Shown here one piece after another: positions 1 through 64,000 of a stretch of DNA of 64,000 nt (position 1 is its first letter; each line of letters opens with the position of its first letter). Below the pieces are notes generated by a model that searched no databases, was not told the DNA's origin, and saw nothing but the letters and a program-made list of their open reading frames with translations. Source of the DNA: Methylorubrum extorquens (GTDB lineage Bacteria > Pseudomonadota > Alphaproteobacteria > Rhizobiales > Beijerinckiaceae); the NCBI RefSeq assembly GCF_024169925.1, contig NZ_JALJXF010000001.1:1494001-1558000 (forward strand). The letters run 5' to 3'. A program made the position numbers and the translations under genes.

Positions 1-143
1 ATCATTAAGCTACCGGCGTAGGAGCATGTGACGGATGTATTCTTCGTCGGCGCGCTCTGAGCAAGCTGAACGACCGCTTGCCACCCAGGCTGGGTGAAAA
101 CGTGCTGATCTGGTAGAGTAAATTCCGATCTGAGGAGGTCGGG

Positions 144-1529
144 ATGAAGCGCTTCATCGCAGGTGAGGATCGTCAGCAGATCACGCTCCTTCCCGATTGC
201 CTGGACGACTACATCACCGCAGACAATCCGGTTCGCCTTGTCGAAGTGTTCGTCGATGAACTCGATCTGGGCGCGCTCGGCTTCGCAGGCGCGGTGCCGG
301 AGGCCACGGGGCGGCCCGCCTACCATCCGGCAATCCTGCTCAAGATCTACCTCTACGGCTATCTCAACCGCGTCCCGTCGAGCCGGCACCTCGAACGCGA
401 GAGCCAGCGCAACATCGAATTGATCTGGCTCACCGGTCGGCTGATGCCCGACTTCAAGACGCTGGCCGACTTCCGTAAAGACAACGGCCCGGCCATCCAG
501 GCCGCCAGCGCGCAGTTCGTGGTGTTGTGCCGTCGACTGAACTTGTTCAGCAAGGCCGTCGTCGCGATCGACGGCAGCAAGTTCAAAGCGGTCAACAACC
601 GCGACAAGAACTTCACCGCCGCCAAGGTCGAAGCCCGGTTGGCGCAGGTCGAGGCAAGCATCGGCCGCTACCTCGCGGCACTGGACCGGGCCGACCGCGA
701 GCCGAGCGACATCGCCGAGGCGGGCACGACACGACTCAACGACAAGATCGCGGGCCTGCGCGAGCAGATGCAGGCTCTCCAGGCGAGGGGCCGGCAGGTC
801 GAGGCCGCCCCCGACGGCCAGGTCTCCCTGACCGACCCCGACGCGCGCTCCATGGCGACCAGCGGCAAGGGCACCGGCATGGTCGGCTACAACGTCCAGG
901 CCGCGGTCGATGCCGAGCATCACCTGATCGTGGCCCATGCCGTGACCAACGTCGGCAGCGACCGGGCGCAGCTCGCGCCGATTGGGCTCCTGGCGCAGGA
1001 GGCGACGGGGTGTGCCACACTCACGGTGCTGGCCGATCGAGGCTACCTCAGCGGGGAGCAGGTGCTGGCCTGCGAGGGCACCGGCGTGCTGCCATGCGTG
1101 CCCAAGACCCTGACCTCGGGCCACGCCAAGCGCGGCCTCTTCACCGGCCAGGACATCGTCTACGATGCCGGACACGACCGCTACACCTGTCCCGTCGGCC
1201 AGCACCTGACCAAGGCAGCCGCCCGGTCCGATCGCCGAGCCGAGGGCGATGCGATGGATCTCTACCGCAACCTCACAGCCTGCCTCGACTGCCCGCTCAA
1301 GCCTCGCTGCACGCCGACGGAGACGCGGCGGGTCAAGCGCTGGGTGCACGAGGGTGTGCTCGATGCAATGCAGGAACGGCTCGATCGGATGCCGGACGCG
1401 ATGAAGATCCGTCGCCAGACCGTGGAGCACCCGTTCGGCACGCTGAAGGCCTGGATGGGTGCAACCTACTTCCTGACCCGGACCTTGGCCAAGGTCAGAG
1501 CCGAGATGAGCTTGCAGGTTCTGGCCTAA
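144..1529 (+). CDS. IS1182-family transposase, C-terminus cut by a stop codon
   Basis: This encodes a 461-residue DDE transposase of the IS1182 type. The N-terminal DUF772-like region (about residues 10-120, with LPDCLDDYI and ADFRKDNGPAI) is followed by the transposase core (AIDGSKFKAVNN, VLADRGYLSGEQ) and a Cys-rich segment (CLDCPLKPRC). An AGGAGG ribosome-binding site lies at 134-139, just before the ATG. The reading frame stops at TAA 1527-1529. Beyond it the same frame continues as NMKRMIQILGVRPLLAAIRT to TGA 1590-1592, which is the expected family C-terminus. The family normally reads LAYNMKRM here, so a Tyr codon has become TAA and about 21 residues are lost. No terminal inverted repeats could be defined. 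The element is probably inactive, though loss of only the tail leaves some doubt. Confidence 0.88.
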   Translation: MKRFIAGEDRQQITLLPDCLDDYITADNPVRLVEVFVDELDLGALGFAGAVPEATGRPAYHPAILLKIYLYGYLNRVPSSRHLERESQRNIELIWLTGRLMPDFKTLADFRKDNGPAIQAASAQFVVLCRRLNLFSKAVVAIDGSKFKAVNNRDKNFTAAKVEARLAQVEASIGRYLAALDRADREPSDIAEAGTTRLNDKIAGLREQMQALQARGRQVEAAPDGQVSLTDPDARSMATSGKGTGMVGYNVQAAVDAEHHLIVAHAVTNVGSDRAQLAPIGLLAQEATGCATLTVLADRGYLSGEQVLACEGTGVLPCVPKTLTSGHAKRGLFTGQDIVYDAGHDRYTCPVGQHLTKAAARSDRRAEGDAMDLYRNLTACLDCPLKPRCTPTETRRVKRWVHEGVLDAMQERLDRMPDAMKIRRQTVEHPFGTLKAWMGATYFLTRTLAKVRAEMSLQVLA

Positions 1530-1758
1530 AACATGAAGCGGATGATCCAGATCCTCGGGGTCCGCCCGCTGCTGGCGGCCATCCGGACCTGAGGCCAAGC
1601 AGCTCGATCTCCGGCGCCACTCCGTGCGCTCGCCCCGATCCCGAGGGATTTGCGTTTCCACACGGCCTCGGTCGGAAGCGGCGGTTCGATCGATACCCGG
1701 CGTGTCTCCGGACTGCGGCTTGAGGCAGGCAGTCTGAAATCGCTTCCGCTGGCCTAAG

Positions 1759-3237
1759 CTACTCTGCGATCCTGTGTATGAGGCGACGCCAGCCGATCAC
1801 CACGCCCGACACCGAGATAATCAAGCCGGCCGCCGAGAGCAGCCAGAGCACAGCGTCCCATGCCGGACGCCGCTGCAGCAAGAAACGAAAGTCGAAGCTG
1901 TGCAGGGCGTTGAACAGCCAACGGTAGGTCCGCGAGGATCGATCGGCTCGGTTAAGCACCTCTCCGGTTGTTGGATCGATGTGGAACCACGTCTCGTCCG
2001 AGTCGGCGAACTTCACCCGCAACACCGGCAGGCGGCGCTGGTGATGGTGGGAGTACCAGTAGGCATCCTCTTTGGTCAGGAGCACCGCATCGCGGATCGG
2101 AACGTCCGGCAGCAGCTGTCGAGCTGCGCTCGCGAGCCTGGAGATCGCCGGGGATGCGGGCAGCGTCGCCGGGGCACAGCATGTCAACGTCGAACCGTCC
2201 TGACAGCTCACGACCGCCTGCGGCTCGCCACCAAGCCAGCCGAACCGCGCCTCAACAGCGTTGGGGCAGGCCGCGGCGCGGACGGCCGCCAGTTCGAGAT
2301 CCCAAAGAGGTGCCGTGACACTTGCATAGCGCTCAAGCATGGCCTGGCTCGGCGCCCGCGAGCCGAACCAGCGGTTCGGGTTCATCGACAGCCAGCCGCT
2401 GGCGATGAAGGTCAGTACGGTCAAACCACCAATCAGACCGGCGAGGTGATGCCATGCAGCCCAGCCGCGATAAGGCGAGACCGAGCCCGACGCGTAGCGG
2501 CGGCGCAGTCGGGCCCGCAGCAGGCCGACCCACAAACCCGTCACGGCGCCGACGATCGCGACGCCGGAGACCCACAGAACCACGTCCCGCCACAAAGCAG
2601 CCTGCGCCCGCAGCGGCGTCACGTAGATCCAGTGCGGGATGGCGCCGAACCAGTTCCAGAACCGCTCCTGCCCCGTAGTGTCGAGGGCGATCTGGCCCGT
2701 GCGAGCTGAGACGTAGAGGTGGGTCTCGTCCGTATCGCCGAGGGCGACGAGATGGAAGGGCCGCAGGGGATCGTAGCGCGCGGTCACCGACCACTGGTCG
2801 CGATCGACTTCGCCGAGGAGCCGGGGCTGCCGTGCACGTCGATCGTGCCTGGCGATGGCGAGAGCCTGCCCGGCATCGACGCCGGTGATCGGACGAGGTT
2901 CGACGGCCGAAACGGTCTCCTGCCCACCGTCCCAGCCCACAATGCGATAGACCGGCTCATGGTCGAGCATCGTCAGGCGCAGATCGCGCGGGAAGCGGGT
3001 CTGGCCGGCAGCTTCAAGCGCCTCGCGCGGCGTCACCGCCACTCGATCCCAGGTGATACGTGGCAGGCCGCCCTGGCGGTCCGTGTCCGTCAGGCTCGGA
3101 AAGCCGACATACATCATGACGAGGCCCGACAGGAACCACGTCACGAACAGCAGGCACGTCGCGATGCCGAGCCAGCGATGGGCGAGATAGAGCCAGCGCT
3201 TGCCTCGCTTGAGCAGCGTGCGCATCGCGTGCCTCAA
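1759..3237 (-). CDS. PepSY-associated transmembrane protein
   Basis: This encodes a 492-residue inner-membrane protein of the PepSY-TM family. Members often accompany TonB receptors and are thought to help reduce or release iron or other metal from siderophores. An N-terminal helix around residues 20-42 (LGIATCLLFVTWFLSG) is followed by a periplasmic PepSY-like stretch, two central helices around residues 205-285, a second periplasmic segment and a last helix near residue 465 (LLSAAGLIISVSGVVIGW). The longest start is TTG 3237, which overlaps the upstream stop as TTGA. An ATG four codons in (3225) is an alternative. It is the last gene of the riboswitch-led operon, so a job in metal or corrinoid handling is likely but not shown. 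Confidence 0.85.
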   Translation of the reverse strand: MRHAMRTLLKRGKRWLYLAHRWLGIATCLLFVTWFLSGLVMMYVGFPSLTDTDRQGGLPRITWDRVAVTPREALEAAGQTRFPRDLRLTMLDHEPVYRIVGWDGGQETVSAVEPRPITGVDAGQALAIARHDRRARQPRLLGEVDRDQWSVTARYDPLRPFHLVALGDTDETHLYVSARTGQIALDTTGQERFWNWFGAIPHWIYVTPLRAQAALWRDVVLWVSGVAIVGAVTGLWVGLLRARLRRRYASGSVSPYRGWAAWHHLAGLIGGLTVLTFIASGWLSMNPNRWFGSRAPSQAMLERYASVTAPLWDLELAAVRAAACPNAVEARFGWLGGEPQAVVSCQDGSTLTCCAPATLPASPAISRLASAARQLLPDVPIRDAVLLTKEDAYWYSHHHQRRLPVLRVKFADSDETWFHIDPTTGEVLNRADRSSRTYRWLFNALHSFDFRFLLQRRPAWDAVLWLLSAAGLIISVSGVVIGWRRLIHRIAE

Positions 3238-3425
3238 AGTGCGATGCCGTGAACGACATCGGCCCGACGCTGCCGCTTCAGCGGCCAGATGCCGGTGATG
3301 CCGCTCAGCGGTAGGATACCATCGAAAAGGCGGTCGATCGGTTCGCCGACAAGCGAGGTCTTGCCGTTGCGCCGATCCGCGTCCGTCGGCAAGCCGCTCC
3401 GATGCGAGAACATCACGACGGCCAT
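3234..3425 (-). CDS. Small unknown protein inside the metal/corrinoid operon
   Basis: This is a 63-residue reading frame filling the gap between the second permease and the PepSY gene. Its ATG lies 13 bases inside the end of the permease gene and its stop overlaps the TTG start of the PepSY gene. Such spacing suggests translational coupling. The protein is basic and has no obvious signal peptide or membrane helix. I do not recognise a family. It could be a real small accessory protein, or a chance frame in a 175-base spacer, since the PepSY gene could also start at 3225. Confidence 0.4.
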   Translation of the reverse strand: MAVVMFSHRSGLPTDADRRNGKTSLVGEPIDRLFDGILPLSGITGIWPLKRQRRADVVHGIAL

Positions 3426-4900
3426 TCCGCGAGCCGACGGTCAGTGAGAGCCGTCAGCAGCAGGGCGGCAGCCAGAAGGGAGCCGAGTGCAACCAGTGCC
3501 TGGTGCTCGGCGCTGGCGCGGGGGATCGAGGGCTCGAATGCGGGCACGGCGTCGTAGGCGTCGAAGTCGAGGCGGGCTGGGCATCCCGCACAGACGGGAA
3601 CCGGGTTGATGGCCTGGGCCAGGATGCGCGGCTCGAAGAAGGCTCTTAGTTGGTGCCGATAGGCTCCGCTGGCCGTCAGGAAGTCCGCATGTCGTCCCGC
3701 ATCCGTTCCGGCTGCTGCTTCCAACGAGAGGGCTAGGATCGTGGCGGGCGAGAGCAGGGCCAGACGCCGGCTCCAGAACGAGGCTGCCAGAGCATGTTCC
3801 CGCAAGGCCTCCCGATGACTGATCAAGGCCTCGCCATAGAACGCGTCACGAGCCAGCCGCTTGATCTCGGGGGCCTCGACGAGATCCGGCCGCTGCGCGG
3901 CGTCCGGGACCTTGCGGACGGCCCAGGCACTCGTGATCCGCGCGCCCTCCTCGCCGGTCGAGAACATGGCCTGAGCCTGTCGGCTGGCGTCGATCGCGGC
4001 GATCCGGGATGGCATCGGTGCGAGCGTGTCGAGCGCGATGCCGAGCCCCGTCGGCAGCACCACGGTGATGCCGGCCCAGGCCAGCACGAGGATCGCCAAT
4101 GCGGCGACCGCCCCACGCCAGAGGCTCGCCACCAGCGCGCAGGCTGCAACCCAGAAGAGGACGTAAGCCGCGAGTGCTGCAGCGAGCAGCGCCAACGTGC
4201 TCTCCCAACCGGCGAGCGGTCCGAGGCCGCGGGCGAGGACCAGCGCCAAGCCCGTGCCACCGACGACGCCGGTGACGGCGACCAGCGCGACTGCTCCGAA
4301 CTTCGCCGCGGCGACCCGGCGCGGCCCAACTGGCTGCGCGGCGATCATCCGCAGGATGCCGGCATCCTGCTCGGTTGAGAGGCGCGTGCCGGCGAGTGCA
4401 ATCACCGCGAGCGGGACGAGGTAGACAAGGACGAAGGCGAGGTCGAACGGACCGAGCTTCAGTTTGGCCGCCGAGCCGAATTCGTAGGCGGTATCGTCGA
4501 ATACCGTGCTGAAGCCAAAGCTGATCTTCGTCACCGTGGGCTGCACGTCGGACTGGCCGGCGGCGAAGGAGGCCAGCGGGGTCGGCGGCTTCACCGCATA
4601 GGCGGCCATGAAGTAGGTCATGAAGCCGAACGCGTCGGTCGGATCTTGCCAGTAGTTCACCTTGATTGGGCTCGCCCTGGAATAACGCTCGTGGGCAGTC
4701 CGGGCCTCGCGGACGGCTCGCGCAGTATCACCGACCGCTTCGGCGATCGCAGCGCGCTCGCGCGCGACGCGCTCCGCGCCGGTCCAGACCGCCAAGCAGA
4801 GAGCCGCGAGGAGCGCGGCGAGGACGGCCCAGGTCAGGCGCTCGCGCAGAACCAGCCTCAACTCGGCGCTGAGCAGGCGGGGGAAGCGGACGACGCTCAC
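3413..4900 (-). CDS. ABC-2 type permease, DUF3526 family (second copy)
   Basis: This encodes a 495-residue membrane subunit of an ABC-2 transporter. After an N-terminal helix (WAVLAALLAALCLAVW) comes a long extracytoplasmic loop, then a cluster of about five hydrophobic helices (for example LAFVLVYLVPLAVIALAG), a large loop with conserved ALISHREALREHALAA, and a C-terminal helix. The GTG start at 4900 overlaps the stop of the upstream permease as GTGA, so the in-frame extension further upstream is rejected. The pair resembles NosY-type permeases. It probably forms a heterodimer with the gene before it, driven by the ATPase at 6288-7046. The substrate is unknown. Confidence 0.85.
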   Translation of the reverse strand: MSVVRFPRLLSAELRLVLRERLTWAVLAALLAALCLAVWTGAERVARERAAIAEAVGDTARAVREARTAHERYSRASPIKVNYWQDPTDAFGFMTYFMAAYAVKPPTPLASFAAGQSDVQPTVTKISFGFSTVFDDTAYEFGSAAKLKLGPFDLAFVLVYLVPLAVIALAGTRLSTEQDAGILRMIAAQPVGPRRVAAAKFGAVALVAVTGVVGGTGLALVLARGLGPLAGWESTLALLAAALAAYVLFWVAACALVASLWRGAVAALAILVLAWAGITVVLPTGLGIALDTLAPMPSRIAAIDASRQAQAMFSTGEEGARITSAWAVRKVPDAAQRPDLVEAPEIKRLARDAFYGEALISHREALREHALAASFWSRRLALLSPATILALSLEAAAGTDAGRHADFLTASGAYRHQLRAFFEPRILAQAINPVPVCAGCPARLDFDAYDAVPAFEPSIPRASAEHQALVALGSLLAAALLLTALTDRRLAEWPS

Positions 4901-6291
4901 GGCTTCAGCCTCCGGATCACCGGGACGCTGAGGGCGGCGAGCAGCGTCAGCCACAGGGCGAGGACGAGGGCCGGCACTCGCGCATCCGCCAGAGACCGCG
5001 TGAACGGCAACGGGGTGTGGACGAAGGGTGGGATCTGCTGCCACAGCTCCACCCCGGCGATCAGCCGGCCCTTGCCGTGCTGCGGGTTGTCGCGAATCTC
5101 GCCATTCATGCGCTCGGAGATCCTGCGGCGATAAGCTTCGACGCCCCACACGAAATGGGCGTGCTGGGCAAAGTCGGTACCGGCCAGCGTCTGAGAGAGC
5201 GCCTGCAGGGCGACCCGCGGTGAGAGCAAGCCCGCCCAGGCGAAGGCTCGCTCCTGACCCGCGAGGCTCTCGAAGAAAGCGCCGAGTTCGCGGTCGTAGA
5301 CCGCGAAATTGTGGCTCTCGTTCTCGAACATCATGAGGCCGTCGAGATCGACGGGCAGCTCGCGCGCATCCTCGACGCCGTAGCGGGTCAGGACCTCCCG
5401 GGCGCGCTCGTCGCCCGCCTCCGCCGTCTTGTGCGCCCGGAATCCCGCATCGATACGCGCCCGGACCTCGCGGTACGAAAGCGCCGGCACGAGGGCGTCG
5501 ACACCCGCCGTCGCAAGGCGCGGTGCCGCGACGCAGATCAGGACCCAGGCCACCAGCGCGGTCGCGAGCGCGGCGCGGGCTGTTCGGGCCAGGAGCGAGA
5601 TCAGCATCGCCAGCAGCAGGAACACGCTGGCGTAGGCGATCTGCACGGCGACCCAGCTCGCTAGGCGCGCGGGCACCTGCCAGCCAGCGCCGTCATGCCC
5701 GGTGATCACGAGCCCCCCGATCGCGAGGAGCGGCCCTCCAACGACCACGATGAGGATGAGGAGAAGCGCTGCGAAGCGGGCTGCGAACAGGCGGCCCGGC
5801 GGGGCGCCATTCCCCAGGGCCAAGCGAAGGGTGCCCCGCTCGCGATCGGCGGCAAAGGCGGAGAAGCCGAGGAGGATCGCTGCGAGCGGGACCACGAGTT
5901 GCACGATGTCGGCGATGCTGCCGAGGCCGGTGCGGGCGAGCGGGCCAGCATCTTGGACGGCGCGGTAGACCGTATCGTTGAACACGTGTGCCTCAACGCG
6001 CACCATGCGGCCGGTATAGGGTTCGGTGCCAGGATCGAGCACGGCGAGCGGTGCCGAGGGCCGGAACACCCACAAGCCGAAATGGTCGGCCGAATGCGGG
6101 TTCTTGGCGTCCTGTCCGAGCCAGCGCTCACGCTCGGCCGTCGTGACCTGGGCCGCCTGGGTCGTGTAACGCTGGGCTTCCCGCCAGGCGCCGAAGCTCG
6201 TCAGGGCCAGGAGCAGGACCAGCCCAGCGCCGATCCAGCGCACACGTGCATCGCGCATCATCAGTGCGAGTTCAGCCGCGACCCGCTTCAT
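4897..6291 (-). CDS. ABC-2 type permease, DUF3526 family (first copy)
   Basis: This encodes a 464-residue multi-spanning protein related to the next gene in the operon. An N-terminal helix (WIGAGLVLLLALTSFGAW) is followed by a large outer loop and then helices around residues 130-270 (VQLVVPLAAILLGFSAFAAD). A second long loop contains NESHNFAVYDRELGAFFESL. A C-terminal helix ends the protein. The ATG overlaps the ATPase stop as ATGA and its own stop overlaps the next GTG start. This marks a single translationally coupled ATPase-permease-permease unit. The family is usually described as exporter-type, which is odd beside a TonB receptor and leaves the direction of transport open. Confidence 0.85.
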   Translation of the reverse strand: MKRVAAELALMMRDARVRWIGAGLVLLLALTSFGAWREAQRYTTQAAQVTTAERERWLGQDAKNPHSADHFGLWVFRPSAPLAVLDPGTEPYTGRMVRVEAHVFNDTVYRAVQDAGPLARTGLGSIADIVQLVVPLAAILLGFSAFAADRERGTLRLALGNGAPPGRLFAARFAALLLILIVVVGGPLLAIGGLVITGHDGAGWQVPARLASWVAVQIAYASVFLLLAMLISLLARTARAALATALVAWVLICVAAPRLATAGVDALVPALSYREVRARIDAGFRAHKTAEAGDERAREVLTRYGVEDARELPVDLDGLMMFENESHNFAVYDRELGAFFESLAGQERAFAWAGLLSPRVALQALSQTLAGTDFAQHAHFVWGVEAYRRRISERMNGEIRDNPQHGKGRLIAGVELWQQIPPFVHTPLPFTRSLADARVPALVLALWLTLLAALSVPVIRRLKP

Positions 6292-7046
6292 GCCGCGATC
6301 TCGGCAAGGCGCTCGATGTAGAGGCGTTCGAGCGCGACATGATCGAGCGTCTTCGGATCGACCTCTTCGACGATCCGGCCGCGGCTCAGCACGCCGACGC
6401 GGTCGGCCATCTCACGCACCCGGTAGAGGTCGTGGGTCGCCATCAGCACCGCAGTGCCCCGCTCCGCGGCGTGCCTCACCGTGACGGAGAAGTCGGCTGC
6501 CGCACTCGGATCGAGCCCGGAGGTCGGCTCATCGAGAAGAAGAAGCCGTGCCCGGCGGGCGAGGGCGACGGCGATCCCGACCTTCTGGCGCATGCCCTTC
6601 GAGTAGGACGCGGCGGGCCGAGTCTGCGCCTCGTCAAGCAGGCCTGCCTCGGTGAGCAGCCGGCGCGATGCGTCTGCGGGCAAGTCGAGACCGGCGAGCG
6701 TTGCGAAGTAGCGCAGGTTCTCGAGCCCCGAGAGGCCCGGATAGAGGGCGACCTGCTCGGGGATGTAGGCGACATGGCCCCGCGCGCCGACCGAGTCGGC
6801 GCCGGCCTCGATCCCGCAGACCTGGACCGCGCCGGCATCCGGCTTCAGGAAGCCGAGGATCAGGTTGATCGTCGTGGTCTTGCCGGCTCCGTTCGGTCCG
6901 AGCAGGGCTAAGACTTCTCCGGCACGGAGCGTGAGGTCCAAGCCATCGAGGGCGGTGCGTGCGCCGAAGCGCTTGACCGCCGCTCGGATCGCCAGAACGG
7001 GATTGTTTGCCCCGGCCTGGGGCCGTTCGCGTTGCTCGATATGCAT
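6288..7046 (-). CDS. ABC transporter ATP-binding protein (NosF-like)
   Basis: This encodes a 252-residue ABC ATPase. Walker A is LLGPNGAGKTTTI near residue 50, the signature is YSKGMRQKVGIA near 145, Walker B is LLLLDEPTSGLDP near 165, and the switch His lies in MATHDL near 203. The arrangement matches the CcmA/NosF branch that partners ABC-2 permeases. It lies between the TonB receptor gene (12-base gap) and the first DUF3526 permease (4-base overlap). It would energise the permease pair from the cytoplasm. Confidence 0.9.
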   Translation of the reverse strand: MHIEQRERPQAGANNPVLAIRAAVKRFGARTALDGLDLTLRAGEVLALLGPNGAGKTTTINLILGFLKPDAGAVQVCGIEAGADSVGARGHVAYIPEQVALYPGLSGLENLRYFATLAGLDLPADASRRLLTEAGLLDEAQTRPAASYSKGMRQKVGIAVALARRARLLLLDEPTSGLDPSAAADFSVTVRHAAERGTAVLMATHDLYRVREMADRVGVLSRGRIVEEVDPKTLDHVALERLYIERLAEIAA

Positions 7047-7058
7047 GCGCGTGCGCCC

Positions 7059-9281
7059 TCAGAAGGCAACGTTGTAGGCGACTTCGACCGAGCGCGGCCG
7101 GCCTAGCAACCAGGTGTTGGCGCTGCCGGTCACCGGATAGATCGTGTCGAGCAGGTTGTAGACGCGGACGCTGAAGCGGGATTTATCGCTGACGCGGTAG
7201 TCGACGCTGCCGTTGACTACCTCGTAGGCCGGGCGCCGCACCGTGTTGGCGAAGTCGCTGAAGGTCTCGCCGACGAACTGCACGCCGACCCGAGCCTCCC
7301 AGCGCGGTGCGAAGGCCCAGGAGAGCCAGAGATTAGCGATGCGCTCAGGAACGCTGATGGGCTGGTTGCCGGCGAAGTTGACGGCGACGCCGCCAACGGA
7401 CTGCTGGAAGTCGTCGTACTGCGCGTGCAGCAGGGCGACATTGCCCTCCACGCGCCAGTTCTCCCACAGGCCGAGCGAGACGAACGCCTCGACACCGTGT
7501 GACGACTGGCTGCCGACCTGGATCGAAACCTGTGGCCGCAGCGGATCCACGGTCAGCAGATCGCGCTTGTTGATCCGGTAGCCCGCCAGGGTGAACTCGC
7601 CGCGTCCTTCCCAGAATAACTGCTTGTAGCCGATCTCGACCTGCTCGCCCGCGGACAGCTTGAAATCCTTCTGCGCGATCGGCACCGTAATCAGCGAGTT
7701 CACCGGATCGACCGCGGTGGCATAGCTTGCGTAGATTGAACTGTCCGGAGTCGGATTGTAGACGGCGCCGAAGCGGTAGCTCAGCGCACTGAAATCCTTA
7801 GTGAAGCTCTGTGATGGCGTGACAAGATCCTCCCGGCGCACCGTCGGTCTGTCGTAGCGCACGCCGGCAATCAGCGAGAACTGGTCGGACAGGATCAGCC
7901 GGTCCTCGGCGAAGAGAGAGTACTGATCCGTGCTCGACACGTAGAGCGGCCGGACGCTGTCCAGGCTGCTGAAGAAGCCCGGATTGAAGAAAAAAGGGTT
8001 CACGGTGTTCTCGCCGCGATAGGGCGAGTTGTTGCGCAGGCGGAAATCGATGTGGTTGACCTCGAAGCCTGCGACGAACTCGTTGCGGAATCCGAACAGC
8101 GTACCCTTGAACGTCGCGTCGAAGCGGTTGCCGATCTGCTCCTGGTGATGGAAGATCTCGATCGGGCTGGTCCGCCGGATGAGACCCGTGCTCGGGACGA
8201 AGGCGTAGCTCTCCAGATTACGCCAGTGACGGTCCGAAAGCAGACGGTATGCGGTGTTGCGAATGACGATGTCGTCGCTCGGCGACCACTCTACTTTCAG
8301 CTGTGTCCAGTTGTCCTGGAAGACGATGCGGCTGCCGTCGATATTGTAGTTCTGGAAGCGCAGGCGCGGGTCGATGCGTCCCCCGATCAGGGGCGTTCCG
8401 AAGTAGCGCAGCGGCTCCTGGTAGCCGTAATCATGCGAGAGCGTGACGGCGAGATCCGGCGTCGCCTGATAGAGCAGTGAGCCGGAGACGGCGAGGTTCG
8501 CAAAATCTCCGTTCTGGTTGAGCCAGCCGTTGACTTGGTTGCCGCTGACGTTGAGGCGGTAGAACAGGTTCTCGCCGATCGGGCCGCCACTATCGACGGC
8601 GAGGCGCTTGACGCTGTCCGATCCGAGGGCGGCGCGAGCGGCGTTGATCGGTACGGCGACCGGCTTCTTGGGCACCACGTTGATGACGCCGCCGATCGCG
8701 CCGTCGCCGTAGAGGACCGAGGCGGGACCGCGCAGCACCTCGATCCGGTCCACATTCCAGGTGTCGAACGGGTAAGTCGTCGTGTTGACACCCACGAAGA
8801 GCCGGGTGCCGTCGTAGAGTTGCATCACCGAGTTCACGCCGGAGAAGCCGCGGGAGGTGTAAGCACCGAAGCCGTTGCCGGGGGAGCCGATCGTCGTGAT
8901 GCCGGCGGCGTTCTGGGTGATCGCCTCCTGCACGGTTTGCTGCCCGCGCTCACGGATCTTCTGGCCTGGGATGACCTCAATGCTCGCAGGCGTCTGTAGG
9001 GGCGAGAGGTCGAGGCGGCTGCCGCTACGGTTCGGTGTGGTGAGGTTCAGCCCCGTTGGCGCTGCCGTGTAGGGGGCCGGCGCGAGCAGGCGGGTGCCCG
9101 ATCCGGCACCCGTGACGGTCAGTTCCTCCAGGGTGACGGCATGCGCACTGCCCGCATGTTCCGGTAGTTCCTGGGCGGCCAGATGATGTGGGGCAAGAAC
9201 AAGGGTGCTGGTCGATAGGAGCAAGGCGGCAGTCGAACGCGATCGATCAGCCGACGAGCGGACACGGGTGGCGCGGAACAT
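7059..9281 (-). CDS. TonB-dependent outer-membrane receptor, siderophore type
   Basis: This encodes a 740-residue outer-membrane receptor. The ATG at 9281 gives a plausible signal peptide (basic start, then AALLLSTSTLVLA, cleavage near HHLAAQ). The longer frame upstream is rejected because it would run the coding region toward the riboswitch. A TonB-box-like TLEELTVTG comes first, then a plug domain at about residues 55-190 (IEVIPGQKIRERG, VDRIEVLRGPASVLYGDGA, GGVINVVPKKP). A 22-strand barrel follows, ending in the aromatic residue expected for outer-membrane insertion. Sequence type suggests a ferric-siderophore receptor, but the cobalamin riboswitch upstream suggests a corrinoid, cobalt or cobalt-chelate substrate. 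Confidence 0.92.
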   Translation of the reverse strand: MFRATRVRSSADRSRSTAALLLSTSTLVLAPHHLAAQELPEHAGSAHAVTLEELTVTGAGSGTRLLAPAPYTAAPTGLNLTTPNRSGSRLDLSPLQTPASIEVIPGQKIRERGQQTVQEAITQNAAGITTIGSPGNGFGAYTSRGFSGVNSVMQLYDGTRLFVGVNTTTYPFDTWNVDRIEVLRGPASVLYGDGAIGGVINVVPKKPVAVPINAARAALGSDSVKRLAVDSGGPIGENLFYRLNVSGNQVNGWLNQNGDFANLAVSGSLLYQATPDLAVTLSHDYGYQEPLRYFGTPLIGGRIDPRLRFQNYNIDGSRIVFQDNWTQLKVEWSPSDDIVIRNTAYRLLSDRHWRNLESYAFVPSTGLIRRTSPIEIFHHQEQIGNRFDATFKGTLFGFRNEFVAGFEVNHIDFRLRNNSPYRGENTVNPFFFNPGFFSSLDSVRPLYVSSTDQYSLFAEDRLILSDQFSLIAGVRYDRPTVRREDLVTPSQSFTKDFSALSYRFGAVYNPTPDSSIYASYATAVDPVNSLITVPIAQKDFKLSAGEQVEIGYKQLFWEGRGEFTLAGYRINKRDLLTVDPLRPQVSIQVGSQSSHGVEAFVSLGLWENWRVEGNVALLHAQYDDFQQSVGGVAVNFAGNQPISVPERIANLWLSWAFAPRWEARVGVQFVGETFSDFANTVRRPAYEVVNGSVDYRVSDKSRFSVRVYNLLDTIYPVTGSANTWLLGRPRSVEVAYNVAF

Positions 9282-9419
9282 GGAACGCGGAGCCTCGGGC
9301 AACGGCTGTGGCACGTCACCGCGAACGAAGCCTCGGCGATCCGCATCCTCACGGGATACGCGTCGCTTCGACACCCATCGGAGCACCCCGCCCGACGCGT
9401 TTCGCGTGTGACCACGACG

Positions 9420-9585
9420 ACGGCAGGTCTCCTGGCTCGCGGGTCGTGGCCGTCTCACCGTCTTCCCGGACGAGGCTGTCCAGTGACGTAGTGGTGAAGA
9501 GCTCGCCGCTTACAGTTGCGGGGGCAGCCGCGGCATCGGAGCGAACCCCACACCGCGTTCCCTTTTGATCCCCGAAGGGAACCGT
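9420..9585 (-). promoter_or_regulatory. Cobalamin (AdoCbl-type) riboswitch
   Basis: On the minus strand this stretch carries the hallmark blocks of the RF00174 class in order: a GGGAACGCGGTG start, GGTTCGCTCC, the B12 box region GCTGCCCCCGCAACTGTAAG, a CACTACGTCACTGG arm, CCGGGAAGACGG, and the closing GAGCCAGGAGACCTGCC. The last block ends about 140 bases before the receptor start. In this class binding of cobalamin normally shuts off expression, so the downstream operon should be induced when B12 is scarce. Boundaries are approximate and the expression-platform hairpin was not resolved. Confidence 0.95.
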
Positions 9586-9852
9586 CTCAGCTTGGCTATT
9601 CGACTTGGAATGGGCTGTCAATTCGTTCTCTCAACCTTCACAGGGCCGTGTTGAAGCTTCCAACCTGGCGCTGGCGGGGAAGCGAACAGTCGAGGCGATG
9701 TCAGAGGCTGGGGCAGGAGCGGACCTTCAGCCATCCGCATGCGAATGTCTGTTGATGGCGCAAATGAGAAACGCCAGCTGAGTTGCTTGAGCGCCCCCAT
9801 CGGAGAAGCGGCGAGGGTCGGCTGTATGATCGGGGGTGTGCCGCGTCAGGCT

Positions 9853-12339
9853 TCAAGTCGCGTGGAGCGGCCTCTGGTCTGGCCGTGAACGGAACTCCGT
9901 TATCGGCGGAGACCGTCCAGATCCCACGGCGTCGTCTTTGCGTGTGAATGGATGAGCCGATGATGAGGACGACGGGAGTCGTGCTCGCCGTCGCCTCCCC
10001 AACGCGCGCTCTTTCGACCAGCCATCCGTGATCACTGTTCCAAAGAGCGCCCAGTCATACGTCCGCAGATCCCGCGTAACCTCAGGTATGGCCGCGATGG
10101 CCGTGAGCAAGTCTTCGGGTTTGAGCGTCTTCTTGTAGTTGCGCGAGTTCACCGTGGCGCCCTCATGGCCCAGCATCGACTCGCGGATCGGATCGAGCAC
10201 CAAACGCCTGATCATCTCCGTATTGCCGAAATGCCGGAAGGAATGGAACGTCTTTCCCTCCTCCCGCGCCGACGGCACGGCTTCGTCCAGAACGACTGTC
10301 CAGCGCTTGTCGAACAGGTTCGACAGGGGTGTGTTCTCGCCAAGCTGTGCGATCTCCGAGAAAATCAGACCGTGTCGCCCGCCCGCTTTGGTCCGCACGA
10401 AATCCAGAAAGCCGAGGCGGATGAGCTCGGGATGGATCGGCAGCGTCCGGCGAGACACCGCATTCTTGAGACGCCGCCGGCGTGTCGGTTGGATCTTGAG
10501 CGTGCCCCGCTCCACGTCGATGTCGCCGAGTTCGAGATAGGCCAGCTCGGACAAGCGCGCGCAGGAGTAGTAGCCGAGAAGTGGCAGCCAGTAGACGGCT
10601 GCGAAGATCTGCTGCCTCCGCGCGATCCGCAGCATCTCCGGCTCCGAGGCCGTCGAGGTCCAAACAGGATGCGCGAACAGCTTCTCTACCTCGTGAACTT
10701 CGAAGGCCGGTCGCTTCTCACCATCCCGCTCCGGGTCGATCAGCCGGAAGTCGCTCAGAAGTTCGACCTGCCCGATCGGGCGCTGCTTGGCGCGGCAGTA
10801 CTTCGCGATCGTCGAGAGCTGCGTGATATGCCGGTTGACCGTCGCGGGGCTGAGCCCAACCTTCTCAGCCTGACCCGCGGCCCGCATCGTTCGTCCACGC
10901 TCAATGAGATCTGCGATCGGTAGATCCGCATCGCGTGAACTCTTGCCGTAGGATTTGGGCAGGTTCGAGAGGTTCTGGACGTAGGCGGCGAGATGCGCGT
11001 GCGTGATCCGCCGCAGGTCGTCGGTGCCGGCGATGTCGCCCAGCATCCTGGCGACGGCCCGATGCTGCCGCTGGGTCTTCTCGTCCCAGGTGACACCTTT
11101 GTGGATGATGAGCTCTTCGACCATTGTCGTCAGGGAGTTCGTGATGGGCTCGGAGACGGCTTCCACGCCCGTGCTCGCATCGTCCTGAACTCGCTGTTCG
11201 TATTCAGTAGCGCAGTCGGCGGTGTCTTGAATGGCATCCTCGCCATCCAGCTCGGACCGCATATGCGATTGTTCTGAAACCGCTTCTGGAGCGGCGGCCT
11301 CCGTTTCCGAAGGGTGCGACGCAGGTGCAGGCGCGGCCGGTGGGTGGTTCCTGGCCGCTGCATGGCCCTGCTTGGGGGCGGGATGGCGGGCAGATTCGGA
11401 TAGGGGAGGGGTAGGACCGCCATCATCGTCACTCGCGGTCTGTCGAAGTATCGGCGGAGCGTGGATCTCGAAGTCCCCCCATTCGAAGCTGTCGGCGCCA
11501 TCGAAGTCGGACGAGGCCCAGCCCAGCTCGTCGCGTGGCATCTCGCCCCTGGCGCGCATGGCAGAGAGGTTGGCCCAAGCCTCACGCGGATCGCAACGGG
11601 CCTCAGCATAAGTTGCAGCGAACTCGCGCGAGACATGGCCGGAGACAGCCGCGAGGCCACGTAGGCATCGGATCAGGCCCGCTTCGGTCACGGGCTCGTC
11701 CATGCTCATCAGCATCGCCTCGAGGTAGGCGCGGGGCGGCGTGAGCCGCCCGGTCTCATCCGGGCGTCCGAGATCGCGCAGGTAGCCATTCGTGATGCGC
11801 CGCCTGATCGCCCCGCGTTCCATCAGGCTGAAGCCTTCCTGCTTCAGGCGAGCATCGAGTTCGCTGTCGTACCCGGCTTCGAAGCCTTCCTCGGCGGCCA
11901 GGGCCTGCAGGCGTCCGAAGATGCGGTACTCTCGGGCGCGTCTCTCCATCAGCGCGGGCCAGTCGCCGACGAGCGGATCACGCGGCGGATCGAGGTCGCG
12001 CTGCAGACGCGTCAACCACGCGCCTCGCTCCCGGTCGACATAGGCGCGGAGGTGGTCTCGGATCTGGCTGGCAGTGCGCATGGCGGGATCGTCCCGAACG
12101 CGGAGGCTTTCCGCGTTGAGCGCCCAGCCGAGTGTGCGCGCACTGGATGGGTCGGTCGTGCCCAGGCTCAGAGCAACCGTGGCGGAATTCCCCTTAACAG
12201 AGGCACCAAGCGGTCGCGTCCGCTCATCGCAACGGAATCGCCTACGCCACCAGTATACCGCACCGCGACGGTACACGTTAGAACAAATCGTCAACGGCCT
12301 GCCCCTGTGGACAAGCGCGTGCAACAGCTCTGCGTACAA
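9853..12339 (-). CDS. Large tyrosine recombinase/integrase next to tRNA-Gln
   Basis: This encodes an integrase of about 828 residues. The N-terminus (SNVYRRGAVYWWRRRF) resembles the DUF6538-type start of island integrases. A low-complexity Pro/Ala-rich linker lies around residues 310-400, then a SAM-like DNA-binding domain and the catalytic domain. Catalytic residues are visible: Arg in CARLSELAYLEL near 593, HSFRHFGN near 701, LGHEGATV near 722 and the Tyr of NSRNYKKTL near 734. It lies 63 bases from the 3' end of tRNA-Gln and points away from it, the usual layout of a tRNA-integrated island. The true start is uncertain because several GTG/TTG codons precede the first conserved motif. Confidence 0.88.
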   Translation of the reverse strand: MYAELLHALVHRGRPLTICSNVYRRGAVYWWRRRFRCDERTRPLGASVKGNSATVALSLGTTDPSSARTLGWALNAESLRVRDDPAMRTASQIRDHLRAYVDRERGAWLTRLQRDLDPPRDPLVGDWPALMERRAREYRIFGRLQALAAEEGFEAGYDSELDARLKQEGFSLMERGAIRRRITNGYLRDLGRPDETGRLTPPRAYLEAMLMSMDEPVTEAGLIRCLRGLAAVSGHVSREFAATYAEARCDPREAWANLSAMRARGEMPRDELGWASSDFDGADSFEWGDFEIHAPPILRQTASDDDGGPTPPLSESARHPAPKQGHAAARNHPPAAPAPASHPSETEAAAPEAVSEQSHMRSELDGEDAIQDTADCATEYEQRVQDDASTGVEAVSEPITNSLTTMVEELIIHKGVTWDEKTQRQHRAVARMLGDIAGTDDLRRITHAHLAAYVQNLSNLPKSYGKSSRDADLPIADLIERGRTMRAAGQAEKVGLSPATVNRHITQLSTIAKYCRAKQRPIGQVELLSDFRLIDPERDGEKRPAFEVHEVEKLFAHPVWTSTASEPEMLRIARRQQIFAAVYWLPLLGYYSCARLSELAYLELGDIDVERGTLKIQPTRRRRLKNAVSRRTLPIHPELIRLGFLDFVRTKAGGRHGLIFSEIAQLGENTPLSNLFDKRWTVVLDEAVPSAREEGKTFHSFRHFGNTEMIRRLVLDPIRESMLGHEGATVNSRNYKKTLKPEDLLTAIAAIPEVTRDLRTYDWALFGTVITDGWSKERALGRRRRARLPSSSSSAHPFTRKDDAVGSGRSPPITEFRSRPDQRPLHAT

Positions 12340-12402
12340 TCGGCGCAGCCGCGGAAGCGGCCGAGCACGGATCGCAATCAGATCAACGACTTAGCTGAGG
12401 CT

Positions 12403-12477
<75 letters not shown>

Positions 12478-12676
12478 TCGGCTTCAAGCCGCCGGATCTC
12501 TAGACGGGCACGGCGGGACTGGCAACTGGGTTGGATGCCTGCGCCGCGCACCGACGCGCCTTCGTGAAAGGATCGCTTGGGCTCCCGCTGTCGGCCGAGC
12601 ATGCACGGCGCCCCTGCACCGGAACGATGCGACCGCTTATCTTGCGGCTCGATGGCAGGAGCGGGACGACCGAGAA

Positions 12677-13426
12677 ATGGCAATGGGTGATCGGGTGGCG
12701 GTCGTGACCGGGGCAGGCTCCGGCATCGGGCGGGCGGTGGCGCTGGGATTGGCGCAGGCCGGTTGGCGTTTGGTGCTGGCTGGGCGGCGAGGGGAGGCGC
12801 TGGAGCGGGTCGCAGCAGAACTACCGGGGCATTCGTTATGTGTGCCGACCGACGTGTCCGATCCACGCGCCGTCGAGGCTCTATTCGCCGCGGTGGGCGA
12901 GCGCTTCGGGCGGCTCGATCTGCTGTTCAACAATGCCGGGATCTTCACCCCCGCCGCGACAGTGGACGAGATCGCGGTCGAGGATTGGCTTGCCAGCGTC
13001 AACGTCAACCTCACCGGTGCCTTCCTCTGCGCCCGGGCCGCCTTCGGGATGATGCGCAAGCAGGAGCCCAGGGGAGGGCGTATCATCAACAACGGCTCGA
13101 TCGCGGCCCATGCGCCACGGCCGATGTCGGCGCCCTACAGCGCTACCAAACACGCCATCACCGGCCTCACCCGTGCCACCGCGCTGGACGGGCGCCCCTT
13201 CGACATCGCCTGCGGGCAGATCGATGTCGGCAATGCCGAGACCGAGATGACCCAAAGCTTCGGGCAAGGCGCGCGGCAGGCCGACGGTTCGATCCGGCCC
13301 GAGCCCTACATGGAAGCCACGCATGTCGCCGAGGCCGTCGTCTACATGGCCGGGCTGCCGCTCGCGGCCAACGTGCTGTTCATGACCGTGATGGCGACCG
13401 GCATGCCCTTCGTTGGGCGGGGGTAG
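12677..13426 (+). CDS. SDR family oxidoreductase
   Basis: This encodes a 249-residue classical short-chain dehydrogenase. It has the nucleotide-binding [14 protein letters not shown] at residues 11-24, the NNAG motif (LLFNNAGIF) and the catalytic Tyr/Lys in [14 protein letters not shown]. The start is placed at ATG 12677 because the frame upstream shows no SDR features and runs into the tRNA gene. Substrate cannot be told from sequence. It stands alone between tRNA-Gln and prfC and marks the return to ordinary chromosome outside the island. Confidence 0.9.
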
Positions 13427-13521
13427 GGGGCGGCTTTGCGTAGGCGGCGCGGAACGCGTAGAGAGCGGAACACCGCCCGGTCCCCCTTCGAGACGAGCGG
13501 CCGACCGCCCCGCGGCGGCCG

Positions 13522-15165
13522 GTGCCCGCCATGCTGATGCAAACAGACACCAAATCCGCCGACGCCAAATCCACCGACGCGAAGGCCGATCCGGTCGCGC
13601 GGCGGCGCACCTTCGCGATCATCTCGCACCCGGATGCGGGCAAGACCACGCTCACGGAAAAGCTGCTGCTGTTCGGCGGCGCGATTCAGCTCGCGGGCGA
13701 GGTCAAGGCCAAGCGCAACCGCGTCTCGACCCGGTCCGACTGGATGGGCATCGAGAAGGAGCGCGGCATCTCGGTCGTCACCTCGGTGATGACCTTCGAG
13801 TACGGCGATTGCGTCTTCAACCTGCTCGACACGCCGGGCCACGAGGACTTCTCGGAAGACACCTACCGCACCCTGACGGCGGTCGATTCCGCCGTGATGG
13901 TGATCGACGCCGCCAAGGGCATCGAGGCCAGAACGCGAAAGCTGTTCGAGGTGTGCCGGTTGCGCGACATCCCGATCGTCACCTTCGTGAACAAGCTCGA
14001 CCGCGAGGCGCGCGACCCGTTCGAGACGCTCGACGAGATCGAGAAGACGCTGGCCCTCGATGTGGCGCCCGTGACCTGGCCGATCGGGCTCGGGCGCAAC
14101 TTCGCCGGCACCTACGAACTCGGCGGCAACCGCGTGCGCCGGCTCGACGCGGCGGACGATGCCGGCACGATCCCCGTCACGGGCTTCGGCGACCCGCTCT
14201 TCGACACGCTGCTGACGGAGAATGGCGCGGCCGATGCGTGGCGCGAGGAGGTGGAGCTTGCCGAGGGCGGCCTCAAGACGTTCGATCTGGAAGCTTTTCG
14301 CGAGGGGCACCTGACCCCGGTCTTCTTCGGCTCGGCCTTACGCAATTTCGGTGTGCGCGACCTCATCGACGGGCTCGCCCGCTTCGCGCCGCCCCCGCGC
14401 GGCCAGGAGGCGGACAAGCGCGCGGTGCAGCCGTCCGAGCCGAAGATGACCGGCTTCGTGTTTAAGATCCAGGCGAACATGGATCCGAACCACCGCGACC
14501 GCATCGCCTTCATGCGGGTCTGCTCGGGCCAGCTCCGGCGCGGGATGAAGGCCAAGCTGGTGCGAACGGGCAAGCCGATGTCGCTCTCGGCGCCGCAATT
14601 CTTCTTCGCCCAGGACCGGGCCATCGCCGACGAGGCCTATGCCGGCGACGTGGTCGGCATCCCCAACCACGGGACGCTGCGCATCGGCGACACGCTGACC
14701 GAGGGCGAGGAAATCGTCTTCCGGGGCGTGCCGAGCTTCGCCCCCGAGATCATGCGGCGGATCAAGCTCACCGACGCGATGAAGGCCAAGAAGCTCCGGG
14801 AAGCGCTCCAGCAGATGGGCGAGGAGGGCGTCGTGCAGGTCTTCATTCCACAGGACGGCTCGCCCGCCATCGTCGGCGTGGTCGGTGCGCTCCAGCTCGA
14901 CGTGCTGAAGGAGCGGCTCCAGGCCGAATACGGCCTGCCGATCGACTACGAGCCCACCCGCTTCTCCGTCTGCCGCTGGATCGAGGCGGAATCGGACCTC
15001 GAGACCGATCGTTTCGTGAACGCCCACGGCTCGGCCATGGCAAGCGACCTCGACGGCGCGCCGGTCTTCATGGCCACCACCGCCTTCTCGCTCCGCTACG
15101 AGGAGGAGCGGTGGGAGAAAATCCGCTTCACCGACGTGAAGGATTACCAGAAGCGTACAGCCTGA
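13522..15165 (+). CDS. prfC: Peptide chain release factor 3
   Basis: This encodes a GTPase that recycles RF1/RF2 from the ribosome after peptide release. GTP-binding motifs are complete: HPDAGKTTLTEK (G1), DTPGHEDFSEDTYR (G3) and FVNKLDREARD (G4). These are followed by the translation-factor beta-barrel and C-terminal domains, ending DVKDYQKRTA. The length of 547 residues is normal for RF3 plus a short acidic N-terminal tail containing a DAKS repeat. The longest start is GTG 13522; ATG 13531 and ATG 13537 are in frame and equally possible, as no strong ribosome-binding site singles one out. Confidence 0.95.
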   Translation: MPAMLMQTDTKSADAKSTDAKADPVARRRTFAIISHPDAGKTTLTEKLLLFGGAIQLAGEVKAKRNRVSTRSDWMGIEKERGISVVTSVMTFEYGDCVFNLLDTPGHEDFSEDTYRTLTAVDSAVMVIDAAKGIEARTRKLFEVCRLRDIPIVTFVNKLDREARDPFETLDEIEKTLALDVAPVTWPIGLGRNFAGTYELGGNRVRRLDAADDAGTIPVTGFGDPLFDTLLTENGAADAWREEVELAEGGLKTFDLEAFREGHLTPVFFGSALRNFGVRDLIDGLARFAPPPRGQEADKRAVQPSEPKMTGFVFKIQANMDPNHRDRIAFMRVCSGQLRRGMKAKLVRTGKPMSLSAPQFFFAQDRAIADEAYAGDVVGIPNHGTLRIGDTLTEGEEIVFRGVPSFAPEIMRRIKLTDAMKAKKLREALQQMGEEGVVQVFIPQDGSPAIVGVVGALQLDVLKERLQAEYGLPIDYEPTRFSVCRWIEAESDLETDRFVNAHGSAMASDLDGAPVFMATTAFSLRYEEERWEKIRFTDVKDYQKRTA

Positions 15166-15198
15166 GAGGCGCCTCCCAGCCCGCCATCCCGCTCTCTC

Positions 15199-15306
15199 CC
15201 TCATCTTGAGGTGCTGCAGAGCGGCCTCGAAGGATCCTCCAGTTCCCGCGCGATCCCTGGAAGATCTTTCAAGGCCTCCGCTGCACTTCGGCACCTCAGG
15301 ATGAGG
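15199..15306. repeat. Long imperfect inverted repeat downstream of prfC
   Basis: The left arm begins CCTCATCTTGAGGTGC and the right arm ends GCACCTCAGGATGAGG. The arms match over roughly 40 bases with a few mismatches and surround a short centre. CCTCATCCTGAGG-type palindromes are a common dispersed intergenic element in Rhizobiales. As RNA it would form a long hairpin that could also end prfC transcription. Confidence 0.75.
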
Positions 15307-15372
15307 AGGGGGTTGGGCAACTCGTCGTGTCAAAGCGCTCGGTGCGGAAGACAGACCAGCCTTCGAGCCAGC

Positions 15373-15564
15373 TCAATCGTAGTCGAAATCGAGTGAGCGC
15401 TCGAAGGCGATGGCGCTCATCTCGCGTCCCTTCGGGTCGGCAACGGAGATGTTGCGAAAGCCGCGGCCGGCCAGCTCCCAGGTCTTCTCCAGCGCCTGCT
15501 CATCCGTGCCGCAGGCGAAGGCCAGCGTGCGGCCGGCGGGGTCCGTGCCGGTTACCTTGTACAT
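15373..15564 (-). CDS. Small conserved-looking hypothetical protein
   Basis: This encodes a 63-residue soluble protein starting MYKVTGTDPAGRTLAFACG and ending FERSLDFDYD. The composition is balanced and it reads like a compact beta/alpha fold rather than a shadow frame. I do not recognise a named family. It lies between the inverted repeat and the TerB-like gene, with no operon partner. Confidence 0.6.
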   Translation of the reverse strand: MYKVTGTDPAGRTLAFACGTDEQALEKTWELAGRGFRNISVADPKGREMSAIAFERSLDFDYD

Positions 15565-15653
15565 GGCCGCGCTCCTGTCCGAGCCGTGAAGTATAGGCTC
15601 GGTGCCGTCCGAGAGAAGGGGTTGTTTGAGCAGGGCGATTCAGCGCGTCGCCT

Positions 15654-16088
15654 TCAGCCGAGCAACGCCGCCTTGTCCACGTCGAGCGCCCGGGCCAAAT
15701 CGTCGAGCACCGCGTGCTCACTCTCGGTGATCCCGCCCTTGTCGGCCACATCCGCCGCGATCAGGAACACGTGTTGGCGCTGCTCCAGGGGACGGTCGGC
15801 GATGGCCGCCGCATGCTGGCTGTTCTCCAGGCGCCCGGCACGCAGCTCCGCGCGGGCGAGCGCTTCGAACAGCGCCTGTTCCAGGGTCAGCGTGTCGTAG
15901 GATTTCTGAAGGATCGGGTTGGCCCGCATGCTGACGAGGGCCGCCTCGATCTCCTCGTCATCGGTGTCGCCGTCGGCGACGATCACGTTGGCCGCAGCGG
16001 ACACCGCCGCCTGCATGAAAACGGAATCGCCGGCGTAGGACATCACCACCCGGTTGAAACGGACGAGGGCGTCCTGAAAAAACCCCAT
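15654..16088 (-). CDS. TerB-like tellurite-resistance family protein
   Basis: This encodes a 144-residue all-helical protein. The acidic helix-loop motif VIVADGDTDDEEIEAAL and a second turn VADKGGITESEHAVLDDLARAL are typical of TerB domains, which bind divalent metal near membranes. The ATG at 16088 (MGFFQDALVRF) is preferred over the longer frame, whose extra 15 residues look non-coding. It has no ter-operon neighbours, so a housekeeping role is more likely than tellurite resistance. Confidence 0.8.
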   Translation of the reverse strand: MGFFQDALVRFNRVVMSYAGDSVFMQAAVSAAANVIVADGDTDDEEIEAALVSMRANPILQKSYDTLTLEQALFEALARAELRAGRLENSQHAAAIADRPLEQRQHVFLIAADVADKGGITESEHAVLDDLARALDVDKAALLG

Positions 16089-16175
16089 CTTGCACTCCCC
16101 GAGGCGCCCTGCGCGGCCGCCCGATGGTTCCAACGCAGGCAGCGAACCGTCAAGATAGCAAGCTTGACGGATCCC

Positions 16176-16937
16176 TCACAGTTCCGCCGAGCGCCGCGAC
16201 AGTTCCGCCCGCAGGTGGCGCGCCGCCTCGATCAGGGCCGCGTCCCGCCGCTGGCGCGGCCGGGGCAGAGCGAGGGTGACGTCCGCCGCGATCCGGCCGG
16301 GGCTGCCGGCCAACACCACGACCCGGTCGGCGAGGTAGACCGCCTCGTCGATGTCGTGGGTCACGAACAGCACCGTCTTGCCCGTCTGCGCCTTGATGCG
16401 CTGGATCTCGTCCTGAAGGCCCTCGCGGGTGAAGCTGTCCAGCGCCGAGAACGGCTCGTCCATCAACAGCACCTCGGGCTCGACCGCGAGTGCGCGGGCG
16501 ATGGCGATGCGCTGGCGCTGCCCGCCGGAGAGCTGGTGCGGCCAGCGGCCGGCGAGGTCGGACAGCCCGACGAGCTTGAGCATCGCTTCCGCCCGCTCGC
16601 GGCGCGCGAGCTTCGACAGGCCGTGCCGCTCCAGGCCGAAGGCGACGTTGTCGATCACCCGCCGCCAGGGCAGCAGCCGCGCGTCCTGGAACACCAGCGC
16701 CATCGGCGTTCGGGTCTTCTGGGGATCGGTGCCGAGATGGACCGTACCGCCGCTGGGTTTGGCCAGATCGATCAGCACGCGCAGGAGCGTCGATTTGCCG
16801 ACGCCCGACTCGCCGACGATGACGAGGAACTGCCCGCGCGGCACCGCGAGATCGAGGGCCGACAGGATCTCGGTGCGCCGTCCGTCGCGCTCATAGGCGA
16901 GGCTCAAGCCCCGGATGTCGATGATGGGGCCACTCAT
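16176..16937 (-). CDS. ABC importer ATPase, nitrate/sulfonate/taurine type
   Basis: This encodes a 253-residue ATPase with Walker A GESGVGKSTLL, signature LSGGQRQRIAIARAL, Walker B LLMDEPFSALDSFTRE and H-loop FVTHDIDEAVYLAD. It matches the SsuB/TauB/NrtD group. The ATG at 16937 overlaps the permease stop as ATGA, so the GTG three codons earlier is not preferred. It works with the permease and binding protein encoded just upstream. Confidence 0.9.
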   Translation of the reverse strand: MSGPIIDIRGLSLAYERDGRRTEILSALDLAVPRGQFLVIVGESGVGKSTLLRVLIDLAKPSGGTVHLGTDPQKTRTPMALVFQDARLLPWRRVIDNVAFGLERHGLSKLARRERAEAMLKLVGLSDLAGRWPHQLSGGQRQRIAIARALAVEPEVLLMDEPFSALDSFTREGLQDEIQRIKAQTGKTVLFVTHDIDEAVYLADRVVVLAGSPGRIAADVTLALPRPRQRRDAALIEAARHLRAELSRRSAEL

Positions 16938-17686
16938 GCGCGCCACCGCAGCAACCAGCCCTGCAAGGCGACGAAGCCGGTATCGAACAGGCCGTACAGC
17001 CCGGCCATGGTGAGCATGTAGACCACGACGATGTCGGTGGAGAGGAGCGAGGAGGCCTGCATCATCCGTGCGCCGATGCCGGGCACCCCGAAGATCTCGG
17101 CAGCGACCACCGCCATCCAGGCCTGACCCAGCGCCGTACGCAGGCCGACGAGGATACCCGGCGTGGCGGCGGGCAGGAGGATCTTGGTGAGCCGCGCGAG
17201 CGGCCCGCGAAAGCCGAAGGCCTGGGCCACCTCGATCAGGTCACGGTCGACGCCGCGCACCGCGCCTTGGGTGGCAAAGAACACGATCCAGAACACGCCG
17301 ATGGCGATGATGAACACAGCCGCCGAGGGTTGGACGCCGAACCAGATGATGGCGAAGGGCACCCAAGCGAGACCGGGAATGGGCCGCAACAACCGCACGA
17401 TCCCCGCGGTCAAGCTGTCGAACCAGGCGAACATGCCCGTGGCCAATCCGAGGGCGACGCCCGCGAGCGCGCCCGCGCCGAGCCCGACCATGTAGTGGCT
17501 CAGGCTCTCGACGACCGCTGTCGGCCAGGCGCCATTGGAGATCTCCCGAGCGAAGGCCGCCGGGATGGAGGAGGGCGGCGGCAGGAAGGCCGGGTTGATA
17601 AGGTCGAGCCGGGGTGCGGCCTCCCACAGGGCGAGGAAGGCGGCGAGCCCGACGACTGCCAGGGCGGCCGAGCGGAACGAGGTCAT
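16934..17686 (-). CDS. ABC importer permease, nitrate/sulfonate/taurine type
   Basis: This encodes a 250-residue inner-membrane permease of the SsuC/TauC type. It has about six helices and the cytoplasmic EAA loop (EVAQAFGFRGPLARLTKILLP), which contacts the ATPase. Start ATG 17686 (MTSFRSAALAVVG) lies 19 bases after the binding-protein stop. The longer open frame upstream has the Arg/Ser-rich look of an antisense artefact. Confidence 0.9.
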   Translation of the reverse strand: MTSFRSAALAVVGLAAFLALWEAAPRLDLINPAFLPPPSSIPAAFAREISNGAWPTAVVESLSHYMVGLGAGALAGVALGLATGMFAWFDSLTAGIVRLLRPIPGLAWVPFAIIWFGVQPSAAVFIIAIGVFWIVFFATQGAVRGVDRDLIEVAQAFGFRGPLARLTKILLPAATPGILVGLRTALGQAWMAVVAAEIFGVPGIGARMMQASSLLSTDIVVVYMLTMAGLYGLFDTGFVALQGWLLRWRA

Positions 17687-17705
17687 GGCGTCGGGATCGA
17701 GAAAA

Positions 17706-18731
17706 TCAGGGCTTCTTGACCGCGTCGAACGGCTTGGCGTCGAACAGGCCGTCGATGGGCGCCTCCCGGTCGAGAGTGCCGATCGAGACCTGATAGGCCT
17801 GCATCGTCTTCGTCGCCTCGATGATCGTGCGCGGGTCGGCGACGAACTTCGCGGCCGGCGAGGAGAGCGCCTTCCGGATCGTGGCCACATCCGTGATGCC
17901 CTTGCCGAGCGCCGCCTCGACCGGGGGGGCGGCGCGCGCCGGATCGGTCTTCAAGAGGTCGGTCGCCTTGACCAGCGCCGAGACGAGGCCCTCGACCGCC
18001 TTCGGATTGGCATCGGCGAACTTGCCGTAGACGGCGACCACCGTGCCCGGCTGGTCGGGGAACATCTCCCCGCCGGTAGCGATCAACGTGATCTTCGGGT
18101 TGCGGCCCTGGACGATGGTGAGCGCAGGCTCGCGAATCGAAGCACCATCGACGGCGCCGGCCAGCAGCGCCTGCTGGGTCGCGTCGATGCCCATGGAAAC
18201 GATCTCGACATCGGTCTTGTCGGCCTTTGCCACCTGCCAGAGCCAGTGCTGGAGGGTGGTGTTCGGCACGGAGCCCGGCGGCTGCGTGGCGAGACGGGCG
18301 GGGCGGCCCTCCTTGGCCTTGAACTGCTTGAAGGCCTCGGCCTTGCTCGGAGCCGACGCGAAGTAGGGCGCGAGCTTGGGCGCTGCCACGAACACCATCT
18401 CCTCGATGGCGGTGGCGGCCACGACCCGCACGTCGATGCCCTTGGTCCGGGCGACCGCGAGCGGCGCGATGCCGGCGACGTAGACGTCGATGGTGCCGGA
18501 GGCCAGCGCCTGGATCATGTTGGGGCCCGACTCGAAGGTCGTGAAGGCAGGCGCCAGCCCGGCCTCCTTGAGCCATCCCTCGCCATTGGCGACGAAGACC
18601 GGCGCGGCACCGATCACCGGAATGACGCCGATGCGCACGGGCACGGCCTGGGCAGCGAGTGGCACGGCGAAGGCTACGGGAAGGGCGAGAAGCCCCGCGG
18701 CCAGGGCGAAGGCCTTGAACAGATTGCGCAT
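17706..18731 (-). CDS. ABC importer substrate-binding protein
   Basis: This encodes a 341-residue periplasmic binding protein of the SsuA/NrtA/THI5-like superfamily. A signal peptide is clear (MRNLFKAFALAAGLLALP, cleavage near PLAAQA). The mature part starts VPVRIGVIPVIGAAPVFVA and contains AGAVDGASIREPALT and VVAVYGKFADANPKAVE. The start is placed at the Met that opens the signal peptide. It leads the three-gene importer unit. The exact ligand (alkanesulfonate, taurine, nitrate or other) cannot be read from sequence. Confidence 0.88.
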   Translation of the reverse strand: MRNLFKAFALAAGLLALPVAFAVPLAAQAVPVRIGVIPVIGAAPVFVANGEGWLKEAGLAPAFTTFESGPNMIQALASGTIDVYVAGIAPLAVARTKGIDVRVVAATAIEEMVFVAAPKLAPYFASAPSKAEAFKQFKAKEGRPARLATQPPGSVPNTTLQHWLWQVAKADKTDVEIVSMGIDATQQALLAGAVDGASIREPALTIVQGRNPKITLIATGGEMFPDQPGTVVAVYGKFADANPKAVEGLVSALVKATDLLKTDPARAAPPVEAALGKGITDVATIRKALSSPAAKFVADPRTIIEATKTMQAYQVSIGTLDREAPIDGLFDAKPFDAVKKP

Positions 18732-18955
18732 CGATACGGGTTCCAGGCGAGCCGAACGGCGTTCCCCATGGCACAGAGGACGCCATCTTCCAATCGCGCG
18801 TCCGGGCGCGCTCCCAGCCTCGGCGACACCGGAAAGCGGCAGGCCGCACGAAGAAGCTTTGCCGGCCTGCGACGGAACGGCCCTGTTCTTCCTGCTGTTT
18901 ACCCAGCCGAAAGCGGCATCCACGCCGTGGGACAGACGACAGGATACCCAACGCC

Positions 18956-19384
18956 ATGAGCCTCCTCGGAAGCATCGTCAGCAAGATCCTTAACCCGTTC
19001 GGCTCGTCGGAGGCGAAGGCCGGCGAGTCGTCCGCCAAGCCCTCCGAGACGCAGGCCCAGCCGTCTTCCGGCGGCGGCAGCGCCCCGGCCTCCACGCCCA
19101 CCAGCGGCGGAACGTCGTCGGGCGGACCGGTCGATGTCGAGGCCGTGCTCAACGACCTCGCCGCGAAGAACTCGCAGAAGCTGAACTGGCGCAGCTCGAT
19201 CGTCGATCTGATGAAGCTGCTCGACCTCGATTCGAGCCTGCACGCCCGCCAGCAGCTCGCCGACGAGCTGCACTACACCGGCGACAAGAACGACTCGGCC
19301 TCGATGAACGTTTGGCTGCACAAGCAGGTCATCAAGAAGCTCGAAGAGAACGGCGGCAAGGTCCCGGCCGACCTCAAGGACTGA
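18956..19384 (+). CDS. DUF3597 domain-containing protein
   Basis: This encodes a 142-residue protein. The first 25 residues (SLLGSIVSKILNPFGSS) are followed by a Ser/Thr/Gly/Pro-rich linker to about residue 60. A conserved helical domain comes next (VEAVLNDLAAKNSQKLNWR, SLHARQQLADELHYTGD, MNVWLHKQVIKKLEENG). It is the typical DUF3597 layout, function unknown. A strong hairpin starts at its stop codon. Confidence 0.88.
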   Translation: MSLLGSIVSKILNPFGSSEAKAGESSAKPSETQAQPSSGGGSAPASTPTSGGTSSGGPVDVEAVLNDLAAKNSQKLNWRSSIVDLMKLLDLDSSLHARQQLADELHYTGDKNDSASMNVWLHKQVIKKLEENGGKVPADLKD

Positions 19385-19518
19385 TACGGTTTCCGCTTGA
19401 TCCAAGCGGGGACCGTATCGGCAAGCCCGCGCGGCGCTTGAGGAGGGTACCCACGCGCCAGCGCGGTGGGTACCCGCCGAAGCCCAAATCCGCCATCCCG
19501 AAGGGATCAAGCGGATTT
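19383..19518. repeat. Three back-to-back palindromes after the DUF3597 gene
   Basis: Three hairpins lie within 136 bases. 19383-19419 has 17-base arms (GATACGGTTTCCGCTTG and its near-complement). 19445-19475 pairs GGGTACCCACGCG with CGCGGTGGGTACCC. 19486-19518 pairs AAATCCGC plus ATCCC with GGGAT plus GCGGATTT. The first begins inside the stop codon and may terminate transcription. The cluster looks like a composite of dispersed intergenic repeats. Confidence 0.8.
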
Positions 19519-19667
19519 GGTCTGAGAGCGGGGAAGGAGAGGGCAAAGAGGTACAGGCGCGGCGCAGGAAATCCGGTGCGCGAGCCCCCCGCCGCGGCGG
19601 CAACATGAAGACGGTTTGCGGTCCGGTATCTGGCCAAAGCATCGGTATCTTCGGCCGGTCTCCTCCG

Positions 19668-21152
19668 TCACAGGTGCGGATCATCCGCTGCCGTAAGGCG
19701 ACCCTCGGCTATCGCGGCGCGGAACAGCGCGTAATCCGCGGCATTGCGGTCACCGTAGGCTTGCGCCCAATCGGCGAAGGCTTCACGCAGGTCGGCGCGC
19801 CCATCGTGACCGAAGTAGCCCGCGATCGCCGCCGCATCCCCGGTGCGGGCATGCGCCTTCGCCAGCAGCGCACCGTACGCGTGCGAGAAGTACATCAGCG
19901 AGCGACCCGCCATACGATTGAGCGGAATATCGCCCTTCATGTTCTTCATCTGACGCACATAGAACGGGCGGCCATCGATGCTGGTCCAGCCGAGCAGCGG
20001 GTCCCCCACGGCTTGCAGCAGACGTTGTCCGTAGATCACGCGCTCGCCCTCGTGGCTGGCGTAGGGCTCGGGCATGCCGCGAAGATACGGTGTGCTCGCC
20101 GGTCGCACCGCCTCCTTGACTTGGAGGAAGAGCGCGTCCTGGTCCGAATTTCCGCACAGCAAGGCGACATAGGCCCGGGTTCCGACGCTGCCGACGCCGA
20201 CCACCCGGTGTGCGACATCGACGACGTGGTAGCGGCTCAGCATGAACCGCCGCTCGCGCGGCAGCGTCTCGGCGTAGCGTTCCAGGCCGGCCGTGATGCT
20301 CTGGCGTGTCGCCTCATCGACGCGGGTGAGGATCGGCGGCTCCTCGCGGAAGCGCCAGCCACCATCCGTGCGCCGCTCGCCGACCCGATCGAGCAGGCTC
20401 TTGTTGTTCTTGCGTCTGGCCTTCTCGACAGCTCGGTGCACCACAGCCTGCGACTGGGCATCGATCTCGATGCCGATGAAATCGAGATCATCGGCGCGCG
20501 CGGCCTGCTGCCAGACGTCCAGCGATCCACGCGGAGCAAGATCGTCCATGGTGTGCTGGTAGCCCGCGGCGGCGCTTTGCACCGCCTGACGCCGTTCGGC
20601 CACGGGCACGGCGGCGTCCCGCGCCGCGACCTCGATACTCGCGCACAGCCGTTTCAGATCCCATTCCCACGGTCCGACCGTGACCTCATCGAAATCGTTG
20701 AGATCCAGCACGACCTCGCCCTGCGGCGAGCCGAACAAGCCGAAGTTCGAGATGTGGGCGTCACCGTTCATCACGACATCGATCGCACCGCGCGGTCCCT
20801 GAGCCAGATCCCAGGCCATGACCTGCGCCGCCCCGCGCAAGAAGGCGAACGGCGAGGAGGCCATGCGGGCGACCCGCAGCGGGATGAGGTGTTCCTGCCG
20901 GCCGGCATGCGCCCCTTCGATGAGCGAGACCGGGTCGGGTCGATCCGCGTCGGCGCTCAGGATGGCATGATCGGCGTGGGGAAGGTCGCGTCGCAGCGTC
21001 TTGCCCGCGGCTCGACGCTTGTCCCACGGCTCGACTCCGGTGCGCAGGTCGATGTGCGGGAAGTCGGCCAGCGGCTCCAGAACGACCTCTTCAGCAGCCT
21101 CGATGATCGCGGCCTGCTCGCCCGATCCTGGTGCCGTGACGTCGTGATCCAT
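19668..21152 (-). CDS. DUF2252 domain-containing protein
   Basis: This encodes a 494-residue protein of the DUF2252 family, a kinase-like fold of unknown function. Diagnostic segments are PFAFLRGAAQVMAWDL, VMNGDAHISNFGLFGSP (an HxxN-type catalytic-loop look-alike), VLDLNDFDEVTVGPWEWDLKRL and DALFLQVKEA. The ending YALFRAAIAEGRLTA is also typical. It stands alone, transcribed toward the palindrome cluster. Confidence 0.9.
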   Translation of the reverse strand: MDHDVTAPGSGEQAAIIEAAEEVVLEPLADFPHIDLRTGVEPWDKRRAAGKTLRRDLPHADHAILSADADRPDPVSLIEGAHAGRQEHLIPLRVARMASSPFAFLRGAAQVMAWDLAQGPRGAIDVVMNGDAHISNFGLFGSPQGEVVLDLNDFDEVTVGPWEWDLKRLCASIEVAARDAAVPVAERRQAVQSAAAGYQHTMDDLAPRGSLDVWQQAARADDLDFIGIEIDAQSQAVVHRAVEKARRKNNKSLLDRVGERRTDGGWRFREEPPILTRVDEATRQSITAGLERYAETLPRERRFMLSRYHVVDVAHRVVGVGSVGTRAYVALLCGNSDQDALFLQVKEAVRPASTPYLRGMPEPYASHEGERVIYGQRLLQAVGDPLLGWTSIDGRPFYVRQMKNMKGDIPLNRMAGRSLMYFSHAYGALLAKAHARTGDAAAIAGYFGHDGRADLREAFADWAQAYGDRNAADYALFRAAIAEGRLTAADDPHL

Positions 21153-21626
21153 CGTGCGTTCCGTCGTCAGGTGCGTCCGCGATGAGCCGCGGTCACTCCG
21201 CTTACGGCTTCAAGCCGTCGCCCCGCAACACGACCGAACGGACCGCCTCCTCCTGCATCCGCCTCAAAAAATCTCAGCAGCCCTCGGCCGGGCAATCGCG
21301 CGCGTATGCCCCTCCATCGGGGATTGATGGCGGACGAGTGGGCTCCGGCTCGGCGGACCGGCGCCGAGCGGCAGGATGCCCGATATCGAGCAGCGGAAAA
21401 CGCGGCCGTCGGCGGGGCGCCGCCCGAACCGTGTTGTCGGCAAGGGGGCCGCGCGGCGCGGTCGTGCCGCTTCAACGGGCGCGGATCTTGCGGAGGCGCG
21501 GCCGACCGGTGCGGGCAAGGCTCGCGCCGGCGGGTCAGACAACACGTCGGACCGGAGGCGCCCGAAGATCCGGGCAGGGTCACTCGTCGAACCCCAGCAT
21601 CTTCCGGCCGCCACAAGGAAACCGGT
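21153..21626. other. Gap without a recognised gene
   Basis: This 474-base GC-rich stretch lies between two divergent genes. Open frames here are Arg/Gly-rich and look non-coding. Promoters of both neighbours must lie here, but no convincing promoter or operator was identified. An AAGGAA ribosome-binding site sits just before 21627. Confidence 0.5.
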
Positions 21627-22463
21627 ATGGCTTACCTCGCGCCCTCCGAATTCGTGACCAAGATGGTCGATGCCGGAGAATCCAAGATCTTCATGGCGAC
21701 CCGCGACACCGTGATCCGCGCCTACATGGCGGGCGCGATCCTGGCGCTTGCCGCGGTCTTCGCCGTCACCATCACCCAGCAGACCGGAATCCCGATCCTC
21801 GGCGCCGCCCTGTTCCCGGTCGGCTTCTGCATGCTCTACCTGCTGGGCTTCGATCTTCTGACCGGCGTCTTCGTGCTCGCCCCGCTGGCGCTCCTCGACG
21901 GACGTCCGGGCGTGACCTGGGGCGGGGTGCTGCGCAACTGGGGCCTCGTCTTCCTCGGCAACTTCCTGGGCGCGCTCACCGTGGCCTTCATGATGGCCTT
22001 CGTGTTCACCTTCGGGTTCACCGCGCCGGCCGACAAGGTCGGCGAGTTCATCGCCCATGTCGGCGAGCGCCGCACCCTCGGCTATGCAGCTCACGGCGTC
22101 GGCGGCTGGTTCACGATCTTCATTCGCGGCATGCTGTGCAACTGGATGGTCTCGACCGGCGTCGTCGGCGCGATGATCTCGACCACGGTAAGCGGCAAGG
22201 TCATCGCCATGTGGATGCCCATCATGGTGTTCTTCTACATGACCTTCGAGCATTCGGTCGTGAACATGTTCCTGTTCCCGTTCGGCCTGATGATGGGTGG
22301 CAACTTCTCGATCGGGGATTACTTCTTCTGGAACGAGATCCCGACCGTGCTGGGCAACCTCGTCGGCGGCCTCGCCTTCACGGGGCTCACCCTCTACACC
22401 ACCCACGTCCGCACCGCGCCGAAGCGCGCCGTCCAGGGCGAGGCGCGCCGCCTCGCCGCCTGA
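21627..22463 (+). CDS. Formate/nitrite transporter family protein
   Basis: This encodes a 278-residue pentameric-channel subunit of the FNT family with six transmembrane helices. Family features include FIRGMLCNWMVSTG and FYMTFEHSVVNMF. The start ATG 21627 follows AAGGAA at a good distance and begins MAYLAPSEFVTKM; the longer frame is rejected. The phosphatase/kinase fusion follows after 66 bases on the same strand. That pairing is seen beside nitrite-handling genes in other proteobacteria, so nitrite is the favoured substrate by context. Confidence 0.92.
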   Translation: MAYLAPSEFVTKMVDAGESKIFMATRDTVIRAYMAGAILALAAVFAVTITQQTGIPILGAALFPVGFCMLYLLGFDLLTGVFVLAPLALLDGRPGVTWGGVLRNWGLVFLGNFLGALTVAFMMAFVFTFGFTAPADKVGEFIAHVGERRTLGYAAHGVGGWFTIFIRGMLCNWMVSTGVVGAMISTTVSGKVIAMWMPIMVFFYMTFEHSVVNMFLFPFGLMMGGNFSIGDYFFWNEIPTVLGNLVGGLAFTGLTLYTTHVRTAPKRAVQGEARRLAA

Positions 22464-22529
22464 TCCGCGCTTGACCCGACGGGGACCCGCGCCGCAAGGG
22501 CACGGGTCCCCTCGCGCGCGGCCGTCCCC

Positions 22530-24248
22530 ATGACGAACGACCTGAAGCTCACGCTCGGCCAGCACAGCGAGGCGGGCCGCAAACCCTCCAACCAGGATTT
22601 TCATGGGGCGCTGGTCCCCGGGCAGCCGGCTCTGGGGCTCAAGGGCGCGGCCATCGCCATCGCGGACGGGATCGGCAGCAGCGCGGTCAGCCACGTCGCC
22701 AGCGAGACCGCGGTCAAGAGCTTCCTCACCGACTACTACGACACCCCCGACACGTGGTCGGTGAAGAGCGCGGCGCAGCGCGTGATCGCGGCGGCCAATT
22801 CCTGGCTGTACGCCGAGACGCGGCGCAGCCGGCACGAGCCCGACCGGGGCTACGTCACCACCTTCAGCGCTCTCATCCTCAAGGGCCGCACCGCCCACTT
22901 CTTCCATGTCGGCGACGGGCGGATCTGCCGGGTTGCGGGCCGCTCCTTGGAGCAATTGACCGAGGATCACCGCCTCGTCCTGTCGGCGGAGGAATCGTAT
23001 CTCGGCCGGGCGCTGGGCGCGGGCGCACGCGTGGAGATCGACCATGCCAGTGTGCCGACCGAGCCCGGCGACGTCTTCCTCCTGACGACCGACGGCGTGC
23101 ACGAGCATGTCGATCCAGAGACGATCGCCGGCCTGATCGCACAGCATGCTGCCGATCTCGACATTGCTGCCCAGAAAATCGTCAGACATGCCTACGAAGC
23201 CGGCAGTGCCGACAATCTCACCGCACAGATCGTGCGCATCGAGGCAGCACCTGAGGACGGACCGGCCGATCTTACGGGCCGCGTCGCAGATCTGGCGCCC
23301 GCGCCCCTGCTCGATCCACCGACAGACTTCGACGGCTACCGGGTGCTGCGCACGCTCCACGCGAGCCACCGCAGCCACGTCTACCTCGCACGGGATTCAG
23401 AGACCGGCGAGCCCGTCGCCCTCAAGCTGCCCTCGACGGACGCGCGCGACGACCCTGCGCAGCTGCGCCGGCTCGTCATGGAAGAGTGGATCGCCCGGCG
23501 CATCGACAACCCCCACGTGCTGAAGGCCCAGCCGCAGGCGCGGCGGCGCAGCCACCTCTACACGGCGATGGAGTATGTCGAGGGGCGCACGCTGGCACAG
23601 TGGATGCGCGACAATCCTGCACCGGACCTGGAGATCGTGCGCGGTCTCGTCGAGCAGATCGCGCGGGGCCTGCAGGCCTTCCACCGGCGCGAGATGGTGC
23701 ATCAGGATCTGCGGCCTCAGAACGTCCTGATCGATGCCGCCGGCACCGCGCGGATCATCGATTTCGGCGCGACGCGCGTGGCGGGCGTGGCCGAGCTCGC
23801 CCCCGAGGAACCGGTGCTCGGCACCCAGCAGTACAGCGCGCCCGAATACCTCGCCGGCCATCCCGGCACGCAAGCGGCGGACGTGTTCTCCCTCGGGATC
23901 ATCGCCTACCAGATGCTGACCGGCCAGCTGCCCTACGGCGCGGCGGCCGCGCGGGCATCGACCGAGGCGCGGGCGCGGCGCCTGCGCTACGTCCCGCTCT
24001 CGGCCGTACGGCCGGGCCTACCGGTCTGGGTCGACGGCGCCCTGCGCAAGGCCGTCCACCCGAACCCGGCGCTGCGCTACGAGGCGCTCTCGGCCTTCAC
24101 CTACGACCTGCGCCACCCCAACCCTTCGCTCGCCGGAATGCGCCGGTCGGCTTTGCTGGAGCGCAATCCGGTCCTGTTCTGGAAGCTCGTCTCGCTGGGG
24201 CTCGCGCTCGCGCTCCTCGCCCTGCTGGCGACGTGGTCGCGCACCTGA
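22530..24248 (+). CDS. Fused PP2C phosphatase / Ser-Thr kinase, membrane-anchored
   Basis: This encodes a 572-residue bifunctional protein. Residues 1-235 form a PP2C phosphatase with metal-binding motifs NQDFHG, AIADGIGSS, LLTTDGVHE and SADNLTAQI. Residues 265-535 form a protein kinase with VALKLP (ATP Lys), HQDLRPQNVLID (catalytic loop with HQD instead of HRD) and IIDFGATR (DFG). A C-terminal helix (LVSLGLALALLALLATW) anchors it to the membrane. Both activities appear intact. It follows the formate/nitrite channel closely and probably tunes it or related nitrogen functions. Confidence 0.92.
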   Translation: MTNDLKLTLGQHSEAGRKPSNQDFHGALVPGQPALGLKGAAIAIADGIGSSAVSHVASETAVKSFLTDYYDTPDTWSVKSAAQRVIAAANSWLYAETRRSRHEPDRGYVTTFSALILKGRTAHFFHVGDGRICRVAGRSLEQLTEDHRLVLSAEESYLGRALGAGARVEIDHASVPTEPGDVFLLTTDGVHEHVDPETIAGLIAQHAADLDIAAQKIVRHAYEAGSADNLTAQIVRIEAAPEDGPADLTGRVADLAPAPLLDPPTDFDGYRVLRTLHASHRSHVYLARDSETGEPVALKLPSTDARDDPAQLRRLVMEEWIARRIDNPHVLKAQPQARRRSHLYTAMEYVEGRTLAQWMRDNPAPDLEIVRGLVEQIARGLQAFHRREMVHQDLRPQNVLIDAAGTARIIDFGATRVAGVAELAPEEPVLGTQQYSAPEYLAGHPGTQAADVFSLGIIAYQMLTGQLPYGAAAARASTEARARRLRYVPLSAVRPGLPVWVDGALRKAVHPNPALRYEALSAFTYDLRHPNPSLAGMRRSALLERNPVLFWKLVSLGLALALLALLATWSRT

Positions 24249-24274
24249 ACGCGAACGTGGAGTCAGGTTTCGAG

Positions 24275-24309
24275 AGGACAAGTTCTTTCACAGGTCCAGG
24301 GCAGGGCCT
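24275..24309. repeat. Dispersed intergenic repeat, copy 1 (GGACAAGT type)
   Basis: This carries AGGACAAGTTCTTTCACAGG and then TCCAGGGCAGGGCCT. A second copy with four or five differences lies at 32792-32827. It sits just after the stop codon of the phosphatase/kinase gene. Confidence 0.7.
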
Positions 24310-24378
24310 CGAATGAAGAGACCCGGGACACTGCCCCGTCTCAACTCGGGGTCGTAGGTGCCGCCGAGCCAGGCGCGC

Positions 24379-24486
24379 GCGGACGTGTTCGATGACATCG
24401 AACGCTTCCACAACCCGGCGCGGCGCCACTCGACCTCGGGCTACATCAGCCCTGTCGAGTTCGAGAACCGAGTCCAATGGGCTTAG
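24379..24486 (+). pseudogene. IS3-family transposase C-terminal remnant
   Basis: Read from 24379 the frame gives ADVFDDIERFHNPARRHS, then TSGYISPVEFENRVQWA and a TAG at 24484-24486. This is the well-known tail of IS3-type OrfB (family pattern YIERFYNPRRRHSALGYLSPVEFE). All upstream domains are missing, so it is a 3' stub left by deletion. Confidence 0.8.
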
Positions 24487-24568
24487 GAAGGTGTCCACCA
24501 AACCGGCAGCAGGCCAACTCAGCGCGTTCCTCAGCGAGACAATTGGCCGAAGTCGGGCTGGGAGTCCC

Positions 24569-25852
24569 TCAGGCTGCTCTGACGAGATCGAGGAATCGAG
24601 TGACTTCGGAAGTGAGCTTCGCGGACCGCTTGGATAACTCGGATACCGATCCGATGACTTGCGACACGGTCGTTTCGCTCTGGACCGCCCCGGTCGCTAC
24701 GCTACCGATGCTCGCACTGACGCTGCTCGTGTTCGACGCCGCCTTGGAAATGTTCCCGGCGATGTCGTTGGTCGCCGCGCCCTGCTGCTCGACGGCGGCG
24801 GCTATGGAAGTCGCCACATCCGCGATGGCCTGAATCCGCTTCGAAATGTTCTGGATCGCCGCCACGGTGTCACCGGTCACAGCCTGGATGCTGCCGATCT
24901 GCGTGGTGATGTTCTCGGTAGCTCTGGCCGTCTGGCTCGCCAGGGCCTTCACCTCCGAGGCGACCACCGCAAAGCCGCGTCCGGCCTCGCCCGCGCGGGC
25001 AGCCTCGATCGTCGCGTTCAGGGCCAAGAGGTTGGTCTGGCTGGCGATCGTCGAGATCATACTCACCATGTCGCCGATGCGGAGGGTGGCGGCCTTGAGC
25101 TCGTCGACGAGCGCCACGGTTTGTGCCGCTTCCAGAACCGCCGCGCTCGTCATGGACGTGGAGCCCTCGACCTGTCGGGCGATTTCCACGATCGACGCAC
25201 CGAGTTCCTCCGTGGCGGAGGCCACCACCATGACATTGTCCCGCACTTCGATCGCCGAACCGGCCGCCGTGGCCGACAGGCTCGATGTCGATTCGATCGA
25301 GTGCGCCATAATCGCGGCTCCGTCGCTGAGGAGTTCCGTCGACGTGGCGATATCCTGGGCGATCTTCCCGACGTTGCTCTGGAAGTTGTCGGCGAGGGCT
25401 GACAGCTCCCGGCGCCGCTCGGCTGCGGCGAGAACTTGGCCGATGTCGTCCGCCTGGGCGATGCTGTAGGCGGTTCCTTCGTGGACGATCACGAAGACAT
25501 GGATGTCGACGCCGAAGGAAATTCCGTCTTCCCTGATGAATTCCACCGCCGCTTTATGCCATCCTTTTGCCTGCAGCCCGGCCACGACTTCCGTGACGAC
25601 GTCCATCTTCTTGCGCCCGTTCGGCTGCTCCAGGTGGAAGAGCGAGGAAACATGCCGACCGATGAGCGCATCGGCGGATGTAACCCCCATCGCTTTCACG
25701 AAAGCATCGTTCGCGAAGAAGATGTTGTTCTGATCCTTTTCGAGATCGACCATGAAAACAGGCATCGGAAGAGCCTTCATGGCGGACGAAGCGAAGTCGT
25801 ATCCAAGCAGATCGCTTGAAAATTTCTTAACTTTTCTGCCGCCAAATTTCAT
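24569..25852 (-). CDS. Cytoplasmic PAS-domain methyl-accepting chemotaxis protein
   Basis: This encodes a 427-residue chemoreceptor without membrane helices. Residues 20-130 form a PAS sensor ([20 protein letters not shown]). The rest is a coiled-coil signalling domain with the highly conserved hairpin tip [20 protein letters not shown] followed by [18 protein letters not shown] 25852 is preferred over GTG 25861 because AAGGA lies about 10 bases before it. The AT-rich stretch upstream (about 25865-25925) is a likely promoter region. With no transmembrane part it should sense an internal signal such as redox or a flavin/heme state. Confidence 0.92.
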
Positions 25853-26127
25853 GGATGCCACATCCTTAATGTGCCGATAAATTTCTTAATAAGACAAATG
25901 GAATTAACAAATAATTGCACGGTGACGTGCTTGTATCTGTCATTTATGCATTCTCGCTTGCTGGATGCTTGGTCCCGCTGAGGTCGAAGCGCGCTACTCC
26001 GCTCAGGCCGAGGTACAAGCCTTGGCCGCCCGATCCGAGCCGAATAGCCTTCCGGGAAACCCATAGCGATTCAAGCCCGGCAAATGGGGTCCACTCCTAC
26101 CGCGTGCAGATCCCCCGCGAAGACGGA

Positions 26128-26282
26128 TCAAAGCCCTCCGCCCGCCACCGTGATGGTCTGACCTGTCATGGCGGCGGCCGAGTGACCGCAGAGCCAAGCC
26201 ACTGCACCGGCGACCTCGTCGGGCGGGACGAGGCGGCCCTGGGGGTTGTGACGGACGAGGGAGGCCAGCGCCGCGTCCCCTC
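26128..26282 (-). pseudogene. C-terminal fragment of an SDR oxidoreductase
   Basis: On the minus strand the frame reads [19 protein letters not shown], then [20 protein letters not shown], then [12 protein letters not shown] and TGA 26128-26130. This is the standard SDR C-terminus. The Rossmann fold and catalytic site are absent. The fragment ends where the integrase fragment begins, so two broken genes have been joined. Confidence 0.82.
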
Positions 26283-26780
26283 GGAACCCATCAGCGCCTC
26301 GCCTTCGACCTCTTGCTCTACACCGGCCTGCGCTGCGGCGATGCCGTGCGCCTCGGGCGCCCGCACGTCCGTGGTGGCAACCTCACAATCCGGACGGAGA
26401 AGACAGGCATGGTGTGGTGGCCGCGCCGATCCTGCCGGCGCTGGCTGCATCGATCGCTGCGGCGCCGACGGGTGAATTGACCTTCATCGCAACTGAGCGC
26501 GACAGGCCCTTCACCAAGGAGTCGTTCGGCACGTGGTTCGGCAAGGTCTGCCGTACAGCCGGCTGCCCCGGATCAGCGCATGGTCTTCGCAAGGCCGGAG
26601 CTCGCCGCACGGCCGAGGACGGAGCCACGGAAGCGCAGCTCAACGCGCTGTTTGGATGAGCCGATGGAAGCCGGGAAAGCGCGATCTACACGCGCACTGC
26701 CAACCGGGCGAAGCTCGCCCGTCAGGCAAGAAAAAATCCCGCACCCTTCGACAAGGTACGGGATCAAAATTTAGAAGACC
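26283..26780 (+). pseudogene. Frameshifted tyrosine integrase remnant
   Basis: Three reading frames in succession carry parts of one integrase catalytic domain. The first is [20 protein letters not shown] (box I Arg). The second is PILPALAASIAAAPTGELTF followed by KESFGTWFGKV and AHGLRKAGARR. The third is ESAIYTRTANRAKLARQA, with the catalytic Tyr. At least two frameshifts and a missing N-terminus show that it is dead. It ends within 30 bases of tRNA-Leu, its likely former attachment site. Confidence 0.85.
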
Positions 26781-26807
26781 AGGGACCTCAACAACTTGGA
26801 GATCGAA

Positions 26808-26892
26808 TGGTGCCCAGGAAAGGACTCGAACCTTCACCTCTTGCAAGACTGGTACCTGAAACCAGCGCGTCTACCAATTCCGCCACCTGGGC
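26808..26892 (-). tRNA. tRNA-Leu (anticodon CAG)
   Basis: On the minus strand the acceptor GCCCAGG pairs with CCTGGGC. A discriminator A and an encoded CCA follow. The anticodon loop TTTCAGG gives CAG, and the long variable arm (CTTGCAAGAG) is typical of leucine tRNAs. The T arm has GGTTCGAGTCC. The length is 85 nt with CCA. Its 3' end faces the integrase remnant. Confidence 0.95.
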
Positions 26893-27044
26893 GCCGGACC
26901 GTTGCCGGTCGGCGATGGGGTTCGTTTAGGGGGCGGCGGCGAAGGCGTCAATCGCTGTTTCGCTGCCGCCGGTCAAAAATCCTGAAGCGGGGGGATTCGC
27001 GCGGCGCGGGGGCAACACGCCCGTGCCGCGCGTCGGGGCGCGGC

Positions 27045-28454
27045 TCAGCCGCGCCACTCGCGGATGTCGACGAAGCGGCCCGCCACCGCCGCCGCCGCCG
27101 CCATCGCCGGGGAGACGAGGTGGGTGCGCCCGCGCGGGCCCTGGCGGCCCTCGAAGTTGCGGTTCGAAGTCGAGGCACAGCGCTCGCCCGGCCGCAGTTT
27201 GTCCGGGTTCATGCCAAGGCACATCGAGCAGCCGGGCTCGCGCCAGTCGAAGCCGGCATCCTTGAGGATGCGGTCGATCCCCTCGGCTTCGGCCTGCGCC
27301 TTTACGAGGCCGGAGCCCGGCACAACCATCGCCGAGACGCCGTCATGCACCTTGCGACCCTCGACCATCTTGGCGACGATCCGCAGATCCTCGATGCGGC
27401 CGTTGGTGCAGGAACCGATGAACACCCGGTCGAGGGTGACGTCGGTCATCCGCGTGCCCGGCGTCAGGCCCATATAGGCCAGCGCCTTCTCCTTGGACTG
27501 GCGCTTGTTCTCATCCGCGATCTGGGCCGGATCGGGCACCGTGCCGAGAATCGAGACGATGTCCTCGGGCGAAGTGCCCCAGGAGACCAGCGGGGGGAGG
27601 TTCGCGGCGTCGAGACGAATCTCGCGGTCGAAATGCGCGCCCTCGTCGGTGGCCAGGCTCTCCCAGTAGCGGCGGGCGGCGTCGAACGCCGCGCCCTTCG
27701 GCGCCTTCGGACGGCCGTTGACGTAGGCGTAGGTGGTCTCGTCGGGGGCGACCATGCCGGCGCGCGCGCCGCCCTCGATCGACATGTTGCAGATCGTCAT
27801 CCGGCCCTCCATCGAGAGGGCGCGGATCGCCTCGCCGGCATATTCGATGACGTGGCCGGTGCCGCCGGCGGTACCGATCTCGCCGATGATGGCGAGCACG
27901 ATGTCCTTGGCGCTGACGCCCCGCGGCAGGGTGCCGTCGACCGTCACCCGCATGTTCTTGGCCTTGCGCTGGATCAGCGTCTGCGTGGCGAGGACGTGCT
28001 CGACCTCCGAGGTGCCGATGCCGTGGGCGAGCGCCCCGAAGGCGCCGTGGGTCGAGGTGTGGGAATCGCCGCACACGATCGTCTGGCCCGGCAGGGTGAA
28101 GCCCTGCTCCGGCCCGATGATGTGGACGATGCCCTGGCGCTGGTCGAGGGCGTCGTAGAACTCGATGCCGAAGTCGCGCACGTTCTCGGCGAGCGCCTCG
28201 AGCTGCGTGCGGCTCTCGGGATCCTCAATGCCCTTGGAGCGGTCCGAGGTCTGGACGTTGTGATCGACCACCGCCAGTGTCTTGTGCGGCGCGCGCACCC
28301 CGCGACCGGCGACGCGAAGCCCCTCGAACGCCTGGGGGCTCGTCACCTCGTGCACGAGGTGACGGTCGATGTAGAGGAGGGCGGAGCCATCCGGCTCGAC
28401 ATCGACGACGTGGTCGTCCCAGATCTTGTCGTAGAGGGTGCGCGGCGCGGTCAT
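27045..28454 (-). CDS. leuC: 3-isopropylmalate dehydratase large subunit
   Basis: This encodes the 469-residue large subunit of isopropylmalate isomerase, the second step of leucine synthesis, an aconitase-family enzyme with a [4Fe-4S] cluster. Cluster and active-site motifs are complete: [29 protein letters not shown] and [14 protein letters not shown]. The N-terminus [17 protein letters not shown] is standard, so ATG 28454 is chosen over the longer open frame. leuD and leuB are not adjacent. An incomplete GC-rich spacer separates it from tRNA-Leu; no leader peptide or attenuator was recognised. Confidence 0.96.
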
Positions 28455-28728
28455 GGTGCAGCTATTCTGACGGGTTGAAGGCTCCATCGCGGAAAACGCC
28501 TCGACCGGGCCGCGGGAAACCATGCGGCCGGATCGTGGGGAGTATCCGGAAGACCTCTTGTGTAATGCTCCTCGGGCGATTTCGGAAGGGTGGCCGCGCA
28601 CATGCGGCGCGCATGACACTTTTGCGGCCCACTCGCCCCACCGGCTGGACCGGCACGCGCCGCAGCGATACTCCCGGCCACTCCTTTGTTGATTTCTTCT
28701 TTGCCGACCTCTGGGAGTCCGTAAGCCG

Positions 28729-29703
28729 GTGCCACCAGCCGAGACGCCCGACATCCTCCTGATCCGGCAGACCCGCCCCGATGTGGCCGAACGGCTCGCC
28801 GAGCGTTTCCGCCTGCACCGCCTGGAGGAGGCGCCCGACCGCGAGGCCTTCCTCGACGCGGTGGGGCCACGCATCCGGGGGCTCGCGGCGGGTGCCATGT
28901 GCCCGATCGATGCGGGGCTGTTCGACCGGCTGCCGCAGCTCGAGATCGTGGCGAGCTTCGGCGTCGGTTACGACACGATCGATGCAGTCGAGGCGCATCG
29001 CCGCGGCATCGTCGTCACGCACACGCCGGACGTGCTCTCCGACGAGGTGGCCGATCTCGCGCTGGGCCTCCTGCTCGCCACCCTTCGCCAGATCCCGCAG
29101 GCCGACCGCTACCTGCGCGCCGGGCGCTGGCGGGAGGGCAGCTTCCCGCTCACCACGAGCCTGCGGGGGCGCCGGGTCGGCATCCTCGGGCTCGGGCGGA
29201 TCGGGCGGGCGATCGCCCAGCGGCTCGAAGGGTTCGGCGTGCGGATCGCCTATCACGGGCGCACGCCGCAGGCGGATGTCGCCTATACCTATCACGGCAG
29301 CCTGCTCGGGCTGGCGCAGGCGGTCGACACGCTGATCGTCGCCGCCCCCGGGGGCCTCGACACGAACGGGATCGTCGATGCCGGGGTGCTGGCCGCGCTC
29401 GGGCCTGACGGCATCGTCGTCAACATCGCCCGCGGCAGCGTCATCGACGAGGCGGCGCTGATCGCCGCGCTGCAAGCGGGAACGATCCTCGGGGCGGGGC
29501 TCGATGTGTTCGCGAACGAGCCGCAAGTGCCGCAGGCGCTGATCGATCTCGATCGAACCGTGCTGCTGCCGCATGTCGGCTCGGGCTCGCACCACACCCG
29601 TGCGGCGATGGGCCGACTGCTCATCGACAACCTGTTTTCGTGGTTCGATGGCAAGGGGCCGGTGACGCCCGTGCCGGAAACGCCCTGGAAGGGCCAGCGA
29701 TGA
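28729..29703 (+). CDS. D-isomer specific 2-hydroxyacid dehydrogenase
   Basis: This encodes a 324-residue NAD(P)-dependent dehydrogenase, probably acting on glyoxylate or hydroxypyruvate. The nucleotide fold is [17 protein letters not shown] near residue 150. Catalytic Arg, Glu and His lie in [19 protein letters not shown] and [13 protein letters not shown]. The start is a GTG at 28729. The stop overlaps the start of the Inh-domain gene as ATGA, so the two are co-translated. Confidence 0.9.
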
Positions 29704-30596
29704 GGGGCCCGACGATGACGCGCATGGCACGGGCAGGCGTTTTGATCGCAGCGTTGGTCGCCGCACTGGCCGCCCTGCCGCCGAGTGCGGCCCGGGCGCA
29801 GGAGAGCCCACCCGCCGCGGAGCCCGCGCCCCCGGTCATGCCGGCCGAGGGAGGAGCCGGCGCACCCGCCGGGCTCGCGACCCTGCCCGAGACCCTGGCA
29901 GGAGCGGCAGGCACCTGGGATCTGTCCCTGGAGGGCGGGCGGCGGCGCTGCGTGCTGACGCTGGCCATGGAGACCGGCCCGAGCGGGCGCGCGGCGCGCT
30001 TTCCCGCCGGCTGCCGCCGGGCTCTGCCGCTCATGGCCGGCATCGGCGGCTGGCTGTTCACGGGCGAGGGCCTGCGCCTCGTGGATCGGAACCTGCGGCC
30101 GGTGCTGGCCTTCGCCAAGAACCCGGACGGGATGAGCCTCGGGGCCACCGCCGAGAACGGCGAGCGCTACAACCTCGTGCCGCTGCAGATCGCGGCGATG
30201 CTGCCGCCCGCCCCCGGCGCGGCCACCGTCACGCCTGCGGCGAATGCGCTGGGGAGCGACGCGCCCGCCTCGGCCGCCGTGCCGGAGAAGCCGGCGGAGG
30301 GCCCGGCTCCGGGCCTCTACGCCCTCGATCGTGCCGAGCAGAAGGATGTCTGCCGCCTCGAATTCGCGCTGCCCCTCGAGGCCGGCAAGGACACCGCCCC
30401 CGTGCGGGTGCTTCCGGATTGCCGCGACAGCGGGATCACGGTGTTCGATCCTGTGAGCTGGCGCTTCGCCAACGGTCATCTGACGCTGAAGGCGCGACGC
30501 GGCCACGCGGTGAGCCTCGTGGCGACCGGGGAGGGACGCTGGCGCCGCGACCCCGAGATCGGCGTGCCCCTCGTGCTCCGGAAGGTCGAACCGTAG
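29700..30596 (+). CDS. AprI/Inh-type protease-inhibitor domain protein
   Basis: This encodes a secreted protein of about 298 residues. A signal peptide (GVLIAALVAALAALPPSAARA) is followed by a Pro/Ala-rich stretch and two Inh-like beta-barrel segments. The first starts LAGAAGTWDLSLEGGRRRC and has paired Cys; the second starts PGLYALDRAEQKDVCRLEF. The AprI/Inh family binds secreted or periplasmic metalloproteases. Two domains in tandem are less usual than one. It overlaps the dehydrogenase gene by four bases. Confidence 0.78.
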   Translation: MRGPTMTRMARAGVLIAALVAALAALPPSAARAQESPPAAEPAPPVMPAEGGAGAPAGLATLPETLAGAAGTWDLSLEGGRRRCVLTLAMETGPSGRAARFPAGCRRALPLMAGIGGWLFTGEGLRLVDRNLRPVLAFAKNPDGMSLGATAENGERYNLVPLQIAAMLPPAPGAATVTPAANALGSDAPASAAVPEKPAEGPAPGLYALDRAEQKDVCRLEFALPLEAGKDTAPVRVLPDCRDSGITVFDPVSWRFANGHLTLKARRGHAVSLVATGEGRWRRDPEIGVPLVLRKVEP

Positions 30597-30597
30597 G

Positions 30598-30644
30598 GCA
30601 TCGTCCCGAAAGGTGGGCGCCGGCTTTCGGGGTAAAGACGATGC
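30598..30644. repeat. GCATCGTC palindromic repeat, copy A
   Basis: This 47-base imperfect palindrome starts GCATCGTCCCGAAAGG and ends AGACGATGC. An inverted copy lies at 31831-31876. It sits two bases after the stop of the Inh-domain gene and before the convergent tauE-like gene, where the hairpin could terminate both. Confidence 0.8.
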
Positions 30645-30659
30645 TCTTGGTCGCGCCGC

Positions 30660-31412
30660 TCAGAACAGCGGCCGCAGGGCGAGGTGGAGCCCGAGGCCCA
30701 GCAATCCGACGAAGAAGCAGCGGCGGAACACCCGCTCGCTGACGCGCCCCCGCACCCAGCCGCCGAGCGCCATCCCGAGCAGGGCCGGGACGAGGGCGAT
30801 GAGGGAGGTGCCCGCAACGCTGAGCGAGAGGGCGCCGCCCCCGGCCAGAGCGATGGCGAGTGCGACAGTGGAGACGGTGAAGGAGAGCCCCAGCGCCTGG
30901 ATCAGGTCGTCCTTGGACAGGCCCAGCGCCCCGAGATAGGGCGCGGAGGGGAACGAGGAGACGGCGGTGGCCGCCGTCACCAAGCCCGTCGCCGCGCCGA
31001 CGATTGGCCCGAGCCAGCGCTCCATGCCCGGCGGAACGTGGAGCCGCAGGGCGGCAAGACCGATCACGGCGTAGGCGATCAAAGCGAGGCCAAGGAAGAC
31101 CGTGGCTTCCGCGCCGTAATTCCCGTGAAGGATCCCCGCCGCGACCAGGGTGCCAACGACGCTCGCCGCCAGCATCGGCCAAAGCCGGCGCAGCAGCGTG
31201 CCGAAGCGGGGGCCCGCGGCGAGCTGCCAGACATTGGTGACGAAGGCCGGCACGACGAGCAGGGCCGCGGCCTGGACCGGCGCCATGACGAGGCTCAGCA
31301 GGCCCATGGCGACGGGCGGCAGGCCGAGCCCGACCATGCCCTTGACAAAGCCCGCAAGCAGGAAAGCCGACGCCCCCACGGCGAGGGGGAGGAGGTCCAT
31401 GGAAAACGTCAT
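30660..31412 (-). CDS. TauE/SafE family sulfite/anion exporter
   Basis: This encodes a 250-residue membrane protein with about eight helices in two repeats, each with the family glycine-rich signature (FVKGMVGLGLPPVAMGLLS; GLVTAATAVSSFPSAPYLG). It exports sulfite or organosulfonates, or another small anion. Start ATG 31412 (MTFSMDLLPLAVG) is chosen; ATG 31400 is possible. A LysR regulator lies nearby on the opposite strand, a common pairing for this family. Confidence 0.88.
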   Translation of the reverse strand: MTFSMDLLPLAVGASAFLLAGFVKGMVGLGLPPVAMGLLSLVMAPVQAAALLVVPAFVTNVWQLAAGPRFGTLLRRLWPMLAASVVGTLVAAGILHGNYGAEATVFLGLALIAYAVIGLAALRLHVPPGMERWLGPIVGAATGLVTAATAVSSFPSAPYLGALGLSKDDLIQALGLSFTVSTVALAIALAGGGALSLSVAGTSLIALVPALLGMALGGWVRGRVSERVFRRCFFVGLLGLGLHLALRPLF

Positions 31413-31457
31413 GAGCACGTTCTGATCGGGGGAGGGGGGTAAAAGCGGCAATCAGGG

Positions 31458-31706
31458 TCAGTCGTGGAGTTGCATGTCGCGCAGGACCGCCTGCCGCGCG
31501 GCCTCCGCCTCAGTCTCCTTCGCGGAGAGCGGCGCGGCGGCAGGCTTGGGCCGGGCGACCGCGACCGGCGGCATGGCGGTGCAGGTACGCGGGCCGGCAT
31601 CGGAGCGAGCTATGGCAACCAGCGCGGTGAACCCCGCGAGGAGAAGGGCCGCCGTTTCGAGCCGGGCGTTGCCCCAGCGGGTCGTCGTCTGTGCGTCACG
31701 TGCCAT
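31458..31706 (-). CDS. Small single-span membrane protein, unknown
   Basis: This encodes an 82-residue protein with one likely helix (ALLLAGFTALVAIA), a single Cys in GPRTCTAMPPV and a charged C-terminal tail (SAKETEAEAARQ). The family is not recognised. It starts ahead of the exporter gene on the same strand, 45 bases away, and may be co-transcribed with it. Confidence 0.55.
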   Translation of the reverse strand: MARDAQTTTRWGNARLETAALLLAGFTALVAIARSDAGPRTCTAMPPVAVARPKPAAAPLSAKETEAEAARQAVLRDMQLHD

Positions 31707-31830
31707 GAGCCGATTTTCGCAGCGCGACGGCGCGCGACAATGCGGAACTGGCCCGTATCAGCCTTCGGCTGAGCCGAAGCCCTTGCCGCGGGATGCAGCC
31801 TCGCCGACGATGCTCTGGCTTTTTGTTTCT

Positions 31831-31876
31831 GCATCGTCTTCTTCCGAAAACCAGCGGCCGCCTTTCGGGACGATGC
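31831..31876. repeat. GCATCGTC palindromic repeat, copy B (inverted)
   Basis: Read on the minus strand this gives GCATCGTCCCGAAAGG and then GGTTTTCGG, closing AGACGATGC. It is the same family as 30598-30644 in opposite orientation. It ends three bases before the ATG of the LysR gene, so it occupies the place of that gene's leader and ribosome-binding site. Confidence 0.8.
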
Positions 31877-31879
31877 TCC

Positions 31880-32842
31880 ATGCGCTTCGATCTGACCGAC
31901 CTGCGTCTGTTCCTTCATGTCGTCGAGGCGGAGAGCATCACCCGTGGCGCCGAGCGGGCCGGGCTGGCGCTCGCCTCGGCGAGCGAGCGCATCCGCGGCA
32001 TGGAGTCGGATGGCGGCGTGCCGCTGCTGGAGCGCCATGCCCGCGGGGTACGGCCGACACCCGCGGGCCTCGCCGTGGTGCATCACGCCCGGCTCGTGCT
32101 CGGCCAGCTCGAACAGATGCGTGGCGAACTCGGCCAGTACGCACGGGGCCTTCGCGGCCATGTGAGACTGCTGTCGATCACCGCAGCGGTCGCCGCCTTC
32201 CTGCCTGATGCGCTGTCCGGCTTCCTTGCGGCCCATCCCAGCGTTGACATCGATCTCGAGGAGCGCACAAGCCGCGAGACCGTCGATGCCCTGGCCGGCG
32301 GGCTTGCCGATATCGGCATCGTTGCTGATACGACCGATCTTGGCGCACTCGAAACCCGGCCGCTCCATCTCGACCGGATCGTGCTCGCCGTACCGGCGGG
32401 CCATGCCCTGGCCCAGCGGAGCGGCGTCGCGTTCCGGGAGGTGCTGGACGAGCCTCTGGTCGGCCTCAGCCATGGCCGGGCGCTGCAGGCGCATCTGGCG
32501 ACCCACGCCGCCCGCGCCGGCCGTCCGTTCAAGCTCCGGGTGCGCCTGAACGGGCTCGATGCGGTCTGCCGCATGGTCGAGCGCGGCGTCGGCGTGGCGA
32601 TCGTGCCCGAAGCGGCAGCGCGGCGCGCGGCCGAAACGCTGGCGATCCGCGCGATCCCGATCGACGAGCCCTGGACCGTACGCCGCCTCAGGCTCTGCGC
32701 CCGCAGTTTCGCAGCGCTCCCGCCGCACGCCCGCCAACTCGCCGAGCACTTGGTCGCGCATCTCGGCGCGACCGACGATACCGGCTCCGACAGGACAAGT
32801 CCTTTCGCGGGTCCAGGGCAGAGCCCTGCCGGACATCGGTGA
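31880..32842 (+). CDS. LysR-family transcriptional regulator
   Basis: This encodes a 320-residue regulator. The winged helix-turn-helix is at residues 3-62 (LTDLRLFLHVVEAESITRG, GGVPLLERHARGVRPTPAG), followed by a LysR substrate-binding domain to about residue 300. The start MRFDLTDLRLF is standard. The last 17 or so residues (GSDRTSPFAGPGQSPAGHR) are encoded by a dispersed repeat, so the original stop codon was probably lost. It likely controls the divergent exporter gene. Confidence 0.88.
   Translation: MRFDLTDLRLFLHVVEAESITRGAERAGLALASASERIRGMESDGGVPLLERHARGVRPTPAGLAVVHHARLVLGQLEQMRGELGQYARGLRGHVRLLSITAAVAAFLPDALSGFLAAHPSVDIDLEERTSRETVDALAGGLADIGIVADTTDLGALETRPLHLDRIVLAVPAGHALAQRSGVAFREVLDEPLVGLSHGRALQAHLATHAARAGRPFKLRVRLNGLDAVCRMVERGVGVAIVPEAAARRAAETLAIRAIPIDEPWTVRRLRLCARSFAALPPHARQLAEHLVAHLGATDDTGSDRTSPFAGPGQSPAGHR
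32792..32827. repeat. Dispersed intergenic repeat, copy 2 (GGACAAGT type)
   Basis: This carries AGGACAAGTCCTTTCGCGGG and then TCCAGGGCAGAGCCCT, closely matching 24275-24309. Here it lies inside the 3' end of the LysR coding region and supplies its last codons. Confidence 0.7.
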
Positions 32843-32863
32843 TCGACGCGTCAGCAGCCGCAA

Positions 32864-33100
32864 TCAGGCGAAGCACTCGACCGATACGGGATACCGCGGA
32901 ACGCCCTGCTTCTCGAAGCAGGACAGATTCGCGATGATGGTCGCCGCAATCGCCGCCGGCGCCTCACGCTGCGAAGAAGGCTTGATGTCCGGTCACGATG
33001 ACGTTCGGGGAGGTCAGCAGGCGTGCGACGGCATCGTTCCGGATGATCTGGTTCGACAGATCCTCGAAGTAGAGGCCAGCCGCGTGAATTTCCAAGCCGC
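32864..33100 (-). pseudogene. D-lactate/2-hydroxyacid dehydrogenase C-terminal remnant
   Basis: On the minus strand the frame gives [20 protein letters not shown], then [17 protein letters not shown] and a premature stop. After a one-base shift it resumes as [20 protein letters not shown] and QGVPRYPVSVECFA, stopping at 32864-32866. [11 protein letters not shown] and VTGHQAFFT are hallmarks of fermentative D-lactate dehydrogenases. The N-terminal part is missing, so it is both truncated and frameshifted. Confidence 0.82.
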
Positions 33101-33188
33101 CTCGAACGGGGAGGAAGCCGACGAGAGATTGGCGCACTCACTCGGCTTCGCGGAACCTGGGCGCTTTTCGGCAGGCCCCGATGCCTCG

Positions 33189-33851
33189 CTAGACGAAGCC
33201 TTCCTCGACCAAACGACTTCCCGTCGAGGTGATCTCATGTCGCTGCCCGGAGCCGCCGACGATGCGGCACCAACTCTCCGCAACGAGCACGGCCTCTACG
33301 CCGTCCGAAAGGAGGCGATAGGCAAAACCGCCATACATGCCGGGCACAGCAAACCAGATCGGTTCGTCGCCCTGAAGCTCAAGCAGCGGTCCCAGTTCCG
33401 GAAGGCGGAGGCCGGACTTGCGAACGAGGTCGTCGGCCCGGCCACGGATTACGGCGTGGAAATGTGTCTGGATTGTCGCAAGGACACCCGTCGGCACGCG
33501 GCGGAGCAGGATTGGACGCAGGATCTCGACGGCGCGCGCGTGGCCGCAACGCTCTGCGACATCGACGGGCCGCTCACCGCGCGCGTTCTGGAGCATCCGC
33601 CAGGCCCGTAACCGGATCAGTTCCTCAAGGATACTCGGTGGCGCGTTCCCATGTGCGGCCTGGTGGAGGGGCGCGAACAGTGAGAGACCACCGGGCCGCG
33701 TCGTATTCACGAGTTCGGGGTGGTCGCGCAGCAGAGTCAGCACCGTCGCCCAGTCATAGGCCTTGGCCGCATCCGCCAGCCGATGCCGTTCGGCTGCACT
33801 CCCCGCGTTCAGCACACCATCGGTTGTCACGCCGTCCCAGACCAACGACAT
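33189..33851 (-). CDS. Ankyrin-repeat-like protein
   Basis: This encodes a 220-residue soluble protein. The first 130 residues contain ankyrin-type helices and turns (AAKAYDWATVLTLLRDHPEL, LFAPLHQAAHGNAP, NARGERPVDVAERCGH). The C-terminal 90 residues form a different domain (TGVLATIQTHFHAVIRGRA, WFAVPGMYGGFAYRL) that I do not recognise. The ATG at 33851 (MSLVWDGVTTDGVL) is preferred over the longer frame. It may be a cytoplasmic interaction protein. Confidence 0.75.
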   Translation of the reverse strand: MSLVWDGVTTDGVLNAGSAAERHRLADAAKAYDWATVLTLLRDHPELVNTTRPGGLSLFAPLHQAAHGNAPPSILEELIRLRAWRMLQNARGERPVDVAERCGHARAVEILRPILLRRVPTGVLATIQTHFHAVIRGRADDLVRKSGLRLPELGPLLELQGDEPIWFAVPGMYGGFAYRLLSDGVEAVLVAESWCRIVGGSGQRHEITSTGSRLVEEGFV

Positions 33852-34384
33852 GCGGCTTCCCCTCGTCAGAGGTTGTCTTCGTGCCGATTGAGTAGGAACA
33901 CGCAATTGCTCCGCTTCGGAAGGTCACAACCGAGACGTCCCTAGCGCCGCCTGCGACGACCAGGACATCCGCGCGAGCGACCTAAATCGTTCGGCCCCAT
34001 AGGCCGACACCCTGCTCCTTCGCCGTCCATCGGACAGGCTTTGCAGCAGCGGATCGTAGCGACAGGATCACCACGCAGAGAGACTGCATGAGAAGGTTGA
34101 TAAGCTGGATGACTCAGGAGCTTAAATGGCTGGGGGACCTGGATACGGATCCATCAGACCGACGCAAGAAAACATAAGCTTCTGCAGACGCTTAGCCTCG
34201 CTGCCGTCACAGGATGTGTAGCAGCAGGGTGGAGCAGCAGCAAGGGGATCGGTCGCGCCATCTAGCCCGCGGCGCACTGGTTATCCTCCCGCCGCGAGCC
34301 TGCAGCGAGCTCGCCATCGATTTCCCCCGCACCGCCTATTAGGCTCAAGCTTCTTGCTCCTGCTAGAACGATGAAGTTTCGTTG
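33852..34384. other. Gap with no intact gene
   Basis: This stretch lies between the ankyrin gene and the first island remnants. The base composition drops around 34080-34210. A 31-codon frame from 34125 (MAGGPGYGSIRPTQ) is the only neat small frame and cannot be supported as a gene. No promoter or repeat was recognised. Confidence 0.4.
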
Positions 34385-34510
34385 TCGGCGGTGAGCACCG
34401 CAGACACCACCATGGAAACGCGGTCGCATCGCCCGATCCGAACTCGCCCGCCGCGATCAACACGGCGAGCTTGAGCCGGAGTTCTTGCTTGTTCCGGCAT
34501 GGCGCAAGAT
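34385..34510 (-). pseudogene. Remnant of the 192-residue ArdC-partner family
   Basis: The minus-strand frame reads LRLKLAVLIAAGEFGSGDAT and AFPWWCLR. It parallels the C-terminus of the intact protein at 61059-61637 (LALKLAALIAAGEATADNAL, AFPWLYLRA). Only about 35 codons remain. It suggests that plasmid-like genes once lay at both ends of the defence island. Confidence 0.6.
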
Positions 34511-34607
34511 GCAGTGCGGCGCCCGCTGCCGGTCTAGGCCGCGAACCCATAATGGCTGGCACGGTTGAGCCGCGGCCTCGTTAGCCCTCTGAGCAGGAGG
34601 GGTCTGG

Positions 34608-34737
34608 ATGGCGCGGTTTGACCTGATGGATGCGGAGTGGGCGGTGATCGAGCCCCTGTTGCCGACGGGCGTGCGCGGCAATGAGCGCGTGGACGACCGG
34701 CGGGTCCTGAACGGAATCATCTGGCGGCTTCGCAGTC
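34608..34737 (+). pseudogene. IS5-family transposase N-terminal stub
   Basis: The first 43 codons read MARFDLMDAEWAVIEPLLPT and RVDDRRVLNGIIWRLRS, the conserved start of IS5/IS1031-type transposases, preceded by a GCAGGAGG ribosome-binding site. The frame then runs into unrelated sequence and the catalytic domain is missing. The break point is near 34737. Confidence 0.82.
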
Positions 34738-35018
34738 GGGCACTAGCGAGAAGCTGCGGGAGGCTCGCTGCTCTGGGCGAGGCAACAATTCTGCAGGCCG
34801 TCCCTTTGGACCTAGCGGTCACCGTCGTCGCTCAAGAGGTACAAATTGCTTTCCCGCACCACGCCTTCGCCAACCAACCTGTCACAGAACCGGAAGCTCA
34901 CCTCTCGGCCGGACCAAAATCCGGGGGATCCTCACTGGCCAGCAGGCCATACCCTTAGGCGGATCACTACCGCGGCTACGATTTTTATAGGAATGCCAGC
35001 CTGACTTTCGGCATCCTA

Positions 35019-36164
35019 GTGGTTCAGCCCTGACGGTTGAGTCCGTCCGGGGTTCCGGTTTGAAGTCCGTCCTGCGAGTCTCGTGGGATGCGCAGTGACA
35101 TCTCTTTCACGCTCTCCGCCTCGGATCGCCTTCGGCTAGAGGCCCTGGTCGCGGATCGAAACACTCCGCAGAAGCACGTTTGGCGCGCTCGCATCGTGCT
35201 GCTGAGCGCCGATGGGATCGGGACGCACGCGATCATGCGTGAGGCGGCCGTGTCCAAGACGGCGGTCTGGCGCTGGCAGGACCGCTTCGCGCAGGAGGGC
35301 GTCGAAGGGCTCCTGCGAGACAAGACGCGGCCGGCGCGCATCCCGCCGCTGGGGCCGGAGGTGGCGGCGCGTGTTGTGGCTCTGACGCAGGAAGATCCGC
35401 CCGGCGAGACCACGCATTGGACGGCCGCCGCCATGAGCAAGGTCACAGCCATAAGCATTTCGTCGGTGCAGCGGATCTGGCGGAGGCACGGCCTACAGCC
35501 ACACCGGGTCCGGCAGTTCAAGCTCTCTACCGACCCGGCCTTCGCTGCCAAATTGCGTGACGTCGTCGGGCTCTACGTCGATCCGCCCGCCCATGCCGTC
35601 GTGCTTTCGGTCGACGAGAAGAGCCAGATCCAAGCGCTCGCCCGCACGCAGGCCCCGTTGCCGATGAAGCCGGGCCAGCCGACGACGCGCACCCACGACT
35701 ACAAGCGCCACGGCACGACGACCCTGTTTGCCGCTCTGGACATCCTGGAGGGCAAGGTGATTGGCCGCTGCATGCAGCGCCACCGGCATCAGGAGTTCAT
35801 CCGTTTCCTCAACGCGGTCGAGGCGGCGGTTCCGGCGGGCAAGATCGTCCACGCGATCCTGGACAACTATGCCGTTCACAAGCACCCGAAGGTCCGCGCC
35901 TGGCTCGATCGCCACCCACGCTGGACCTTCCATTTCACCCCGACCTCAGCCTCGTGGCTCAACGCCGTTGAGGGCTTCTTCGCCAAGCTCGCAAAACGCC
36001 GCCTGCGACGCGGCGTGTTCGGATCGCTGATCGAGGTACAGGCGGCCATCAAACGCTTCATCGCCGAGAGCAACGGCGACCCCAAGCCCTTCACCTGGAC
36101 CGCCGACCCGGATCGCATCATCCAGGCCGCAAGGCGCGGGCACCAAGTGTTAGACTCGCACCAC
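35019..36164 (+). mobile_element. IS630-family insertion sequence, apparently intact
   Basis: The element ends read GTGGTT on the left and ACCAC on the right. Each is flanked by TA (35017-35018 and 36165-36166), the target duplication expected for IS630/Tc1-mariner elements. With the flanks the ends form CTAGTGGT and ACCACTAG. It contains one complete transposase gene. Confidence 0.85.
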
Positions 36165-36167
36165 TAG
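35088..36167 (+). CDS. IS630-family transposase
   Basis: This encodes a 359-residue transposase. The N-terminal helix-turn-helix pair (HAIMREAAVSKTAVWRWQDR; ISSVQRIWRRHGLQPH) precedes a DDE core: VVLSVDEKSQIQAL (first Asp), HAILDNYAVHKHPKV (second Asp) and SASWLNAVEGFFAKLAKRRL (Glu). All catalytic residues are present. Its TAG stop is formed by the right-hand TA target duplication plus the next base of host DNA. Confidence 0.93.
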   Translation: MRSDISFTLSASDRLRLEALVADRNTPQKHVWRARIVLLSADGIGTHAIMREAAVSKTAVWRWQDRFAQEGVEGLLRDKTRPARIPPLGPEVAARVVALTQEDPPGETTHWTAAAMSKVTAISISSVQRIWRRHGLQPHRVRQFKLSTDPAFAAKLRDVVGLYVDPPAHAVVLSVDEKSQIQALARTQAPLPMKPGQPTTRTHDYKRHGTTTLFAALDILEGKVIGRCMQRHRHQEFIRFLNAVEAAVPAGKIVHAILDNYAVHKHPKVRAWLDRHPRWTFHFTPTSASWLNAVEGFFAKLAKRRLRRGVFGSLIEVQAAIKRFIAESNGDPKPFTWTADPDRIIQAARRGHQVLDSHH

Positions 36168-36237
36168 AACGCGCGCAGGAGGCCGGCGATGTTCTAATCC
36201 TTTTTACGATTAATTTAGAACCGCTGCACTGCGTTGG

Positions 36238-38832
36238 CTAAGGAAGGTAGTCAGAAGCCGCCGCGCTTTCGTAGAGCGCCTGGACCGAGACCGCGCTGTG
36301 GACAGCTGCCCTCACCGATTGCTCAGTCAGATCAAGAACCCGGTACCTATCGCCAACCTTAGCGATTGCGTCGACGCGCCGGTAGGATTCCTGGTGACGC
36401 TGAGCGTACTTCGCCATACCGCGCAGTTTAGATGCGGCATCGCTTAGGTGAATGCTGTGTGGGTCAACGATGTCCGCGACGATCTCACCGTCAGGACTTT
36501 CCGAGAAAAATACAAAGTCGGGCCGAGTAATTTTCAGAGAGCCATCGTCCTCGTAGATCACGCCTAGAGAGTCTTGGCTCGCACGAGGAGGATTGCGGTA
36601 CCAAGCCACGGTCCTCTCGCGCTTCAGCTCCATATTGAGGACTTCCGTCTCCCATGCGTTTAGTTGTTCAGGGAAAAGGCCGTCCTCGTCGCACATCAGA
36701 TGCTTCTTGTGCCGTGGAAGCTCCGCTTCTGATCCATCAACGTCACGCGTTACAGTTGGCTGCATCCATAGCTTCGGCTTTGCAATATCAACGTCCATCG
36801 GAGTCGGACTCATTTCCCGAATGAGCCGGTAAGCGTCTTGACGATCATCACCCAAGTCTTTGATCCGGATGCGATAAGCTGCTAGCCAAGCACTAGCCTG
36901 CTTATCAGCTTCCTCCTCGAGATATTGGACTACCTCCGGCACCAATCCCAAGGCCGCGACCGCAGCATGCGCCTCCAGCAAAGAGTCCTCGTCAATTTCA
37001 CCATCACCGATCGTGAGTGCCAAGTGCTCGCTATAGGTCTTCGCGAGATCCGCACCTATAATCCTTGCCGATTTCCGGTAGGCAGCCTCGATGACTGCCG
37101 CGTCGGAGGCTTCTATAAAGTCATGGAATGACATCCGGCTCGAGTGCAATTCAGCTCGAAGGCTCTTTCCTTCTACCGTAAGGACACTGTCTTTGGCGAC
37201 AGCAATTTGATCTCTGTAACGAATATTGGCAGCGTCAAGTGATTTGTGCATCTCAGCGCTCGCCAGCTTACCAGCACCAAGCAGCAGACCGTCCGATGCA
37301 AGCTCGTGAGCAAGTAACAAGAGCCGCTTAACGGGGCGAGCTTGGCGTCGCGGCAGCGACTGCGACGGAAGCGACTGAAGCTTGTCCCAGACTGCCGAAG
37401 CGATAGCTCGATTCGGCTTCATTTCTCTTGGATTGATGAGAACGCGCCGCTCGGGAAGGTCTTCGCCGCTATCCACGGCTGACATCAGAGCTGCGGCCAC
37501 CTCCTTCACTGAACGCGCGTCGAAGAACGGAAGAAGACAGTCGACTGAATTCAGCCGCTCATTGCCAGGTATACGCCGAGCTAGGGGTGTCCTAACCATA
37601 CGCCCAAGGAGCTGCGTAATATGTGTCTTGTCCTTAGCTGGTCTGAAGGACACCATGACCTCGGCCCGCGGACAATCCCAACCAGTGCTTATCGCATCCT
37701 TTGCGATTAGCACGCGCACCCACGCAGACTCTTGAACGCGTTCCGGAGATATATAGGGAACAGTGAACGGACCGAAAGACTGCGGTGTGTGATCACCAAA
37801 AACGTGAGCTATTGCGTCATCTGGTAAACCCGGCCAGTTTTGATATATTACATTAATAGCTGCGCCGATCTCTACGTGATCTGGTGTATTCGGAACTTGC
37901 AGTACCATGAGCGGGACAACCGGATTCGCCAGCCTTTGCTCATATGCATAACGGTCCCAAGCTTCCGAAATCGCCTTCAGCTTCTCTGTGCCTCGCCGCA
38001 CGAGAACTGTATCGTACTGACCGGCCTCCTTCGGAACATCAAGAATGATGGTATCCTTCAGGAGTCCAGAAGCCTGAACTTTTAGACTGTCGACCACTAC
38101 GTTTGGGAGAGTAGAGCGATCCTTCATGTCGGCTATAGCAGCGTTGAAGCGCTCTACCGTAGCTGAAATCCCCCAAACGACGGGGACACCAACTGTTGAG
38201 CCCGCACCGTTAATCAGTCTTTTGACAATCGTTGGACGTTCGTCGGGCGAAGGCCGGCCCGACGCCTTCATTCCTCGATGGGCTTCATCAAGGACCAAAT
38301 ACAAAGTGAGACTTGGATCGTCGATTGTGTTCTGAATTATGTCCCAAATGGTGAAAGAGCGCAGATCTGGCATGATTCCCTGCCGAACGCCAAGACTTCC
38401 GCCCACAATACTGTCGTCGGCGCCCCGCACTAAAAGACTCGATCTACCGAGCTTCTGTGTATTTAAAAAATACACCTTCCGTGCTTCGAGCTTGTCTCGA
38501 TTGAGGGTATTTTGAATGGTAACCAAGCTAGAGATCGGAATTCGATCTGATGCCTCGCGCAGACGGAAGCGAGATTGCTCATTGAGGGACGGATCATCGC
38601 TAAGCCAAATCACGACAGCGCCAGCGTCAGGCTCGAATCCCAGCGCTTCGTCCCCAAAGAACAAGGCTTCGAAAACTGCCGCGGCCATCACGGTCTTTCC
38701 CGCGCCGGTTGTCGCAGTCAGAGAGAATGCGCTTCGCTCACCATCCTCACGCCAGCGCTGGGCGGCTTTGCGTAGATTGTGGAGGACGTCCCGAACCGCA
38801 TCGTCCTGATAGTCTTTGAGGGTGAATTTCAT
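36238..38832 (-). CDS. Type III-restriction-like DEAD helicase (Res-like)
   Basis: This encodes an 864-residue SF2 helicase. It has Walker A (TATTGAGKTVMAAAVFEALF, residues 40-59), DEAH-type LVLDEAHRG near 180, SAT-like GISATVERF near 235, and motif VI-like HITQLLGRMVRTPLARR near 415. The C-terminal region has RPDFVFFSESP followed by VADIVDPHS. A canonical type III Res nuclease shows PD and E-x-K here, so the Lys is not evident. The gene starts two bases after the Mod stop and is clearly less GC-rich than its flanks. It would pair with the methyltransferase upstream; whether it cuts DNA is open. Confidence 0.85.
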   Translation of the reverse strand: MKFTLKDYQDDAVRDVLHNLRKAAQRWREDGERSAFSLTATTGAGKTVMAAAVFEALFFGDEALGFEPDAGAVVIWLSDDPSLNEQSRFRLREASDRIPISSLVTIQNTLNRDKLEARKVYFLNTQKLGRSSLLVRGADDSIVGGSLGVRQGIMPDLRSFTIWDIIQNTIDDPSLTLYLVLDEAHRGMKASGRPSPDERPTIVKRLINGAGSTVGVPVVWGISATVERFNAAIADMKDRSTLPNVVVDSLKVQASGLLKDTIILDVPKEAGQYDTVLVRRGTEKLKAISEAWDRYAYEQRLANPVVPLMVLQVPNTPDHVEIGAAINVIYQNWPGLPDDAIAHVFGDHTPQSFGPFTVPYISPERVQESAWVRVLIAKDAISTGWDCPRAEVMVSFRPAKDKTHITQLLGRMVRTPLARRIPGNERLNSVDCLLPFFDARSVKEVAAALMSAVDSGEDLPERRVLINPREMKPNRAIASAVWDKLQSLPSQSLPRRQARPVKRLLLLAHELASDGLLLGAGKLASAEMHKSLDAANIRYRDQIAVAKDSVLTVEGKSLRAELHSSRMSFHDFIEASDAAVIEAAYRKSARIIGADLAKTYSEHLALTIGDGEIDEDSLLEAHAAVAALGLVPEVVQYLEEEADKQASAWLAAYRIRIKDLGDDRQDAYRLIREMSPTPMDVDIAKPKLWMQPTVTRDVDGSEAELPRHKKHLMCDEDGLFPEQLNAWETEVLNMELKRERTVAWYRNPPRASQDSLGVIYEDDGSLKITRPDFVFFSESPDGEIVADIVDPHSIHLSDAASKLRGMAKYAQRHQESYRRVDAIAKVGDRYRVLDLTEQSVRAAVHSAVSVQALYESAAASDYLP

Positions 38833-38834
38833 AT

Positions 38835-40952
38835 CTACCGACCAGCAGACATACGAAAGTTGGAAAGATAAGCTTCATATAGACGAACAGGTTCGACACC
38901 TGCCGGCAGGCGTCCCGCGACAGACTGAAATAGTCCATCATCGTCAGTGACGATGAAGCATATTCGTATACCGCTGCCCGCGATTGCCTTATAGAATATT
39001 GAAGCTTGGTCTAAGTCGGATAAGATCGCGTATGTTTCGGCAACATCCCACCCGCACGTTGGAATAGCATCAATTCGCCGCCCTTGGCTGCCGGCTCGCA
39101 TCCACAGCAACGGCGCGATGCGCTCAAAGGCGAGATCATGTTTCACCGTGACCTCTGTCTCGTAGGTCAAAGTAAAGAACTCCGCGTTCTCTTGGAAGCC
39201 ATCCGCCATTGGGAAGCTATCGTTGGCCTTGTATTCGCCCTCCAGGAGCGAACCGTCGGGGCGCTTTCCTTCTATCGCAGCCCGGATGCGGGGTTTTGTG
39301 ATGAGCTCGCATATTCCTTGCGCCTCCCACTCGGGGTCACCCGGTCGATGACCAGCCATCCGGAGCGCCGCATTCTCTGCGGGACCTACTTCGTTATTCG
39401 TGACGGAAATACTTTGCCTACGTCCACCATCCTGTCTATTGAGTCGCATCACCGCATGAGCAGTTGTTCCCGACCCACTAAAGAAGTCGAGAACGACTGC
39501 GTTCGGCTTATCTGCTATATACAACCGCAGGCAGTCTTCAACAGCGTGCAAGCTTTTGGGAAATGGAAAATTCCGCTCCCCTATCAAGGCCTTCAATAAA
39601 TCGGTTCCGTAGATCTCAGCATTGTGCGATTGCCTCAGCCATGTCGAGGTCGGCATCTTCACTTTGTGAGTTACATATCGAGCGATCACGCTTCCATCTG
39701 GGTTGGCGCCCACAACTTGTGCTCGCCCAGATTCAATGTCTTCTATTCGACCAGAAGTCAGATAGGAAATCTCGTAGGGCTGAGCTTTGCTAGGCGTATG
39801 CCGGCCCACCCGTACATATCCCTTCGCAATTAGCCCTTTGAGTGAAGGCGCGGTTAGGCCCCAATTCATTTCGGTACCGTCATCGCGCATGGGAAACACA
39901 GTTGTGCAACCAGGTTGACCGGGCACTGCACTTCTCGGAACAGAGTGCGGCAGAGCGTCACCAATCGCCCGTATCGCGCCTGACGCGTCCACATAAATCG
40001 GAAAAAACTGGCCTGTTCCCCCTTTTGGAGTTCCGCGCCGTGAACTCAGATCGCTTCGGCGGAGGGTCCTCCAGGCCACATGCGCACCCGTTCCAAAGTC
40101 TTCGTCGGGCTCACCCAAGACTCGCGCTTGACCGAAAGCTACAAAAAACAAGTATTCCTCACAACGTCCGAACTCGCCTTGGCGGTACTTACCACGAGGA
40201 TTGATCACGGAGGTGATCATCTCGATCCTTGCCTGTGGGAAGACCTGCTCGAGCAACAACGAAAGGCGCGCCACCTCCTTATCATCGATCGCGACGATCA
40301 TGACGCTATTGTCGGGTTTCAGCAGATCTGCGGCGAGTAAAAGGCGCCTCTCCATCATGGCAAGCCATTTAGAGTGGCGGTAGAGGTCGTCTTTCTCTAC
40401 ATAGTTATTGTTATACTTCCAGTCCTGTGCACCGGAATTATAGGGTGGATCGATATAAATTACATCAACGCAGGCCCGGTGAGTAAACAGCAATGCTTGG
40501 AGTGCGTGATAGTTTTCGCCATTTATAACTACGTGACACGGCTTATCCCCACCTTGACCTGAGCTGCCAGTGCTTACAAGCCCAGGGTATATGCTATCTC
40601 TGAACTCAGCGACAGCAACTAAGTCTCTAATTGAGGATCTTACCGCCGGTGCACTTGGAGTATCGAGCGGCGTAAGCACCCCCTCTCGGTCGGTACCCAC
40701 GCCTTCTATTCCCTGCACGCGCCAAAGGGCGGCCGCGCCAGCGGCCAGTGTTCCGCGCTCCGGCAGGATGCGAACCTTGCTTCCCTTCCGTATCGCACGA
40801 CCAGACAACTCGACCGTTTCTGGCTGGTGGCGTTCGAAGTTCAGGCCGAAAGCGCGACGGGACGCAATGGCCTTGAACTCCTGCTCGAGTTCGGTACCGA
40901 GGTTCGAGTCCAGCACTTTTGCCCGCTGGATCAAGTTCGTTAGGCGAGACAA
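38835..40952 (-). CDS. Type III-like DNA adenine methyltransferase (Mod)
   Basis: This encodes a 705-residue N6-adenine methyltransferase. The catalytic motif DPPYN is at residues 168-172 (VIYIDPPYNSG). The AdoMet motif FFSGSGTTAHAV lies further along, giving the beta-class order used by type III Mod proteins. The region between (about 180-470) is the target-recognition part. The gene is lower in GC than the island average, suggesting separate acquisition. It is followed by the helicase gene with a 2-base gap, so the two form an R-M-like unit. Confidence 0.9.
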   Translation of the reverse strand: MSRLTNLIQRAKVLDSNLGTELEQEFKAIASRRAFGLNFERHQPETVELSGRAIRKGSKVRILPERGTLAAGAAALWRVQGIEGVGTDREGVLTPLDTPSAPAVRSSIRDLVAVAEFRDSIYPGLVSTGSSGQGGDKPCHVVINGENYHALQALLFTHRACVDVIYIDPPYNSGAQDWKYNNNYVEKDDLYRHSKWLAMMERRLLLAADLLKPDNSVMIVAIDDKEVARLSLLLEQVFPQARIEMITSVINPRGKYRQGEFGRCEEYLFFVAFGQARVLGEPDEDFGTGAHVAWRTLRRSDLSSRRGTPKGGTGQFFPIYVDASGAIRAIGDALPHSVPRSAVPGQPGCTTVFPMRDDGTEMNWGLTAPSLKGLIAKGYVRVGRHTPSKAQPYEISYLTSGRIEDIESGRAQVVGANPDGSVIARYVTHKVKMPTSTWLRQSHNAEIYGTDLLKALIGERNFPFPKSLHAVEDCLRLYIADKPNAVVLDFFSGSGTTAHAVMRLNRQDGGRRQSISVTNNEVGPAENAALRMAGHRPGDPEWEAQGICELITKPRIRAAIEGKRPDGSLLEGEYKANDSFPMADGFQENAEFFTLTYETEVTVKHDLAFERIAPLLWMRAGSQGRRIDAIPTCGWDVAETYAILSDLDQASIFYKAIAGSGIRICFIVTDDDGLFQSVAGRLPAGVEPVRLYEAYLSNFRMSAGR

Positions 40953-41125
40953 TGATCGACGCCCTCGCCTTCAGAAACCCCCATCGTTCGCACCACGTCC
41001 CCGTGCCCCATTGCCTCGCTCGCTATCCAACCTATTACGATGCCCCACCCTTTCGCGTCCACCATGCAGTTCTAGGGATCTGCGCGGTGGGTGCCTGCGG
41101 AGCTTGCCGAAATCTTTTGCCTCCT

Positions 41126-41776
41126 TCACACGGACTCGTCTTCAAGATACCGAGCTGCTACCTGACTGAACGCCTTGAGCCTGCCCTCTGGATCTGGAGT
41201 CCGCCAACGTTCAATCTCCTGCGGAAACGATGCCACGGTAAGCTCGCCACTGGTGACGTCAGCCTCTAGCGCGGCGATAACCTGCTGTCTTTCGAGACTT
41301 AATGCTTCATTATCCAACGCGAGCCGAACGATCATCTCCGCAGCCGCCGCATCCGTCGCGAGCTTAGGCGCAATGTCACCCAATCCGTCATAGCGAAAGC
41401 GCCTTTCGCAGTCGAGTGACGACGGAAATATGAAATTCGAGATGGGGCTCCAATCGCCTTTTTTTGTGCCACAAGTCGCGGGGAGCAAGTCGGTGTTAGC
41501 TCTCCCGCATGATACAAAGAGATTCCACCACTCGACGGACCAATCTTTGAACTTACTCTGTGGAAAGAAATGTTCTATGTGGCTGTCGCTTCCATCTGAA
41601 GCTACGGATCTCCCGCAGTAGGTACAAAGGTAGCCATGCTCCCGAAGTAGGGACTCGCGGGCAGCCAACATCGGCCGGCCACGTAAGTTCTTATACGTTG
41701 GGACCCATTCCTCATTCGCTAGCTCCAGCCATGCTTGGAATTCATTAGGGGGGACCCCCTTCGTAATTGTTCTCAC
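41126..41776 (-). CDS. ptuB: HNH endonuclease, Septu PtuB-like
   Basis: This encodes a 216-residue nuclease. A zinc-type pair GYLCTYCGRSV is followed by HIEHFFPQSKF (the His motif of HNH), WWNLFVSCGRAN and CGTKKGDW. This is the layout of PtuB proteins of Septu defence and of the HNH effectors of some retrons. The GTG start at 41776 overlaps the ATPase stop as GTGA. No reverse transcriptase is nearby, so Septu fits better than a retron. Confidence 0.82.
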   Translation of the reverse strand: MRTITKGVPPNEFQAWLELANEEWVPTYKNLRGRPMLAARESLLREHGYLCTYCGRSVASDGSDSHIEHFFPQSKFKDWSVEWWNLFVSCGRANTDLLPATCGTKKGDWSPISNFIFPSSLDCERRFRYDGLGDIAPKLATDAAAAEMIVRLALDNEALSLERQQVIAALEADVTSGELTVASFPQEIERWRTPDPEGRLKAFSQVAARYLEDESV

Positions 41777-43035
41777 TGCGCTCTCTTCGCTCGACGCTGG
41801 ATGCGCGCTTCCGCGATTGCTAACTCCGGGGCGGAACCCTCGATGACTATCGCAGCAGCCTCAAGGGCAGCTTGGGCCTGTTGGACGTTGTCTCGGGCGA
41901 GAGCCTCCTCAACCGCCTTAAGCGCGGAGCGAGCTGCTGCGCTCCGCTCCTCGGCACCTAACGCACTAGCCAAAATGAAGTTACTGTCGCGGCCCCGAGT
42001 TGCAGCGACCTGGCCGACCCGGCTTCCTCTAGACGAAAAACTCAAGACCCGAAGGTGTTGCGCGGAAATCTCTCCCACCACCTGCGGTGAATGTGTCGTC
42101 ACGATAAACTGGCAATTTGGGAATGCCCCCAAAAGCCATGGCATGACTTTGCGCTGCCATCGTGGATGCAGATGAAGTTCGACCTCATCTATAAGAACGA
42201 TAGCGCGACCTAGCCGAGATTCATTCCCTTCGCTGGAAATCATAGCAAGACGACGAGCCAGATCACCAGCTATCGATAGAAATGTCCGCTCGCCTGTAGA
42301 CAGCTGCTCAATATGGAGCTCGGTCTCTCCCTTTCTAATTGTGAGCCCGCGAGGGGGAATCGTACGATAGCCTAACTCCGAAAGTCCTGTTGCCGCTTCA
42401 ATGGATCGGCGAACTGTTTCTAGCTGGGGGTCTCGGTACGTCGCATCACGCCGTTGCCGGCGGAGCTCCTCGCTCTCCCGCTCCTGGAACCAATAGGTGA
42501 ATCCACGAAAATCTAGGCCGGACCTCTCACGGCTCTCCGAGAATGCGTCCCGTGCGCCATGCTTCGCAGAACCTGACTTACGTTTGGGTATATCAGCTAA
42601 AGCCCGGCGTTGGTCGTAATAAACCGGAAGACTGACGTCCGTTAAATAATATTGCTCACTTTCAGCCGAGTCAGCAATATGGCGAACGAGTTGGTTCAGG
42701 TCCTCAAACTCGCTGGATTTAGGCTTCAGTATGCGCTCACGGCTACCCTGCTTCGCAAGTGTCCAGCGGTACGTCTTGCAATCCTCCGTGACCTCAAGCG
42801 TTATTCGAGTCTCAGGCGCATTTATGCGTGTATCTCCGTCACTCAGTCGCCGAGCAGTAGCGCGCGCGTACAGGAGACGTGCTGAATATTGATCTAATAG
42901 GATCGAAATCGCGTCCAGCACGCTCGTCTTTCCAGCACCGTTCGCTCCGACAAGCACAGTTAGTCGCTCGTCAAAGTCGATGGTTTCACGCGAGAACCCC
43001 CGAAAGTCTCGCAGGACGAGTCGGTTGATTATCAT
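41773..43035 (-). CDS. ptuA: AAA/ABC-type ATPase, Septu PtuA-like
   Basis: This encodes a 420-residue ATPase related to SMC/RecF-type proteins. It has Walker A (LVGANGAGKTSVLDAI, near residue 30), signature-like LSTGERTFLSIAGDLARRL, and Walker B plus D-loop (AIVLIDEVELHLHPRWQ). The H-motif is FIVTTHSPQVVGEIS. Only a short helical insertion replaces the SMC coiled coil. It is translationally coupled to the HNH gene. Together they match the two-gene Septu system, in which the ATPase oligomer controls the nuclease. Confidence 0.85.
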   Translation of the reverse strand: MIINRLVLRDFRGFSRETIDFDERLTVLVGANGAGKTSVLDAISILLDQYSARLLYARATARRLSDGDTRINAPETRITLEVTEDCKTYRWTLAKQGSRERILKPKSSEFEDLNQLVRHIADSAESEQYYLTDVSLPVYYDQRRALADIPKRKSGSAKHGARDAFSESRERSGLDFRGFTYWFQERESEELRRQRRDATYRDPQLETVRRSIEAATGLSELGYRTIPPRGLTIRKGETELHIEQLSTGERTFLSIAGDLARRLAMISSEGNESRLGRAIVLIDEVELHLHPRWQRKVMPWLLGAFPNCQFIVTTHSPQVVGEISAQHLRVLSFSSRGSRVGQVAATRGRDSNFILASALGAEERSAAARSALKAVEEALARDNVQQAQAALEAAAIVIEGSAPELAIAEARIQRRAKRAQ

Positions 43036-43110
43036 AGTGCAGCCTTACGCCTTCGTGCTGGCACCGCTCGGGTTGTAGTGCTTTTGGTATTGCATTGGAT
43101 GAGGCGCTCT

Positions 43111-43367
43111 TCACAGATCGTTCTGACATCGAACGCTGATTGTTTCCTGAACTGGAGCGGGAGGATGTCGATAAAGAGTGGCAACTGATACACCGATCGT
43201 TAGCGCGATCTCACGGGCGGGCGTGCCAGAGGTGAGAAGCTTATGTGCCGTGTCGACCCGCCGACGTGTCATTACCATTTTTTCGCCCACCCACCATGCC
43301 GTCGCGCTTGGCGACGATCAGAGCAGTGGTTGTCCGCTCACGGATAAGGATGCGTTTCGTCTCGGCC

Positions 43368-43375
<8 letters not shown>
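43111..43375 (-). pseudogene. Serine recombinase C-terminal remnant
   Basis: The minus strand reads RAETKRILIRERTTTALIVA, then KRDGMVGGRK. After a shift at a run of A's it continues RRRVDTAHKLLTSGTPAREI and ALTIGVSVATLYRHPPAPVQ, stopping at 43111-43113. This is the typical Tn3-resolvase/invertase tail with its helix-turn-helix. The catalytic N-terminus is missing; the IS481 remnant begins where the homology ends. The 330-base gap upstream of the PtuA-like gene therefore holds this relic plus the promoter region. Confidence 0.78.
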
Positions 43376-45401
<2,026 letters not shown>

Positions 45402-45585
45402 CCTTCAACACAGCCGCTCCGTCGTGCGGGCGCTGCCGTGAAGAATTTGGCCCATAGCGCATCCCGCGCCACGTGATGGTCAACCGTACCACCACACCGC
45501 GGGATCAAACACTTAGTCGCAGACTACTGGGTGAGCGCGCGAAGGGACGTAGCGTGTCTGGTCCCTTCACGCAAAAAATGGGGCT

Positions 45586-46458
45586 TCAAGTGGCTTCCAA
45601 TCCCTTGCTGAAGAAGGGTGTCTCGTACACGCGTACGCCGAGCATATTGCGTAACGGGATCAGCCGGCTTGGGAGCTGCCCCTCAAGTACAAGGACCGCT
45701 CGCACATCGCGCACGCCGCCGCTTACACGCTCGACCGCCTCGAGGATGGCGCGGTATTTCACGCACTGGAATAGGCCTCGAACGAGGTCGGCTTCAGGGG
45801 CCTGCGCTGTCTTGACCTCAGCTGCAATCCACAGGCCTTCGCGCTCAAACGATACGTCGAGGCGATCACCGGAGGGCAGGGGCCGTTCGATCTGCCCAGC
45901 CGGTGTACCTTTCGGAAGCCCGAACAGGTCGGGGCGGCTGGCCACGCGCTCTTTGAATATTCGATGCCGCTCACCCTCGCCGCCGCCAAAACGAGCAGCC
46001 GCATAAATGTCTACAGTCGCATCCGGGGTTGGATACTCCAGGGAGAGCAGATCGAGGATCTCTTTCCAGCGCGGAAAGGCGTAGATCGCCGCATGGGCGC
46101 CGTCGATCACCGCCCGCTTCTTATTGGTGGGGAGTTCGTCAAACTTGTCCGCGCGTAAGAACCAAGCAATTCCTTCACCCGGCAATCCTGTTTGTCGATT
46201 TATTACCAAGGCTTGCAGCGGCGGAATCTTAACCCGCCAGGATTTGGCCAAGCCCTCGAGGGTGTTGCCGATGCTGCCTAGGACATAGTTGAGGTTGCGG
46301 GGGTTTGGCATACCCAGCTCTTCGGCCAAGTCGCGGTAGACGATGGGCCGCTGAAGCTCGGCCTGCCGCACCAGCAAAGGGAGGGCGACGCGGGCACGTC
46401 TCTGAAAGAGCTGATCACCCGAGATCGGCTCCGCAATCTTTGCGGTGCTGCGTAGCAA
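45586..46458 (-). CDS. Putative PD-(D/E)XK restriction-like protein
   Basis: This encodes a 290-residue protein. Residues 20-60 look like a helical DNA-binding or wHTH part (QRPIVYRDLAEELGMPNPRN). The C-terminal part contains DRLDVSFEREGLWIAAEVKT, which fits the D...ExK core of PD-(D/E)XK nucleases. The start is a TTG directly after the helicase TAG, with a strong GGAGGAGG site inside the end of the helicase gene, so the two are coupled. It is the last gene of the McrBC-helicase cassette. No named family was recognised. Confidence 0.72.
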   Translation of the reverse strand: MLRSTAKIAEPISGDQLFQRRARVALPLLVRQAELQRPIVYRDLAEELGMPNPRNLNYVLGSIGNTLEGLAKSWRVKIPPLQALVINRQTGLPGEGIAWFLRADKFDELPTNKKRAVIDGAHAAIYAFPRWKEILDLLSLEYPTPDATVDIYAAARFGGGEGERHRIFKERVASRPDLFGLPKGTPAGQIERPLPSGDRLDVSFEREGLWIAAEVKTAQAPEADLVRGLFQCVKYRAILEAVERVSGGVRDVRAVLVLEGQLPSRLIPLRNMLGVRVYETPFFSKGLEAT

Positions 46459-49400
46459 CTATACCTCCTCCTTTGCCGAGCGATCCATGCCTGGGATCAT
46501 CGGTATCAAGCCGGCGCACGCGCTATGCTCTTCTGCCCAGCAGAACAGGTTGGCCAAGCGCATCTCCTCGACGCTCTTGGCCACGAGATCGAGCAGTCCC
46601 GGTGAGGCGACGAGAACGGCGAGACACCGCGCCCGGCTGATGGCGACGTTGAAGCGGTTGCGTGAGAGCAGGAAGGCTGCGTCGCGCGGCATGTCCTCGG
46701 CCCCCGAGGTCGCCATCGAGACCAGAACCACCTCCGCCTCCTGCCCCTGGAACTTGTCGACCGTGCCAACACGTGCGCCTGTTGGCAGGCGGCTTTTCAG
46801 GAGGTTCACCTGCATGTTGTAGGGGGCGACCACCAACACGTCGTCGAGGGTGATCGCACGCTTGTGCCCCCTACGGTCGACCACGCGCTGCCTCAGCAGG
46901 CTGTCGAGGAGAGCGCAAACCTCGTCGGCTTCCTCCTCCGACCGCTGCCGGCAGCCCGAATGCACGACGGGGCGGAAGGCCAGACCCGTGGATTTGAGGG
47001 CCGGATGGGCGCCAGGGGCCAGAACGAGCCGCTGTTGGGCGCAGCCGCTCTCTGCCTGCAACTGCCCATCGTAGACTGCCGCCGAGACGAAGCTGCAGAG
47101 GTCTGGGTGCATCCGCCAAGTGCGCGAAAGGAAGATGCCGCGTTCGGGTGGTACCACAGCATGGCCCTCGAGCAGATGATCGAGCGCCGAGGCGCCGCTC
47201 GCACGCGGGTGTGCGCCCTGAATTGGCTGGGCCAGCTGCATCTGGTCGCCCACGAGCACGAGCGCGCGCGCGCCTTGCGCCATCGCCACGAGGTTTCCGA
47301 GCGAAACCTGACCCGCTTCGTCTACGAACAGCACGTCGCGGCTGGCACGCAGTTCGTCGCGGGCAAACAGCCACGCGGTACCGGCAAGGATCGGCAGGGT
47401 TGGGTCGATGTGCTTGTTGTCCCCGACGCTCGCAACGTAACCGCGACCCGAAAATCCGTCCTCGCCGCCGCTGTCCTTCTTCTGCCCGAGCCTCACGATG
47501 GGCTGGCCCGCCTCGTGGAGCCGGCTCTCGACCGCGTGAAGCACGTTGTCGATCGCCTTGTGGCTGTTCGAGGCAATACCGACCGTCTTTCCATCGGCGA
47601 TCAACGCCGCGATGAGATGAGAAGTCGTGTAGGTCTTGCCAGCCCCGGGTGGTCCCTGGATCACAAGCCAGGAACGATCGAGCGCACGGACCGCCGCGAT
47701 CGCCGATGTGAGCAGCCGAGCGGGATCCTCGCGCGCCTCCACCGCGATGATGGGGCTGCCAGTTGCGCGCCCCGCCAGCCGAGGCGGCGTGCGAGCCAGC
47801 AGTGCAGCGATGTGTGGAAAGTCTGTACCGCCTGCCGCCATGTCTGCCGCGACCGTCCACACGGCTTGGCGCAGAACATCAACCTTCAGCGGCTTGCCAG
47901 GCATGAAGCTGGCTTCCTCCGGCAGGGGCCCACTGCGTTTGCCACGTTTCACCGTGACGAGCCGGGCCGCCTCATCCACGGTGACGATCGTTCCGGCCGA
48001 CGCGCCGCCCTGCGTGAGGTGGACCGGGCTGCCCGCGCGCAGCTTCGTCTCCTGTTCGGGATAGCGGAAGCGAAAGGTCAGGCTCTGCTTGTCCGTGCCG
48101 ATCCAGTCGTCACCGTCGCGCCGGCAGCCGGCGAGGCACTCCTCGTCTTCCTGCAGTTCCTCGAGCCCGCGTTCCTGGCGGTCAAAGTAGGCCCACCACG
48201 CTGGTTTCTGCTCGCGGCGGTGAAACCCCACGAGGTCGGCCATGAGCTGGCGCGTCTCGGCCCCCGGCAGGCTCGGATCGCCGGCGACCCGCGCCTCGAG
48301 CGCGGCTTGCTCGCGCTCGCGCTCCTCCCGGGTCTCACGGGCCTCATCCGCTTCGGGCCGTGGCTCTTCGGGCAAGGCGCGCCCGATCACAATGCCCGCA
48401 GTCTGCGCGAGCCCGACGAGCCAGTCGCGCAGCAGCACGGTCGAGAGACAGTCGTCGCGGTTGTAGTCGTGAATGGCCGCGAGGGCGCTCGCGTCGCCGG
48501 TCGTGCGCCAGCGATCGTACAGCACGAGGCTGTCGCCACCAGAGACCACCTCGGTTGTGCGGGGTGGCATGTAGAAGCGCTCAAGGCTCTTGATCGAGTA
48601 GCTCGGCTCGCCCACCCGCACGCCCTCTCGCACGACGCGGTAGAGGTCGACCATGCGGCCCTCCCGCAGGAGGTCGTCGACCGCGACCTCGGCCACCGCG
48701 TGCATCGAGGCGAGTCGGCGTAGGGCCGTTTTTTCATAGGGCGCGTAGTGGTAGAGGTGAGCGCCAGGGGCGCCCGAGAGACGGCGCGTCAGGAACGCCA
48801 TCACCTCGCTGAACGCGTGCTTCTCCTGGGCACGGTCATGCGCCCAGACGGCCAGGAAGCGCATACCGGGGTGGCCAGGCACCGGCGTCCCATCCGCGTC
48901 GCCGGGCTTCGCGCGCCAGAGCACGCCGCACAGGTACTCGAGGCCGCCCGGGTGCATCGGGTCGCCCTCGAAGTCGAAGAACAGGTCGTCCGGGTGAGGC
49001 TGCGGCAGGCGATCAAAGCCGAGGCCGTTGGCGTGCGGGAGGAGTTCGTGGACGCCGCGTTCCTCGTCCGCGCTCCGGCGCTGCAACCGAGCCTGCTGAA
49101 CGAGACGGGCGAGCGTCTCAGTGCCGATCCCCGACACGCGGTCCGCCCCGAGGGCGCCGAGTAGGGTCAGGGTCGAGACGCCGGTTTCCATCAGGCGCTG
49201 GCGCTGACGGCGCGAGATGTCCGCGACCCGGCAGAGATGATCGGCCTGCGTCCACGCGTCCTCGCAGGTCCCGCCCCACTCACACTTGCCGCAATGCCCG
49301 CATGGCTCGCCTTCAAGTCCGCTGGGCGTGTCGGCTGCGAACCGTTCGAGGCGCCGGGCGGCCCTGCGGACGTAGTGTCGGACCTCGGCGAGCCGGAACC

Positions 49401-49950
49401 GCTCAATCACGTGCGGCACAGCCGGATCGCCGCTGCCGAGCATCAGCGCACCGTGCTCGGCCACGCGCCCCTGCACCCGGGCCAGAAGGTCACCGTAGAG
49501 GGCGATCTGCAGCACGTGCGCGGGCTGGGCCGTGTGGGCGAGCTTGGCGTCCCACGGCTCGTAGGACCAGGCCCAGTTCGGGCAGGCGGCCTCGACCCGC
49601 ACGAGGAAGTCGGCGTAACCGATCCATGGCCCGTCCGCGAGAGCCGCCTGCGCGATCAGCGGCGCGCCGCGGTCCATCGCGGCGCGGGTCGCCCGCATAG
49701 CCTGCTCGGGGCTGCCTCGGCCGATCACGACCGGGGCGCCGTGCTGCGCATGGAGCGCGGCCAGGCAGCGATCCTCGTGTTCCTGCCCCTTCCTCTGAAC
49801 GAGCTCGGCCTGTGCGTCCACAACGGCCTCCGGCGGAGACCGCAGGCCGCGCCGTTTCTCCAGCGTCCAGGCCGCCGAGGTAGCGCAGCCGAGAAACGTC
49901 GCGAGGAAGGTCGGCGAGAGGCGACCGCTCTCGAGCGTCAAGGCCGGCAT
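46459..49950 (-). CDS. TM0106-type RecB-like nuclease fused to SF1 helicase
   Basis: This encodes a 1163-residue protein. The N-terminal half carries a RecB-like nuclease region with a zinc-type cluster (CGHCGKCEWGGTC). It also has an RNase H-like domain starting DDLFFDFEGDPMHPGG and containing YHYAPYEKTALRRLA and HDYNRDDCLSTVLLRDWL. The C-terminal half is an Upf1/Dna2-type helicase with Walker A IQGPPGAGKTYTTSHLI, Walker B VLFVDEAGQVSL, TVDKFQGQEAEVVLVSMATS and RNRFNVAISRARCLAVLV. Start ATG 49950 (MPALTLESGRLSPTF) is preferred over the longer frame. It lies between mcrC and a nuclease gene on the same strand, suggesting a joint DNA-degrading role. Confidence 0.87.
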   Translation of the reverse strand: MPALTLESGRLSPTFLATFLGCATSAAWTLEKRRGLRSPPEAVVDAQAELVQRKGQEHEDRCLAALHAQHGAPVVIGRGSPEQAMRATRAAMDRGAPLIAQAALADGPWIGYADFLVRVEAACPNWAWSYEPWDAKLAHTAQPAHVLQIALYGDLLARVQGRVAEHGALMLGSGDPAVPHVIERFRLAEVRHYVRRAARRLERFAADTPSGLEGEPCGHCGKCEWGGTCEDAWTQADHLCRVADISRRQRQRLMETGVSTLTLLGALGADRVSGIGTETLARLVQQARLQRRSADEERGVHELLPHANGLGFDRLPQPHPDDLFFDFEGDPMHPGGLEYLCGVLWRAKPGDADGTPVPGHPGMRFLAVWAHDRAQEKHAFSEVMAFLTRRLSGAPGAHLYHYAPYEKTALRRLASMHAVAEVAVDDLLREGRMVDLYRVVREGVRVGEPSYSIKSLERFYMPPRTTEVVSGGDSLVLYDRWRTTGDASALAAIHDYNRDDCLSTVLLRDWLVGLAQTAGIVIGRALPEEPRPEADEARETREEREREQAALEARVAGDPSLPGAETRQLMADLVGFHRREQKPAWWAYFDRQERGLEELQEDEECLAGCRRDGDDWIGTDKQSLTFRFRYPEQETKLRAGSPVHLTQGGASAGTIVTVDEAARLVTVKRGKRSGPLPEEASFMPGKPLKVDVLRQAVWTVAADMAAGGTDFPHIAALLARTPPRLAGRATGSPIIAVEAREDPARLLTSAIAAVRALDRSWLVIQGPPGAGKTYTTSHLIAALIADGKTVGIASNSHKAIDNVLHAVESRLHEAGQPIVRLGQKKDSGGEDGFSGRGYVASVGDNKHIDPTLPILAGTAWLFARDELRASRDVLFVDEAGQVSLGNLVAMAQGARALVLVGDQMQLAQPIQGAHPRASGASALDHLLEGHAVVPPERGIFLSRTWRMHPDLCSFVSAAVYDGQLQAESGCAQQRLVLAPGAHPALKSTGLAFRPVVHSGCRQRSEEEADEVCALLDSLLRQRVVDRRGHKRAITLDDVLVVAPYNMQVNLLKSRLPTGARVGTVDKFQGQEAEVVLVSMATSGAEDMPRDAAFLLSRNRFNVAISRARCLAVLVASPGLLDLVAKSVEEMRLANLFCWAEEHSACAGLIPMIPGMDRSAKEEV

Positions 49951-50162
49951 GTCCCCATCCCTGCGCCTCCGGCCTTGGCAGGCACCGGTTAGCGTAGGAA
50001 GCGCGTACCACAGGTTGATGTGTCGGGCCTGCAACAGTTGGTCGGCTACGCGCGGCATCCGATTGGCCGGGATAAGCAACCGATAGCTGAGTGTCCGGTG
50101 CCAAATCTTGCGAAGGCTTCACCGTCGGTATCGCAACAGGGGACGCGGGACCGAGGATGGAC

Positions 50163-51497
50163 CTAGGTCGCCGAGGCCTCGACGGGGCGCGATGTGGCCA
50201 GCCTCGCGAGCCTATCCCCGATCGTCGACCTCTGCCCGAGCCGAATGGTGGCGACCGTCAGCCGGTCATCGCCGCCCTCGATGCGGTGCTGGCCGATGAC
50301 GCCCTCGGGCTGGGTCAGGGTGCCGTGATGCGGGTAGAGCAGCATCAGTTGCGGGCAGCCGTAGAGGCGTCCATACGCCATCAGCTGATAGACGTCGCCT
50401 TGTGCGACGCCCCGCTTGGGGTCATCGACCCGCGAGGCCAGACGCTTCCACTTCGTGTCGATGATCAGCTGAGGCGTGCCCTTCCGGCTGACGATGATAT
50501 CGGGCCGAGTAAGAAAGCGTTTGGCGCCGCTCGCCCCGTCTTCGTTGAGTTCGATCAGGCAGTAACGGCCACCTCCCTGGAGGCGTACCGTGACCCCCTC
50601 TCCGGCGAGGGATCGCGCCAGCAGGCGCCCCACATACTCCTCGAACAGCACGTTCATCTCGAAGAGAAGCGCGTAGCCCTGCGCCCGGCCGCGCGAGGTC
50701 GTTTGGAATTTGCCGCCGAGGAACAGACGCGCCAGCCGTTTCAGCTCGCCCCAGCGCGCGTTGGTCCGATCGATGACCGCCTCCTCCCAGCGCAGGGCCG
50801 GAACCGGGATGTCGGCGATCTCGGCAAATGCGAAGGTGAGCTCGCGCAGGCTGCGGACGTTCTCAGGGGTGCGGGCGAGAGACGCGAGGCGTGACACTGC
50901 CGCCTTCATGATCTGGTTGAGGGCGATGTCGGGCGAGAGCGCATCGTAGCGGCAGGCCAGACGCTGCGGCGAAGCGGCGAGCGCCGAGAACTGCCGCACC
51001 ACGTCGAGGCGGCCGCGCAGCGCCGGCAGATCGTCGGCCCGGGAAACGTACCGACGCGGCAGGCCCCGGCGCACCGCCTCGAAGAGCTTGGTGCAGAAGT
51101 GGCGGATCAGCACCTCGAGGAGCGTCTCGTGCTGCGTGCCGAGCGCCGTCTCGGGCCCAACGGCGATGTCGAGATCGAGGGCGACCGCGAGCATGTGGAT
51201 CAGCTCGCGCCTGAGCGCCGCCGGCCTGTCGGCGTGATCCTCCCCAACGCCGGCCAGGTCGATCTTTGGCAGGATCTCGAGGGTACACCCCTCGGCCACG
51301 AGGACACCCACGATCTGGCCGGCCCGGATCGCGTCGCGCCCGTGCTGCAGGATGCGGCCGCCATCCTCCCCACCCAGCTCGGTACGCCGGGCCACCGCCG
51401 CAAGCCGATCGGCCATGGCCATGGGGATCGTGTCGCTTCGGGCGAGGTCCTCGCCATATGGCAGGCGGCCCCATTCGAGCACCGTGCGCGTGATCAT
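50163..51497 (-). CDS. mcrC: McrC-type restriction nuclease subunit
   Basis: This encodes the 444-residue partner of the McrB GTPase. The N-terminal beta-rich part (GVLVAEGCTLEILPKIDLAG) precedes the family segment RYVSRADDLPALRGRLDV. The PD-(D/E)XK site is TRPDIIVSRKGTPQLIIDTK, with Asp, Asp and Lys present. The ATG overlaps the McrB stop as ATGA. McrBC systems cut DNA carrying modified bases; here the catalytic core looks intact. Confidence 0.92.
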   Translation of the reverse strand: MITRTVLEWGRLPYGEDLARSDTIPMAMADRLAAVARRTELGGEDGGRILQHGRDAIRAGQIVGVLVAEGCTLEILPKIDLAGVGEDHADRPAALRRELIHMLAVALDLDIAVGPETALGTQHETLLEVLIRHFCTKLFEAVRRGLPRRYVSRADDLPALRGRLDVVRQFSALAASPQRLACRYDALSPDIALNQIMKAAVSRLASLARTPENVRSLRELTFAFAEIADIPVPALRWEEAVIDRTNARWGELKRLARLFLGGKFQTTSRGRAQGYALLFEMNVLFEEYVGRLLARSLAGEGVTVRLQGGGRYCLIELNEDGASGAKRFLTRPDIIVSRKGTPQLIIDTKWKRLASRVDDPKRGVAQGDVYQLMAYGRLYGCPQLMLLYPHHGTLTQPEGVIGQHRIEGGDDRLTVATIRLGQRSTIGDRLARLATSRPVEASAT

Positions 51498-54205
51498 GCG
51501 AAGCCGACGTAGGCGTCAGGCGGGAACGGGTCACGGACCGTCCACCGGACGCGCGGCGACATGTAATCGTCGGTGGTCATTCCAGGCGGCGGTTTGAGCT
51601 CCGTGCGCACGAGGAACCGACCCTCCCCGGGCTCGGCGTCGGCATCCCCCAGGACGATCGCCACCCGCGTCCAGTCCTCGAAGAAGTACTCGACCAGCAG
51701 TGGGATCACCTTGGTCCGCATCACGGCGTCGATCTTGGTGCGCGTGTCACAGCCGATGAAGTACGCGTGTCCGATCTGATGCTCACGATCGAAGAGATAC
51801 TCGATGCGCTCGTTGAGGATGCGCAGCAGGTTGCGGAGCGGGACGTCGTCGACGAGTTCCGGGAGCGAATTCGGATCCGGCATCAGCTCGCGAAAGGTGA
51901 ACCGACGGCGCAGCGCCGTGTCGAGCAGCGCGATCGAGCGATCGGCGGTGTTCATTGTACCGATGATGTGGAGATTGGCCGGCACCCCAAATGTGCTGCG
52001 CGAGTAAGGAAGCTGCACCTCGAGTGCGTTCGGTTCGCCGAGGCGCTTGTCTGGCTCAATCAGCGTGATCAGCTCGCCGAACACCTTGGAGATATTGGCA
52101 CGGTTGATCTCGTCGATGATGAGCACGAAGGGAACCGGGGGGTGAGCGTCCGCGCTCTCGCGGTTCGACAGGATGTAGCGTTCGAGAACGGGCCTGTTGA
52201 TGCCGCTCGCGGCGAGCTCGTAGATTGACGCCATGGCAAAGGCACGGTCGAAGATGTCACTGACCGGGGCGCCGTCCCGGCTCACCCAGAGCCATCGCAC
52301 CGGTCGCTGGTTGACATAGCCGTCCGTCTCGCGAGGCACATACCGGTAGGGTCCGACGACTTCGCCGATTGCCCGGAAGAGGCTGTTACCCTTCGACACG
52401 ATGATGATGTCGCCGGTGCGAACCTCGTTGCGCAGGATGTACGGAAAGCGAACGTAGCCGACATTGCCGTGCACCGCCTCGTCGGATGCGTGATCCGGGT
52501 GATGCGGCCGCCAAGCCTCGATCATCGCCTCCCGACTGGCGAAGGCCTCGTCCGACCAATCGACCCGGTCGCCCCAGCCGAGCAGCACGGAATTGGTCTC
52601 GATCGCGTCCTCGAAGATGTGCTCGTCGGCCGCGTTGTTGGCTCGCCCGATCGACATCTTGAAGAACTTCTTGTTAGTAAGGTCGTAGCTGGCATTGCTC
52701 TGGCCGCCGCTGGTCAGCGCGCTGCGCGCCAGCCGGACGAATGCGCCAGGCTCCGGCTCCAGCGTGAATCCTGCACCGGGTTCACCTGACTCCGAGGGGA
52801 TCGGCTTCGGGCGCAGGCCCTCGATGAACTCCTCGTACGCGTACGACTGATGGAAGGTCACGAAGGCGATCTGCTTGAGGTCGCAGAGTTCGCGGTACTT
52901 CGTCATGACGGCCGTTCGATCCTCGAGATCGATGCCGTCGCTCCCGCACAGCCTGACGGCCTCGGCGGCCGTCCTGAAGGTCTTTCCCGTCCCCGGTGGG
53001 CCGTACAGGATCAGGTTCGTGGGCTCTGGTGTGGGTGCCGACACGGCAGACTCCGGGATCGAACCTCGTGGGAGCCCGGCCGCGCGATCGCGACACGTGA
53101 CCCAGATAAAGCCTTGGACATCGAAGAGGTCGCGCGGGCGCCAACCCCAGGCATCGCGCATGACGGCGAAGATCGCCCGGCTGAGGTCGAGCACGGCGGC
53201 GTACTCGGTGCGGCTCAGCGGGCCGTTCGCGAAGAGGGAGCGGCCGAGCAGCATCATGCCGACGTTGTAGAACGGCTGGTAGCGGACCAAGATGGCCTCA
53301 TCGGGCCGCACGAGGGCGAGAACGAGGGTCGGCAGCACGCGGCTCTCGGCGTAGGGCATGCTCGCCTCGCGCCCCGCGGACAGGGCCGGCCAGGTGGCCT
53401 CGACGAAGCGGGCCGCGGCCTCTTCCGGTGCCGCGGCATCACGGGCCAGTCGCCCAGTTGCCGCCTCCAGCAGGCCGGGATGACTCTCGCGCACGGCGCG
53501 CAGCAACTCGTTCGTGCGGAAGTTGCCGAGCAGGTTGTGGTCGCGACCGAGCAGCACCTCGAGAATTCTGTTGCCGAGCGCCGTGTCGTCATCGGTTGAG
53601 CCGTCGACCAGCGCTCGGACCCGGGCGATTAACGCGCGCTTGTAGGCATCCTCGTCCGCGTGGAACTTCCCGGTTCCGGCCGGGAAGGCGTCGGGCAGGA
53701 AGTCCGGGTAGGCCGCCAGGAAGATCTGCTTCAGCCGCTCCAGCACCGTCCGGTCGGGGCCGGGGCGGCGCGTATCATACCAGTCGAGGAGCTGACCGAC
53801 GGCGGCCTCGGCGAGCTTCACGCTTGCCACCGCGCGCGGAAACCCCTGCTTCCGCCACTCCTCGCGCGGATCGTGATTTAGGCGGGGCGGCAGATTCGAG
53901 TGGCGGCCCTGCTTGGCCGCGTATGCGGTCACGTCGCCGATCGGCGGCGAGCCCTGCAACCCGCTGGTCTCGATCCAGAGGGTGATCATGGCGACATCGC
54001 GCTGCAGCCCGATCTGGCGTCCGTCCGGAAGCTGAAACCCGACCAATTTGCCGTTCGGCTTGTCGCCGCACACGGGCGTGCCGTAGCGCGTGCGAAGCGC
54101 CGCTTCAGCGAAAGCGACACCGGAGGACGACGCTCCGTCGGCTGGCAGCGGCGGTGCGCTGCTCGCGAGGGGCGCCCCGGTCTCGTTCGGATCCTCACCG
54201 GCCAT
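51494..54205 (-). CDS. mcrB: McrB-type AAA+ GTPase with PUA/EVE-like insertion
   Basis: This encodes a 903-residue motor subunit. Residues 1-390 form an N-terminal targeting region. Walker A is YGPPGTGKTF at 401-410, Walker B is LIIDEINRANIS at 695-706, and the McrB signature IIGTMNTADRS is at 747-757. The stretch VTFHQSYAYEEFIEGLRP at 449-466 is standard for McrB. Between Walker A and B lies an extra block of about 180 residues (505-685). It contains SVLLGWGDRVDW, VGYVRFPYILRNEVRTGDII and LFRAIGEVVGPYRYV, which resembles EVE/PUA modified-base readers. Ordinary McrB proteins have a much shorter spacer. The gene is coupled to mcrC. Confidence 0.92.
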   Translation of the reverse strand: MAGEDPNETGAPLASSAPPLPADGASSSGVAFAEAALRTRYGTPVCGDKPNGKLVGFQLPDGRQIGLQRDVAMITLWIETSGLQGSPPIGDVTAYAAKQGRHSNLPPRLNHDPREEWRKQGFPRAVASVKLAEAAVGQLLDWYDTRRPGPDRTVLERLKQIFLAAYPDFLPDAFPAGTGKFHADEDAYKRALIARVRALVDGSTDDDTALGNRILEVLLGRDHNLLGNFRTNELLRAVRESHPGLLEAATGRLARDAAAPEEAAARFVEATWPALSAGREASMPYAESRVLPTLVLALVRPDEAILVRYQPFYNVGMMLLGRSLFANGPLSRTEYAAVLDLSRAIFAVMRDAWGWRPRDLFDVQGFIWVTCRDRAAGLPRGSIPESAVSAPTPEPTNLILYGPPGTGKTFRTAAEAVRLCGSDGIDLEDRTAVMTKYRELCDLKQIAFVTFHQSYAYEEFIEGLRPKPIPSESGEPGAGFTLEPEPGAFVRLARSALTSGGQSNASYDLTNKKFFKMSIGRANNAADEHIFEDAIETNSVLLGWGDRVDWSDEAFASREAMIEAWRPHHPDHASDEAVHGNVGYVRFPYILRNEVRTGDIIIVSKGNSLFRAIGEVVGPYRYVPRETDGYVNQRPVRWLWVSRDGAPVSDIFDRAFAMASIYELAASGINRPVLERYILSNRESADAHPPVPFVLIIDEINRANISKVFGELITLIEPDKRLGEPNALEVQLPYSRSTFGVPANLHIIGTMNTADRSIALLDTALRRRFTFRELMPDPNSLPELVDDVPLRNLLRILNERIEYLFDREHQIGHAYFIGCDTRTKIDAVMRTKVIPLLVEYFFEDWTRVAIVLGDADAEPGEGRFLVRTELKPPPGMTTDDYMSPRVRWTVRDPFPPDAYVGFA

Positions 54206-54370
54206 CGACGTTCACGTTCCACGCGACGCCTGCCTCGGGCACGGCCTTGGATAGCCGCGACCTCGGAGCGAGTGGGCGGTGGAGTGGGGTTGCTTTTCCA
54301 GCCATCGTTCCCTCCCTTCCTCCGGCTTAAACAATGGCCAAGCTGTGATTGTCCAGAGCAGGGGGAACGC

Positions 54371-54772
54371 ATGTCGAAGAGGTGGACGCATACCAGCGCC
54401 TTCGCGCATTTCGGGACGAAGCCCCGCAATGTGCAGTGGAGCTGGTCGGCGCGGAACAAAGAGAGCAGGACCGTTGTCGTGACGTTCTGGCAAGATCAGC
54501 TCGTCCGCCGCGAAGGAAAACTGATCTACGAACGGCCTGGGCACGACCCGCTGCATCCCGACACGCGGCCAGGCTTCAAAGAGCTCATGGACAACATGGC
54601 GTGGTCACGTGATCACTGTGAGGGTCTTCTCAAGATCATTGTCGCGATCGCGCGAGACCGGAACGCGGAGCCCCGCTCGATCCGGGAATGCTTCCCAAGC
54701 AAGATGTCCATGCGTCTCACTCACCTCGATACGGAAAGTGGCGCCTTCCGCGCCGAGGCCGAGGGTCTCTAG
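54371..54772 (+). CDS. Hypothetical protein divergent from mcrB
   Basis: This encodes a 133-residue basic protein starting MSKRWTHTSAFAHFGTKPRN. It continues with AARNKESRTVVVTFW-like WSARNKESRTVVVTFWQDQL, GHDPLHPDTRPGFKELMDNM and GLLKIIVAIARDRNAEPRSI. The pattern of well-spaced aromatic and charged residues looks truly coding. I do not recognise a family, but its place in the intergenic head of the mcrB operon suggests a defence accessory or a single-domain reader. Start ATG 54371 follows a GGGGGAA site. Confidence 0.68.
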   Translation: MSKRWTHTSAFAHFGTKPRNVQWSWSARNKESRTVVVTFWQDQLVRREGKLIYERPGHDPLHPDTRPGFKELMDNMAWSRDHCEGLLKIIVAIARDRNAEPRSIRECFPSKMSMRLTHLDTESGAFRAEAEGL

Positions 54773-54954
54773 AACGCGATCCTCGTGCGGAGCCGTCGAC
54801 CGGAGGCCCCGCACGGACGGTTTCCCGTTAGCGTCCAAACCCGCAGCCATGCGTCAGCCGGTCCGATCGAGCGCCTGGTCGTGTATCAGCGCGCAACATC
54901 GAGGAGACGGCGTTTTGCCACGGGTCGGTCATCGCTCTGAGTAGGATCACGACG

Positions 54955-55515
54955 TTGAGCAATCCATCGCCCGCTCTCAAGCTCAGTCCCGCGGCCATTG
55001 AGGCGGCAAACCGCGCCGAGGCGAGCGCGCTGCTGATCCGCTGCGGCTACCGCGTCTACCGGCCGGAGGCCGACATTCAAGGCGAGGATCTGGTCCTTCG
55101 TACACCGGAGGGCGGCCTGCACGGCGTCCAGCTGCAGTCCCGTCCGATGGTGGACTGGAGGCGCTACGGCGCCCGCGAGCTGTTGATGCTGTTTCCCGCT
55201 GATCCGTTCACGCCGGATGCACCCCGGCCCTGGTTTCTGGTCCCGCACGATACTCTGTACAGCTGGGTGAAGGAGCGCCATGGCGCCGCCAGGGGCTGGG
55301 CGGAGGCCTGGAGTTACCCCAGCCGCCAGCCGGGCTCTGCGCGCGTTCCTTGCGCCTCACCGCGTGCGACCGCCGGCCGAGCCAGGGACACACACGGAGC
55401 CTGGTTCGCCGTAGGTGGCGCGGATCCGGCTCACCCCTCGGGATTGGCCCGAGCCGAGAAACGATCGCGCGCCGTGAGGCGATCGGCGGGCAGCCCCTCG
55501 CAGGGGCGGCGGTAG
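54955..55515 (+). CDS. Hypothetical protein, 3' end possibly frameshifted
   Basis: This is a 186-codon frame from TTG 54955. The first 120 residues look coding (EASALLIRCGYRVYRPEADI, GEDLVLRTPEGGLHGVQLQS, RPWFLVPHDTLYSWVKERHG) and resemble a small restriction-endonuclease-like fold. After about residue 125 this frame becomes Arg/Ser-rich and runs 85 bases into the convergent exonuclease gene. Another frame then gives AASRALRAFLAPHRVRPPAE and stops at 55413-55415, before the neighbour. A frameshift near 55315-55335 is likely. Function unknown. Confidence 0.6.
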   Translation: MSNPSPALKLSPAAIEAANRAEASALLIRCGYRVYRPEADIQGEDLVLRTPEGGLHGVQLQSRPMVDWRRYGARELLMLFPADPFTPDAPRPWFLVPHDTLYSWVKERHGAARGWAEAWSYPSRQPGSARVPCASPRATAGRARDTHGAWFAVGGADPAHPSGLARAEKRSRAVRRSAGSPSQGRR

Positions 55516-56321
55516 ACTGCTTCGCTCAGAAAACGACGCTCGATCTCAAGCTGATCCTCCTCGAGATCGACGTACCAGCAGCGCCGCGTTGGGCTCCAGC
55601 GATACGCGCGCGCCCGCAGCAGATCCTTGGTCTCGAACGGCGAGCCCTGCGCCCACGGCCGTACGGTCGGGCGCCGGGCAGTCTCCAGCAGGCAGGCGAG
55701 TGCGAGCCGCCCAGAGGCCCGCAGCGGCGCGTCGAGCAGGCGCAGCAGGGCGTGGCAGTCGTCGATCGCCCGGTGCCCGCGATGGAAGTAGCCGTGATCG
55801 GCGAGCAGGTAGCCGAGCTTCAGGCCCTCGTGCCCCTCCGTCCGCCAGGGGATCTGATGGCAGGAGCAAGCCCAGTTGCGCTCGGCAAAGACCGGCCAGC
55901 GCCGCTCGCACATCTGCCGGTCGAAACTCGCATTGTGAGCGATGACCACCGCCGCGTCCCGGGCCAGCGCCTCGACCGCAGTATCGTCGATGCGCTGGCC
56001 CGCGACATCTGCATCGGTGATCCCGGTCAGCCGCGTGATGGCCGGCGGGATCGGCCGGCTCGGCTGATGCAGCTGGTTGAAGGCCTCACGCACGCGATAG
56101 ATGCGACCGCTGGCGCCGTAGGTGAACCCAAGGATGGCGAGCTCGATGACCTCGTCGGTTGCTACATCGGTGCCGGTGGTCTCGACGTCGAGAACGAGGC
56201 CGGTGAAGGTCGGCTCGTCCGGAGGCTCGACGCGGTCGGGCAGCGGCGTCAGCCGGCGCAGCACCCGGTAGTCCCCAGTGCCTTCAAGGACGGCCGCGAT
56301 GCTATCGAGAGGCTGGTTCAC
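55431..56321 (-). CDS. DnaQ-like 3'-5' exonuclease
   Basis: This encodes a 296-residue exonuclease of the DEDDh family. ExoI is FTGLVLDVETTGTD (Asp, Glu), ExoII is VVIAHNASFDRQMCE and ExoIII is HRGHRAIDDCHALLRLL (His, Asp). All metal ligands are present. A C-terminal segment (YRWSPTRRCWYVDLEEDQLE) is seen in relatives associated with DNA repair. The GTG start at 56321 (VNQPLDSIAAVLE) is chosen because upstream residues are Arg/Pro-rich filler. Confidence 0.87.
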   Translation of the reverse strand: MNQPLDSIAAVLEGTGDYRVLRRLTPLPDRVEPPDEPTFTGLVLDVETTGTDVATDEVIELAILGFTYGASGRIYRVREAFNQLHQPSRPIPPAITRLTGITDADVAGQRIDDTAVEALARDAAVVIAHNASFDRQMCERRWPVFAERNWACSCHQIPWRTEGHEGLKLGYLLADHGYFHRGHRAIDDCHALLRLLDAPLRASGRLALACLLETARRPTVRPWAQGSPFETKDLLRARAYRWSPTRRCWYVDLEEDQLEIERRFLSEAVYRRPCEGLPADRLTARDRFSARANPEG

Positions 56322-56599
56322 CTGCCGTCGCCTCAGCTGTGCGCTCCCGGGCCGGCGAGCGCTTTGCCCGGGCCGCCATGGACAAAGCTTAGCGGCGGGG
56401 ATGCGTCGCTGACCAGCGCGAGCGCGCCTCCGTGCTAGAGGCACGCACAGGTTCCGTCTTCCTTCGCGCCGCGAGGCGGCGTTCGCGGCCGATATTGCCG
56501 TTGATCGTCCGGCCCGACGAAGAGCTCCGGACCTTGCGCCATCACCTCACAAGCTTCGCAACCGCCACGGCAACGGGGTTCGGCCGCCGAAGCCCAACA

Positions 56600-57661
56600 T
56601 CAGTTTTGATCGACGACCGCCTTCCACGCGCGTAGCCTGGAGACATTGCCCTGAAGCCAGTCGCGCAGGACGACCGCCTGTTCGATGCCGCGAATGAGTG
56701 GCGCCCGCTGGTCGCTGAAGATGCCCTGATTAAAAACAGGCGGCGTGGGGCAAGCGACAACAAGACCTGGGTTCGGTCGAGCCTTCGTTGGCGCGTCGGC
56801 CGAGACGAACGCCCCGAGTGGCGCCATTTCGGTCTCGATCGTATCCTTCAGGGCCTCTATCGAACGTCCCCAGCCCCCAAAGGTCACGGCCACGTAATTC
56901 GCGCGATGATCCCGGCCCAATCCCAGCTCGTGAGAGAAGCGACGAGGCAGCAGATCGGAGGGCAGCCCAGGTAGCGACAGCACATGATCGAATATCATCG
57001 ACGTGCTCTCGTCCGGACTGGAAGGTTTCAGCATGCTCTTGCCTGGTCGAACTGAGGGCGCGATCTCGGCAAGCAGTGCGACGTAGCGGGCGTTGAAGTC
57101 GCCTACGGTCTTGTTCGGGATCGGTGTGTAGCCACGGCGGTGCTTGTTGATCGCCTGCTCCAGGATCCCCTGTCGGAACCGTGCTCGGGCTGCGCCCTCG
57201 CCGGTCCGTTCGCGGCCGGCGCGATCAAAATAGTCGACCAAGGCTTCGTAGGTGACCACCCCATCGAACTTACCGGTGAAAACCGGGTGGGCGCGCGCGT
57301 AGGCTTCCGGGCAGACGATCAGCATGGAGGCGGCGGAATAATCCTCGCTGATTCTGGCGAGCTCCTCGCGGTAGCTTTCCGCTTGATCGGGCTGATCATC
57401 CGCATCGAGCTTGTTCTCGATCAGTATTGCGCACCGGCCGCCGGCCTTCGATCGCAGATCGACAAAGATGTCGATTTCCCGCCGGCTGCGAGTGCGCCGT
57501 TTGCTGTGAAGAACACTCGACACCTCGATGTTGACTGTGAGGTTCGTCTGGGCCGTGATCCAGGCGGTAAAGGCAGGCGAGGCATAGAGTTCCTCGACCA
57601 GCAGGAGATCGATGTCCCGCTCGGTGGCGTGGGTCAGCGTCGGGATGAACTCATCACTCAT
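56600..57661 (-). CDS. PD-(D/E)XK nuclease superfamily protein
   Basis: This encodes a 353-residue protein. The nuclease core is REIDIFVDLRSKAGGRCAIL followed by IENKLDADDQPDQAESYREE, the D...ExK and trailing Gln of the PDDEXK_4 group. The C-terminal half (KSMLKPSSPDESTSMIFDHV, ANYVAVTFGGWGRSIEAL) is a separate alpha/beta domain. Start ATG 57661 (MSDEFIPTLTHATERDI) is chosen. Such proteins are common in defence islands as single genes, and the partner is unknown. Confidence 0.82.
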   Translation of the reverse strand: MSDEFIPTLTHATERDIDLLLVEELYASPAFTAWITAQTNLTVNIEVSSVLHSKRRTRSRREIDIFVDLRSKAGGRCAILIENKLDADDQPDQAESYREELARISEDYSAASMLIVCPEAYARAHPVFTGKFDGVVTYEALVDYFDRAGRERTGEGAARARFRQGILEQAINKHRRGYTPIPNKTVGDFNARYVALLAEIAPSVRPGKSMLKPSSPDESTSMIFDHVLSLPGLPSDLLPRRFSHELGLGRDHRANYVAVTFGGWGRSIEALKDTIETEMAPLGAFVSADAPTKARPNPGLVVACPTPPVFNQGIFSDQRAPLIRGIEQAVVLRDWLQGNVSRLRAWKAVVDQN

Positions 57662-57871
57662 GGGTGCTCCGCGTCGATTGGGGGATGGACCAGCGCAGAC
57701 GGCAGGAGGGGGGGACGGCATGGCGCGCCAGCCCCCCTGATGTACGAGGTTCGCCAAGTCTGTTGGAGAACGCGTTCGTGAGCCAGGTTGGACCGATGCA
57801 CCTGCGATCGCGTTCTGGGAGCGTGATGACGTTGGCGGGGGCGACCCCTCGGGCCCTGGCAGATTCTGATG

Positions 57872-60148
57872 TCATGCGGGGCGCCCCAGCACCCGCCGCA
57901 GCAGCACGCCGCCGCGGGTTCTCCGCGTCTGAAAAGCGCGGCGAGGCTCGCTGCCGGTATAGACAACGACATCGGGCTCCTCGTCGGTGATGTCCCACAG
58001 CCGCGCTGAGCGGGCGACGATCAGCACGGCGCGTCCGGCCCGGACATGCGGCAGCAACCCATCCCGCACGAAGCGGCGAACCGCCCGGGAGGAGGCCAGT
58101 GCCGGCGCCGCGCGACTCGCCACGGCGCCCTCGCGCGAGTGGTAGGGGACGAGCTGGAGCATGCAGATGTCGGCGGCATCGGCTTGCGTGATGTCCGGTC
58201 CGAAGGTCCGGCGCGCCCAGCGGTGGCCCGGATGGGTCGCGTGCTCATCCAGAAGGTAGAGATACGGTTGGTCCCCGGCGAGGTTGGCCCGCAGCGCCGC
58301 CGCGAAGGCCGGGCGGGCCTCCTGCGTGGTGTCGTTCTCGCTCAGGCCCGGGTTCAGCGCGAGGATGTACGCCTTGGCGCTGCGCAGGGGGCCGGCCCAC
58401 GGAACGGGATGCAAACCGAGGGCGAAATCGTTCTCGGTGATGTGGCCGAGATCGTCCGGGTGAACACCGGCATTTCCCAGGCGCGACCAGAACGCGATGA
58501 ACTCGTCGACGGCCCGCGACCAGTCCGAGGCGGCCCCGGGGTGGGAGGCGGCAGTGGCGGCGGGTTCCGCGCTCCGGTCAAGCGTGTGCTTCGGAACGAG
58601 GCGCCCATCGCGAAACTCCATTGCTACGACCCCTGGGCGGAAGATCGTGACGCCTTCGCCGGTCTCGTAGAATCTCTCGGGTAGGGGCCTGAATGAGTGC
58701 TCCCGAGGGCTGCCGGCCTCGAACAGCTGCGCGGCCACGGTCTCGATCCGCTCGCGCCACGCCAGCAGCGTCAGCCATTCCTCGGGAATGCCCGCAAGAC
58801 CGTAGACTGCACCGGCGAGCTGTCCGGCGATCGCTGCCGTGGTGTCGGCATCGTCCCCGAGATTGGCTGCCAGCAGCACGGCGGAGCGGAAGTCGGTAGT
58901 ACGCGCCACCGCCCACACCGCGGCCTGAAGGGCGCGCACGACGTAGCCCGAGCCTTCGATCGCCGCACGGGACAATCCACGCCAGCCTCCCTCGATCGCC
59001 TCACCCGTTTCGCTCGCCAGCACCGTGTGCAAGGGCAGGCCGCCGATTGCCTGTGCCAGCAGGTCGGCGAACTGGCGCGAGCAGCGCAGCGTCGAGGGCG
59101 AGCCGTGCGTGGTGCGGGTCTGGCGGTCCGCGACCGCACGCAGGGTCTCCGCCTCGCGCCAGTGACGGATGGCGACCGGGGCAAGCCGCATCAGTGCGCC
59201 GTTGCCCGAGGCCGCCTCGCTCGTCGAACCGGCGACCGGATCATCCGTCTGCTCATAGCAGGCAAGCGCGGCCCGAGTGGCGTTGCCGATGTCGAAACAG
59301 GCTCCCGTGCAGGAGTAATCCCCGCGCCGGTACCAGGCGGTAAAGCGGTTCATCAGGTCGCGGGCATCGAGACCCGGATCGTGCACCAGGCTGTCGGCGA
59401 GGGCCAGCGCCAGAGCCGTGTCGTCGGTCCACTGCCCCGGCGCCAATCGAAACGGGCCGCCGCCGGTGATCGTCGTCAGGACCGCGCGGCGGGGTTTGGG
59501 CGAGAACTCGATCGTGGTCCCCAGCGCGTCGCCGATTGCCAGGCCGACGAGCGCGCCCACCGCACGGTCGCGCATCGCGGCAATCTCGGTCGATGGTTGA
59601 GGCAGCGGACGACCTCGTCCGGCAGCCACCCAACGCTCCTGCGCCGGCGTCTCGATCGCCCCGGGGCGTACCGCGCGCACTGCGGCCATCGCCGCGTCGG
59701 CGTCCAGCCCGGTCTCGACGAGGAGGCGTGCGGCGACCATGCCGGCCCGGCCAAGGCCGCCCCGGCAATGCACCAGAACGTGCGCGCCGCGAGCCAGTAG
59801 CCCCCGCAGTCGGGCCGAGAGCGAGGGCCAGCCTGCCTCGAAGGCCGTATCCGGCACCGACACATCGACGATCGGCGCGTGGTGCCACTCCATATGCCGC
59901 CGTCGCACCTCATCGCCGATCGCGGCGATCTGGACGCTGGCGAGTTCGTGCGCCTCCATCAGCGTCACCACCGCGGCGGCGTTCCAGGCGGCAATGACGT
60001 CGAGGTCGGCGCTGAGGTCGCGATGATGAGGGCCCGTCAGCCCGAATGGCTGACGCTTGCCCGGAGCGAACGTGAGGCCGATGCGTCCTCCCGCCCGGCC
60101 GACGGCGATCTCGGCGATCCGGAGCGGGGAAATTAGGGTCTTGGTCAT
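57872..60148 (-). CDS. Phosphatase / ADP-ribosylglycohydrolase / UDG-like fusion
   Basis: This encodes a 758-residue three-part protein. Residues 20-170 form a Cys-dependent tyrosine/dual-specificity phosphatase with its P-loop HCRGGLGR at 127-134 and an Asp-containing loop before it. Residues 190-480 form an ADP-ribosylglycohydrolase with metal-binding motifs GLAIGDALG (203-211), QWTDDTALALA (239-249) and NLGDDADTTAAIAG (429-442). Residues 545-758 contain AYILALNPGLSEND (593-606), CMLQLVPYHSRE (662-673) and VLIVARSARLW (708-718), which recalls the uracil-DNA glycosylase superfamily. An AAGGAGG site precedes the ATG. All visible catalytic residues of the first two domains are present. The combined task is unknown. 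Confidence 0.82.
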   Translation of the reverse strand: MTKTLISPLRIAEIAVGRAGGRIGLTFAPGKRQPFGLTGPHHRDLSADLDVIAAWNAAAVVTLMEAHELASVQIAAIGDEVRRRHMEWHHAPIVDVSVPDTAFEAGWPSLSARLRGLLARGAHVLVHCRGGLGRAGMVAARLLVETGLDADAAMAAVRAVRPGAIETPAQERWVAAGRGRPLPQPSTEIAAMRDRAVGALVGLAIGDALGTTIEFSPKPRRAVLTTITGGGPFRLAPGQWTDDTALALALADSLVHDPGLDARDLMNRFTAWYRRGDYSCTGACFDIGNATRAALACYEQTDDPVAGSTSEAASGNGALMRLAPVAIRHWREAETLRAVADRQTRTTHGSPSTLRCSRQFADLLAQAIGGLPLHTVLASETGEAIEGGWRGLSRAAIEGSGYVVRALQAAVWAVARTTDFRSAVLLAANLGDDADTTAAIAGQLAGAVYGLAGIPEEWLTLLAWRERIETVAAQLFEAGSPREHSFRPLPERFYETGEGVTIFRPGVVAMEFRDGRLVPKHTLDRSAEPAATAASHPGAASDWSRAVDEFIAFWSRLGNAGVHPDDLGHITENDFALGLHPVPWAGPLRSAKAYILALNPGLSENDTTQEARPAFAAALRANLAGDQPYLYLLDEHATHPGHRWARRTFGPDITQADAADICMLQLVPYHSREGAVASRAAPALASSRAVRRFVRDGLLPHVRAGRAVLIVARSARLWDITDEEPDVVVYTGSEPRRAFQTRRTRGGVLLRRVLGRPA

Positions 60149-60149
60149 T

Positions 60150-60173
60150 CTGTCCTCCTTGGTTGCAGGACAG
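60150..60173. promoter_or_regulatory. Possible operator: perfect short inverted repeat
   Basis: CTGTCC and GGACAG flank a 12-base centre in the 90-base divergent spacer. The left arm and centre cover the ribosome-binding site of the fusion gene. It could bind a repressor or fold in the mRNA, but a 6-base repeat may be chance. Confidence 0.25.
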
Positions 60174-60238
60174 TTCTATGTCGTCCTAGCATCGCCCGAG
60201 CCGTCCGTCGGAATTGTCCGGGCTGCGCGGGAGAGGGC

Positions 60239-60886
60239 ATGAGTAGGGCGTATGTCGGCTTCTACTGGACGCTGCCAGTCAACCGGATCGGCTTTCGTCA
60301 CCTGCCCCGGGACGCGGCCGCCGCGGCCGCGGTGAGCACCACGATCCGCTACCAGCGCGCCCTGACACACCGCTACGTCCTTGCCTTGGAAGGCCGTCTG
60401 GAAGGGCGGCTTCTCGGCGAGATCGCCTTCATGGACACCCGGCCCGACCGTGCGACTGCGGCCGTGCATGAGGCGCTGGACCGGGTCGGCGAGTTGACGG
60501 GCGGGCGGCGCGCCGCGTTGATCCATGTCGCCTTCGACGAGCGCTCCTGGCGCGACAATCGCTATCTCGTCGATCACCTGCGGACGTTGGACATCGAGCG
60601 CATCCCGCTCTCGCCGGAGCCGATCATCCTCGACGACCAACGCCTCGATCCCGTCCAGCACTTCGCGGACTGGCGCGAACGCGAAACCGAAGCCATGGCC
60701 GCGCTGCGTCTCGACGCCTACGCCGGACTGCGGGCCGCCTTGGCAGACGTACCCGAAGGCGAGGGCCGCTGGCGCGTGATCAGTGATCGGCTGAACGCGC
60801 GAGGCATTCGAACGGTGCGCGGCGGGCCCTGGAACCCAGAGAATGTGCGCAAGCTCGCCGGCCGCCTGCCGGAGAACGGGATGTGA
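60239..60886 (+). CDS. Recombinase-like protein, divergent from the fusion gene
   Basis: This encodes a 215-residue protein. The N-terminal 120 residues (RAYVGFYWTLPVNRIGFRHL, ALIHVAFDERSWRDNRYL) form an alpha/beta domain reminiscent of a resolvase or nuclease fold without a clear catalytic Ser. The C-terminal 45 residues (WRVISDRLNARGIRTVRGGP, WNPENVRKLAG) match the DNA-binding recombinase domain of large serine recombinases. It may be a decayed recombinase or a DNA-binding regulator. Confidence 0.65.
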   Translation: MSRAYVGFYWTLPVNRIGFRHLPRDAAAAAAVSTTIRYQRALTHRYVLALEGRLEGRLLGEIAFMDTRPDRATAAVHEALDRVGELTGGRRAALIHVAFDERSWRDNRYLVDHLRTLDIERIPLSPEPIILDDQRLDPVQHFADWRERETEAMAALRLDAYAGLRAALADVPEGEGRWRVISDRLNARGIRTVRGGPWNPENVRKLAGRLPENGM

Positions 60887-61058
60887 TCGAGCGCGCCCCT
60901 CCGGAACGGCGCTGCACCTGTTGTCAGCTTGTGCTGGTCGTCTGAGAACGTGACCGGATGCGCCGCGTAGCACCAGCAGTCCGCTCGCGCCCGGTTTGCG
61001 GCCGGAGCACGAGCCTCATTGCCGCGGGTCCTTCGAGCTCTGACGGCAACTGTTCTGC

Positions 61059-61637
61059 CTACGGGACCGAAACACTGATCAGATCAGCGTGCAGGGCGCG
61101 CAGGTAGAGCCAGGGAAAGGCGAGTGCATTGTCGGCGGTCGCTTCGCCTGCCGCAATCAGCGCCGCGAGCTTGAGGGCGAGATCTGCGCGTGCCTGCGCC
61201 GGGGCGAGCAGCAGGTGGGACGAAGCCTCGCTCAGTTCCCGCGCCGTGCGGGCCTCGTGCGCCTGCGCCACCCCAAGCCCGGCAGCCTCGGCCGCCGCCG
61301 TGAAGACCACCTGCCGTCGGCGCAGCTCCGCGGTGAGCCGGCGCGCGGACGGGCCGGGCCCAAGCCGGCGCGTGATCGTAGCGGCATCGGCGGCGTACTC
61401 CGGCGGGTTGCCCATGCCGGGCAGGGGAACGCGGGGATAGCCGTAAGCGGCCACCAGCGCCTCCTCGATCCGGTCGAGAGCGGACAAAGCGGCGAGGTGC
61501 GCCTGGAGCGCCGCCTCGACTTCGACGAAGGCGCGCGTGACCGGCGTCGCGTTTCCGGCGGCAGCGGCCCCCGTGCCTTCAAGATTGAAGCGGAGCGCGT
61601 CGAGCACGCGGCGGAAGACGGGCGGCACGGTGCTCAT
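61059..61637 (-). CDS. ArdC-linked hypothetical protein
   Basis: This encodes a 192-residue, Ala-rich, mostly helical soluble protein ending LALKLAALIAAGEATADNAL and AFPWLYLRALHADLISVSVP. Its ATG overlaps the ArdC stop as ATGA, so the two are made together. The family is unnamed as far as I can tell. A decayed relative of its C-terminus lies at 34385-34510, suggesting it is typical of mobile elements. Confidence 0.72.
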   Translation of the reverse strand: MSTVPPVFRRVLDALRFNLEGTGAAAAGNATPVTRAFVEVEAALQAHLAALSALDRIEEALVAAYGYPRVPLPGMGNPPEYAADAATITRRLGPGPSARRLTAELRRRQVVFTAAAEAAGLGVAQAHEARTARELSEASSHLLLAPAQARADLALKLAALIAAGEATADNALAFPWLYLRALHADLISVSVP

Positions 61638-62614
61638 GCGGCGCTCGCCTGAGTGGCAAGCCTAGCTACCAACCCTTCATGGGGTGCTGGCCCTGATCTG
61701 GTCAGCACCGGTACGGCGGGAGTACCATCCGGCTCGGCCAGCCCGATCGCCATTCGGCTGTCCGGTTGCAGGCCGGCGAGGTAGTCCGCCGCACGCGAGC
61801 CTTGCGCGGCGGCGAGGCCGAGCGCGCGCGCGTCGGCGCGCAGGAGCGGTGCCCACGAGGCGCAGTAGGTGGCGTGGTCGGGGTGCGGCGTGCGCGCGAG
61901 CCCAAGGTCGGCGAGCACGAAAGCGGCGCCGAGTTCGGCCACGAGTTCCTCGGCGGCGTAGGCGCGGGTGCCGAACCGGCCGGTCAAGTCGCGGGCGAGG
62001 CGGTGCGGAGCGCCAGTCCAGTGCACGAGTTCGTGGGCAAGCGTGCCAGCGTAGCCTGTGGGTGTGCGGAAGGCGGTGCGAGGCGGCAGATGGATCGTGT
62101 CGGTGGCCGGCACGTAGCAGGCGCGGGCCCCGCCCTCGCGGATGGTGGCGCCGGTGGCCGCGACGAACGCGTCGAGGGCCGGAAACGGCGCGGACGGTGA
62201 TGTGTCCGTGGGTTCGCTGGCGGCGGGTGGAGCGGCGTCGACCTGGGCGGCGTTGAAGACGTACGCCGCGCGGGCGACGAAGGGAGCCCCATCGGCCCGG
62301 TCGGCCTCGGAGCGGTCGCAGTGGGGTAGGTCCTTGTAGAACACCACCAGCGTCCCGCGCTCGGCCTTCCGCACCTGCGCCCCGAGCGTGGCCCACTGCT
62401 GGTACGTCGCCCAGCGCGCGTCGGTGTAGCCCTGGGCCTGCGCCGCGCACCACAGCGCCAGCACGTTGATGCCGCGGTAGCGCCGTCCGGTGCGGGCGTT
62501 GCGCGGCATCGGATCGGCGCCGTGCCAGGGCGGGGCCCACGAAGCGGGGTCGGCGATCTCCAGCTGCGCGAGGATGGTAGCGGCGACGCGAGCGTGCAGA
62601 TTGTTGGCAGGCAT
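61634..62614 (-). CDS. ArdC-like ssDNA-binding antirestriction protein
   Basis: This encodes a 326-residue protein with an N-terminal ssDNA-binding domain (NARTGRRYRGINVLALWCAA, YTDARWATYQQWATLGAQVR, TLVVFYKD). A zinc-peptidase-like domain follows, with HELVHWTGAPHR and the downstream acidic helix EELVAELGAAFVLADLG. ArdC proteins come from conjugative plasmids and shield incoming DNA from host restriction. Its presence inside a restriction-rich island argues that the island travelled on a mobile element. Confidence 0.9.
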   Translation of the reverse strand: MPANNLHARVAATILAQLEIADPASWAPPWHGADPMPRNARTGRRYRGINVLALWCAAQAQGYTDARWATYQQWATLGAQVRKAERGTLVVFYKDLPHCDRSEADRADGAPFVARAAYVFNAAQVDAAPPAASEPTDTSPSAPFPALDAFVAATGATIREGGARACYVPATDTIHLPPRTAFRTPTGYAGTLAHELVHWTGAPHRLARDLTGRFGTRAYAAEELVAELGAAFVLADLGLARTPHPDHATYCASWAPLLRADARALGLAAAQGSRAADYLAGLQPDSRMAIGLAEPDGTPAVPVLTRSGPAPHEGLVARLATQASAA

Positions 62615-62900
62615 GAAGGGCGAGGCTCCGGGCCGCCGCGGTGTCGGCGGCTCGAGGAGTGTTTCCCGGAATGACAGGGGGCCTTTACCGCATCGACGGT
62701 TGCCGGTGGGCGGCCCAACTGGTCGAGGTGCAGCCTTGCGACAGGCCGGCCGGGCCTGTGCTGTCGGCCTTTACGCACCGCTTTCGCCTCTGTGGATGTC
62801 CATCGCCGACGGACCAGGCCGCTTGATCCCGCGCGTTGCCGGGGTCTTCATCCACCCAACCGCATTCATCCCGGCCGGGTCGTCCCGCCCGCCGCCCCGC

Positions 62901-63914
62901 TCAGGCAGCGGCGTCGTCGAGAGCGGTACACGCCTCAGCAAGGCACGCGCGATAGCGGATCCGGAGCACCTCGGGCGCAAGGACTTCGACGTGGGCTCCC
63001 CATGTAAAGAGGTGCCACACCATCTCCGTCAAACCGGACGCCGTGAACGCGACGGTGACCCGCCCGGCCGCGTCCTCGCTGACCCGCTGATCGCGATGAA
63101 ACCGGAAGCCGCGCGCGTCTCCGGCGACCGCCGCTGAGAAGCGCCAGACCACGTCGAAGCGCTCGCCGTCCCAGAACGCCCCGAACGAGCGGGCGGCGAA
63201 GGCCTGGAGGTCGAACCCCTCGTCGCGCACGAACCCGGTCTCCATTGGCGTGAGACGTTCGATGTTGCTAATCGCGTACAACCGGTGCTCGCGCACCTCC
63301 GGGTGCGGATTGAAGCCAACGAGGTAGGCGCGTGACCCGGTGAGGAAACCGTAGGGATGCAGCAGCGGGAAGGAGCGCTCGGCCGTGTCGCGCCGTCGGT
63401 AGACGAGCCGGACCACACGGTTGGCGAGAAACGCGTCCCGCAGCCCCGAGACGATGGCCGGTTCGAGGGTCTCCTCCGGACCCGGTCTCACGACGGCGCC
63501 CGTCCCCCGCAGCAGGTCAGAGAGGTCTCCCTCAACCGGACGCCACGCTGCGCGCGTTTGTGCCGCCTCAAGCTTCAACGCGAGGCTCGTCAATCGCTCG
63601 GCCTCGAGGCGCAGACCCTGCTGCTGAGCGCGCTCCGCTGCGAGGCGCAGTTCCAAGAGTTCGTCGCGACTCGGTGGCAGCAGCGTCGCCAACCGCCCCG
63701 CGGGTACGCGCCAGCGCTTCGTGCCGTCCTCAAGGACCTCCTCTCGCAGCGCGTGCGGCATGAGCCGGTGCAGGGCGTCACGCAGGCGCTCGGCTGTGCG
63801 CCGCCCGACGCCCAGCAGCGTGGCCATCTCGTCAAGCGTCAAGCCAACTCGTGCATCGGCCAGCGCCAGGCCGAGTGTCAGAAGCCGCTCGGCTGGGGCG
63901 TACCGCCTGCTCAT
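62901..63914 (-). CDS. WYL-domain transcriptional regulator
   Basis: This encodes a 337-residue regulator. An N-terminal winged helix (LTLDEMATLLGVGRRTAERL) is followed by a linker and a WYL domain from about residue 165 (VVRLVYRRRDTAERSFPLLH, PYGFLTGSRAYLVGFN, LYAISNIERL). The C-terminal WCX part ends HVEVLAPEVLRIRYRA. Regulators of this build (BrxR/CapW type) often control defence operons by sensing nucleic acid or nucleotide signals. It is a candidate master regulator of the island, though its operon continues outside the window. The 286-base gap before ArdC shows no gene. Confidence 0.9.
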   Translation of the reverse strand: MSRRYAPAERLLTLGLALADARVGLTLDEMATLLGVGRRTAERLRDALHRLMPHALREEVLEDGTKRWRVPAGRLATLLPPSRDELLELRLAAERAQQQGLRLEAERLTSLALKLEAAQTRAAWRPVEGDLSDLLRGTGAVVRPGPEETLEPAIVSGLRDAFLANRVVRLVYRRRDTAERSFPLLHPYGFLTGSRAYLVGFNPHPEVREHRLYAISNIERLTPMETGFVRDEGFDLQAFAARSFGAFWDGERFDVVWRFSAAVAGDARGFRFHRDQRVSEDAAGRVTVAFTASGLTEMVWHLFTWGAHVEVLAPEVLRIRYRACLAEACTALDDAAA

Positions 63915-64000
63915 CTCGTCCCCCCTCCCGCGCCAGCCCGACGGCGCGTATCGAAGGATAACAGGTTCGCCGGCGGCCGACGGTCCCGCGCGTGCTCTTC

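Follow-up and report, generated by a model that had tools for sequence, protein, structure and literature searches.

A phosphatase, an ADP-ribosylglycohydrolase and a uracil-DNA-glycosylase-like domain predicted in one protein of a Methylorubrum extorquens defence island

Results and discussion

One gene of Methylorubrum extorquens encodes a protein with three predicted domains: a Cys phosphatase of the PTP type, an ADP-ribosylglycohydrolase (ARH), and a domain resembling uracil-DNA glycosylases (UDG). The triple fusion is confirmed as a real observation, in a host genome of 5.26 Mb and 4 contigs that is rated 100% complete. The fusion protein is rare in bacteria and is sited in an anti-phage gene cluster. 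Its first two domain types were previously predicted to cooperate in immunity; the third is the new element. The protein is a variant of a predicted ARH-phosphatase immune family that carries, in addition, a remote Brig-like glycosylase domain. Coordinates below refer to the window, the whole 64,000-nucleotide stretch of DNA that was analysed.

57872..60148, minus strand: triple-domain fusion gene, 758 aa (ORF call and full-length relatives P0001-P0009)
60154..60159, minus strand: Shine-Dalgarno AGGAGG of the fusion gene (sequence inspected)
59627..60049, minus strand: DSP/PTP-type Cys phosphatase domain, residues 34-174 (C128-X5-R134, D95; PF22784, 42.5 bits)
58778..59557, minus strand: ADP-ribosylglycohydrolase domain, residues 198-457 (PF03747, 214.8 bits)
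58526..58696, minus strand: flexible tether with a short beta segment, residues 485-541 (pLDDT <50 at 485-492 and 522-536; strands between 494 and 519)
57875..58525, minus strand: UDG-superfamily-like, Brig-related domain, residues 542-758 (LNPG 598-601, W644, YHS 669-671; fold and Brig1-model matches)
60239..60886, plus strand: head-to-head partner gene, 215 aa, 90 bp from the fusion gene, conserved

The explanation that we favour, tentatively, places the protein among the ARH + rhodanese-phosphatase defence systems, as a one-polypeptide form to which a DNA-base-excision domain has been added. Its ARH would hydrolyse ADP-ribose off a macromolecule ADP-ribosylated by a phage or a rival, and the Cys phosphatase would take a phosphate off the released product or off a nucleic-acid end. 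The tethered UDG-like part might flip out a base bearing a modification or ADP-ribose and cut the base-sugar bond, and the abasic site left behind would pass to the neighbouring nucleases. Beyond the chemistry of the domains this pathway is what we infer, including catalysis by the third domain, its substrate, the order of the steps and phages as the target. Four groups of observations lead us to prefer it: the domain matches and conserved residues, with the UDG-type fold, the Brig1-model matches and the NPG motif of those relatives that have Asn at position 599; a split trio of genes in Roseomonas, and ARH genes beside the brig1, N. zhouii and brig3 loci as described in the available parts of the reports; WYL, PD-(D/E)XK, Nudix and KptA genes at PTP-ARH or ARH loci; and modification-dependent restriction nearby (McrBC in the window and in M. 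segetis, GmrSD at a PTP-ARH locus without the UDG-like tail). Fused proteins often reveal parts working in one pathway.

Domains of the fusion protein

The fusion ORF starts with ATG, with the AGGAGG motif ahead of it. The full-length model has a pLDDT of 92.0 and a pTM of 0.70. Two stretches before the third part (485-492 and 522-536) are poorly predicted, which fits a tethered third domain.

The phosphatase domain (residues 34-174) scores above cut-off with PTP-SAK (PF22784) and with PF22785, and matches related dual-specificity phosphatase families. The phosphatase loop, HCRGGLGR, is a CX5R signature, and D95, H127, C128 and R134 are identical in all 121 sequences of an alignment of the fusion protein with its 120 listed relatives. 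Residues 198-457 span the whole ADP_ribosyl_GH model (PF03747) and are the sole match to it found in the host genome. D207, T241, D242, D243, D433 and D435, presumably the metal and catalytic positions of the ARH family, are also identical in 121/121. A sequence-only reading of this DNA had described a Cys phosphatase with a complete P-loop, an ARH with its acidic sites, a UDG-like domain and a defence-island setting; the profile matches, the invariant residues, the predicted fold and the neighbouring genes bear out all four.

The UDG-like third domain

The model of the third domain has the predicted overall fold of the UDG superfamily. The Brig1 profile (NF047634) matches it at 21.4 bits (E 1.4e-4), far below the cut-off of 230 bits. 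It differs from Family 4 UDG, UdgX and TDG in having no match to PF03167, the Pfam UDG superfamily, and an identity of 6-18% to them in structure alignments. By sequence, 0 of 177,635 distinct PDB chain sequences matched at E<=10; no Brig structure was among the best 50 VIA-align results. Foldseek against viral models gave none at E<=0.001; 4 of the best 8 (all E>0.001) are named uracil-DNA glycosylases. What we take to be the usual second UDG motif is missing. The earlier reading had proposed a structure check and had named a third domain that was not UDG-like as its refutation; a UDG-type fold is predicted and the Brig1-model match, remote as it is, agrees with it.

Across 116 members of the third-domain family, W554, H563, D566, D606, W644, Y669, S671 and R713, among others, are at least 95% conserved, as expected of an enzyme. 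Position 599, within the NPG motif, is Asn in 21 members, which keep NPG, and Ser in 90 of the 116. The NPG of the 21 resembles N50-P51-S52 of Brig3, compared by eye without an alignment (Brig3 residues from the available part of PMC13160076). Likenesses to Brig1 and Brig3 are therefore the UDG-like fold, the remote profile match and an NP[G/S] motif judged by eye, to which the setting adds a defence island and, in the accessible parts of the Brig reports, a neighbouring ADP-ribosyl glycohydrolase. In contrast to Brig1 and Brig3, the third domain scores far below the Brig1 cut-off and is fused to PTP-ARH, and its glycosylase activity is a prediction. The domain ties the PTP and ARH immune pair to phage-fighting DNA glycosylases.

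The Brig1 model had 0 matches in 299 Pseudomonadota genomes, a search in which no control matched either and which is hence uninformative. Most brig1 homologues are reported from Actinomycetota.

The defence island

The genes around the fusion form a defence island that also contains insertion-sequence genes, and an ArdC-like gene lies upstream of the fusion.

62901..63914, minus strand: WYL/WCX transcription factor, upstream in the island (PF13280 and PF25583 above cut-off)
56600..57757, minus strand: PD-(D/E)XK_4 nuclease, directly downstream of the fusion (PF14281, 27.1 bits, cut-off 22.3); its start may be 57661 by coding score
55431..56444, minus strand: DEDDh 3'-5' exonuclease (NF006615, 359.9 bits, above cut-off)
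51494..54205, minus strand: McrB-like AAA protein (AAA_5)
50163..51497, minus strand: McrC (PF10117, 241.4 bits)
46459-50079: helicase with an RNase-H-like nuclease domain
41126-43035: Septu PtuB/PtuA genes
38835-40952: type III methyltransferase gene

In M. segetis (locus L024), McrBC is near the fusion, including a homologue of the McrB-like protein, and the gene after the fusion (436 aa) weakly matches a candidate defence family. The 16.6 kb M. hispanicum locus (L093) has a WYL fragment and, downstream of the fusion, a PD-(D/E)XK_4 fragment; McrBC was not found in it. At a third locus (L099), a PTP-ARH gene that has no UDG-like tail is followed, 1.3 kb downstream, by GmrSD. Defence genes cluster anyway, so a shared neighbourhood is suggestive only.

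At 17 loci (window included) a single open frame encodes both PTP and ARH; at 9 of these the 215-aa partner gene or a homologue is divergent, with domain-based gaps of 91-277 bp, and none was found at the other 8. Homologues outside the window are at L093-L099 and L106; a further one, also divergent, is on the Cereibacter plasmid L068. The C-terminus is weakly recombinase-like (PF07508, E 0.029 and 0.0064, both below cut-off). That the partner is a regulator is a guess.

At 36238-43035 of the window, an 864-aa restriction-like protein with no PADLOC match at 1e-10 neighbours the type III methyltransferase, and the Septu PtuA/PtuB pair is in the same stretch.

Relation to predicted ARH-phosphatase systems

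Iyer et al. (2022) described ARG-centred immune systems predicted to counter ADP-ribosylation (PMC9503650, section 3.8). A little over 55% have a coupled phosphatase, mostly a rhodanese-phosphatase (R-P), either as part of one protein or as a neighbouring gene. The ARG + R-P systems have restriction-endonuclease-fold nucleases as a variable REase-fold effector, WYL or Nudix regulators, and no coupled ART or sirtuin gene; a Nudix or WYL regulator is present in over 42% of systems, and a chaperone (vWA, TY-Chap) or ARPP often (PMC9503650).

The fusion is like these systems in that its ARH is fused to a Cys phosphatase with no coupled ART or sirtuin gene found in the scanned ORFs. A PD-(D/E)XK nuclease is nearby, a WYL gene is in the island, and WYL or Nudix genes occur at related loci. 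The REase-fold effector is represented by the PF14281 gene (56600-57757) in the window and by a REase-ARP gene in the Roseomonas locus. No chaperone (vWA, TY-Chap) or ARPP gave a Pfam match among the scanned neighbours. The regulator differs in position: the WYL gene of the window (62901-63914) is 2.75 kb from the fusion and non-adjacent, whereas it adjoins PTP-ARH in Leisingera and Fuscovulum. The window WYL protein matches the Leisingera plasmid one at E 3e-48 (phmmer).

The main difference from these systems is the C-terminal UDG-like domain. Section 3.8 names no DNA-glycosylase domain, and the term 'DNA glycosylase' is absent from the main text of PMC9503650. No paper on a PTP-ARH-UDG fusion was found in the open-licence literature; UDG is among the domain abbreviations of systems predicted by DefensePredictor, in the part of that report that was available (PMC13092281). 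The earlier claim that no described system has this set thus holds for the glycosylase-like third of the protein and fails for the PTP and ARH pair. Should base excision work jointly with ADP-ribose removal, it would supply a DNA-directed effector to the ARH-phosphatase immune systems that have been predicted.

Distribution of the fusion and its core

PTP-ARH relatives abound: of 7,992 scored proteins, 1,575 reach E<=0.001. A PTP and/or ARH match is present in 37 of 111 genus genomes (E<=1e-30) and in 12 of 385 class genomes (E<=1e-40, with at most 4 candidates scored per genome). Among the best 120 relatives listed, 9 (P0001-P0009) have the UDG-like tail, the first being a full-length relative in Methylobacterium hispanicum that is 90% identical; 45 have DUF6508 (PF20118, precomputed) behind the ARH in place of the tail, and others are short enough for no tail. 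The proteins with DUF6508 (e.g. P0010) have the PTP-ARH core in common with the fusion and are 59-70% identical over the aligned part. A search of long proteins with residues 542-758 found 8, all within P0001-P0009; P0007 was absent from that result, though its UDG-like tail was seen separately.

The third domain is found in 10 of 111 genus genomes (E<=0.001). It is fused in three of them (G000, G077 and G090; in G090 the ARH part contains a stop codon) and stand-alone or partial in the other seven. Gene calls at related loci missed or mis-framed several genes, and domain positions were therefore taken from six-frame searches. In M. segetis (L024:6384-8648) there is an in-frame TGA inside the ARH part of the triple fusion, either decay or a sequencing error. 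Downstream of PTP-ARH, two genomes (L098:8512-9423 and L105:11070-11777) have uncharacterised genes that resemble each other (235-303 aa), and the L098 copy has no Pfam match at E<=0.1.

The exchange of the tail for DUF6508 suggests a possible, if somewhat unlikely, alternative: the PTP-ARH core would be the active immune enzyme, stripping phage-made ADP-ribose off proteins or nucleotides, and the tail an interchangeable localiser that binds DNA or nucleotides. The Ser in place of Asn in most third-domain relatives and the predicted flexible tether are consistent with this, and ARH plus phosphatase is given a function without a glycosylase in PMC9503650. Many polar and aromatic tail positions are nearly invariant, however; stand-alone copies in many genomes indicate that the fold does something by itself; and the corresponding neighbour in Roseomonas is a separate UDG-family protein.

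Separate genes on plasmids and at Brig loci

The sequence-only reading had proposed a search for split versions as neighbours in other genomes. Roseomonas haemaphysalidis plasmid NZ_CP061181.1 has one, in which each of the three predicted activities has its own gene and the genes are side by side.

8971-9942: ARH gene
9939-10493: PTP gene
10539-11216: UDG-family gene (P0241; PF03167, 27.3 bits, cut-off 24.3)

A REase-ARP/PDDEXK_13 nuclease gene follows the trio, and a SRAP gene is 0.6 kb upstream (L050:7002-13171). SRAP proteins bind abasic sites. The Roseomonas UDG was missed by tblastn of plasmids with the third domain of the window, so the two may be independent pairings. P0241 had no match outside its own record among 40 PTP/ARH loci, no relatives in 385 class genomes (E<=1e-5, a search without a control) and only itself among plasmids; searches of the NCBIfam models (E<=0.01) and the PADLOC models (E<=0.001) gave no match to it. 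The fusion and the Roseomonas set together make joint ADP-ribose removal and base excision directly testable.

Twelve of the 27 plasmid records matching the whole fusion protein were examined, and the 11 of these besides the Roseomonas plasmid had no annotated UDG nearby, in gene tables that are incomplete and, for H3, lack annotation. In Leisingera and Fuscovulum plasmids PTP-ARH comes directly after WYL and before PD-(D/E)XK and UvrD-helicase genes. Two Rhodobacterales plasmids (L067:3549-13122 and L115:2867-12591) have the order AAA ATPase, WYL, PTP-ARH, PD-(D/E)XK, UvrD helicase, with HEPN after PTP-ARH in L115. An Acidovorax plasmid has the ARH adjoining a Nudix gene with a KptA gene near; on one plasmid the ARH adjoins DUF6508, and on one a phosphatase gene is ca. 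4.4 kb from a SRAP gene.

A general ARH-UDG linkage is unproven. The 40 PTP/ARH genome loci gave only the fusions L093 and L094 as third-domain matches. PF03167 had 5-7 matches per genome in the 37 genus genomes with PTP/ARH, and none of those listed is within a PTP/ARH region (coordinates compared by eye).

Published Brig loci have a comparable arrangement. In the available parts of the reports, a predicted ADP-ribosyl glycohydrolase is adjacent to brig1 and in the N. zhouii locus (PMC11078745) and is ORF3 of the brig3 clone (PMC13160076); those parts give the glycosylase-adjacent hydrolase no role. BapA deglucosylates 5hmC for Brig3 (PMC13160076, same parts). On this precedent, PTP and ARH could strip a phosphate or ADP-ribosyl-like decoration from hypermodified phage DNA and the glycosylase could excise the exposed base. 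McrBC or GmrSD nearby and the split genes of Roseomonas fit such an order of events, which we nonetheless consider unlikely: ORF3 is dispensable against T4(5hmC) according to the available part of PMC13160076, and PTP-ARH is widespread without any glycosylase tail. A broader version is similarly doubtful, namely that the fusion is a self-contained multi-step enzyme that strips decorations and then excises the phage base, with its split ARH-glycosylase form standing unrecognised beside brig1 and brig3, where the ARH would be a BapA-like decoration remover. The accessible part of PMC11833690 states that ARH-like hydrolases do not act on guanosine-base ADP-ribose in RNA and that some act on phosphate ends.

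Stand-alone relatives of the third domain

Third-domain relatives were found at 16 loci in genome contigs, and only L024 has PTP or ARH within its flanks (several flanks are short). The stand-alone family is patchy, sometimes phage-borne, and no typical island gene. In 7 of the 14 loci inspected (L025, L026, L028, L032, L034, L037 and L038) the homologue is amid genes that look, by their sequences, like housekeeping genes; the remaining 7 have small or unrecognised neighbours, with recombinase-like genes in L036 and L039. The idea that third-domain relatives are defence-island genes by default is therefore unsupported. The sequence-only reading had named housekeeping homologues outside defence islands as evidence against itself: this applies to half of the stand-alone loci inspected, and some other copies are on phage contigs.

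These loci, and a stand-alone homologue with an AlkB gene on plasmid pTB4, are what a repair function would predict, with the third domain an accessory base-excision glycosylase for damaged host DNA that was fused to PTP-ARH by chance. We regard this as rather improbable, since the domain is patchy (10/111 genus genomes), phage contigs with copies also have terminase, portal or integrase genes, and the fused forms in the window and in M. segetis sit with McrBC and other defence genes. The base-excision role in defence that we favour would still add a branch of UDG-like proteins whose members also stand alone in many genomes and occur on some phage contigs.

That the fusion serves as antitoxin to an ADP-ribosylating toxin from a nearby gene is very improbable: of the NCBIfam models the Tri1-type one (NF041672) matches the ARH domain best, but at 313.6 bits it is below the cut-off of 490, and no ADP-ribosyltransferase was found in a Pfam scan of 20 neighbouring window ORFs, several of which match nothing, or in a PADLOC-only scan of 4 more. 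The absence of a transferase from these ORFs speaks against the earlier suggestion of an antidote half of a modification system. The ARH aligns over 61-359 of the 361 positions of the Tri1-type ADP-ribosylarginine hydrolase model; it differs in its score, its N-terminus and in that a toxin partner was not found. Its nearest PDB sequence is 6dre (E 4.8e-67), presumably the hydrolase from the Tri1 toxin-immunity pair; 2cwc and DraG-type hydrolases come next, and the DraG model TIGR02662 scores 164.2 bits, below its cut-off of 337.05.

One relative of the third domain (L028:8001-8489) is on a contig of a Methanoperedenaceae archaeon, near what look to us like CO-dehydrogenase/acetyl-CoA-synthase genes. 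INPHARED phage records had no match to the third domain of the window at E<=0.01. Relatives are on 5 IMG/VR contigs, of which L117 and L120 have terminase genes (L120 also a portal gene) and L118 an integrase. The stand-alone relatives on the viral contigs L117 (6004-6705) and L120 (5827-6645) are possible phage-borne cargo.
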